This document shows, piece after piece, positions 1 to 38,801 of a DNA stretch of 38,801 bases (position 1 is its first letter; each line of letters starts with the position of its first letter). Origin of the DNA: Anaerolineales bacterium (GTDB lineage: Bacteria > Chloroflexota > Anaerolineae > Anaerolineales > UBA4823); the NCBI GenBank assembly GCA_020354045.1, contig CP070639.1, positions 88,284 through 127,084 on the forward strand, written 5' to 3'. Under the pieces are notes generated by a model. The model did no database searches. It was not told the DNA's origin and saw only the letters and a program-made list of their open reading frames with translations. The translations under genes were made by a program, and so were the position numbers.

Positions 1-43
1 TTGTTCCCAAAAGAATCATGCTGATCAAGGCTATTCTCTTCAT
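1..43 (-). CDS. N-terminus of a probable exported protein (partial, runs off the left edge)
   Basis: Reading leftwards, an ATG at 43-41 is preceded by a strong ribosome binding site (AGGAGG, complement of 53-58) at normal spacing. The 14 visible codons read MKRIALISMILLGT: a positively charged start followed by a hydrophobic run, as in a signal peptide or membrane anchor. Nothing more of the protein is visible, so function is unknown. The call rests on the ribosome binding site and the hydrophobic start only. Confidence 0.45.
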   Translation of the reverse strand, partial: MKRIALISMILLGT

Positions 44-107
44 GTTCGGATCCCTCCTGGTGACACGGCCAAGTATTGGGTGTTCAGCGCATGAACTCCT
101 TTGAATC

Positions 108-134
108 AAAAAAGACGCTGAATTGTTTTCAGCG
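108..134 (-). terminator. Rho-independent terminator (minus strand)
   Basis: A perfect 7-bp inverted repeat (CGCTGAA at 116-122, TTCAGCG at 128-134, loop TTGTT) is followed on the minus strand by a run of six T (complement of 108-113). One mismatch further out the stem extends to about 11 bp. It would stop leftward transcription from the ParB-like gene before the gene at the left edge. The plus-strand side is also T-rich, so it may work in both directions. The rest of 44-449 is AT-rich and shows no gene, tRNA or repeat that I can support. Confidence 0.6.
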
Positions 135-449
135 ACTTATTTTCACCGTGAGAGCCCCACTTACGATGAAATTAAGATTATTCAATTATATGGACAGTAT
201 ATAATCATTTAGATATTTGCAAGTGGCAATTAAGGCAAATTGCAAAAAATCCAGAATACACAGCGCGCCGTAAACCAATTGAATTAATCACCCTGTACGC
301 CCATGTACAACAAACAGCCCCCAGCAACTTTCAGGCAGGCGCATGATAAAATTAGACAGTTGAACAAAAAGCCCCGCGGTGTATCAGCACTCAGGGCACG
401 GCCAAGCCGGTGCGATCGACTTGATATTAAGTTTATTGTTTATTGATAG

Positions 450-1292
450 TCATTCGTCGAATAAAAAAGTTGCTTCCGCATAGTAGCGTACGCCTTTGTT
501 TGCCAGGCGCTCCTGCAGCCATTTTTGCAGCTGCGCATTTTTTTCTTCCAGGCCGGTATTTTTACTTAGCTCAGCTAAAGGGTAGTTGACATGCAGGGCC
601 CGGGGAGAGATGGTGAAGCGGGTAGTGCCGGTTGGGAGCAGATAGCCGGCTCCCGCCAGGTACATGACCTCTTCGATCCTGAAGCGAGGGAAGATCACCA
701 GGCCGGTTAGCTGGGGATACAGTTTTCTCAACGCCTCCACGTCCTGCAGGTTGGTGCGGTCCAGGCGGGCTTGATCTTTGTAACGGTCCACGAAAGTGTT
801 TAGAAAATTGAGGCGAGTGATTAAATCACTGGTGGGTGGGTAAATTGTGTAAGCCTCCCCATCTGGCAGGCAATATCTAGCTAAAGGTTGCTTATTCACC
901 AGCTCCAAACCTGAGTTTGTATTTTTGTCAGGCACAACATCGATATAAGGAATGCCAGTTACGCTTTGTTGGAAGTCTCCTGGAGCGAGCTCCCAAAGCA
1001 CATGATTCCAGGGATTCAGCGCCAGACCAGGGTCGTCGGGCTCAACTACCTGTGCCAGGATATGGACCAGTCCCAACTGCTGCATGACCAGGGTGCGGTG
1101 GGCGCCGTCCAAAACCAGATAGCGACCGGTGCGGTCGTGCAGCGGCGAGACGATGGGAGGGTTGCGCAAAACCCCACTGGTGCGCACGTTCTCCAACAGG
1201 TGCGGTGAACGCTGCTGGTCATGCTGCTCATGAAGCAACATTTTATCCACAGGCAGGATGGCAAGCAGAGGTAGATCGCGAATTTTGGTCAT
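450..1292 (-). CDS. ParB/sulfiredoxin-fold protein, SbnI/SerK-like
   Basis: A 280-residue protein whose first 90 residues match the ParB N-terminal/sulfiredoxin fold. They contain an opening LPVDKMLLHEQHD-type segment, then a strand-helix unit ending in a DGAHR motif (about residues 62-66). That motif corresponds to the catalytic or nucleotide-binding DGxHR of this superfamily. Length and N-terminal pattern fit the SbnI/TK0378 group, known as ATP- or ADP-dependent free-serine kinases, better than chromosome-partition ParB: there is no helix-turn-helix DNA-binding domain and no neighbouring parA. The C-terminal 190 residues are not recognised. The gene stands alone between two terminators, downstream of degV. 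The start is an ATG with only a weak ribosome binding site. Function as a small-molecule kinase is inference; a nucleotide-dependent regulator is equally possible. Confidence 0.6.
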   Translation of the reverse strand: MTKIRDLPLLAILPVDKMLLHEQHDQQRSPHLLENVRTSGVLRNPPIVSPLHDRTGRYLVLDGAHRTLVMQQLGLVHILAQVVEPDDPGLALNPWNHVLWELAPGDFQQSVTGIPYIDVVPDKNTNSGLELVNKQPLARYCLPDGEAYTIYPPTSDLITRLNFLNTFVDRYKDQARLDRTNLQDVEALRKLYPQLTGLVIFPRFRIEEVMYLAGAGYLLPTGTTRFTISPRALHVNYPLAELSKNTGLEEKNAQLQKWLQERLANKGVRYYAEATFLFDE

Positions 1293-1342
1293 TCAGCCAG
1301 GCGGTTTCCCCACGATAGGATCCTTTGCGGAAATTGAGCCTA

Positions 1343-1348
1343 ATTATA
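1343..1348 (-). promoter_or_regulatory. Candidate -10 element for the ParB-like gene
   Basis: The minus strand carries a perfect TATAAT (complement of 1343-1348), about 50 bases upstream of the ParB-like start and just after the degV terminator. No good -35 hexamer is seen at 16-18 bp, so this is a weak call. Confidence 0.3.
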
Positions 1349-1410
1349 TCCTAACGAGTGGGGGTCTATACGATCTCGGTAAGCCCGGATTAAGTGCTGG
1401 AGTGATGCGC

Positions 1411-1454
1411 AAACAAGATAAGACACCTGTTGCAGTGTTTATGCAACAGGTGTC
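1411..1454 (-). terminator. Rho-independent terminator of degV
   Basis: A perfect 13-bp stem (1422-1434 with 1442-1454) with a 7-base loop is followed on the minus strand by the T-rich stretch TTATCTTGTTT (complement of 1411-1421). It lies about 65 bases past the degV stop codon and separates it from the ParB-like gene. Confidence 0.75.
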
Positions 1455-1517
1455 AAAAAGCTGCTCACGCTTTGTGGGTTGGGTGTTTGGGGATTGCCAC
1501 ACCGCTCTGGTGAGCGA

Positions 1518-2366
1518 CTACATACCAGCCATGAAGGCCAGCCCGACGGTCCCCGGGCCGGCATGCGTGCCAACAGCTGGACTGACCTCTGAAAAGACGC
1601 TTTCAACAGATTGGATCCTCTCGGTGGCCATGGAGAGCAGTTCCCTGGCATCGTCATAGGCATTGGCGTGCAAGGTTGCCAGACGAACGGGGGATTTTCC
1701 AGCAGTTCGTTCTTCGAGCAGCTCAACCAGACGCTGCATAGATTTTTTGCGCGTGCGTACTTGTTCTAGAGCCTCAATACTCCCGTCCCGCAATTCCAGG
1801 AGGGGTTTAATTTTCAAGGCTGTCCCGAGGAAGCGCTTGCCACCGCCAATGCGCCCACCGCGATGTAAAAACTCGAGCGTATCCACAGCAAAGATGACCC
1901 CCGTGTGGTTAGAGGCTTTTTGTGCAATTTGCACCAACTCAGCCATATTGGCACCCTCATCTCGAGCCTTGGCGACAGACAAAACCTGGAAGCCCAGTGC
2001 CATGGCGACCGCCCGGGAGTCTACGATCTCAATGGGTGCGTTGGAGAACATTTCGCGAGCCTGGATGGCGGAATTCATCGTGCCGGAGAGCTTATCCGAG
2101 ATGACGATGGTCAGGATTTCGTAATCTTCTTCCAAGAGGCGCCTGTATATTTTTTCAAAGGAGGCAATGGTCGCCTGTGATGTGGATGGCATTACAGAGG
2201 CTTTGGATAAACGCTCGTAAAATTCAATGGGCTGGATATCGACTCCATCTTCATAGGTTTTATCCCCCCAAATTACAACCTGGGGTGCCACATTAAGTTT
2301 GTATTTCTCTACTAGATCTTTGGGGATATACGCGGTGCTATCGGTGACAAGCGCAATTTTGGACAT
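1518..2366 (-). CDS. degV: DegV family fatty-acid-binding protein
   Basis: The 282-residue length is typical of DegV proteins. The N-terminus reads MSKIALVTDSTAYIP, the hallmark VTDSTA strand-loop. A TSQAT motif around residue 62, the IVDSR segment near residue 135 and the FLHRGGRIGG motif near residue 168 are all family signatures. DegV proteins bind a fatty acid in a cleft between two domains. FakB members hand it to the kinase FakA for phosphorylation and entry into phospholipids; no fakA is in view, so the partner is unknown. A very strong ribosome binding site (AGGAGGAGGT) sits directly before the ATG. The gene is divergent from ffh, with a 148-bp shared upstream region, and has its own terminator. 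Family call is firm; FakB activity is inferred. Confidence 0.92.
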   Translation of the reverse strand: MSKIALVTDSTAYIPKDLVEKYKLNVAPQVVIWGDKTYEDGVDIQPIEFYERLSKASVMPSTSQATIASFEKIYRRLLEEDYEILTIVISDKLSGTMNSAIQAREMFSNAPIEIVDSRAVAMALGFQVLSVAKARDEGANMAELVQIAQKASNHTGVIFAVDTLEFLHRGGRIGGGKRFLGTALKIKPLLELRDGSIEALEQVRTRKKSMQRLVELLEERTAGKSPVRLATLHANAYDDARELLSMATERIQSVESVFSEVSPAVGTHAGPGTVGLAFMAGM

Positions 2367-2413
2367 ACCTCCTCCTTGTATTGCTGAGATAGATAGAAAT
2401 ATCTTGTTTAAGC

Positions 2414-2422
2414 ATAATAGCA
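2414..2422 (-). promoter_or_regulatory. Candidate extended -10 promoter for degV
   Basis: On the minus strand TGCTATTAT (complement of 2414-2422) is an extended -10 element: TGn followed by a 5-of-6 match to TATAAT. It lies about 48 bases before the degV ATG. No clear -35 is present, which is usual for extended -10 promoters. Confidence 0.4.
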
Positions 2423-2477
2423 GCTACAAACTGTTAAAACCCGCGTGGGGTCTCAAAGTTACGAGAATAAATACTCC

Positions 2478-2506
2478 TTGACGCTGGATTGCTTCCATAC
2501 TAAAAT
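2478..2506 (+). promoter_or_regulatory. Sigma-70 promoter of ffh, predicted leaderless
   Basis: TTGACG at 2478-2483 and TAAAAT at 2501-2506 are separated by exactly 17 bp. Only eight bases lie between the -10 and the ffh ATG at 2515, so transcription should begin at or within about two bases of the start codon. No ribosome binding site precedes the ATG, which agrees with leaderless initiation. Confidence 0.7.
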
Positions 2507-2514
2507 GCAGTGCT

Positions 2515-3837
2515 ATGTTTGAGAATCTGACAGAGCGACTGGATAATGTATTTAAACAGTTGCGCAGGCGCGGTAAGCTATCTGAAAAAGATGTAGACCT
2601 CGCGATGCGTGAAGTGCGCCTGGCTTTGCTGGAGGCGGATGTTAACTACGCTGTGGTCAAGGATTTTGTAGGTCGCGTGCGTGAACGCTCGGTAGGACAT
2701 GAGGTGTCTCGAGCACTGAATCCTGGACAACAGGTGGTTAAGATCGTCAATGAAGAATTGATCTCCACGCTTGGGTCCCCCGATCGCTTAAATCTTTCGG
2801 GGCCAAAACCAAGGGTTCTAATGCTGGTAGGATTGCAAGGCTCAGGTAAAACGACCGCCGCAGGAAAGCTGAGCCGTTTGTTGCGCTCCCAGGGCGAGCG
2901 AGTGTTAATGGTGGCCTGCGACCCGTACCGACCAGCAGCTGTGCGCCAGCTTGAAACCTTGGGGGAAAGGTTGAACATTCCAGTCCATTTCGAAGCCGGA
3001 ATTAAACCGCCGGAATTGGCTGCCCGGGCTTATGACAAGGCGCAAAAGGGCGGCTACACCGTGATCATCCTGGATACAGCCGGTCGCTCACAACTGGATA
3101 ACGAGCTGATGGATGAATTGCGCGCCATCCAGAAACGGGTGAGCACCGCGGAAACCTTGCTGGTGGTAGATGCCATGATCGGTCAAGAGGCGGTTAATAT
3201 CGCCGGCGGCTTTGGCGAGACAGTGCCATTGACCGGATTAATATTGACCAAGATGGATGGTGATGCACGCGGCGGTGCGGCCATATCCATTCGCTCGGTA
3301 ACCGGAGTTCCGATCAAGTTCCTGGGTACCGGTGAGAGTCTGGAGGCGATTGAGGCTTTCGACCCTGGTCGCCTGGCTGCGCGCATTTTGGGCATGGGTG
3401 ACATGATCGGCTTGATTGAACGAGCCGAGGCAGCTTTTGACCAGGAAGAAGCTCAAAAACAAGCGGAAAAACTTATTTCTGGCGAATTTACCTTGCAGGA
3501 TTTTGCTGATCAACTGCGACAACTGCGCAAATTAGGACCATTAGGGCAGATCCTGGAAATGATGCCCGGTGGAATGGGTCAGATGGCACGCCAGATCAAC
3601 CCACATGAAGCTGAAAACCAGCTGAAAATGACGGAAGCCATTATCAATTCGATGACCAAGCTGGAGCGCAACAAGCCTGACGTACTGAATGCCAGCCGCA
3701 GGCGGCGGATCGCACGAGGCTCGGGAACCGAAGTGCAGGATGTTAACCGTCTGATCAAACAATACCGGGAAGCGCAACGCCTGTTTAAAACTTTGAAAAA
3801 ATCAGGCCGGCGTGGAATACCACAATTATTTGGATGA
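2515..3837 (+). CDS. ffh: Signal recognition particle GTPase Ffh
   Basis: A 440-residue SRP54-family protein. It binds 4.5S RNA and signal sequences and delivers ribosomes to the membrane receptor FtsY. The N domain covers about residues 1-90. The G domain carries GLQGSGKTT (106-114), DTAGR (187-191) and TKMDGD (245-250). The M domain after about residue 300 contains a methionine-rich loop (MPGGMGQM) and the RNA-binding RRRRIARGSG segment. The protein is full length and no key motif is missing. The start has no ribosome binding site and appears leaderless (see promoter). It heads a plus-strand run with rpsP, khpA and rimM, a grouping seen in many bacteria. Identification is secure. Confidence 0.97.
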   Translation: MFENLTERLDNVFKQLRRRGKLSEKDVDLAMREVRLALLEADVNYAVVKDFVGRVRERSVGHEVSRALNPGQQVVKIVNEELISTLGSPDRLNLSGPKPRVLMLVGLQGSGKTTAAGKLSRLLRSQGERVLMVACDPYRPAAVRQLETLGERLNIPVHFEAGIKPPELAARAYDKAQKGGYTVIILDTAGRSQLDNELMDELRAIQKRVSTAETLLVVDAMIGQEAVNIAGGFGETVPLTGLILTKMDGDARGGAAISIRSVTGVPIKFLGTGESLEAIEAFDPGRLAARILGMGDMIGLIERAEAAFDQEEAQKQAEKLISGEFTLQDFADQLRQLRKLGPLGQILEMMPGGMGQMARQINPHEAENQLKMTEAIINSMTKLERNKPDVLNASRRRRIARGSGTEVQDVNRLIKQYREAQRLFKTLKKSGRRGIPQLFG

Positions 3838-3957
3838 GGTGATCCAAACGTTGGCTTGCCCGTCCCAGACAGTGTGATGCGTATCCTTCAACGCACCCTC
3901 TCGCATTGTCGCCAGACTGGCAAATAGATTAACTAACAAAACTAAGGAGAAAGATAA

Positions 3958-4296
3958 ATGGTTCGAATTCGTTTGCGACGTATAGGTGCGAAGGGGCAAC
4001 CCAGTTACCGCATTGTGGCTGCGGATAAGGAAAGCCCCCGCGATGGTCGCTTTTTAGAAATCCTGGGTTTTTATAACCCACGTACTGATCCAGCCACGAT
4101 CCAGCTCAATGAAGAGCGGATTTACGATTGGATGAGCAAAGGTGCTCAACCGAGTGATTCGGTAGCGAAGCTTTTCAAATCGTCTGGATTACTAGATCGG
4201 TATGAACGTTTCAAGCAGGGTGAGGCGGTTGAAACACTCATGGAAGAAGCTGCTGAGGCGGAAGCAGCCCGGAATATAACCGTAAAAACACGCTAG
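3958..4296 (+). CDS. rpsP: 30S ribosomal protein S16
   Basis: A 112-residue protein beginning MVRIRLRRIGAKGQPSYRIV, with the following DGRFLEILGFYNPRT segment, both diagnostic of S16. S16 binds 16S rRNA and helps assemble the 30S body. The C-terminus has a short Glu/Ala-rich extension beyond the core of about 85 residues. AAGGAG lies eight bases before the ATG. The 120 bases between ffh and this gene show no clear terminator or promoter, so co-transcription with ffh is likely. Confidence 0.97.
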   Translation: MVRIRLRRIGAKGQPSYRIVAADKESPRDGRFLEILGFYNPRTDPATIQLNEERIYDWMSKGAQPSDSVAKLFKSSGLLDRYERFKQGEAVETLMEEAAEAEAARNITVKTR

Positions 4297-4312
4297 GACG
4301 CCTCGCCCATGA

Positions 4313-4350
4313 CTAAGTAGACCCACCCGTACGGTAGTGGTTTTACTTAG
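4313..4350 (+). other. Intercistronic stem-loop between rpsP and khpA
   Basis: CTAAGTA at 4313-4319 pairs perfectly with TACTTAG at 4344-4350. Between them, further imperfect pairing (ACC at 4321-4323 with GGT at 4339-4341) and the palindrome CCGTACGG (4327-4334) extend the structure. It ends immediately before the khpA ribosome binding site (GGGAGG) and has no T tract, so it is not a classical terminator. A role in mRNA processing or in setting khpA translation is inference. Confidence 0.4.
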
Positions 4351-4363
4351 CGGGAGGTTACCC

Positions 4364-4600
4364 TTGAAAGAATTAATTGAGTTCATTGCCAATTCACTGG
4401 TCGACGATCCAACCCAGGTGTATGTCACCCAAATCCAGCGCGGAGTATCTCATAACCTGCGATTGCATGTGGCTAAGGAAGATATGGGGCGCGTGATCGG
4501 AAGAAAAGGGCGCGTGGCGAATGCGATGCGTGTACTTTTACGGGTGGCAGCCGCAAAGGAAGGAAAACGAGCAAAATTGGATATTGAAGAACCGAGATAA
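4364..4600 (+). CDS. khpA: KH-domain RNA-binding protein KhpA
   Basis: A 78-residue single KH domain starting MKELIEFIANSLVDDP, as in KhpA (YlqC) proteins, with the GXXG RNA-binding loop as IGRKGR around residues 46-51. KhpA binds RNA, often with KhpB/Jag, and affects cell division and small-RNA-linked regulation in other bacteria. The start chosen is the TTG at 4364 because GGGAGG lies six bases upstream and the N-terminus then aligns with the family. A GTG at 4337 would place the ribosome binding site inside the gene. The gene sits between rpsP and rimM, its standard location. Confidence 0.9.
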   Translation: MKELIEFIANSLVDDPTQVYVTQIQRGVSHNLRLHVAKEDMGRVIGRKGRVANAMRVLLRVAAAKEGKRAKLDIEEPR

Positions 4601-4603
4601 ATA

Positions 4604-5167
4604 ATGGGTAAAGGTTCTGAAACGTCTTATGAGCCCGCAGGCTCGCCGAAATTAGGCGAGCCTGCCTTTGTCGTAATTGGTAAGTTACTTCGCCCACATG
4701 GTCTGCACGGTGAATTGCTCATGCAGGTTTTGACGGATTACCCGGAGCGCATCAAACCAGGTCAAGAGGTTTATATTGGTGATGAACACCAGGTAATGCA
4801 TATTCGCCATTGTCGAGGACACCATACTGGACTGTTGATTGCCTTTGAGGGTTGCAACGATCCAGAGAGTGCCGGGACGCACCGCAACAGGATGGTATCA
4901 GTCGAGGCAAGCAGTATCCCTGAATTGCCAGAAGGTGAGTATTACCATCATCAAATGATTGGTTTGCAGGTCTTATTGGAAAATGGTGAACCATTGGGCA
5001 CGGTAACAGGGATCTTGGAGACCGGAGCGAATGATGTCTGCGTGGTACGCAGGGAAAACGGCCAGGAAATGCTCATCCCGATGATCGAGGCAGTCATCGT
5101 GAAAATTCAGCTGGCGTCGAGCGAGATGATCGTACGATTAATGCCAGGTTTGCTACCGGACGGGTAA
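4604..5167 (+). CDS. rimM: Ribosome maturation factor RimM
   Basis: A 187-residue protein with the RimM N-terminal beta-barrel (VIGKLLRPHGLHGELLM, about residues 24-40) and a C-terminal PRC-barrel domain (about 105-180, containing GTVTGILETGANDVCVV and a closing LIPMI segment). RimM helps fold the 3' part of 16S rRNA in 30S maturation and binds S19. About 20 residues precede the conserved core. The coding bases of this extension contain a perfect 11-bp hairpin. The ATG is three bases after the khpA stop, so the two are probably translationally coupled. trmD and rplS, which often follow rimM, are absent here. Confidence 0.94.
   Translation: MGKGSETSYEPAGSPKLGEPAFVVIGKLLRPHGLHGELLMQVLTDYPERIKPGQEVYIGDEHQVMHIRHCRGHHTGLLIAFEGCNDPESAGTHRNRMVSVEASSIPELPEGEYYHHQMIGLQVLLENGEPLGTVTGILETGANDVCVVRRENGQEMLIPMIEAVIVKIQLASSEMIVRLMPGLLPDG
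4637..4665 (+). other. GC-rich hairpin inside the 5' end of rimM
   Basis: GCAGGCTCGCC (4637-4647) and GGCGAGCCTGC (4655-4665) form a perfect 11-bp stem with a 7-base loop, within codons 12-21 of rimM. It is the strongest stem in this operon. It could slow or gate ribosomes entering rimM, or act as a weak terminator; only CCTTTG follows it, not a T run. Confidence 0.55.
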
Positions 5168-5186
5168 GCCTTCTGTCTAAACAGGT

Positions 5187-5216
5187 TTGACATGCGTGAA
5201 GCGCAGATGGTATTCT
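5187..5216 (+). promoter_or_regulatory. Promoter of dprA
   Basis: A perfect TTGACA (5187-5192) is followed 18 bp later by TATTCT (5211-5216), preceded by TGG as an extended -10. It lies in the 83-base gap between rimM and dprA, with a predicted leader of about 28 bases. Confidence 0.6.
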
Positions 5217-5250
5217 GGGTGCTGGTTACCTCTCAATTTGAGCGAAGGAC

Positions 5251-6375
5251 ATGGGGAAAGATTTAATCGAACCCAAAATCTATTGGGTAGGATTTAACTT
5301 AGTAAGAGGTATTGGTGCTGCTCGAATGCAGGCACTGATGGATCATTTTGGGGATGTTGGCCTGGCCTGGCATGCACCAGCTGATGCACTTAGAGCTGCT
5401 GGTCTTGGAACGAAAGTTGTGGAAAATTTTCTTCAAGTGCGCTCAAACGTGGATTTAGAGTTAGTTTGGCAGCAAATCCAGGCGAGAGGAATCAAGGTGG
5501 TGATTTCAGAAGAGGTGGAGTACCCAGTTCGGCTCAAAGAAATTGAACTGCCACCTCCGGTTTTATATGTCCAGGGTGATTTGCAGGCAGAGGATGAATG
5601 GGCAGTTGCGATCGTTGGCACCCGACGCCTGACAGCTTATGGACGCCAGGTAACCACAGAGATCGCCAGCATGCTTGCCAGAAGTGGAGTCAGCGTGGTG
5701 AGCGGTCTGGCACGCGGCATAGATGGAGTGGCGCACAAGGCAGCCTTGGAGGCAGGAGGGCGCACATTGGCTGTATTGGGCAGTGGGGTAGATCGAATCT
5801 ATCCTCCCGAACACCGTAAACTGGCTGGTGAGATCAGCCGATCAGGGGCATTGATCAGTGATTATGCCCCAGGTACACCTCCAGACGGTTTGAATTTCCC
5901 ACCACGAAACAGAATTATTGCTGGTTTGTCGCTGGCAGTTGTGGTGGTTGAAGCAGGTGAGAGCAGTGGAGCATTAATCACTGCTAAGTTCGCCGCAGAC
6001 CAGGGCAGGGAAGTATTTGCTGTACCGGGAAGTATTACTGCCCCGCAGAGCCAGGGGACCAATAAGCTGATCCAACAAGGAGCGTCTCCACTGTTGGATC
6101 CGGCTGAGGTGCTGGAAGCTCTAAACTTGAGGCGTGTGCACCAGTACCAGGCTGCAAGGAAGACATTACCTGCCGATGAGACAGAACTGAGACTGTTAAA
6201 TATGTTGAGCCAGGTACCAATGCACGTGGATGAGATCTCGAACCAGACAGACCTGCCGATCGAAATAGTCTCTGCTACACTCACCATGCTGGAGCTTAAA
6301 GGACTGGCCCGGCAGGTAGGAGGGATGAATTATATCGCCGTGCGCGAGCTGGAAGAAAATTATGGTGTAGAATAG
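5251..6375 (+). CDS. dprA: DNA-processing protein DprA
   Basis: A 374-residue DprA/Smf protein, the loader of RecA onto incoming single-stranded DNA in natural transformation. The N-terminal part (about 1-90) is the helix-hairpin-helix/SAM-like region. The Rossmann-like DprA core has GTRRLTAYG (from residue 123), SGLARGIDG (151-159), the VLGSGVDRIYPPEH loop and FPPRNRIIAGLS (216-227), all family signatures. The last 60 residues form the winged-helix domain common in bacterial DprA. A GAAGG ribosome binding site precedes the ATG. No other competence genes are in view, so use in transformation is not shown; the gene is also widespread in non-competent bacteria. Confidence 0.95.
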   Translation: MGKDLIEPKIYWVGFNLVRGIGAARMQALMDHFGDVGLAWHAPADALRAAGLGTKVVENFLQVRSNVDLELVWQQIQARGIKVVISEEVEYPVRLKEIELPPPVLYVQGDLQAEDEWAVAIVGTRRLTAYGRQVTTEIASMLARSGVSVVSGLARGIDGVAHKAALEAGGRTLAVLGSGVDRIYPPEHRKLAGEISRSGALISDYAPGTPPDGLNFPPRNRIIAGLSLAVVVVEAGESSGALITAKFAADQGREVFAVPGSITAPQSQGTNKLIQQGASPLLDPAEVLEALNLRRVHQYQAARKTLPADETELRLLNMLSQVPMHVDEISNQTDLPIEIVSATLTMLELKGLARQVGGMNYIAVRELEENYGVE

Positions 6376-6456
6376 CTCGCTGTAGTGCCTGAACTGGTTG
6401 AGTGAAAATACACTGATCTTGCTTCAGACCGATCGTTCAGATTTACCAGGTGAAAG

Positions 6457-7545
6457 ATGTATGAAAATTATTATGCCGTAATTATGGCTGGTGGAACCGG
6501 TACGCGCCTTTGGCCGCTCTCACGCAAAGCGCGACCTAAACAAATGTTGAGGCTGCTCGATGAACGCAGCCTGTTCCAGATATCAGTGCAGCGACTGCAG
6601 GGCTTATTTCCCCCTGAGCGCATACTGGTTGTCACTGTGAGGGATCAGGCTGATGACTTGCGCGAGCAAAGCCCCTCCATTCCAAAAGAAAATTTTTTGC
6701 TAGAACCGATGCCACGTGGTACTGCGTCGGTCATAGGATTAGCTGGTATTGCTTTAAAACAACGTGACTCGCAAGCTGTGATGGCTGTACTCACCTCGGA
6801 TCATTTTATTGGCAATGAAGATGGATTTCGAAATTTGCTAGCAGCTGCCTACCATGGCGCTCAGGATGGCTTGCTGGTGACGCTAGGTATTACCCCATCT
6901 TTCCCAGCAACCGGGTACGGATATATCCAACAAGGCGATAAGATCGGTGAGTACCTGGGCAGGGAGATATTCCATGTGCTCAGCTTCAAGGAAAAGCCAG
7001 GTGAAGGACAGGCGAGAGAAATGTTGGAAACTGGCGACCATGCATGGAATTCCGGAATGTTTGTCTGGCGTATTGACCAAATATTGGATGAGTTTGCCAG
7101 ACAAATGCCTGAATTGAATAATCAATTGCGCGAGATAGCAGGGGCGTGGGATAGCTCTGCGAGAGTTGAGACTTTGGAACGGGTATGGCCTCAAATAAAG
7201 CCCGAGACAATCGACTACGGGATCATGGAAGGCGCTGAAAAGGTGGCAGTTATCCCTGCTGAAAACTTGAGGTGGAATGATGTGGGCAGCTGGGATTCAC
7301 TGTTTGAGGTCTTACCTGGAGATGCGCAAGGGAACATCGTCATCGGCGGGCAGCATATCGGTTTAGATACAAGCCAATCTCTGGTCTATATGGACGAGGA
7401 ACACCGCTTGATCGTAACGATCGGGGTAAACAACCTGGTTGTTGTGGATACAGGAGATGTATTACTGGTTTGCCATAAAGACCAAGCTCAAAGGGTTCGC
7501 CAAGTGGTTAGTCAGCTGAAGACCGAAGATAACAATTTTATTTAA
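6457..7545 (+). CDS. manC: Mannose-1-phosphate guanylyltransferase
   Basis: A 362-residue nucleotidyltransferase making GDP-mannose from GTP and mannose-1-phosphate. The signature AGGTGTRLWPLSRKARPKQ covers residues 11-29 and gives the nucleotide-binding loop and the catalytic Arg/Lys. FKEKPG (near residue 177) and WNSGMFVW (near 196) are substrate-binding motifs of this family. ENLRWNDVGSWDSL near residue 270 is specific for mannose-1-phosphate guanylyltransferases. It lacks the C-terminal phosphomannose isomerase domain of the longer bifunctional ManC/AlgA type. The product feeds exopolysaccharide, lipid-linked sugar or mannosylated osmolyte synthesis; no glycosyltransferases are nearby to decide which. 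topA follows after 11 bases. Confidence 0.93.
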   Translation: MYENYYAVIMAGGTGTRLWPLSRKARPKQMLRLLDERSLFQISVQRLQGLFPPERILVVTVRDQADDLREQSPSIPKENFLLEPMPRGTASVIGLAGIALKQRDSQAVMAVLTSDHFIGNEDGFRNLLAAAYHGAQDGLLVTLGITPSFPATGYGYIQQGDKIGEYLGREIFHVLSFKEKPGEGQAREMLETGDHAWNSGMFVWRIDQILDEFARQMPELNNQLREIAGAWDSSARVETLERVWPQIKPETIDYGIMEGAEKVAVIPAENLRWNDVGSWDSLFEVLPGDAQGNIVIGGQHIGLDTSQSLVYMDEEHRLIVTIGVNNLVVVDTGDVLLVCHKDQAQRVRQVVSQLKTEDNNFI

Positions 7546-7556
7546 TCTGGAGGTTA

Positions 7557-9869
7557 TTGTTGGAGTCATATTGTGTAAAATGCAAGACAAAGCGCGAGCT
7601 GGTTAGCCAGGAGGCAGTATTTACTAAAAATGGATCTCCAGCAACACGCGGTTTGTGCCCGGTGTGTGGGACAAAGCTGTACAGGTTGGGACGAACGAAG
7701 GCTCACGAAGGGATGAAAGCCCCGGATGTATCAAAGGCTAATAAATCCGGAAAATTGGTGATTGTTGAGTCTCCCGCAAAAGCGCGCACGGTGGAGAGAT
7801 ACCTGGGTAAAGGTTATACAGTTAAGGCTTCGGTTGGGCATGTGCGTGATTTGCTGAAGTCTCAATTATCTGTGGATGTTGAAAATAACTTCGCCCCAAA
7901 GTATCGAGTCCCACGGGAAAAGAGGCAGGTAGTTAATGATCTAAAGGCCGCCGCCCGTAAAGCGAAAGATGTATATCTGGCAACCGACCCTGATAGAGAG
8001 GGTGAGGCGATCGCCTGGCATCTGGTGGAAGCTGCCCAGATTGACCCCAATGATTCTCACCGCGTTGTATTCCATGAGATCACCGAGCCAGCTATTTCGG
8101 AAGCTTTTGAGCACCCGCGCGAGATCAACATGGACCTGGTAAATGCCCAGCAAGCACGCAGGGTTCTTGACCGTTTGGTAGGTTATAACCTGAGCCCCTT
8201 GTTGTGGCGCAAGATACGCGGGCGTCTATCAGCTGGACGAGTGCAATCGGTTGCATTGAGATTGATCGTTGATCGAGAACGTGAAATTGAGGCTTTCGAG
8301 CCGGTGGAGTATTGGACGATCGCTGCCGAGCTCCTGCCAGAAGGGGGTAAGACATCCTACATTGCGAAGTTAGTTAAACTTAATGGAGAAGATCCGCAAT
8401 TAAATATCGAGGCAGATGTGCAACCGATCCTGAAGGATATGGAAACGGCCTCCTACGTGATATCCAGCATTAAACGGGGTGAGCGTAAACGTAACCCTGC
8501 GGCACCTTATACCACCAGCACGCTACAGCAAGAAGCCTCTCGTAGGCTCGGATTCACCACCCGACGGACTATGTCACTGGCACAACAGCTTTATGAGGGC
8601 ATTGAACTGGGAAAGGGTGAAAGCGTCGGTTTAATCACGTATATGCGCACTGATTCTACTAATGTATCGGAGCTGGCACAAAAAGAAGCGCGCCAATTTG
8701 TTGCCTCCAGATATGGTCCAAAATTTTTACCAGAAGAAGCGCCAACATATAAAACAAAAGCACGTGCAGCTCAAGAGGCTCATGAAGCGATCCGTCCGAC
8801 CTCCGTTTTACGCCAACCCGAATCAATCAGGGAATTTCTGGGAAGGGACCAATACAGGCTTTACAAGTTGATCTGGCAGCGATTTGTCGCTTCTCAAATG
8901 GCAGCTGCAATATACGATACCCTGGTGGTAGAAGTGTTGGGAAAATCGATGACAGAAAATTATCTGCTGCGTGCATCTGGATCGACACTGCGTTTTCCTG
9001 GCTTTCTCACTGTATATGAAGAAGCGCGGGATGAGGACCTAAGAACGGATGAAAACGGTGAGACGCGCATACCCCCTGATCTATCAGAAAACCAGCTGCA
9101 GAAGCTGCTTAAGTTGATCCCTGAACAGCATTTTACGCAACCACCGCCGCGTTACACTGAAGCCAGTTTAGTACGTACCCTGGAAGAAAATGGGATAGGC
9201 AGGCCATCGACCTATGCACCAATCATGTCCACGCTACAGCAAAGAGGGTATGTCATGCGGGAGAATAAGCGCCTGCTACCAACTGAAACAGGTGTACTGG
9301 TAAATGACGTCATTAGCGAGCATTTCCCAAATATTGTCGATATCAGCTTTACTGCAAATATGGAATCTGATCTTGACCTGATTGCTTCGGGAGAACAGGA
9401 TTGGGATGAGATCGTGAGCGAGTTTTACGGACCATTTTCAGAGCAGGTGACACGTGCTGAGCAATTAATACCTGAGATGAAAGCCGGCCCAGAGCCTATC
9501 GGACGGGACTGTCCGGAGTGTGGACATGACCTGGTAATCCGCTGGGGAAGATTTGGGAAGTTTATCAGTTGCAGTAATTTCCCTGAGTGCCGCTATACTG
9601 AAGCATGGTTGGAAAAACTGGGGGTCGCTTGTCCGAAAGATGGAGGTGATCTGGTAGAACGAAGGACACGTAAAGGGCGAGTATTTTATGGGTGTTCCAA
9701 TTACCCAGGGTGTGATTTCACCTCCTGGAAGAGACCGTTACCAAAGCCTTGCGCTAATTGTGGGGGGCTGTTGGTCGTCGCTGATAAGAAAAATGCACAG
9801 TGCATCAATTGTGAGACAACGTACTCCCTAGAGGAGGTAAGCCTTGAGGAAGTGTCAGACACGGCATAA
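7557..9869 (+). CDS. topA: DNA topoisomerase I with extra N-terminal zinc ribbon
   Basis: A 770-residue type IA topoisomerase that relaxes negative supercoils. Residues 1-45 form a small zinc ribbon (Cys6, Cys9, Cys34, Cys37) resembling the DUF5679 family, placed before the usual start. The Toprim domain begins at residue 66 (KLVIVESPAKA, catalytic Glu71). The active-site tyrosine is Tyr362 in LITYMRTDST. Three Cys4 zinc-finger units end the protein (about 655-760), the last one minimal. The TTG start at 7557 is chosen because GGAGG stands six bases before it and the Cys motif needs this start. The gene is probably in an operon with manC. Enzyme identity is secure; the job of the added ribbon is unknown. 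Confidence 0.95.
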   Translation: MLESYCVKCKTKRELVSQEAVFTKNGSPATRGLCPVCGTKLYRLGRTKAHEGMKAPDVSKANKSGKLVIVESPAKARTVERYLGKGYTVKASVGHVRDLLKSQLSVDVENNFAPKYRVPREKRQVVNDLKAAARKAKDVYLATDPDREGEAIAWHLVEAAQIDPNDSHRVVFHEITEPAISEAFEHPREINMDLVNAQQARRVLDRLVGYNLSPLLWRKIRGRLSAGRVQSVALRLIVDREREIEAFEPVEYWTIAAELLPEGGKTSYIAKLVKLNGEDPQLNIEADVQPILKDMETASYVISSIKRGERKRNPAAPYTTSTLQQEASRRLGFTTRRTMSLAQQLYEGIELGKGESVGLITYMRTDSTNVSELAQKEARQFVASRYGPKFLPEEAPTYKTKARAAQEAHEAIRPTSVLRQPESIREFLGRDQYRLYKLIWQRFVASQMAAAIYDTLVVEVLGKSMTENYLLRASGSTLRFPGFLTVYEEARDEDLRTDENGETRIPPDLSENQLQKLLKLIPEQHFTQPPPRYTEASLVRTLEENGIGRPSTYAPIMSTLQQRGYVMRENKRLLPTETGVLVNDVISEHFPNIVDISFTANMESDLDLIASGEQDWDEIVSEFYGPFSEQVTRAEQLIPEMKAGPEPIGRDCPECGHDLVIRWGRFGKFISCSNFPECRYTEAWLEKLGVACPKDGGDLVERRTRKGRVFYGCSNYPGCDFTSWKRPLPKPCANCGGLLVVADKKNAQCINCETTYSLEEVSLEEVSDTA

Positions 9870-9891
9870 ATCTTGCATCTTTCAGCGAAAA

Positions 9892-9969
9892 TTGACTGGC
9901 ATTCTATCGTAGATAATGATAGAATATTTGTGCGAGATTACCAGTCAGTCGTCCAATCATGGATGATTG
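9892..9969 (+). promoter_or_regulatory. Upstream region with nested inverted repeats
   Basis: The gap before the next gene contains TTGACT (9892-9897), an 8-bp inverted repeat ATTCTATC/GATAGAAT (9901-9908 and 9918-9925), an outer pair GACTGG/CCAGTC (9894-9899 and 9941-9946), and a 16-bp near-palindrome CAATCATGGATGATTG (9954-9969) ending ten bases before the first possible start. The AT-rich inner repeat could be a promoter/operator or an RNA hairpin. No canonical -10 at 17 bp from TTGACT is evident. Confidence 0.35.
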
Positions 9970-9991
9970 AATTTGAGCTATGGAGAAAAAT

Positions 9992-11017
9992 ATGGACGCC
10001 ATTCGTGAACAATTTGATAAACCGCTTGTTGTAGGAGCAGCCGGAATACTGGTGGGCATTCTTTTGGGTCTGATTTATGGATGGGCCATCAATCCGGTGG
10101 AGTGGGTGGATGCCGCAATCGTGCACTTGCGGCCAGACCTGCAAGAAGAGTATTTACGAATGTCGATTGAGTCTTACGCCAACAATCCAGATGCACCCCT
10201 GGCGATTAAACGGTTTGGCGATATGGGAGAAAATGGCAACCAGGTTCTGGATGATATCGCAGCAAATCCCGGAAAACTAAATGCGGAAACAATCCGTGCA
10301 TATGCCGCTACGGTCCAAGCGCAAGTTCCAGAGGTGGCAGCTGAGCCACCTGCTGAGGGCAGCGCCGCAGCCGAGGAGGCAACTGCAAGCAGGAGTATAC
10401 TAAGTTGGTTGCTACCGGTAATGTGTGTGATCATTCTCGGCGTAGGCGGTGGTGCATTTTATATGTTCTATGGCAAGGATATGATCGGCCGCTGGCGTGA
10501 GGGCAGGACTACAGTTGAGCGGACTACTGATGTGAGCGGCGAAGAACAGCAATACGAATGGACTGACTTTACTGCCATGGGAGAAGAGCCGCCACTGTTC
10601 CAGTTTCTGTCTTCCTACCAGATTGGTGACGACCGCTTCGAACACCAATTCGACATCGAATCACCATCGGGTGAGTTCCTGGGCTCATGCGGGATTGGCA
10701 TTCTTGATACACTTGGCGTGGGTGAACCTAAAAAAGTGACAGCCTTCGAGATCTGGCTCTTTGAGGCAAAGTCTGCTCAAACGGATACCAAGGTATTGAT
10801 GAGTGCCCATGCCTATCTCAATGAGGGGATCCGCAAGAAGCTGGAAGGTAAGGGCGAGCTGGTTCTGGCTGAGCAAGGATCTGAGCTAGTGATGGAGACG
10901 AATACCTTGCGCATGATTGGGCGCGTGGTAGATATGAGCTATGCTGCGAACGCACTGGCTGCGGATGGGGTCTTCGACCATTTGATCCTGGAAAAATCTG
11001 TCTGGCAGAGAACCTAA
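9992..11017 (+). CDS. Two-helix membrane protein of unknown function
   Basis: I do not recognise this protein. It has 341 residues from the ATG at 9992, chosen because GGAG stands six bases upstream; an in-frame ATG at 9980 has a poorer site. A first membrane helix spans about residues 11-33 (glycine-rich). It is followed by a region of about 80 residues that is partly helical, then an Ala/Glu/Pro-rich linker and a second helix at about 135-161. The C-terminal 180 residues are soluble, rich in acidic and aromatic residues, and contain the repeating pattern FEHQFDIESPSGEFLGSCGI. Both ends should face the same side of the membrane. The gene stands alone behind its own upstream region and ahead of a strong terminator. 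Confidence 0.75.
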   Translation: MDAIREQFDKPLVVGAAGILVGILLGLIYGWAINPVEWVDAAIVHLRPDLQEEYLRMSIESYANNPDAPLAIKRFGDMGENGNQVLDDIAANPGKLNAETIRAYAATVQAQVPEVAAEPPAEGSAAAEEATASRSILSWLLPVMCVIILGVGGGAFYMFYGKDMIGRWREGRTTVERTTDVSGEEQQYEWTDFTAMGEEPPLFQFLSSYQIGDDRFEHQFDIESPSGEFLGSCGIGILDTLGVGEPKKVTAFEIWLFEAKSAQTDTKVLMSAHAYLNEGIRKKLEGKGELVLAEQGSELVMETNTLRMIGRVVDMSYAANALAADGVFDHLILEKSVWQRT

Positions 11018-11026
11018 AGAAACGAT

Positions 11027-11060
11027 ACGGCGAGTGATCATTGCACTCGCCGTTTTAATT
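11027..11060 (+). terminator. Rho-independent terminator
   Basis: ACGGCGAGTG (11027-11036) and CACTCGCCGT (11044-11053) form a perfect 10-bp stem with a 7-base loop, followed by TTTAATTT. It ends the plus-strand membrane protein gene. Because greA converges from the other side with a T-rich stretch on that strand too, it may serve both. Confidence 0.85.
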
Positions 11061-11096
11061 TAAACCAGAGGCGGATATTTTGGCCATCCAGCCGTA

Positions 11097-11564
11097 TTAT
11101 TCGATTTGTAGAATAGATAGATAAATTGTCCCACCGGGAGTCTGAACATTGATCTTATCGCCAACCCGGTGACCCATCAAAGCCTGACCGATGGGTGACT
11201 CATAGGAAATCATGCCATTACGGGGGTTGGCTTCCTTGGGTCCCACCAGGTGGTAGGTTTCAGGTTCAAAATCTTCTTCTTGAACGGTAATCCGGGCTCC
11301 AATATCGATAGTATCTTTATTCCCGTTATTGGGTGGGATAATCTCTGCATTTTTCAGCATGAATTCCAATTCCTGGATGCGACCTTCGAGGAAACCCTGG
11401 TCCTCTTTGGCTTTATGATAGTCAGCGTTCTCTGATAAATCTCCTTGTTGGATGGCTGCTCGCAGACGCTTGGCAAGCTCTGTACGGGCTGGCCCAACGA
11501 GCTCCTCCAACTCAGCCTTCAGTCTGGCAGCACCTTCGGCGGTCAGGTAGACCTGTTCATTCAT
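11097..11564 (-). CDS. greA: Transcription elongation factor GreA
   Basis: A 155-residue GreA/GreB-family factor that enters the secondary channel of RNA polymerase and triggers cleavage of backtracked RNA. The N-terminal coiled coil starts with YLTAEGAARLKAELEEL and carries the tip motif GDLSENADYH (about residues 41-50), whose two acidic residues bind the catalytic magnesium. The C-terminal FKBP-like domain ends with SPIGQALMGHRVGD and VQTPGG. Full length with no missing residues. GGAG lies seven bases before the ATG. A TAAAAT element on the minus strand (complement of 11650-11655) could be its -10. Confidence 0.96.
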   Translation of the reverse strand: MNEQVYLTAEGAARLKAELEELVGPARTELAKRLRAAIQQGDLSENADYHKAKEDQGFLEGRIQELEFMLKNAEIIPPNNGNKDTIDIGARITVQEEDFEPETYHLVGPKEANPRNGMISYESPIGQALMGHRVGDKINVQTPGGTIYLSILQIE

Positions 11565-11742
11565 TCAAATACTCCATGTACAATAAAATCATTTAGCGAG
11601 GTCATACCTGGGATATCCCAATGCCCCGTATTTGGATTAAAGAAAATCTATTTTACCAGATATTTTTATTGGGCTCCATTTGCCGATTTTTTCTTTGCAG
11701 GGATGAGAACCTGGCTCGAAACAACCCGCTTGCTCGCTATAA

Positions 11743-12894
11743 CTAAGGTTTAGTGGTTGGGTCGAACAATTTGTTGTATTCATCCACAGCAAAACGATCA
11801 GTCATACCGGCAATATAATCACAAATAATACGTTCGAGACCACGTTGACCCATCTCCTCCTGGATGTGGTGGGGCAACATCTCAGGCTCACGTTGGTAAG
11901 CGAAAAACAGCTCGCTGATGATCCGTTCTGCTTTCATGGCCATACGTACCACCCGGTGATGGCGATACAGGTTCGCATATAGAAAATCCTTGAGCTCCCG
12001 ATTGCGGCGGTGCATATCCTCACTGAAACCGACGACATTATACGGCAGGCGTTGCAGCTCTTCAACGGATTTGACGCTACTGTTTAGCAGACTCTGATGG
12101 GTAGCATCAATTAGATCGGTCACCTCCAAACCTATTAACCTGCGAATCAGGCGGTGGCGCGCAAGTTCATCAAATTCACCTCCACGCCACTCGGTGCTTT
12201 TGACCAGTACCTCCCATAATGTGATACCGGAAAGCATGGAGGGGGAGATCATGCCCGAGCGGAGGCCATCATCCAGGTCGTGAGCGGTGTAGGCGAGTTC
12301 ATCTGCCACGTTTGCGATCTGGGCTTCCAGATGGCCGCGTAAATCAGGGCTGTAATCGCTGGCATCGGCAATATCGTACTCAGATTCGTGTTTTACGATT
12401 CCCTCTCGCACCTCCCAGGTCAGGTTTAAGCCCGGAAAATCTGGAAAGCGTCGCTCCAGCTTGGTGACGATCCGTAGAGACTGTTTATTATGGTCGAAAC
12501 CGTCATAGTCTTTCATCAAGCGAGCCAGAGTTTCTTCACCTGAGTGCCCGAAAGGTGGATGACCTAAATCATGAGCCAGGCAAATAGCTTCTAGCAGGTC
12601 TTCATTGGCACCCAGAGCGCGGGCAATGGTGCGCCCAATCTGGGAGACTTCTAGGGTGTGAGTCAGGCGAGTGCGGTAGTAATCACCTTCGTAGTTGATA
12701 AACACCTGGGTTTTATATTCCAGGCGTCGAAAGGCCGTGGTATGCAGGATGCGGTCCCGGTCTCGTTGGAAGGTGGTACGGTACATGGGCTCATCATCCG
12801 GGTAGGCGCGACCTTTGGTGTTCTTGCTGCGGATGCCATAGGGTGCCAGGGTCTGGTCTTCAATAGCTTCGAGTTGGGAACGGGTAATTTTCAT
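11743..12894 (-). CDS. dgt: dGTPase-like HD-domain triphosphohydrolase
   Basis: A 383-residue HD-superfamily protein of the deoxyguanosinetriphosphate triphosphohydrolase-like group, which hydrolyses dNTPs to deoxynucleosides and tripolyphosphate. Metal ligands are visible: His79 (RLTHTLEVSQI), His108-Asp109 (CLAHDLGHPPFGHSGE), and a later Asp in NVADELAYTAHDLDDG. RDRDRILHTTAFRRLEYKTQVF (residues 44-65, signature region) is typical of type 2 dGTPases. The length suits the shorter type 2 class rather than the 500-residue E. coli enzyme. It follows ipk on the same strand after about 93 bases that contain a TATAAT. Substrate preference cannot be told from sequence. Confidence 0.92.
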   Translation of the reverse strand: MKITRSQLEAIEDQTLAPYGIRSKNTKGRAYPDDEPMYRTTFQRDRDRILHTTAFRRLEYKTQVFINYEGDYYRTRLTHTLEVSQIGRTIARALGANEDLLEAICLAHDLGHPPFGHSGEETLARLMKDYDGFDHNKQSLRIVTKLERRFPDFPGLNLTWEVREGIVKHESEYDIADASDYSPDLRGHLEAQIANVADELAYTAHDLDDGLRSGMISPSMLSGITLWEVLVKSTEWRGGEFDELARHRLIRRLIGLEVTDLIDATHQSLLNSSVKSVEELQRLPYNVVGFSEDMHRRNRELKDFLYANLYRHHRVVRMAMKAERIISELFFAYQREPEMLPHHIQEEMGQRGLERIICDYIAGMTDRFAVDEYNKLFDPTTKP

Positions 12895-12922
12895 GGGTTA
12901 AGGTAGAGACATTCAATTATTG

Positions 12923-12928
12923 ATTATA
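12923..12928 (-). promoter_or_regulatory. Candidate -10 element for dgt
   Basis: The minus strand carries a perfect TATAAT (complement of 12923-12928), 28 bases before the dgt ATG, in the gap between ipk and dgt. No convincing -35 is present. Confidence 0.3.
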
Positions 12929-12987
12929 GCTACAATGATATCACGCGGAGGTTTGAGTATCGCCAGGTAGCCTGGATCAGCTGGTAT

Positions 12988-13806
12988 TTATGTGCGGAGA
13001 AGGGTGCCGATGTTTTCACCTCTCAGTGCCTTTCCAACGTTTTGAGGTTGTTCTCCGGAGAAGATGAGCACTTCCAAACCAGTGACCTGCCGGGCCAGAT
13101 CCAGGCTTTGCTCGACTTTACTTAGCATTCCACCTGTAACATCGTCGGCTCGTGAGCCTGAAAGTGCGGGTACCACTTCGGGTAAAGTGTTCGTTGTGAT
13201 CAAGGAATACAGCTTGGTGCAGGTGGGGTAATCCTGCCATACTCCAGCTTCCATTCCAGCTAGCAAGACGCGGCTGGGTTTAAGCTGGTTAGCCAAATAT
13301 CCGAACAAGTCTTCTGTGGAAAGAATTGTGCCTCCACGAAGGGTATCGAAGGTCACATCCCCGTGGATCACGGGGACGAGCCCCGCCTGTAAGGCAGCCT
13401 GGAGTGGCGCGATATCCCAACTGGCGACCAGACCATCCGTTGCGATTACCGAACTGGAGGGATGGATAACCAATGCAGGAAGACCTGCTTCCTGAAGGGC
13501 GAACACAACATATTGGCTAAGGGTGGCTGCTTCTTGCCATACTTGCACAAAGCCGCGCCATTCCTCATTGGTCTTAACACCCTGACGTGTGCCGAATTTT
13601 TTGGCGGTCACATGCCCAAAAGAGCCAGCTCCATTACCAATAAGAAGCTTCATTTCTGGATTATCCTGGTGGAAGCGAGCAATTTCCTCAGCCAGGCGTT
13701 TCAAGACATTTCCCCGCAGCGTCCTGGCTTGCGTTTTATCGGTGATAAGAGATCCCCCTAATTTTAGGAATTGCAAATAATGGGCTGTACTGGCAAGTTT
13801 TTCCAT
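12988..13806 (-). CDS. ipk: Isopentenyl phosphate kinase
   Basis: An amino-acid-kinase-fold enzyme of about 272 residues that phosphorylates isopentenyl phosphate to isopentenyl diphosphate. Visible family marks: catalytic Lys15 in FLKLGGSLITDK, GNGAGSFGHV with the diagnostic His65 of this family, IHGDVTFD followed by ILSTEDLF, and the nucleotide-binding DDVTGGMLSKVE. The histidine after GAGSFG separates IPK from glutamate 5-kinases and fosfomycin kinases. The ATG at 13806 is taken as the start; a GTG at 13827 would overlap the mvk stop. It directly follows mvk, so together they support an alternative mevalonate route through isopentenyl phosphate, known in archaea and some Chloroflexota. The decarboxylase is not in the window. 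Confidence 0.92.
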   Translation of the reverse strand: MEKLASTAHYLQFLKLGGSLITDKTQARTLRGNVLKRLAEEIARFHQDNPEMKLLIGNGAGSFGHVTAKKFGTRQGVKTNEEWRGFVQVWQEAATLSQYVVFALQEAGLPALVIHPSSSVIATDGLVASWDIAPLQAALQAGLVPVIHGDVTFDTLRGGTILSTEDLFGYLANQLKPSRVLLAGMEAGVWQDYPTCTKLYSLITTNTLPEVVPALSGSRADDVTGGMLSKVEQSLDLARQVTGLEVLIFSGEQPQNVGKALRGENIGTLLRT

Positions 13807-13813
13807 TTTGATC

Positions 13814-14764
13814 TTATGATTGTGCACCTATTTGGGTGATGATCGTACGGTGTGCACCAACCTCGAGCAGTTGGTCGCTGATCTGCACTGCCTCACCAGC
13901 AGTCGCCAAAGCGATCATGTTGCCACCGCGTCCTCCACCTGAGAGTTTTGCGCCCAGGGCACCAGCTTTCCGGGCGGTTTCCACCAGCCGATTCAGTTCT
14001 GGGCTTGAAACATCTAATTCACAGAGCAAAGCATGGTTGGAATCCATGAGAGTGCCGCACTTTTCCAGCTGACCACTTTCCAAAGCTGAGCGGGCTTGCT
14101 GTACAATTGCTCCAATCTCGTCAAAAAGACCTTCATAATAACCAGGATCAGCCAGCCAGGCCTGGCGCACATCACCTACTGCTTTAGCGGTTGGGCTAAT
14201 AATGCCAGTATCCCCGATCACAAGGGTTAAGGAGGCAGGCAGGTGCAGGATCTCGATGGGCTGACCTCGCTGGAAGTAGATTGGTTTTGTATAGGTTACC
14301 ACGGTATTATCGATGCCAGAGGGGGTACCATGGTAAAGCTTTTCTACCTCATAAGCCAAGGCAGACACTTGCTCTGGAGGGAAGGGCTTTCCAAGGTAGG
14401 CAGAAAAGGCTCTAATAAGCGCAACAGATACAGCTGCGCCAGAACCCATGCCCGCTGCTAGAGGGATGGTGGACGTAATACGTAAGTTACAGCCAGGGGC
14501 ATAGGAGAGCTTAAGGTGGGAAAGAACCAGGTCGATGGCGACCGCCAGGGGGTGGTTAGGAGCTAGATCCAGCAGGTCGGTATCCAGCCCAATAGCTGGG
14601 GCTTGAATGTGAATATTCCCGGGTTGAGATTTAGGTTTGGGTGTTACGATGACTTTTGCCTGCACCTGCCTGACGGGCACAGCAATCGCGGGTTTTCCAT
14701 ACACTACAGCGTGTTCACCAAAGAGAATAGATTTACCGGGAGCTGAGGCAGAAAAGGCGGGCAT
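13814..14764 (-). CDS. mvk: Mevalonate kinase
   Basis: A GHMP-family kinase of 316 residues. The N-terminus reads MPAFSASAPGKSILFGEHAVVYG, the classic mevalonate kinase opening. The phosphate-binding motif IPLAAGMGSGAAVSVA, the HGTPSGIDN segment with the catalytic Asp, and the C-terminal KLSGGGRGG loop are present. It makes 5-phosphomevalonate from mevalonate. The ATG at 14764 is preferred because it gives the family N-terminus and leaves 47 bases after the ubiA stop. An in-frame start at 14866 would add 34 unrelated residues and overlap ubiA. Neither start has a good ribosome binding site. ipk begins seven bases after the stop, so the two genes are tightly coupled. Confidence 0.93.
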   Translation of the reverse strand: MPAFSASAPGKSILFGEHAVVYGKPAIAVPVRQVQAKVIVTPKPKSQPGNIHIQAPAIGLDTDLLDLAPNHPLAVAIDLVLSHLKLSYAPGCNLRITSTIPLAAGMGSGAAVSVALIRAFSAYLGKPFPPEQVSALAYEVEKLYHGTPSGIDNTVVTYTKPIYFQRGQPIEILHLPASLTLVIGDTGIISPTAKAVGDVRQAWLADPGYYEGLFDEIGAIVQQARSALESGQLEKCGTLMDSNHALLCELDVSSPELNRLVETARKAGALGAKLSGGGRGGNMIALATAGEAVQISDQLLEVGAHRTIITQIGAQS

Positions 14765-14811
14765 ATTTTGTAAACTTGATCTTGGAGAAGACTCAGCGAT
14801 GGACTGGATCG

Positions 14812-15708
14812 CTAAAAACCTGCGGGAGGAAAGATGTAAAAGATCAGCAGGATGGAGATACCCCATATGATTATGGAGATCTGCAGAGGTCTATCAGAAA
14901 GAAGCACTTCCTCTGGGGCACCACCACTATGCTTCACTTGAATTAAATACAGATAGCGAAAGATCCCGTAGAGCACAAAGGGGATCGTTAACATCATGAT
15001 GTGATTATCGGGAAGATTAGGAGCAGAGAAGGTATACAGACTGTAAGCAATAATTGTTGTGCCTGAAACAATAGTGATGAATTGGTCGAGGAGGGGGATG
15101 GTATAGCCATCAAGCACTTTACGGTGCGCGTTTGCACCTTCCGCTAAAAGTGCCAATTCAGCGCGGCGTTTACCAAACCCGATATACAGCGATCCCAAAG
15201 TGGTAACAACATACAACCAGGGTGAAAAGCGTGTTACCTGGATGAGCATGACACCTGCAGCCACTCGCAGAACAAAACCCAGGGCAATGGATAACACGTC
15301 CAGCAAAGGAATATGCTTTATCCATTTCGAGTAAACCAGGTTGAGGATTAAATATGCCGTAGCGACGTACCCAAATCCAATTGAAAGGAGAAAGGAAAGC
15401 GGGATGAGGGTTATGATCAGGATCAGTGAGAATAGCCAGGCAAAGCGGATAGACAACTGCCCTGAGGCAATCGGACGATAGCGCTTTTCTGGATGGTTCC
15501 GGTCTGCATCAGCATCGGCAACATCATTAAGGATGTAAACCAAACCAGAAAGTAAACAAAAGATAATGAAGCCGGCAATCGTATGCAGAATTTCGGGTAA
15601 GTGCGAGAGAGTCAGCTGGCGGTCAAAGACGAGCGCCGCGAACAGCACCAGATTTTTTGTCCACTGGCGCGGCCGCATAGCTTTGAAGATGGCGTAAATA
15701 GTATTCAT
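14812..15708 (-). CDS. UbiA-family prenyltransferase (decaprenyl-phosphate phosphoribosyltransferase-like)
   Basis: A 298-residue polytopic membrane protein with about eight hydrophobic segments. The first Asp-rich motif NDVADADAD (residues 61-69), followed by HPEKRYRPIASG, fits the UbiA superfamily. The N-terminal RPRQWTKNLVLFAAL segment particularly recalls decaprenyl-phosphate phosphoribosyltransferases (Rv3806c type). Such enzymes transfer a phosphoribosyl group to a polyprenyl phosphate, giving precursors of arabinose-containing or other cell-surface glycans. Other UbiA roles (quinone or lipid prenylation) cannot be excluded. It heads the minus-strand isoprenoid group ubiA-mvk-ipk, so lipid-carrier chemistry and precursor supply sit together. 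No strong ribosome binding site is visible before the ATG. Confidence 0.8.
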   Translation of the reverse strand: MNTIYAIFKAMRPRQWTKNLVLFAALVFDRQLTLSHLPEILHTIAGFIIFCLLSGLVYILNDVADADADRNHPEKRYRPIASGQLSIRFAWLFSLILIITLIPLSFLLSIGFGYVATAYLILNLVYSKWIKHIPLLDVLSIALGFVLRVAAGVMLIQVTRFSPWLYVVTTLGSLYIGFGKRRAELALLAEGANAHRKVLDGYTIPLLDQFITIVSGTTIIAYSLYTFSAPNLPDNHIMMLTIPFVLYGIFRYLYLIQVKHSGGAPEEVLLSDRPLQISIIIWGISILLIFYIFPPAGF

Positions 15709-15774
15709 GGATGATGATGCGCTATGATAGCACGAGTTCGCACGGTAGAAAAGGGACTGAACCTATTATTTTGG

Positions 15775-15804
15775 TTAACTGGCGCTCGCTTTTCGTGTTA
15801 AAAT
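15775..15804 (+). promoter_or_regulatory. Candidate promoter of the first Mo-hydroxylase operon
   Basis: TTAACT (15775-15780) and TAAAAT (15799-15804) are spaced by 18 bp. Predicted transcription start is near 15811, giving a leader of about 140 bases that begins just before the first stem of the structured region. Confidence 0.45.
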
Positions 15805-15810
15805 ATCACT

Positions 15811-15951
15811 ATCCTGGATCGGTGGTCGTCGCGGGGTGTCCCTGCGGCGGCGTCGGGTGATCGACTTCAATAACTGGCGCATTGTGCCTGGTATCTGCCC
15901 GTCGAAAAGTGCCGCCGTTCTTATCTTGGCTGCAAGGAGTGACGCCGATCC
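15811..15951 (+). promoter_or_regulatory. Candidate structured 5' leader (possible cis-regulatory RNA)
   Basis: GGATCGG at 15816-15822 is exactly complementary to CCGATCC at 15945-15951, the seven bases directly before the ATG, so a closing stem would frame the whole leader. Inside, 15825-15836 pairs with 15840-15851 (about 12 bp with G-U pairs and a 3-base loop). CGGCGGC (15845-15851) in that stem could instead pair with GCCGCCG (15911-15917), a mutually exclusive alternative. TCGAC (15861-15865) can pair with GTCGA (15901-15905), and a short GGCGC/GTGCC hairpin lies near 15880. The ribosome binding site (AAGGAG, near 15935) falls within the closed unit. I could not match it to a known riboswitch class; control of translation is inference. 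Confidence 0.4.
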
Positions 15952-16827
15952 ATGATCCTCTGGAAAGACTACCATCTTGCCCATAGTATTGAGGATGCAT
16001 TAGAGACTCTCTGGAACGCCCCTGGACCTGCCAGGTTGATCGCTGGCGGCACTGATCTGTTGCTTGATCTGCAGCAGGGTCGCCACCCGCCGGTACACAC
16101 TCTGGTAGACGTGAGCGCAGTCCCAGAGATGACATCCATAGAGCTCAGGCGAGAAAAGTTATTTATTGGTGCGGCTGTACCCTTAAATCGCGTTGTCCTT
16201 TCCCCATTGGTTCAGGAACACGCAGAAGCCCTGGTGGAGGCTGCCGGCTTGATAGGTGGACCTCAGGTGCGCAATACGGCTACACTGGGTGGCAATGTGG
16301 CACATGCTTTACCAGCTGGAGATGGCACCATTGCGCTCCTGGCTTTGGGTGCTCAGGCTGAAATCGCGGGAGGGTCCGGTATATACCGATCCCCATTAGA
16401 AGATCTCTATCTGGGGCCAGGGCGCTCAAGATTGGCAACACAGGAAGAACTGTTAGTTGGTTTCTACCTTCCCATTCGATCCAAAAACGAAGGTTCAGCT
16501 TTTCAGCGAATTATGCGCCCTCAAGGTGTGGCGATCGCTATCCTAAACCTGGCAGCCTGGATAAGGAGACGGGGAGATGTCATCCTGGATGTGCGCCTTG
16601 CGATTGGTCCAGCCGGTCCAATTCCCAGGCGCAGCAACGAAGCCGAGCATGTTTTGCGCGGCAAAAAAATGAGTCCAGAAGTCCGTGAGAAGGCGGTGGG
16701 ATCGTTGTTAGCGGAAGCCAGCTTCCGTACCAGCCCACATCGGGCAACTGCAGAATACCGGAAATATATGGCTGGCGTATTATTGGAGAATGTTTTGGAG
16801 ACCGCCTGGCAGAGGTCGGCTTCTTGA
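15952..16827 (+). CDS. Molybdenum hydroxylase FAD-binding subunit
   Basis: A 291-residue FAD-binding PCMH-type subunit of the xanthine dehydrogenase family, passing electrons between the 2Fe-2S clusters and the acceptor. The first FAD loop is LIAGGTDLLLDL (residues 29-40). The second is QVRNTATLGGNVAHALPAGD (near residues 104-123), which binds the diphosphate. A C-terminal CO-dehydrogenase-flavoprotein-like domain ends the protein. It is followed after 18 bases by the fused 2Fe-2S/Mo subunit, its evident partner. A candidate structured leader precedes it. The substrate is not evident: the nearby ssnA-like deaminase suggests a purine or other N-heterocycle, but this is inference. Confidence 0.9.
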   Translation: MILWKDYHLAHSIEDALETLWNAPGPARLIAGGTDLLLDLQQGRHPPVHTLVDVSAVPEMTSIELRREKLFIGAAVPLNRVVLSPLVQEHAEALVEAAGLIGGPQVRNTATLGGNVAHALPAGDGTIALLALGAQAEIAGGSGIYRSPLEDLYLGPGRSRLATQEELLVGFYLPIRSKNEGSAFQRIMRPQGVAIAILNLAAWIRRRGDVILDVRLAIGPAGPIPRRSNEAEHVLRGKKMSPEVREKAVGSLLAEASFRTSPHRATAEYRKYMAGVLLENVLETAWQRSAS

Positions 16828-16845
16828 TATTGATGAGGAAACAGG

Positions 16846-19656
16846 ATGAGAATAACAGTTAATGGTGTCCAGAGGTCCATTGAAGTGCGGTTTGGTGAGA
16901 TGCTATCGGATTTATTACGGGAGCGCTTGGGGCTCACAGGTACCAAGATTGGCTGCAATGAGGCCGAGTGCGGGTCCTGTACCGTATTGGTGAGTGGCGA
17001 ACCAGTGCTGGCCTGTACCTATCCAGCTGGTAAAGCCGTGGGGAAAGAGGTGATAACAATCGAGGGATTAGCTAATGTTGAATCCCTTGATCAATCTCGG
17101 AAAACAGCACGACAAGTTGAGCTTCACCCCCTGCAACGCGCATTTATCACGCACGGAGCAGTCCAATGTGGGTTTTGTATTCCGGGTCAAATCGTGACTG
17201 CTTTTGCGCTTCTACAAAGCAATCCTGATCCAACTGAAGATGAGATTAAGTATGCTTTGAAGGATACTTTATGCAGGTGTGCTGGCTATCCATCGATCAT
17301 ACGTGCGATCCAGTCTGCAGCCAAGGCGATGCAATCCGATGCTGAAGAGATCAGTGAGCCGGAAATCCCCGGCATAACGCATGATTTTAGAGTGGTTGGC
17401 ACACAGCTAATTCGACCAGACGCAGTGGAAAAAGTTACTGGTAAAGCGTTATTTACCGATGATCTGAAATTCCCAGAGATGTTACATGCCCGGGTGAAAC
17501 GAGCGGGGGTGCCACATGCAATTGTGAAAAGTGTTAATGTTGAGGGGGCGCGTAGCCTGCCAGGTGTGGTGGCTGTCTTGACCGCTGAGGATATCCTGGG
17601 CGAGGTAAATCATGGCTTGGTAGTCTATGATTGGCCCACGTTGGTGGGAATTGGGGAACGAGTTCGTTATGTCGGTGATGCAATTGCTCTGGTGGCTGCG
17701 GAGACGAGGGAGATTGCCACCCAGGCAATAGAGCTAATCGAAGTCGATTATGAAGCGCAGCCTGTCATATCTCACCCGGTGCAATCTCGCCAACCTGATG
17801 TGCCTCAACTGCACCCTTCCGGGAACCTGTTGAAGCACATCAAGGTGCGCAAAGGGGATTTGGAGATAGGTTTCCAGGAAGCCGATTTGATCCTGGAGCA
17901 TACTTTTCACACAGCGATCACGGAACACGCCTTTATCGAGCCGGAGTGCAGCATTGCACGACCTCTGCCTGATGGGCGCATGGAAATCTATGTGGGTTCG
18001 CAGATCCCTTATTCCGACCGACACCAAGTAGCCCGCACGTTAAACTGGCCGGAGGAACGGATCCGGATCGTGGGCCAGCTCATGGGGGGCGGCTTCGGCG
18101 GCAAGGAAGATATTGCTGGTCAAACGCATGCCGCGCTACTGGCACTTGCCACTGGGAAAACGGTCAAGCTATTGTTTGATCGTCACGAGAGCCTGTTGGT
18201 ACATCCTAAACGCCATGCCACCCAGATCCAGGTGAAGATGGGTGCTAAATTAGATGGCCGCCTGACAGCTGTTGAGACAGAGTTATATGGTGATACGGGC
18301 GCTTATGCCTCCTTAGGCGAGAAGGTATTGACGCGAGCGACTACCCATTCCTCTGGTCCATATGAGGTACCTCATGCTCGCGCGGATTGCTATGCGATGT
18401 ACACAAATAATCCACCAGCTGGCGCTTTCCGTGGTTTTGGGGTCACTCAATCCGCCTTTGCTATCGAGTCAATGATGGACATGTTAGCTGAAAAACTGGG
18501 GATGGATCCCGTTGAATTACGCCGACTGAATGCTTTAAGGGTGGGTAGCGAGACGAATACCGGACAAGTACTGACGGAAAGTGTGGGTTTACTGGAGTGT
18601 ATGCAGAAAGTTGAGGATGAAATGAACCACCTGTCAGGTGGTCAGCCATTCACGCCAAAACGAGTGGAGGGTGCTCCACACCGGGTGCGGGCATGGGGAT
18701 TTGCCGCAGGATACAAAAACACTGGCTTGGGAGGGGGTGCACCGGATAAAGCTGCAGCTGAAGTTGAGTTATTTGCGGATGGCATGTTAGAGGTGAGGAC
18801 TTCCTCTGCGGAGTTGGGGCAGGGTCTGGTAACTGTCTTGCAGATGATCGTAGCGGAGGAGTTCAACCAGACGCCCACCAAAGTCCGGGTGGTGGTGATG
18901 GATACTGACCTGACGCCGGATGGAGGTCCTACTACCGCCTCGCGCCAGACATATGTGACCGGAAATGCTGCCAGACTGGCTGCGAACACCCTGCGCCAGG
19001 CAGCTGTAACTACATTGGCAGAAAAGTTTGACCAGCCACCTGATAAAATTCGTTTTGTGGAGGGACTGGTGCAAGTTAATGGACAGGTCGTTCCCCTGGG
19101 TGAGGTGGTTGGGGCGATGCAGGCGGAGGGTCGTGAACCGCGTGTTTTATACGAGTATTGGGCACCAGAAACCAAGCCATTAGGACAGGGTGGCGACATG
19201 CATTTTGCGTTTTCATTTGCAGCACAGGCAGCAGAGGTTGAAGTTGACACACGGACGGGTGAAGTGAGCGTGCTGAGGGTGATCGCTGCCAGCGACGCGG
19301 GGCAGGTGATCAACCCGTTAGGTTTCCAGGGCCAGGTTGAGGGTGGCGTTGTCATGGGCTTAGGCAATGCCCTGACTGAAAACTTTATTGTTGAGCAGGG
19401 GCAAGTGTTCACGGACAGGCTAGCGCGCTACCGGATGCCTTCCATCGTCCAGACACCTGAGATTATTTCGATTTTGGCATCGCATCCTACAAAGGATGGC
19501 CCTTATGGCGCAAAGGGAATCGGTGAACTGGTCAGCATACCCACTACACCAGCGATTACGAATGCTATCTATCATGCGGTGGGTGTGCGCATTGACAGGT
19601 TGCCGGTTGATCAGGAAGTGATCATCCAGCATTTGAAAGGGAAAGTAAAGCAATAA
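16846..19656 (+). CDS. Molybdenum hydroxylase, fused 2Fe-2S and Mo-cofactor subunits
   Basis: A 936-residue protein joining a 2Fe-2S subunit to a molybdopterin subunit of the xanthine dehydrogenase/aldehyde oxidase family. Plant-type cluster ligands are Cys37, Cys42, Cys45 and Cys57; second-cluster ligands are Cys108, Cys111, Cys143 and Cys145. After a short linker (about 160-180) the Mo part carries GGGFGGKED (414-422), AFRGFG (527-532) and the catalytic Glu894 in GAKGIGE. The AYRCSFR loop of aerobic CO dehydrogenase is absent, so it is not CoxL. FAD is supplied by the gene directly upstream. GAGGAAACAGG precedes the ATG. Likely reaction: hydroxylation of an aromatic N-heterocycle or aldehyde using water; substrate unknown. 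Confidence 0.92.
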   Translation: MRITVNGVQRSIEVRFGEMLSDLLRERLGLTGTKIGCNEAECGSCTVLVSGEPVLACTYPAGKAVGKEVITIEGLANVESLDQSRKTARQVELHPLQRAFITHGAVQCGFCIPGQIVTAFALLQSNPDPTEDEIKYALKDTLCRCAGYPSIIRAIQSAAKAMQSDAEEISEPEIPGITHDFRVVGTQLIRPDAVEKVTGKALFTDDLKFPEMLHARVKRAGVPHAIVKSVNVEGARSLPGVVAVLTAEDILGEVNHGLVVYDWPTLVGIGERVRYVGDAIALVAAETREIATQAIELIEVDYEAQPVISHPVQSRQPDVPQLHPSGNLLKHIKVRKGDLEIGFQEADLILEHTFHTAITEHAFIEPECSIARPLPDGRMEIYVGSQIPYSDRHQVARTLNWPEERIRIVGQLMGGGFGGKEDIAGQTHAALLALATGKTVKLLFDRHESLLVHPKRHATQIQVKMGAKLDGRLTAVETELYGDTGAYASLGEKVLTRATTHSSGPYEVPHARADCYAMYTNNPPAGAFRGFGVTQSAFAIESMMDMLAEKLGMDPVELRRLNALRVGSETNTGQVLTESVGLLECMQKVEDEMNHLSGGQPFTPKRVEGAPHRVRAWGFAAGYKNTGLGGGAPDKAAAEVELFADGMLEVRTSSAELGQGLVTVLQMIVAEEFNQTPTKVRVVVMDTDLTPDGGPTTASRQTYVTGNAARLAANTLRQAAVTTLAEKFDQPPDKIRFVEGLVQVNGQVVPLGEVVGAMQAEGREPRVLYEYWAPETKPLGQGGDMHFAFSFAAQAAEVEVDTRTGEVSVLRVIAASDAGQVINPLGFQGQVEGGVVMGLGNALTENFIVEQGQVFTDRLARYRMPSIVQTPEIISILASHPTKDGPYGAKGIGELVSIPTTPAITNAIYHAVGVRIDRLPVDQEVIIQHLKGKVKQ

Positions 19657-19732
19657 ATTGTGGGGTACGGTTCACCTGCAAGTCTAGTGATATGTACAGC
19701 GGTTAAGAGCCTAAGCTAACTGGATAACCTAT

Positions 19733-20362
19733 ATGACAGAATCGATAAACCCCCGCTGGTTTGATTGGGCACGTGAAATCCAGGCACTTTCGCAAACAGG
19801 CTACCACTACGCTGAGAACGAATATCAAAAAGAACGCTACCGGCGTTTGTCCGAGATTGCGGCCGAGATGATGAGTGAGTATTCTGGCAGCGACCTGGAT
19901 CAAATCCTCAACCTTTATCTCACCCAAAGTGGTTATGCCACACCGCGCGTGGATGTGCGCGGGGCTGTTTTTATGGAAGATAGGATACTCATGGTGCGCG
20001 AGCGACAAGATGGAGGCTGGACATTACCAGGTGGTTGGGCAGATGTGGGAGACGTACCTTCCCAGGCAGTGGAACGCGAAGTGCTTGAGGAGGCGGGATT
20101 TCAGGTTAAAGCGCAGCGGGTCATTGGTGTGTATGACGCCAACCGCACGGGTCCCCTCGAACTTTTTCATGCTTTTAAGGTTGTTTTTTTGTGTGAGCTG
20201 CTGGGTGGTGATGCTCGCCCTAGCATAGAGACTACTGACGTGGCTTTTTTCGACGCGCATGAACTCCCGGAGGTGTTATCTGGAGAACGGACAAAGCCGA
20301 AGCATCTAGAGGATGCATTCGCAGTCCTGCGAGATCCTAATTTACCCACTGTATTTGATTAG
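19733..20362 (+). CDS. Nudix hydrolase
   Basis: A 209-residue protein with an N-terminal helical domain (about 1-70, as in the YjhB-like/NUDT9-type subgroup with an extra N-terminal segment) and a Nudix domain. The Nudix box starts at Gly101 and ends REVLEEAGF at 115-123, with the metal-binding REVLEE intact. The first conserved Glu of the consensus (GX5E) is replaced by Asp107. Such enzymes cleave nucleoside diphosphates linked to another group, ADP-ribose among them. It follows the Mo hydroxylase by 76 bases and precedes a phosphatase by nine, so it is probably in the same transcript. The exact substrate is not inferable. Confidence 0.9.
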   Translation: MTESINPRWFDWAREIQALSQTGYHYAENEYQKERYRRLSEIAAEMMSEYSGSDLDQILNLYLTQSGYATPRVDVRGAVFMEDRILMVRERQDGGWTLPGGWADVGDVPSQAVEREVLEEAGFQVKAQRVIGVYDANRTGPLELFHAFKVVFLCELLGGDARPSIETTDVAFFDAHELPEVLSGERTKPKHLEDAFAVLRDPNLPTVFD

Positions 20363-20371
20363 GTTGTAGCT

Positions 20372-20869
20372 TTGACGACCAGGGAGTTTCGACGCAATAG
20401 TTTGACCGAGCTGCCTGTAAGCTTCGCTGGACGAATCTTTCGCAGCCCCATGCCTTTCCAAAGAGGTGATGAGGCAGGTGATTTATTCGAACAGATCAAG
20501 CAGCAAAATATCTCGGTAATCGTTTTGTTGGCTTCTGATCGAGAATGTTTGGAAAATAGCAGGCGCGATTTGCGCGCGTATTACACAAGTGAAGGGATAA
20601 AGGTGATATACCTGCCCATACCTGATTTTGGAGTGCCCGAGCCTGAGTCCCTGGATACCGCCCTCGCTGATACGATAGACTACTTGTGCGCAGGATCCAA
20701 TGTCCTGGTTCACTGCTTAGCAGGGATTGGAAGGACCGGCACATATTTAGCCTGTCTGGCGAAAAGAAGCCTGGGGATGAATGGGGATCAGGCGATCGGG
20801 TGGGTGCGGGAGGCTATTCCAGGAGCTTTAGAGACGAGCGAGCAGATTCGGCTTGTGCATGAGTTTTAA
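20372..20869 (+). CDS. Tyrosine/dual-specificity-type protein phosphatase
   Basis: A 165-residue protein with the cysteine-phosphatase loop HCLAGIGRTG (His114, Cys115, Arg121) and a likely general-acid Asp85 in IPDFGVPE, in the correct order and spacing for DSP/PTP enzymes. It could remove phosphate from proteins or from a small molecule such as a phosphoinositide or nucleotide. It starts with TTG nine bases after the Nudix stop and ends 17 bases before ssnA, so it lies within a compact plus-strand run. Its role beside a purine-type catabolic cluster is unknown. Confidence 0.85.
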   Translation: MTTREFRRNSLTELPVSFAGRIFRSPMPFQRGDEAGDLFEQIKQQNISVIVLLASDRECLENSRRDLRAYYTSEGIKVIYLPIPDFGVPEPESLDTALADTIDYLCAGSNVLVHCLAGIGRTGTYLACLAKRSLGMNGDQAIGWVREAIPGALETSEQIRLVHEF

Positions 20870-20886
20870 GACCAGGAGGCGAAAGA

Positions 20887-22236
20887 ATGCTGATTACAAA
20901 TGCGAATTTAATCACCTGGGGGGAGGAGAACAAAATTTTAATAGACCAAGCCATGCTAATTAAAGATGGAAAAATCGCCCAAATCGGCTCGAAGAAAGAG
21001 CTGGCAGCGCTTTATCCAGAGGTTGAACAGTTGGATGCGAGAGGCCAGTACGTGATGCCTGGGAATATTTGTGCACATACGCATTTTTATGGCGCCTACG
21101 CACGGGGATTAGCCATACCTGGCTCTGCCCCCAAGGATTTCCCGGAAATCCTGGAAAAACTCTGGTGGCCTTTGGACCGAGCCCTGGACGCGGACTCTGT
21201 ACGTGCTTCCGCTGATGTAATGCTGCTGGATGCTATCAAGCATGGCACAACCACATTGATAGACCATCATGCCTCCCCTAATGCAATTGAGGGCTCATTA
21301 GATATGATCTCTGATGCAGTCGATCAATCGGGATTGCGCGCAGTGCTGTGCTATGAGGTCACCGATCGCAATGGAATGCAAGGGGCGGAGACCGGGATAC
21401 AAGAAAATTTACGATTTATTCAAAGGAGCATGTCTGGTAAGGTGGCAGATGGCCGGGTGGCGGGTATGTTCGGGCTGCATGCCAGCCTGACACTTTCTGA
21501 GACATCCCTGGAAAAATGCCGATCCCTTGCTCCGGATGGAATTGGCTTTCATATTCATGTCGCCGAGCATGAGGCTGATGAGTATGACAGCCTGGCAAAA
21601 TCAGGGTTACGCGTGGTGGACAGGCTGCATAAGCACGGCATACTGGGACCGCGCAGTATTGTGGCCCATGCAGTACATGTGGATACCCAGGAAGTGAATT
21701 TACTGCTCGAAAGCGGCACATGGGTCACCCACCAGCCACGTTCCAATATGAACAACGGCGTGGGTGTTGCCCAGGTAGAATCTTTGTTACGCCTCGGTGT
21801 ACCGGTTTGTCTTGGCACAGATGGTTTCTCACACACTATGTGGGAGGAGTGGAAAACAGCTTATTTATTGCATAAAGTCTGGCACCGCGATCCAAGACGG
21901 ATGAATGGCTCAGATGTAGCTAAGATGGGTGCTGTAAACAACGCAGCACTAGCCGGGTCATTCTTTCCAGGAGCTCCATTAGGTGTCATCAAATCCGGTG
22001 CCCACGCCGATTTGATATTTGTGGACTACAAGCCCTATACTCCATTAACGCCCGGCAACCTGCCCTGGCATATCTTATTTGGGTTTCATGAGAGCATGGT
22101 CACCACTACGATGGTAGCTGGGAATGTACTCATGCGGGATCGGAGGGTTCTAACGATGGATGAGGAGGAGATCGTGGCGCGGGCGCAGGCGTTAGCGCCG
22201 GGTGTTTGGCAAAGATACCAGGATCAGTTTGAATAG
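20887..22236 (+). CDS. ssnA: SsnA-like aminohydrolase
   Basis: A 449-residue amidohydrolase-superfamily protein matching SsnA in layout and signature text: HTHFYGAYARGLAIPG, a DHHASPNAIEGSL segment and MFGLHASLTLS. Metal ligands are His64 and His66, His224, His261 and Asp312. Relatives deaminate guanine, other purines or triazines. In E. coli ssnA sits with ygfK, xdhD and ygfM in a predicted selenium-linked purine-type cluster. Here it lies near the first Mo hydroxylase, and a YgfM/XdhD-like pair occurs about 6 kb downstream. AGGAGG precedes the ATG. Family call is firm; true substrate is unproven even in E. coli. Confidence 0.88.
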   Translation: MLITNANLITWGEENKILIDQAMLIKDGKIAQIGSKKELAALYPEVEQLDARGQYVMPGNICAHTHFYGAYARGLAIPGSAPKDFPEILEKLWWPLDRALDADSVRASADVMLLDAIKHGTTTLIDHHASPNAIEGSLDMISDAVDQSGLRAVLCYEVTDRNGMQGAETGIQENLRFIQRSMSGKVADGRVAGMFGLHASLTLSETSLEKCRSLAPDGIGFHIHVAEHEADEYDSLAKSGLRVVDRLHKHGILGPRSIVAHAVHVDTQEVNLLLESGTWVTHQPRSNMNNGVGVAQVESLLRLGVPVCLGTDGFSHTMWEEWKTAYLLHKVWHRDPRRMNGSDVAKMGAVNNAALAGSFFPGAPLGVIKSGAHADLIFVDYKPYTPLTPGNLPWHILFGFHESMVTTTMVAGNVLMRDRRVLTMDEEEIVARAQALAPGVWQRYQDQFE

Positions 22237-22277
22237 AAGCGTAGAGCATATATAAGAAATTATATTTGGAGAGTGAA

Positions 22278-22943
22278 ATGGCAGATAAGCTACCGACAAT
22301 AGCAATCCTGGGGGGGACGGGGAAGGAGGGGCCGGGCTTAGCAATGCGCTGGGCGGTATTGGGATATCCAATTCTGATTGGTTCGCGGCAAACTGAGAAA
22401 GCCCAGGAAACTGCTTCCAAGTTGAATGAACAGCTCGGTTTAACCAGTATTCAGGGGATGCAAAACAACAATGCAGCCCAGCACGCGGATATCAGTGTGC
22501 TTACTGTGGTTTTTAGTGCGCATGAGAGTGCCGTTCTCAGCCTGAAAGAGGCTCTGCAAGGCAAGATCCTGGTGGATACGACAGCCCGAGTGGATTTTCG
22601 AGACCCAAAACCACCAAAACACCCCGCTGCAGCACGGCATGCACAGAATGTGCTTGGACCCGGGGTGAAAGTGGTAGCAGCATTTCAAACTGTACCCTTT
22701 CATATCCTTCGGAAAAATCTGGGTGAGCAACTGGACACTGATGTGCTGGTGTGTTCTGATGACCTGGAAGCAGCCAAAATGGTCATGAAACTTTCTGAGG
22801 CAGCGGGTATGCCGGCTTATTATGCTGGCAACCTGGACAATGCGGTGGTCGTGGAAGGATTGACAGCGATCATGATCAGTATGAACAGCCATTACAAGGT
22901 GAAAACCGCCAGTATTGGGATTCATGGGATCAACCAGGAATGA
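22278..22943 (+). CDS. npdG: F420-dependent NADP oxidoreductase
   Basis: A 221-residue Rossmann protein transferring hydride between reduced F420 and NADP. The N-terminal nucleotide-binding motif is IAILGGTGKEGPGLAMR, followed by ILIGSR at the end of the second strand, the pattern of Fno/NpdG enzymes. VVAAFQTVPFHIL and the closing Asn-rich helix also fit. The ATG at 22278 is chosen because GGAG stands six bases before it; a TTG at 22266 would include the ribosome binding site. It links the upstream catabolic genes to the F420 synthesis genes that begin about 160 bases later. Confidence 0.93.
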   Translation: MADKLPTIAILGGTGKEGPGLAMRWAVLGYPILIGSRQTEKAQETASKLNEQLGLTSIQGMQNNNAAQHADISVLTVVFSAHESAVLSLKEALQGKILVDTTARVDFRDPKPPKHPAAARHAQNVLGPGVKVVAAFQTVPFHILRKNLGEQLDTDVLVCSDDLEAAKMVMKLSEAAGMPAYYAGNLDNAVVVEGLTAIMISMNSHYKVKTASIGIHGINQE

Positions 22944-22990
22944 CTTTAGTAAATCGGTGTCACTTTGAGAGACAGCATAGAATGGTTAAT

Positions 22991-23011
22991 CCCTGCAAGC
23001 AGGGCATTTTT
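22991..23011 (+). terminator. Weak Rho-independent terminator candidate
   Basis: CCCTG-CAAG-CAGGG (22991-23004) forms a short stable hairpin followed by CATTTTTAG, 48 bases after npdG. The stem is only 5-6 bp, so termination may be partial. Confidence 0.35.
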
Positions 23012-23103
23012 AGGGTGGTTTTAGGAGATTCTTTGATCGTTGCTCTCCCTCAGAATAAAAGCCTGATTGAATTGGTTGTGTCCAGTCATATTTGTTGGGA
23101 ATT

Positions 23104-23868
23104 ATGCTAACTATCACTCCGATTGCAGGTATTCCATTGATCCAGCCAGGTGATGACCTGGTCGAGATCATTCTGGATGCCCTAGAACATAATAATCTAA
23201 CCCTGCTTGATGGTGACATCCTGGTGATCACATCCAAGATTATTTCCAAAGCAGAGGGGCGACAGGTAAACCTGGCAACTGTCCAGCCTTCTCAAGAAGC
23301 CCTGCAGCTTGCCGGATGTGTGGAAAAAGATGCAAGGCTGGTAGAACTGATATTAGGCGAATCCAACCAGGTGCTGCGTAGTCGACCGGGGACAATCATT
23401 GTGGAGCATCGCCACGGGTTTGTGTGCGCCAATGCTGGCATTGACCATTCCAATGTCGCTGGGGAAGGAGATCAGGCGGAGGAGTGGGTACTGCTTTTAC
23501 CCGCCGATCCTGAGGCTTCGGCTCACCAACTGCGGCAACGCCTGGAGGCGCATACCAACGTTCGGATCGGGATCATGATCATTGACTCGCACGGGCGTGC
23601 CTGGCGAATTGGAACCGTTGGCATGGCGATCGGTTTAGCGGGGATACCAGGAGTCGTAGATCTGCGCGGCAGGCCAGATCTCTTTGGGTACAATCTGCGC
23701 ATTACACAGATTGGGGCAGCAGATGAGCTGGCAGCTGGGGCTTCATTAGTGATGGGACAGGCAGCTGAAGGTACGCCGGTTGTGCATGTGCGCGGTTTCC
23801 CCTACCCCTTAAGGGAAGGTTCACTTGCCGAGCTGTTTCGCCCACGCCAGGAAGATCTATTTCGTTAA
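23104..23868 (+). CDS. cofE: Coenzyme F420-0:L-glutamate ligase
   Basis: A 254-residue CofE protein adding gamma-linked glutamates to F420-0 with GTP. Family marks: GIPLIQPGDDL near the N-terminus, GDILVITSKIISKAEGR (about 36-52), GFVCANAGIDHSN (about 105-117) and the GLAGIPGVVDLRGRPD stretch. The usual 250-residue length means it lacks the fused nitroreductase domain of actinobacterial FbiB. That domain appears instead in the next gene. The ATG at 23104 is taken as start; TTG codons at 23092 and 23095 are alternatives. The ribosome binding site is weak. Confidence 0.93.
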   Translation: MLTITPIAGIPLIQPGDDLVEIILDALEHNNLTLLDGDILVITSKIISKAEGRQVNLATVQPSQEALQLAGCVEKDARLVELILGESNQVLRSRPGTIIVEHRHGFVCANAGIDHSNVAGEGDQAEEWVLLLPADPEASAHQLRQRLEAHTNVRIGIMIIDSHGRAWRIGTVGMAIGLAGIPGVVDLRGRPDLFGYNLRITQIGAADELAAGASLVMGQAAEGTPVVHVRGFPYPLREGSLAELFRPRQEDLFR

Positions 23869-23913
23869 AAATGGTGACAGTTATGAAGGTTTGATAATGG
23901 GATGGTAACTTAA

Positions 23914-24864
23914 TTGCCAAATACGATGGAACATGAATTTTGGAACCAACTGGATGATCTCATTATGCACACCCAGGTAATCATCGATCGACCTGCGGGA
24001 CAGGGACATCCTAGTTATCCCGAAATGGTATATCCAGTAGATTATGGATATCTCATCCAAACTACCTCAAGCGATGGTGAGGGGATTGACTTGTTCAGGG
24101 GATCTGATTCGGGTCAATTACTCAACGGATTGGTGTGTACACTAGACCTTCAAAAGCAGGAGTCCGAAATTAAGCTGCTGGTTGGCTGCACAGCAGAAGA
24201 GCAGAACAAGGTGGTACAGTTTTTAAGAAACCACGGCATGCCTGCGCTGCTGATCAAACGCGATGAGAATCCGCTCTCATGGTTGCTCTCACGCCGGTCA
24301 GTACGTAGATTTACGAAAAAAAATGTGCCAAGTGTTTTGGTTGAAAAAATTCTGGAGGCTGCAATTCAAGCACCTTCAGCCCACAACCGCCAACCTGCTC
24401 GTTTTGTGGTTATTCAGAAGATAGAAACCAAGCGTCGATTAGCCGAGGCGATGGGGGGTGAATTTCTGCAGGACTTACTTCAGGACGGCGTACCAGAAGC
24501 AGAAGCCAAAGGAATAGTGGGGCGTTCCCGGCAGCGCATTACGGAGGCACCGACAGTTATCCTGGTGTGCCTGGAGTCAGGGAGTCTGGACGAGTATCCA
24601 GACCAGAAGCGCCAGGTGGCTGAATATAAAATGGCAGTGCAAGGTGTTGCCATGTCAGCTGAAAACTTGCTGCTGGCGGCCCATACCCTCGGTCTGGGTG
24701 CAGTTTGGCTGTGTGCACCCTTATTTACACCCGAAACAGTTGGTAAAACCTTGTGTTTACCCGATAGCTGGGAGCCCCAGGGATTAATCTTGTTAGGTTA
24801 TCCGGAGAAGTACCCGAAAGGACGCCCACGCCGATCAATTGCAGAAGTGACGCGCTTCGATTGA
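23914..24864 (+). CDS. Fusion of a pyrophosphatase-like domain and an FbiB-type nitroreductase domain
   Basis: A 316-residue two-domain protein. Residues 5-116 resemble small family-I inorganic-pyrophosphatase-like proteins: VIIDRPAGQGHPSYP, YPVDYGYL (40-47) and SDGEGIDLFRG (53-63), which corresponds to a degenerate GDGDPLD site. The later Asp/Lys catalytic cluster of classical pyrophosphatase is not obvious, so activity is uncertain. Residues 125-316 are an FMN-binding nitroreductase domain (RRSVRRFTKKNV, then APSAHNRQPARFVVI). In FbiB the matching domain reduces dehydro-F420-0. Its place between cofE and cofD supports that role here. The start is a TTG with a weak ribosome binding site, or the ATG at 23926. 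I know of no described protein with this domain pair. Confidence 0.82.
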   Translation: MPNTMEHEFWNQLDDLIMHTQVIIDRPAGQGHPSYPEMVYPVDYGYLIQTTSSDGEGIDLFRGSDSGQLLNGLVCTLDLQKQESEIKLLVGCTAEEQNKVVQFLRNHGMPALLIKRDENPLSWLLSRRSVRRFTKKNVPSVLVEKILEAAIQAPSAHNRQPARFVVIQKIETKRRLAEAMGGEFLQDLLQDGVPEAEAKGIVGRSRQRITEAPTVILVCLESGSLDEYPDQKRQVAEYKMAVQGVAMSAENLLLAAHTLGLGAVWLCAPLFTPETVGKTLCLPDSWEPQGLILLGYPEKYPKGRPRRSIAEVTRFD

Positions 24865-24901
24865 TTGACGAAGCTCATGAACAGAACCGGTAGATATAAA
24901 T

Positions 24902-25849
24902 ATGGATAAGATTGTGGCACTTGCTGGAGGTGTAGGAGGAGCAAAGCTGGTACATGGCTTAAGTCAATGTCTGACACCTGAGCAACTGGTGACCATTGTG
25001 AATATAGGAGATGATTTTAATCATCTAGGTCTCAGAATCTGTCCTGATCTGGATACAGTTTGCTATACCTTGGCGGGAAAAGCCAACCTGGCGACAGGCT
25101 GGGGTAGGGCAGGAGAAACCTGGAATGCATTGGAGAGTCTGGGCGAGATTGGTGGCCCAACGTGGTTTCGTTTGGGAGACCTGGATTTAGGCACGCATCT
25201 TGAGCGCACGCGGCGCCTCAGGTCTGGTGAACCGCTAAGTAAAATAACGAAGGATTTCTGCTGCTCTTGGGAAGTAGAATTTACAGTTTTGCCAGCCTCT
25301 GATGACAACGTACCCACTTGGGTGTATACTGAAGAGGGTGAGTTGCCTTTTCAAGAGTATTTCGTGCATCGCCAGTGCCTACCAAAGGTGTCTGGATTTA
25401 GATTTGCAGATGTGGAGGCCGCCAAACCTGCGCCGGGGGTGTTGGAGGCGTTGGGGGATGCCAGACTGGTTATTATATGCCCATCTAATCCGTGGGTAAG
25501 TATTGGGCCAATCCTGGAGATACCAGGAATTCAAGAGGCGGTTGCCTGCCGGACTGTCATTGCTGTTTCGCCAATTATCGGTGGCGAAGCGGTTAAGGGT
25601 CCAGCTGCCAAGATGTACAAAGAGTTGGGCATCCAGCCTTCTGCCCAGGCTGTTGCGCAACAGTACGGCAGCTTACTGACAGGATATGTGATTGATCTTG
25701 TGGATAAGGGGCAAGAAGAGGCATTACGCCACGCTGGCCTTGAGGTCCTGACGGTTGACACGCTGATGAAAACTAACGCGGACCGTCACAGGTTAGCCAA
25801 ACAGGTGTTGGATTTTGGAGAACAGGTATTTGATCGTAAAAACAAATGA
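24902..25849 (+). CDS. cofD: 2-phospho-L-lactate (or PEP) transferase for F420 synthesis
   Basis: A 315-residue CofD/FbiA enzyme joining the phospho-lactyl or phosphoenolpyruvyl moiety to FO to give F420-0 or dehydro-F420-0. Diagnostic motifs: LAGGVGGAKLVHGL (7-20), NIGDDFNHLGLRICPDLDT, RLGDLDLGTHL, and PSNPWVSIGPIL followed by VSPIIGGEAVKGPAAKM. Full length. It lies 37 bases after the nitroreductase fusion and 93 bases before cofC. The FO synthase genes (cofG/cofH or fbiC) are not in the window. Confidence 0.96.
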   Translation: MDKIVALAGGVGGAKLVHGLSQCLTPEQLVTIVNIGDDFNHLGLRICPDLDTVCYTLAGKANLATGWGRAGETWNALESLGEIGGPTWFRLGDLDLGTHLERTRRLRSGEPLSKITKDFCCSWEVEFTVLPASDDNVPTWVYTEEGELPFQEYFVHRQCLPKVSGFRFADVEAAKPAPGVLEALGDARLVIICPSNPWVSIGPILEIPGIQEAVACRTVIAVSPIIGGEAVKGPAAKMYKELGIQPSAQAVAQQYGSLLTGYVIDLVDKGQEEALRHAGLEVLTVDTLMKTNADRHRLAKQVLDFGEQVFDRKNK

Positions 25850-25942
25850 TCATTCACCTTTGGAGAAGAAAAGAGTTCGCCGAAGCGTCATATTCTTATT
25901 GAGTATTTTGCAGAAAGTTGGTGCAGAAAGGAAAGCGACATC

Positions 25943-26557
25943 GTGACACTTTGGGCGATAGTGCCAGTAAAACCATTAGGGCGAGGTAAATCACGTCTGT
26001 CAGGTGTGTTATCTCATGAACAGCGGACAGACTTAAATCGCCATTTACTATTGCATACAGTCGATACTTTGACCGCAATACCAGATATTGAACATGTGCT
26101 GGTTGTCAGCCGTGATCAGGAAGCTCTGGCGTTAGCCAGGGAACATGGCGCCAGGACTATTCAAGAAAATGGATCATCGCATCTAAATCTGGCACTGGCT
26201 CGTGCCACAATCATTGCAAAGAGTTATATTACACGTGGTGTGCTGATCGTCCCCGCGGATTTGCCATTAATCACAAGCGAGGATGTGCGTGCCATGCTGG
26301 ATCTGGCCAAACCACCACCCGTTGTCGTGGTAGCACCTGATCACCGCCAGCAAGGAACGAATGCATTACTGGTTTGCCCAACTGGATTGATTGAATATGA
26401 ATTTGGCCCTGGCTCGTTTCAACGGCACTGCGAGCGAGCAAAACTGGCTGGGGCGCGTCTGGAAATCTGCAAGCTGCCCTCGCTGGCATTGGATGTTGAC
26501 CTGCCAGAGGATTTAGAATTGGTTGAGGAAGAACTGGGTGCAGAATTTGGTGTTTAA
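25943..26557 (+). CDS. cofC: 2-phospho-L-lactate/PEP guanylyltransferase
   Basis: A 204-residue nucleotidyltransferase (CofC/FbiD) that activates 2-phospholactate or phosphoenolpyruvate with GTP, releasing pyrophosphate. WAIVPVKPLGRGKSRLSGVL is the nucleotide-binding opening. PADLPLITSEDV and a PDHRQQGTNALL segment are further family marks. The start is GTG at 25943 with AAAGGAAA upstream. It supplies the substrate of CofD. Whether it prefers PEP or 2-phospholactate cannot be read from sequence, but the nitroreductase domain nearby would be needed only on the PEP (dehydro-F420) route. Confidence 0.93.
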   Translation: MTLWAIVPVKPLGRGKSRLSGVLSHEQRTDLNRHLLLHTVDTLTAIPDIEHVLVVSRDQEALALAREHGARTIQENGSSHLNLALARATIIAKSYITRGVLIVPADLPLITSEDVRAMLDLAKPPPVVVVAPDHRQQGTNALLVCPTGLIEYEFGPGSFQRHCERAKLAGARLEICKLPSLALDVDLPEDLELVEEELGAEFGV

Positions 26558-26586
26558 CCAGGAATAGAAGCCGGTTCTTTGTTTGG

Positions 26587-26615
26587 TTCAACTGTAAGCA
26601 GAAATATATTAGAAT
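26587..26615 (+). promoter_or_regulatory. Candidate promoter of the LLM oxidoreductase gene
   Basis: TTCAAC (26587-26592) and TAGAAT (26610-26615) are 17 bp apart; the -10 matches 5 of 6. A 12-bp palindrome TCAGCGCGCTGA (26636-26647) lies in the predicted leader and could be an operator. Confidence 0.4.
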
Positions 26616-26682
26616 TAGCTGTAAAAGTCGCCCAGTCAGCGCGCTGATCTTCATTACTAAATAACTTACCCTGGAGGAGATT

Positions 26683-27681
26683 ATGACTGAAAGAGTTGCT
26701 CTCTATTTACAAGACGCGCATGATTTACGAGATGGTCTGGATTACGTGCGCTATGCGGAACAACGCGGGTTTGAGGCCGTATGGCAGGCCGAATCTCGCC
26801 TTGTACGTGATGCCATCGTACCCATGGCTGCCTACGCAGCGGTCACCGAGCGACTAAAAGTAGGTTCCGGGGTGATCAACAACTGGACCCGCAATATTGG
26901 TCTGTTAGCGGCGACCTTCCTCACCCTGGACGACCTGGCACCTGACAGGATCATCTGTGGAATCGGTGCGTGGTGGGACCCGCTGGCACGCAATGTGGGT
27001 ATAACGCGGAGAAAACCGCTTACCGCCATGCGCGAGACCGTGGAGGTTCTGCGCCGTTTGCTTAATATGGAGCGTGTCACTTTTCATGGCGAATTTCACC
27101 AGGTTGATGGGATCGAATTGGATGTAGTCCACGGACGACGGGAACCACGCAATGTACCGATTATGATCGGGGCAACCGGTGACAAGATGATGGAGATGAC
27201 GGGAGAGATTGCTGATGGAGTGGTGTTGAATTACTGTGTGCCACCCGAATATAATGACCGGGCAATGGAGCTCCTGGAGGCTGGCGCCCGTAAGGCTGGT
27301 CGTAACCTGGAGGATATAGACAGACCGCAACTGGTGGTTTGTTCGGTTGATAATGATCGGGAGCGGGCCATCGATACTACACGCGAACTGCTCACTCAAT
27401 ACCTGGCCCAGCAACCACACATTGCCAAGGCTTCGGGTGTTTCCGATGCGGTGGTGGAAAAAATTCAATCCATCCTTGGTTGGCCTGCCACACATGAGCA
27501 GATTCGAAAAGCCAAGCATCTGGTTCCGGATGAATTGATCCATAAAATTACTGCATCAGGAACACCAGAGGAGGCGCGTGCCAAGGTAGAAGAATACCGC
27601 AAGCGCGGCTGCACCTGCCCGATTTTATATCCCGTAGGTGGGGATGTCAAAATGCTCATTGATACATTTAAGCAGGTGTAG
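26683..27681 (+). CDS. LLM-class F420-dependent oxidoreductase
   Basis: A 332-residue luciferase-like (TIM-barrel) flavin/F420 enzyme resembling methylenetetrahydromethanopterin reductase. The N-terminal part has [21 protein letters not shown], a barrel strand followed by the F420-binding region. [15 protein letters not shown] and [14 protein letters not shown] continue the pattern. [23 protein letters not shown] is the typical phosphate-binding strand. Substrate is unknown; the name Mer-like does not imply methanogenesis. It directly follows cofC with its own candidate promoter and a good ribosome binding site (GGAGGAG). The genomic position makes F420 dependence likely. Confidence 0.9.
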
Positions 27682-27686
27682 GCAAG

Positions 27687-28157
27687 TTGAGCACTGGAGA
27701 GAAACAAGCCAATTCGCTCTCCTGCTTTGTATGTGGGGTAGCTAACCCAGTCGGGTTGCAACTCAGATTTTACAGTCACGGGGCTGAGCAAGTCGAGGCA
27801 GAGTACATTGTGCCCGAGCACTATCAAGGTTATCCTGGTCTGGTTCATGGAGGCATTGTGGCAGCCATGCTGGATGAAATTTGTGCCCGAGCACTCATGA
27901 CAGGTGAAAACCCAAGATTTATGTTCACCGCACGCCTGGAATTGCGCTACCGGAAAAATGTCCCTGTGGGTCAGCCGTTGCGGCTTTTAGGGAGAGCACT
28001 CAAGAACAAAGTTCACGCTGCGACCTCTCACGGCGCTATTTACAATGCTGAGGGCGAGTTACTTGCTGAGGCCGAAGCATTGCTGGTTAATATTCCAGCA
28101 GATATGCTTACCTCAGAAAATGCAAAATTGTTGGGATGGCGTGATTATGAGGAATAA
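27687..28157 (+). CDS. PaaI-type hotdog-fold thioesterase
   Basis: A 156-residue single hotdog domain. SCFVCGVANPVGLQLRFY near the N-terminus and GYPGLVHGGIVAAMLDEIC (about residues 49-67) are marks of the PaaI/YbgC-like group that hydrolyses acyl-CoA thioesters; the HGG motif with the following Asp/Glu forms the active site. It starts at TTG 27687, six bases after the LLM gene, and is probably cotranscribed with it. The substrate is unknown. Confidence 0.85.
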   Translation: MSTGEKQANSLSCFVCGVANPVGLQLRFYSHGAEQVEAEYIVPEHYQGYPGLVHGGIVAAMLDEICARALMTGENPRFMFTARLELRYRKNVPVGQPLRLLGRALKNKVHAATSHGAIYNAEGELLAEAEALLVNIPADMLTSENAKLLGWRDYEE

Positions 28158-28208
28158 GCAAGTGCCGGGCTGTTTAATTGGCTTTGAAGCTGGAATGGAG
28201 AGCACGCT

Positions 28209-28961
28209 ATGATCATTGAATACCAGCGTCCGAAAACTATAGAGGCAGCCCTTAAACTCTTACACCGCGCAGAACCTGTGAGCTTGCCTATGGGTGGCGG
28301 TACCGTATTGAACCAGCCCACCGATGAGGAATACGCGGTAGTTGATTTGCAAGAACTGGGTCTTGACGCTCTACAGGTGCGCGGTAATCACTTAATCATA
28401 GGAGCCACGCTGAAATTACAACGCATGCTGGAGGATGAGGCAACACCACAGGCGTTGCGGGTGGTGATTCAGCGAGAAAGCACGTACAATCTACGCCAGA
28501 TGGCAAGTGTGGCTGGTACGCTGGTATCTGCAGACGGTCGCTCCTCTTTCGCGACAGCTATGCTGGCACTAGACGCCAGTATGATCTGGTTGCCTGGTGA
28601 GGAGCCAATACGCCTTGGTGAGTTTTACCCTACTAGGAAGGGGAGTCGACGCGGCAAGCTAGTTGCCCGGGTGGAAATTCCAACCCATGTAAAATTTTCT
28701 TACCAGGATGTGGCGCGCACACCGGCGGATTTACCAATTGTAAGTGCTGCGCTGGCTGTCTGGCCTTCAGGGAGGACCAGACTGGCACTGGGGGGCTTCG
28801 GAAAAGCGCCGATCCTGGCTATGGATGGACCTGAAACGCACGGATTGGAGAGTGCTGCCCAGTCTGCCTATGCCCAGGCAGGGGATGAATGGGCGAGTGC
28901 TGAATACAGGCAAGAAATAGCAGCCATCCTGGCAAGGCGTTGTTTGGAGGCGTTGAAATGA
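28209..28961 (+). CDS. Molybdenum hydroxylase FAD-binding subunit, YgfM-like
   Basis: A 250-residue FAD-binding PCMH-type subunit, shorter than the one at 15.9 kb. It opens MIIEYQRPKTIEAALKLL, with SLPMGGGTVLNQPT as first FAD loop and NLRQMASVAGTLVSADGRS as the second. Length and layout resemble E. coli YgfM. The probable partner, an XdhD-like 2Fe-2S/Mo subunit, begins at 30904, separated by a minus-strand copper-chaperone gene and a DNA methyltransferase. The pairing is inferred from the E. coli ygfM-xdhD association. Confidence 0.87.
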   Translation: MIIEYQRPKTIEAALKLLHRAEPVSLPMGGGTVLNQPTDEEYAVVDLQELGLDALQVRGNHLIIGATLKLQRMLEDEATPQALRVVIQRESTYNLRQMASVAGTLVSADGRSSFATAMLALDASMIWLPGEEPIRLGEFYPTRKGSRRGKLVARVEIPTHVKFSYQDVARTPADLPIVSAALAVWPSGRTRLALGGFGKAPILAMDGPETHGLESAAQSAYAQAGDEWASAEYRQEIAAILARRCLEALK

Positions 28962-29080
28962 TGGTTGTCGAAGGAATCAGCCTTAAACTGGGGTGCGATG
29001 ATGGGGAATCTATTCAGGTGCGCGCACATCGGCTTCGACAAGAACCTCTCCAGATTTCTCAAATTGTAAGCGCAGGATGA
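28958..29080 (+). CDS. Possible 40-residue small ORF
   Basis: An ATG overlapping the end of the FAD subunit gene has a good ribosome binding site (GGAGG, seven bases upstream) and opens a 40-codon frame ending at 29080. The peptide (starting MMVVEGISLKLGCDDG) matches nothing I know. It overlaps the 3' end of the opposite-strand copper-chaperone gene by about 70 bases. It may be a remnant or chance. Confidence 0.15.
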   Translation: MMVVEGISLKLGCDDGESIQVRAHRLRQEPLQISQIVSAG

Positions 29081-29525
29081 TCGTATCGCCGGGGTTTAGA
29101 TTTTGTTTGAGGTTGACCAGCATAATGTGAAAACCACCAGGTTTTAGTTCGATGTTCCCTTGCGCGGGGACCTCGATTTGCGTGACCATTCTCATGGTGG
29201 TAATGTCGTTTTCGGTCTGGCTGAGGTGCAATTCTCCTGCTTCGGCAACATCGCATTCCACTCCGAGCAGCGTATCTGCTTGTCTGCTATGGTTATGGAT
29301 GAGCATATATGCTGCGCTGTTCATGCTTGTTGTTTGAGTATCCGCCATTTCTCCCGCAGGCTGGCCTTCATGGGAGTGACCTGGCGTGGAAGTCGTGGAG
29401 ACAGACCGAACCCAGGGTGATTCAATGGAAATCGGTGTGGTTTCCATGACTGTCTTTCCACAAGTAGATGTAACCAAAGCAATGCAGACGACTATAATCA
29501 ACCAGATTAAAGAGCGGATGTCCAT
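29010..29525 (-). CDS. PCuAC-type copper chaperone, probable lipoprotein
   Basis: A protein of about 171 residues with an N-terminal hydrophobic segment ending VTSTCGK, then a cupredoxin-like PCuAC domain. Copper-ligand positions are seen as ELHLSQTENDITTMRM (His and Met) and GGFHIML (His and Met), the usual HX10MX21HXM-like spacing. PCuAC delivers Cu(I) to the CuA/CuB sites of cytochrome oxidase outside the membrane. The lipobox has Thr rather than Ala/Gly/Ser at -1, so lipidation is uncertain. A His/Met-containing insert (about residues 48-68) is unusual. The ATG at 29525 is preferred to a GTG at 29531 because TAGGG lies upstream of it. It is transcribed against its neighbours. Confidence 0.85.
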   Translation of the reverse strand: MDIRSLIWLIIVVCIALVTSTCGKTVMETTPISIESPWVRSVSTTSTPGHSHEGQPAGEMADTQTTSMNSAAYMLIHNHSRQADTLLGVECDVAEAGELHLSQTENDITTMRMVTQIEVPAQGNIELKPGGFHIMLVNLKQNLNPGDTIILRLQFEKSGEVLVEADVRAPE

Positions 29526-29707
29526 GCGCACCCTAGCGAGTTAAATAAATAGTTATTTCTCGGGAGGAGCTATTAAGCATTATCTATTATTGATCGAAAT
29601 GTCGAACAAAATAATTATAATACATGTGAATAGCGACACAGACGAAGGGGTTGCTGGAATCCAATGGTAGAGCGAGGATTTCCAGGCAGTTCAGGTCTCT
29701 CCACAAA

Positions 29708-30876
<1,169 letters not shown>

Positions 30877-30903
30877 TTAGCGATTAAAAAGTAGGTATAA
30901 ATC

Positions 30904-33900
30904 ATGAGGATACAACTTTGGGTCAATGAGAACCAGCATGATCTTGAGACTCCTGTGAGTGAGAGACTGCTGGCTAGCCTGCGTTCCCTGGGTTATTTTG
31001 GTGTTAAGCAAGGTTGCGAGACGGGTGAGTGTGGAGCCTGTACAGTTTTACTCAATGGCAAGCCTGTCAATTCTTGCGTAATGTTGACCAGCCAGGCAAT
31101 TGGACAGCGGGTACAAACGATCGAGTCGGTGGGTCAGCATCCTGAACAGGGCTGGAAGAGCTCCCCGGGCTTGCATGCTCTGCAACAATCCTTTGTTGAA
31201 ACGGGGGCCATCCAGTGTGGATTCTGCACTCCAGCACAAATCCTGGCAGCCAAGGAGTTGATAGAAAGGCATCCAAGCCCAACCGAGGAACAGGTAAGAG
31301 AGGCACTTTCAGGTGCGCTCTGCCGCTGCACAGGTTACCTGAAGCCAGTACAAGCCGTGCTGCGTGCTGCAGCGGTGATGAGGGGCGAACAGGTAGAGCC
31401 GGTCGGAGGTGAGACCCCGTCCATACCGGCACCCCCTGATTGGCTCCCGGAAGAAGGCTACTCTCCAGAGCAGTATGGCAAAATCGGTGAGGAGGCTGCT
31501 ATAACAACCCCAGAAACCCTGGTGATCAGTGCGCGTGTAATGCCACAAATCGCGCAGGCTCCCCAAGCAGAAAGCTGGAGAAGTGTGGGCAAGCCTGAAC
31601 CAAAGGTGGATGCAGTAAAGCTAGTGCAGGGCAAGCCAGCCTTTGCAGCGGATATGGAGGCGCGCGGCATGCTGTACGCGAAAGTGCTGCACAGCCCTGT
31701 GGCACATGCCTGGATAAAGCATATTGATACGAGTCAGGCAAAAGCCTTGCCGGGTGTAAAAGCAGTGCTTACCTATCAAGATATCCCCCGGGTCATCTTT
31801 TCTACTGCGGGACAATCAGATCCCATCCCTGGACCATTAGACACTTTTTCGTTGGATAAAAAAGTGCGCTTTGTGGGTGACAGGGTAGCAATGGTTGCGG
31901 CAGAAAGCGAGGAGATCGCAGAAGAAGCACTCAAATTGATTGAGGTTGAATATGAGCCTCTGCCCGCGATATTAGATATGGCCGAAGCCCTGAAACCGGA
32001 TGCACCGCTGCTGCACGACGAACCAGAATATGTGAATTTTGCAGATTCTGACCCAAGCCGCAACCTAGCGGCAGAAATTCGCATCGATATCGGGGATGTT
32101 GAAAAAGGATTTGCTGAAGCTGATCATATTTTTGAGGCTGAATACGAGGTGCCTAAAGTACAGCAAGCCCACATTGAACCGCATGTGGTCCTGACTTACT
32201 GGGATGAAGATGACCGTCTGGTCATTCGCACTAGCACGCAGGTCCCGTTTCATGTCCGCCGGATTATCGCTCCGGTTCTGGGTTTGCCTGTCAAACGGAT
32301 ACGGGTGGTGAAGCCGCGTATCGGTGGTGGTTTCGGCGGCAAGCAAGAGGTGCTTATCGAGGATGTCGCGGCTCACCTGACAATTGCAACGGGCAGACCT
32401 GTACTGTACCAGTATACGCGTGAAGAGGAATTTACCGCTTCACGCTCGCGGCATCCCATGCGCATTCGCATGAAAACTGGTGTGAAAGCCGATGGGACAC
32501 TGACAGCCAATGCCATGTACGCGTTAAGTGATACTGGGGCGTATGGCTGCCATGCACTGACCGTGACAGGCAATACAGGTCATAAGTCTATGGCTCTCTA
32601 TGTGGGTGATGGGCGGTACAGGGAAAATCCAAATATCCGCTTCTACGCGGATGTGGTATATACCAATCGCCCCCCGTCTGGGGCATACCGGGGTTATGGT
32701 GTGCCGCAAGGTTTCTGGCCTTTGGAACGACACATGGAGAAAATTGCCCGCCAGCTGAAGCTTGACCCGTTAGAATTTCGCTTGAAGAACGCCTTACGAG
32801 CCGGGGAGTTGCACCCTTTCAGCACTGCCTGGAGCGAAGGACGAGAACCGCGACCGGAGACGATTGAAACCTGTGGATTAGAAGAATGTGCCCGCCAGGG
32901 AAAAGCCGCAGTGGGGTGGGATCAGAAATATGGGCAGGTGGAATGGCACCAAGTGCCTGGCAAACCACATCTCAGGCGAGGGATCGGAGCGGCGCTGGTG
33001 ATGCAGGGTACGGCGATCCCCTACCTGGACATGGGCGGTGCCAGCCTGAAGATGAATGATGACGGCTCGTTCAACCTGCTGGTTGGGGCAACAGACCTGG
33101 GTACCGGCTCGGATACTGTGCTGGCGCAGATGGCTGCGGAGGTGCTGGGTGTACCGGTAGAGGATATCATCACCTATTCCTCTGATACAGATTTCACTCC
33201 GTTTGACAAAGGAGCTTATGCTTCCAGCACCACCTACATCTCGGGCACGGCGGTGGTCAAAGCCGCAGAACAGGTGGCGGATAGGATCAAGATCAGAGCC
33301 GCACGCATGTTTAATCAGCAATCAGTACATCAAGAATTCAAACCCGTGGAAATCCAGCTAGCCAAAGGAAATGCCATTGCACCAGATGGGCGAATTTTGT
33401 CCCTGGCAGAAATTGCGCACAATGCCCTACATCACGAGGACCAGGAACAGATCATGGCGGTAGCATCATACAAATCACCTGTTTCTCCGCCGCCGTTTGC
33501 AGCCCAATTTGCCCAGGTTACCGTCGATATTGAAACTGGACAGGTGATTGTCGACAAGCTGGTCATGGCGGTGGATTCTGGCATCATCGTCAACCCGATC
33601 ACAGCCTCGGGACAAATTGAAGGTGGCATGACCCAAGCTTTGGGTTATGCCGTGTCAGAAGAAATGGTATATGATGAACATGGACGGGCACGTGAACGCA
33701 GCTTCCGGGATTATCACATTTTCCAGGCGCATGAAATGCCCACCTTAGAAACGATATTCGTGGAAACATTTGAGCCATCGCATCCGTTTGGCGTCAAAGC
33801 AGTAGCAGAGATTCCCATGGATGGTGTGGCACCAGCAGTAGGCAATGCAGTCCTGGATGCGTGCGGTGTCCAGATGGACAAAAATCCGATTACGCCAGAA

Positions 33901-33936
33901 AAAGTCTGGCAGGCGCTACGCAGCCAGAAATCTTGA
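30904..33936 (+). CDS. Molybdenum hydroxylase, fused 2Fe-2S and Mo-cofactor subunits, XdhD-like
   Basis: A 1010-residue fusion like that at 16.8 kb but of a different subgroup. 2Fe-2S ligands: Cys38, Cys43, Cys46, Cys58 and Cys105, Cys108, Cys140, Cys142. After a linker of about 70 residues the Mo part has KKVRFVGDRVAMVAAESEEI, GGGFGGKQE (474-482), AYRGYG (594-599), DKGAYASSTTYISG, and the probable catalytic Glu969 in GVKAVAEIPMDG. These stretches recall E. coli XdhD more than xanthine dehydrogenase XdhA. FAD is presumably provided by the YgfM-like protein upstream. XdhD is a predicted selenium-dependent hydroxylase; selenium use here is not shown, and no selD or yqeB is in view. Confidence 0.92.
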   Translation: MRIQLWVNENQHDLETPVSERLLASLRSLGYFGVKQGCETGECGACTVLLNGKPVNSCVMLTSQAIGQRVQTIESVGQHPEQGWKSSPGLHALQQSFVETGAIQCGFCTPAQILAAKELIERHPSPTEEQVREALSGALCRCTGYLKPVQAVLRAAAVMRGEQVEPVGGETPSIPAPPDWLPEEGYSPEQYGKIGEEAAITTPETLVISARVMPQIAQAPQAESWRSVGKPEPKVDAVKLVQGKPAFAADMEARGMLYAKVLHSPVAHAWIKHIDTSQAKALPGVKAVLTYQDIPRVIFSTAGQSDPIPGPLDTFSLDKKVRFVGDRVAMVAAESEEIAEEALKLIEVEYEPLPAILDMAEALKPDAPLLHDEPEYVNFADSDPSRNLAAEIRIDIGDVEKGFAEADHIFEAEYEVPKVQQAHIEPHVVLTYWDEDDRLVIRTSTQVPFHVRRIIAPVLGLPVKRIRVVKPRIGGGFGGKQEVLIEDVAAHLTIATGRPVLYQYTREEEFTASRSRHPMRIRMKTGVKADGTLTANAMYALSDTGAYGCHALTVTGNTGHKSMALYVGDGRYRENPNIRFYADVVYTNRPPSGAYRGYGVPQGFWPLERHMEKIARQLKLDPLEFRLKNALRAGELHPFSTAWSEGREPRPETIETCGLEECARQGKAAVGWDQKYGQVEWHQVPGKPHLRRGIGAALVMQGTAIPYLDMGGASLKMNDDGSFNLLVGATDLGTGSDTVLAQMAAEVLGVPVEDIITYSSDTDFTPFDKGAYASSTTYISGTAVVKAAEQVADRIKIRAARMFNQQSVHQEFKPVEIQLAKGNAIAPDGRILSLAEIAHNALHHEDQEQIMAVASYKSPVSPPPFAAQFAQVTVDIETGQVIVDKLVMAVDSGIIVNPITASGQIEGGMTQALGYAVSEEMVYDEHGRARERSFRDYHIFQAHEMPTLETIFVETFEPSHPFGVKAVAEIPMDGVAPAVGNAVLDACGVQMDKNPITPEKVWQALRSQKS

Positions 33937-33961
33937 TTGGGTGTGTGAATCTTAATAAGTT

Positions 33962-34900
33962 ATGGAACAAATATTTAGCTGGATTAAACAAGTATTAGGC
34001 TTTAGCCCGGAAGTAACGCAAAATTTAATCACCACGCTTGCTACTGTCACTGTTTTATGGATAGTGCACCGGATTACCCTTAAAACCTTCATTGAGCGCA
34101 TTTCCGATGCGGGGGTGCGCTACCAATGGCAAAAAGCAAGCGGATATGTGTTTTTTCTCCTCGGGGTCCTAGTTATTGGGCGGATCTGGTTTGAGGGGGT
34201 GCAGACAGTCGCCACTTTTTTAGGGTTGTTGTCTGCCGGGCTGGCTATAGCACTCAAAGACCCAATCGCAAACCTGTTTGCCTGGGCGTTCATCCTGTGG
34301 CGGCGACCTTTTGAAGTCGGTGATCGCATCGAATTGGACGGTAGTGCGGGCGATGTAATTGATTTGCGTATTTTCCAATTTACACTGATGGAAATTAGAA
34401 ATTGGGTGGATGCTGACCAGAGCACTGGGCGCATCCTGCATATTCCGAATGGAAAAGTATTTACCTCCACCTTGGCAAACTTCACCAAAGGCTCGGATTA
34501 CATCTGGAATGAAATACCCATCTTGATCACTTTTGAGAGCGATTGGGAAAAAGCCAAGCAAATTCTACAGGAGATTGCCAACCAGCATGCTCAATCTCTC
34601 CAACAAAACCTCGAGAAGAGCTTTGCGGAAGCCAGCAAACGTTTCCTGATTAAATACGATAAGTTAACTCCTATTGTTTATACGAGTGTGAAGAACAGCG
34701 GTGTGTTGCTCACGATACGTTATCTTTGTGATCCCCGCCAACGGCGCACCAGCAACCAGGAAGTGTGGGAGAGTGTGCTGCGCGCCTTCGCCCAACATGC
34801 GGACATTGACCTGGCTTACCCAACCCAACGATTTTATCTGGACGATACTAGCAAGCGTGACTTTAATGGCCATCTCCAGACCTCGCAAGGAAATGGTTGA
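33962..34900 (+). CDS. MscS-family mechanosensitive channel
   Basis: A 312-residue inner-membrane channel with three predicted helices (about 20-38, 60-80, 84-113). The pore helix reads FLGLLSAGLAIALKDPIANL, with the Gly/Ala packing pattern of MscS, followed by RRPFEVGDRIEL, the start of the beta domain. HIPNGKVFTSTLANF fits the PN-type linker of the family. It opens on membrane tension and lets ions and small solutes out. It begins 25 bases after the Mo hydroxylase. Its stop codon overlaps the next start as TGATG, so its translation is coupled to the pyrophosphatase. Confidence 0.92.
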   Translation: MEQIFSWIKQVLGFSPEVTQNLITTLATVTVLWIVHRITLKTFIERISDAGVRYQWQKASGYVFFLLGVLVIGRIWFEGVQTVATFLGLLSAGLAIALKDPIANLFAWAFILWRRPFEVGDRIELDGSAGDVIDLRIFQFTLMEIRNWVDADQSTGRILHIPNGKVFTSTLANFTKGSDYIWNEIPILITFESDWEKAKQILQEIANQHAQSLQQNLEKSFAEASKRFLIKYDKLTPIVYTSVKNSGVLLTIRYLCDPRQRRTSNQEVWESVLRAFAQHADIDLAYPTQRFYLDDTSKRDFNGHLQTSQGNG

Positions 34901-36249
34901 TGCAGACGAACCGAATTTATGTTATAGGACATGTCAACCCCGATACAGATTCAATCGCATCTGCCATGGGATACGCCTGGCTATTGCGCGAGCGGGATGG
35001 GGGAGAAGTTTTGGCGGCCAGGGCGGGACCTATCAACCCACAGACAGCCTGGGTGTTAAAGCGGCTAAATATGGAAGCCCCGCTGTTATTGAATGATGCC
35101 TCGCCGCGTTTCGAATCAGTCACACGGCACCTGGATAGCACTCACCCAGAGCAAGAGCTGAGAGAAGCCTGGGCGATTGCCAGCCGAACCTGGGGGGTGG
35201 CACCAGTCGTAAACGAAGACGGGACACCCTACGGTATGGTGACTGGCACCAGCTTGTTCGCATTTTTGAGCCAACTGGTTGGCCCGCATCCACGCAGGCA
35301 GGAAATGCGTATAGCCGATATACTTGAGCTGCCTTGCAAGGATGCCTGCCAGACCGACATCCCGCGCTTCCAACTGAATAACCGCATCCGGGATTCGCTG
35401 AACCGTATTCTGCGTCAGGAAGGGGATGACTTCTGGGTGATCAATGAAGAAGGGCTGTATGTAGGGGTATGCCGGCAGAGAGATGTGCTCAAGCCGCCAC
35501 GCTTGCGATTGATCTTAGTTGATCACAACGAATCCCGCCAGGCGCTCAACGCGCTGGATGAAGCCGAACTGATCGAGATCCTCGATCACCACCGCTTGGG
35601 AAACCCTTCTACGCATATTCCGATTCGTTTTTCAGTCGATGTGGTTGGCTCCACCAGCACCCTGGTGTCAGAACGCATCGAAGACGTGGGCTTAAGTGCG
35701 CCAGCGGATTTGGCTGGGCTGCTGCTGGCGGGATTATTGTCTGATACCTTGCAATTAACTTCACCTACGACCACGCCCCGCGACCACCGTGCTGCGGAGA
35801 GGCTGGGTCGCTGGTCATTTGTACGTGGGAGCCCACTCTTTGGAGAAAACATTGACTCTTATGGCGAACAAGTCCTACATGCGGGCACAGGGCTGGCGAC
35901 TCGTGACCCACGCGAGCTCGTGAGCACAGACATGAAATTGTATGAGGCGGGCGGTTTCCGCTTTGCGATTGCCCAGGTGGAAGTGACTGATATGCTGCAA
36001 CTTAGGGAGCACCAAACTGAACTGGATCAGGCACTAAAGGAAATGCGCGAGCGACGCGGGTTGGATTTCGCTATGCTGATGGTGACTGATGTTGTTGAGG
36101 GGTCAAGCTGGCTGTTGCTGACCAATGAGCCTTCGGAATTGAGTGATTTGCCTTACCCACGCCGATCGGATGGGTCTCGCCGCGCGGAGGGTGTGGTCTC
36201 ACGCAAGAAGCAACTTTTACCGGTGATTCTGGGATTGCTGGAAGGGTGA
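34900..36249 (+). CDS. ppaC: Family II inorganic pyrophosphatase with CBS domains
   Basis: A protein of about 449 residues of the DHH superfamily that hydrolyses pyrophosphate using Mn or Co. The first metal motif is GHVNPDTDS (10-18). Residues about 70-205 are a pair of CBS domains (VAPVVNEDGTPYGMVTG, FWVINEEGLYVGVCRQRDV) inserted in the catalytic domain. Then follow VDHNE, ILDHHR and a DTLQLTSPTTTPRDH segment, and the DHHA2 domain with the RRAEGVVSRKKQLLPVI substrate-binding stretch. CBS-type enzymes are regulated by adenine nucleotides. The ATG at 34900 overlaps the mscS stop. xdhC starts two bases after its stop. It is the second pyrophosphatase-related domain in the window. Confidence 0.93.
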   Translation: MQTNRIYVIGHVNPDTDSIASAMGYAWLLRERDGGEVLAARAGPINPQTAWVLKRLNMEAPLLLNDASPRFESVTRHLDSTHPEQELREAWAIASRTWGVAPVVNEDGTPYGMVTGTSLFAFLSQLVGPHPRRQEMRIADILELPCKDACQTDIPRFQLNNRIRDSLNRILRQEGDDFWVINEEGLYVGVCRQRDVLKPPRLRLILVDHNESRQALNALDEAELIEILDHHRLGNPSTHIPIRFSVDVVGSTSTLVSERIEDVGLSAPADLAGLLLAGLLSDTLQLTSPTTTPRDHRAAERLGRWSFVRGSPLFGENIDSYGEQVLHAGTGLATRDPRELVSTDMKLYEAGGFRFAIAQVEVTDMLQLREHQTELDQALKEMRERRGLDFAMLMVTDVVEGSSWLLLTNEPSELSDLPYPRRSDGSRRAEGVVSRKKQLLPVILGLLEG

Positions 36250-36251
36250 AC

Positions 36252-37040
36252 ATGTCAATCTACCGCGCGGTGGTCGATCTTGAAAACAAAAACCAGCCCG
36301 GGGCGTTGTGTACAATTATCCAGAGTCACGGTTCAACCCCTCGGCGATCTTCGAGTAAGATGCTGGTCTATCCGGATGGCAGTATACTGGGTACAATTGG
36401 CGGCGGAGTGATGGAAAGCCGCGTGATCGCAGAGGCACTCCAGGCAATGCAGGAAGGCAACCCCAGATTGTTATCGTACAGCATGAGTGACCCGCAACGC
36501 GGCGACCCCGGCGTGTGCGGGGGACAACTGGAGATCTACGTGGAACCAATTCAACCCAAACCTGTGCTGGTGGTGATTGGCGCAGGGCATGTAGGAAAAG
36601 CTGTCGCCTACCTGGCCAAGTGGTTGGGCTTCCGGGTGGTAATCAGTGACGATCGCCCGGATTTCTGCAATCCAGAAGCTATACCGGATGGGGATGAATT
36701 TTATCCCGTACCTCTGGCTGAACTCAGCCAACACCTGGAAATCACACCCTGGTCTTATCTTGTATTGACAACCAGGGGAGTTGATATAGATGTGCCTGGC
36801 TTACCCAGCTTACTCAACTCGCAAGCAGCATACATTGGCGTGATTGGCTCCAGGCGACGTTGGGAAACTACCCGTAAACAGTTGTTTGAAGTAGGTGTGG
36901 AGCGGACACAGCTTGATAAAGTTCGCTCTCCAGTTGGCCTGGAACTGAATGCCGAAACTCCCGAAGAGATTGCCGTAAGCATTCTGGCAGAAATTATCTT
37001 GCTCCGGCGTGGCGGGGATGGCACGTCGATGGGAAATTAG
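36252..37040 (+). CDS. XdhC/CoxI-family molybdenum-cofactor chaperone
   Basis: A 262-residue protein with the N-terminal CoxI/XdhC domain (GALCTIIQSHGSTPRRSSSKM, then GTIGGGVMESRV and the GDPGVCGG motif) and a C-terminal Rossmann-like domain (VVIGAGHVGKAVAYLAKWLGF; GVIGSRRRW). XdhC binds Mo cofactor, protects it and helps its sulfuration and insertion into xanthine-dehydrogenase-family enzymes. The ATG at 36252 follows GAAGG at good spacing; a GTG at 36246 is an alternative. It may serve all three hydroxylase sets in the window. The FAD-2Fe-2S fusion gene follows after eight bases. Confidence 0.93.
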   Translation: MSIYRAVVDLENKNQPGALCTIIQSHGSTPRRSSSKMLVYPDGSILGTIGGGVMESRVIAEALQAMQEGNPRLLSYSMSDPQRGDPGVCGGQLEIYVEPIQPKPVLVVIGAGHVGKAVAYLAKWLGFRVVISDDRPDFCNPEAIPDGDEFYPVPLAELSQHLEITPWSYLVLTTRGVDIDVPGLPSLLNSQAAYIGVIGSRRRWETTRKQLFEVGVERTQLDKVRSPVGLELNAETPEEIAVSILAEIILLRRGGDGTSMGN

Positions 37041-37048
37041 GAGCATAT

Positions 37049-38503
37049 ATGTGGAATGAGTATTTCAATGCAACCAGTGTCGAGCAGGTGCTCGATCTTC
37101 TCGCTCAGTACGGTGAGCGTGCTCGCATCGTGGCCGGGGGGACGGATTTGATCCTGGAAGTTGAACGCGGTGTGCGCAAGGGGATCGATATCTGGATTGA
37201 CACCACGCGTATTCATGGTCTGGATCAGATCAGGTTAGATGAAGACGATATCATTCACCTGGGACCTTTGGTCACGCACAATCATTGTGTTGACTCAAAA
37301 TTAATCGTTGAGCGCGCTTTCCCACTTGCCCGGGCTGCCTGGGAAGTGGGAGCGCCACAAATACGAAACCGGGGCACCGTGGCAGGCAACTTGATCACTG
37401 CTTCACCGGCTAATGATACGATCACACCCCTGATGGCACTGGGTGCTAACGTAACACTGCGATCCAAGAAGAGCAGCCGGAGTGTACCACTTTCGGAATT
37501 TTATACTGGTGTGCGCAAAACCGTGATGCGACCAGATGAGATGATGGTGGATATCACCTTCCCGGCAATGAACGCTGAGCAGCGGGGCACCTTTATCAAG
37601 ATTGGATTGCGACGTGCCCAGGCGATCTCGGTGGTAAATGTGGCTATCTTGCTCAAGATGAAAGGGAGGTTTATCGAACAGGCGGTAATCACGCTTGGGT
37701 CTGTCGCCCCCACGATCATTCACGCCCCCAGGGCTGAAAGCCATCTGGCAGGTAAAGAGCTGGATGAGACCGTGATCGGGCAGGCGGCGGATCTGGCGAT
37801 GCAAGCCTCGCGAGCCATTGACGATGTACGCGGGTCGCGCGTGTACCGAGATGAAATGGTAAGGGTAGGGACACTGCGGGGTCTGCGCCAGCTTGCACAA
37901 CGTGAAGAAAGGCTTGGATTCCCTGCCGAACCAGTTTTATTGTGGGGCCAGGACTACAAAGGGCAAGCACCAACTCTGCTGAGCAGTCATAGCCATGACC
38001 TGCATTCACCGATCAAGACGCGCATCAATGGCAAAGACTATACATTTACCAGTGGACAGGGGAAGACATTGCTCAGGTTACTGCGGGAGGAGGCAGCTAT
38101 GATCGGGACCAAGGAGGGATGCGCGGAAGGTGAGTGCGGTGCATGCACAGTATTTCTAGATGGGGTGGCGGTGATGAGCTGCCTGGTGCCAGCTCCCCGG
38201 GCACATGGGGCAGAAATCATTACCATAGAAGGGCTGTCACAGGATGGCAGGCTCCATCCTGTTCAGCAAGGTTTTATCGAGGAGGGGGCGGTCCAATGCG
38301 GTTATTGCACACCTGGCTTTATTATGGCGGCGGCTAAGCTATTAGAGGAGAAACCCCATCCTAGCCGGGATCAAGTCATGCAGTCAATTACGGGAAACTT
38401 ATGCCGCTGTACCGGTTATTATATGATCATCAATGCGATAGAGAAAGCAGCCCAGATGGATATAAGTGCAATCAGGGAGGTCAGTGATGAGCAAATACGA
38501 TAA
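37049..38503 (+). CDS. Molybdenum hydroxylase FAD subunit fused to a 2Fe-2S subunit
   Basis: A 484-residue fusion with FAD domain first and 2Fe-2S domain second. FAD loops are ARIVAGGTDLILEV (about 29-42) and QIRNRGTVAGNLITASPAND. The 2Fe-2S part has Cys358, Cys363, Cys366, Cys378 and Cys417, Cys420, Cys452, Cys454, all eight ligands. Eukaryotic and XdhA-type fusions have the opposite order (2Fe-2S then FAD). No separate Mo subunit lies next to it; the following gene is a membrane protein. It could pair with a Mo subunit outside the window, or give an extra electron-transfer unit. AGGAG precedes the ATG. Confidence 0.92.
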   Translation: MWNEYFNATSVEQVLDLLAQYGERARIVAGGTDLILEVERGVRKGIDIWIDTTRIHGLDQIRLDEDDIIHLGPLVTHNHCVDSKLIVERAFPLARAAWEVGAPQIRNRGTVAGNLITASPANDTITPLMALGANVTLRSKKSSRSVPLSEFYTGVRKTVMRPDEMMVDITFPAMNAEQRGTFIKIGLRRAQAISVVNVAILLKMKGRFIEQAVITLGSVAPTIIHAPRAESHLAGKELDETVIGQAADLAMQASRAIDDVRGSRVYRDEMVRVGTLRGLRQLAQREERLGFPAEPVLLWGQDYKGQAPTLLSSHSHDLHSPIKTRINGKDYTFTSGQGKTLLRLLREEAAMIGTKEGCAEGECGACTVFLDGVAVMSCLVPAPRAHGAEIITIEGLSQDGRLHPVQQGFIEEGAVQCGYCTPGFIMAAAKLLEEKPHPSRDQVMQSITGNLCRCTGYYMIINAIEKAAQMDISAIREVSDEQIR

Positions 38504-38801
38504 GTTTAGCGACCAAAGCCGCCAGGCTGATAAACCTTGGGAAATTCATCCAATCTGGCGCGGGATTGGTTGCCTGATGATGTTGTTGATTCCGATCATG
38601 GCATATTCAGGTGCGGTGTTGTTGGTGGAAGCTAATAAGGAGCAGCGTTGGGTGGCAATGCCCAGGGAGTTCATGCGTGAAATTCCCGTTCCCATTATTG
38701 GAGCGGTCGATCACTTGTGGGCCAATCTGATGGTCACTGTTGTTTTGTCTCTGCTTGGATACGCTTTGCTAACGACTCTCTACGCGCTGGTTTACCAATT
38801 T
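38487..38801 (+). CDS. Small membrane protein, unknown (partial, runs off the right edge)
   Basis: An ATG at 38487 overlaps the end of the FAD-2Fe-2S gene by 17 bases and has GGGAGG seven bases upstream. The frame is open to the window end (105 codons). After a polar start of about 25 residues (MSKYDKFSDQSRQADKPWEI), there is a hydrophobic segment near residues 30-48, a soluble loop, and a second one near 82-103. The protein is not recognised. Tight overlap suggests translational coupling to the hydroxylase module, so it might anchor it to the membrane; that is only a guess. Confidence 0.7.
   Translation, partial: MSKYDKFSDQSRQADKPWEIHPIWRGIGCLMMLLIPIMAYSGAVLLVEANKEQRWVAMPREFMREIPVPIIGAVDHLWANLMVTVVLSLLGYALLTTLYALVYQF

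Follow-up and report, generated by a model that had tools for sequence, protein, structure and literature searches.

Why should a short pyrophosphatase (PPase)-like domain be joined to a nitroreductase in the middle of an F420 biosynthesis operon? The window (the whole stretch of 38,801 nucleotides analysed here) carries, in this order, npdG, cofE, the fusion gene, cofD, cofC and an LLM-class oxidoreductase gene, with a dedicated PPase gene as context:

22266-22943, + strand: npdG/fno, NADPH:F420 reductase (TIGR01915 above cut-off)
23092-23868, + strand: cofE, F420-0:L-glutamate ligase, stand-alone (TIGR01916 above cut-off)
23914-24864, + strand: fusion gene, PPase-like N-domain and FbiE-type nitroreductase C-domain (316 aa, TTG start)
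23929-24267, + strand: N-domain, short family-I pyrophosphatase-like (residues 6-118)
24286-24861, + strand: C-domain, FMN nitroreductase of the FbiB C-terminal/FbiE type (residues 125-316)
24902-25849, + strand: cofD, 2-phospholactate/enolpyruvate transferase (TIGR01819 above cut-off)
25943-26557, + strand: cofC, guanylyltransferase (TIGR03552 above cut-off)
26683-27681, + strand: LLM-class oxidoreductase, probably F420-dependent (profile matches)
34897-36249, + strand: CBS-domain Mn-dependent family-II inorganic pyrophosphatase, a dedicated PPase (context gene)

The fusion ORF is one uninterrupted frame of 316 codons encoding a single two-domain protein. An earlier note on this DNA had described a two-domain ORF between cofE and cofD, which the open frame and the profile-identified neighbours confirm. 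The ATG at codon 5 (23926) is as good a candidate start as the TTG, and no clear ribosome-binding site was found to choose between them. The opposite strand holds no long frame and many stops, and repeats around the locus are at chance level. The F420 operon is flanked (15952-22236 and 28209-38503) by xanthine-dehydrogenase-type molybdenum hydroxylase genes together with genes for an XdhC maturation factor and an SsnA-type aminohydrolase, the latter above cut-off; the aminohydrolase gene, npdG and cofE remain linked in many relatives.

The nitroreductase domain

Pfam Nitroreductase (PF00881) matches residues 125-296 of the fusion protein (E 8e-32). The best curated model for the C-domain is NCBIfam FbiB_CTERM (E 1e-39), and the full-length FbiB model matches at E 2.5e-38, both under their own cut-offs. 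The TIGR03553 score of 136 bits did not reach the curated cut-off of 249.55 bits; since the stand-alone nitroreductases of F420 clusters likewise fall under this cut-off, the model seems to have been built on FbiB itself. The best PDB sequence match was the C-domain of Mycobacterium tuberculosis FbiB (E 4e-28), and a Foldseek search with the AlphaFold model of the full-length fusion protein (pLDDT 88.2, pTM 0.67) returned the same FbiB C-terminal domain for all of the top seven matches, at 34-35% identity. P289, R337 and M372 of FbiB have been modelled around dehydro-F420-0 (PMC6450877). R337 and M372 align with R204 and M240 of the fusion protein and P289 aligns with A156, so that the fusion protein retains two of these three contacts. 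The C-domain is also encoded together with cofC, cofD and cofE. In the Chloroflexota bacterium Thermomicrobium roseum the dehydro-F420 reductase is FbiE, a stand-alone nitroreductase (PMC8498797). On the FbiB-like fold, the conservation of R204 and M240 and the T. roseum precedent, we read the C-domain as FbiE, probably an FMN-dependent dehydro-F420-0 reductase, a reaction assigned from fold, residues and synteny. The proposal in the earlier note that this half replaces the FbiB C-terminus thus gains support from profiles, PDB and structure matches and residue alignment.

The fusion protein resembles both known types in part. Like FbiE of T. roseum (PMC8498797), it is a Chloroflexota nitroreductase with a separate CofE and the same inferred reaction, but FbiE has no PPase-like domain. 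With mycobacterial FbiB (PMC6450877) it shares the C-domain fold, the R337 and M372 equivalents and the presence of a second fused domain, whereas the N-terminal partner in FbiB is CofE rather than a PPase-like domain and the two C-domains are about 34% identical.

The pyrophosphatase-like domain

Pfam PF00719 matches residues 34-63 of the N-domain below threshold (E 0.0022; 18.3 bits vs the gathering score of 23.5 bits). A profile built from the N-domain and its relatives, including two short relatives, matched PDB pyrophosphatases at E 1.3e-5. The AlphaFold prediction of the N-domain was made from 23 aligned sequences (pLDDT 91.1, pTM 0.84), and all 50 PDB matches listed for this model are family-I pyrophosphatases, with a best E of 2.8e-4 and TM scores (normalised to the query) of 0.40-0.61. 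The structure-prediction check suggested along with the pyrophosphatase-like reading of this domain thus came out in its favour, and the fold match together with the profile match excludes chance similarity. We concluded that the N-domain, as modelled, has a family-I PPase fold whose site has been partly remodelled.

The core motif common to the N-domain and PPases is YP..YG...T...DG..ID. N-domain residues Y40, Y44, D54, E56 and D59 correspond to Y51, Y55, D65, D67 and D70 of E. coli PPase, and E85 and K87 are placed on D102 and K104 via related short proteins; these correspondences were taken from PDB searches. The PPase metal ligands D65, D70 and D102 thus become D54, D59 and E85, a conservative change at the last position, where the pairing again runs via the short relatives. 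At the D67 position the window protein has Glu and most relatives have Gly, Ala or Ser, and the invariant D25-R26 pair can be aligned alternatively to E20 or to D42-R43. In E. coli PPase we take K29, R43, Y141 and K142 to be phosphate-binding and D67 to be the general base. The N-domain does not supply the PPase phosphate-binding residues (K29 and those of the C-terminal part) or the D67 general base. Compared with E. coli Ppa (PF00719; 175 residues), the N-domain (about 115 residues) shares the fold and the Y51, Y55, D65 and D70 equivalents, with likely equivalents of D102 (as Glu) and K104, but the hairpin of K29 and E31 is absent, and so is the C-terminal third. In a set of 80 sequences drawn from several phyla, D25, R26, H32, D43, Y44, D54, D59, D78, E85 and K87 are near-invariant, and Y40 is also classed as conserved. 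The window protein keeps the near-invariant residues and departs at one conserved position, 83, where D is replaced by E.

Gene orders in relatives and a probable route to the fusion

The comparison set consisted of 60 relatives of the window's genome, mostly draft or metagenome genomes. Within the GTDB family of the window, 24 genomes have the N-domain, and wherever their contigs allow it to be seen it follows cofE immediately or at a short distance. Fifteen of these genomes (nine genera) have it fused to the nitroreductase, and in the other nine a separate gene encodes it. Elsewhere in the order, all five genomes with an N-domain have it inside the F420 cluster; strong matches from the class but from outside the order never lie within such a cluster.

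Gene orders among these relatives differ in a graded manner. Six loci (L123, L146, L204, L205, L209 and L211) carry separate genes in the order cofE, N-domain, FDOR, nitroreductase and cofD, the FDOR being of the TIGR03618 family, and L032 has the same separate set plus an extra gene. At L196 the FDOR has been lost, and the N-domain and nitroreductase genes are adjacent and unfused. A second independent fusion at this locus (a 299-aa frame) was considered and rejected: a stop closes the N-domain frame, and the nitroreductase has a gene of its own. Genus g14 keeps the N-domain and the FDOR, with no FbiB-like nitroreductase found at E 1e-15. At L028, L029, L030, L034 and L035 a PPOX/FDOR-B gene (TIGR03618) lies between the N-domain gene and cofD in a cluster without nitroreductase. 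Possibly the TIGR03618 protein of nitroreductase-less clusters takes over the reduction of dehydro-F420; otherwise F420 could stay unreduced there. At L093, L094, L095, L097, L098 and L110 cofE adjoins cofD with no N-domain, FDOR or nitroreductase gene between them, and the genomes of the first five of these loci gave no FbiB-like nitroreductase at E 1e-15. Many F420 clusters of the order with cofC have no N-domain. At L018 (genome G035) three in-frame stops make the N-domain gene a pseudogene, next to an intact FDOR gene and an intact cofD.

In a tree of N-domains the F420-cluster copies group together (3 label changes vs a shuffled mean of 27); the window's own N-domain falls outside the main F420 group, a placement that is weakly supported. 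We concluded that a single Chloroflexota order took up the N-domain into its F420 operon, at first as a gene of its own. Since all-separate, FDOR-less unfused (L196) and fused forms coexist, FDOR loss followed by fusion is the simplest route, an order of events inferred from extant gene orders and not from a dated tree.

Selection on degenerate N-domains

In genus g19 the equivalents of Y55, D65, D102 and K104 are lost in five out of five genomes and the domain is retained. The omega values of these degenerate N-domains were 0.09-0.12, vs 0.04-0.11 for the nitroreductase domain and cofE, estimates made with dS near saturation. An omega of about 0.1 after loss of the catalytic residues points to purifying selection and favours a retained binding or structural role in g19. 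Most other fused genera, including that of the window, keep nearly all of the catalytic residues.

The N-domain family beyond F420 clusters

The N-domain is also common as a stand-alone protein in Clostridia, Alistipes, Treponema, Rhizobium, Dictyobacter and others. This stand-alone family was sampled by one peptide pattern, which found 236 encoding places, of which 80 were kept. The short proteins of Clostridia, Alistipes, Treponema and Dictyobacter consist of the same domain (matched segments 42-58% identical) and share its invariant residues, but they differ in being single-domain as a rule and in occurring mostly in bacteria without cofD. Our literature search returned no function for them. 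Among the tested genomes that carry the family beyond F420 clusters, 19 of 27 lack cofD, and this occurrence rules out an F420-specific N-domain. The earlier note had named splitting of the domains without any F420 link as evidence against its reading, and here the relatives point both ways: within the order the split N-domain stays in the F420 cluster, whereas in most other bacteria it has no F420 link.

Outside F420 clusters, the commonest same-strand immediate neighbours are Nudix hydrolases (8/69, a count inflated by related Clostridia that are not all independent), followed by phosphorylases and Ham1. Control genes from the same loci (n = 84) had no family above 2/84 and no Nudix among the commonest. 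In some Clostridia (L113, L118, L121 and L167) the PPase-like domain is fused behind TrmK (a tRNA methyltransferase) and/or a GNAT acetyltransferase.

Possible roles of the N-domain

The reading that we favour on balance combines an FbiE-type reductase with a recruited diphosphate-handling N-domain. In most lineages this domain would be catalytic, and in one it would serve for binding or as a scaffold. Its source would be a widespread family of stand-alone proteins, short, metal-dependent and diphosphate-handling, with the family-I PPase fold, whose gene would have entered the F420 operon in a single Chloroflexota order. Once the FDOR gene in between was lost, the N-domain gene would have come to lie beside the reductase gene, with fusion as the outcome. 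From the metal-site residues kept in the window protein we infer that the N-domain binds, and probably hydrolyses, a small phosphoanhydride near the pathway, which may be PPi released by CofC, a nucleotide or EPPG, which is unstable; alternatively, it may hold such a phosphoanhydride group for the reductase. In genus g19 the domain would persist as a non-catalytic partner. A more specific version, put forward tentatively and with less than even confidence, makes the N-domain an accessory component of F420 maturation in this order, which handles PPi or EPPG at the CofC/CofD/FbiE step, is fused to FbiE, has become non-catalytic in one genus and works in hosts that possibly use imported Fo.

The earlier note had suggested that an N-domain binding or hydrolysing pyrophosphate or a diphosphate intermediate may pull the CofC and CofD steps. 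As a true pyrophosphatase it would destroy the PPi released by CofC and so pull formation of EPPG and dehydro-F420-0. The PPase fold, the metal-site residues kept in most F420-linked copies, the position beside cofE, cofD and cofC and the failure to find a canonical family-I PPase in the window's genome are all consistent with this idea. Against it stand the CBS-type family-II PPase of the window (34897-36249), an H+-PPase also encoded in the genome, the partly missing canonical PPi site, and the many cofC-containing clusters that do without the domain or carry a dead one (the G035 pseudogene, g19). The two other PPases also rule out the N-domain as the only PPase of the cell. The fold part of the suggestion holds up; the pull mechanism is possible but not favoured, given the other PPases and the domain-less clusters, and we consider a true PPi-removing pyrophosphatase unlikely.

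The family could instead be a general house-cleaning hydrolase of damaged nucleotides or nucleoside diphosphates, in which case it would simply have travelled along with a gene next door and been fused to it, with no function in F420 synthesis. Its spread through bacteria without cofD, the Nudix, phosphorylase and Ham1 neighbours that the control genes do not reproduce, and the additional fusions to TrmK and GNAT domains all point this way, and we regard it as a minority possibility of some weight. It fits less well with an N-domain that within the order is always in an F420 cluster and that, once fused, outlives its active site under purifying selection, and the Nudix neighbours come partly from related Clostridia. 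That survival in g19 would be expected if the fused domain were mainly structural and served the reductase or CofE/CofD as a module for folding, dimer formation or docking; the near-complete catalytic residues of most other fused genera, the window's included, argue against a mainly structural part, which we think rather doubtful.

Fo synthase genes in the order

A side finding concerns the source of Fo. Of 61 genomes of the order (the window's genome, G000, and relatives G001-G060), 54 carry cofD, whereas cofG gave no match above cut-off in any of the 61, the two weak hits being at E 9e-12 and 1e-9. cofH was absent from six out of six genomes tested, with positive archaeal controls; both absences come from one search tool and mostly draft genomes. 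One possible explanation is that throughout the order the F420 pathway has no Fo synthase of its own and relies on Fo uptake; another is a synthase missed by these models. No account of Anaerolineae lacking an Fo synthase was found in a search of mainly open-access papers.

Novelty and meaning

The same kind of search, again of mainly open-access papers, found no description of a PPase-like/nitroreductase fusion, in agreement with the earlier note, which knew of no precedent. The architecture is real, conserved, made of known parts and apparently undescribed. It gives the dehydro-F420-0 reductase a second fusion partner besides the CofE of FbiB, and the surviving intermediates show how the fusion arose. 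The known-pathway context provides a handle on a widespread PPase-like family that is recognised by weak similarity only. If the N-domain acts in the pathway, F420 maturation would have a step or control point beyond the current scheme.
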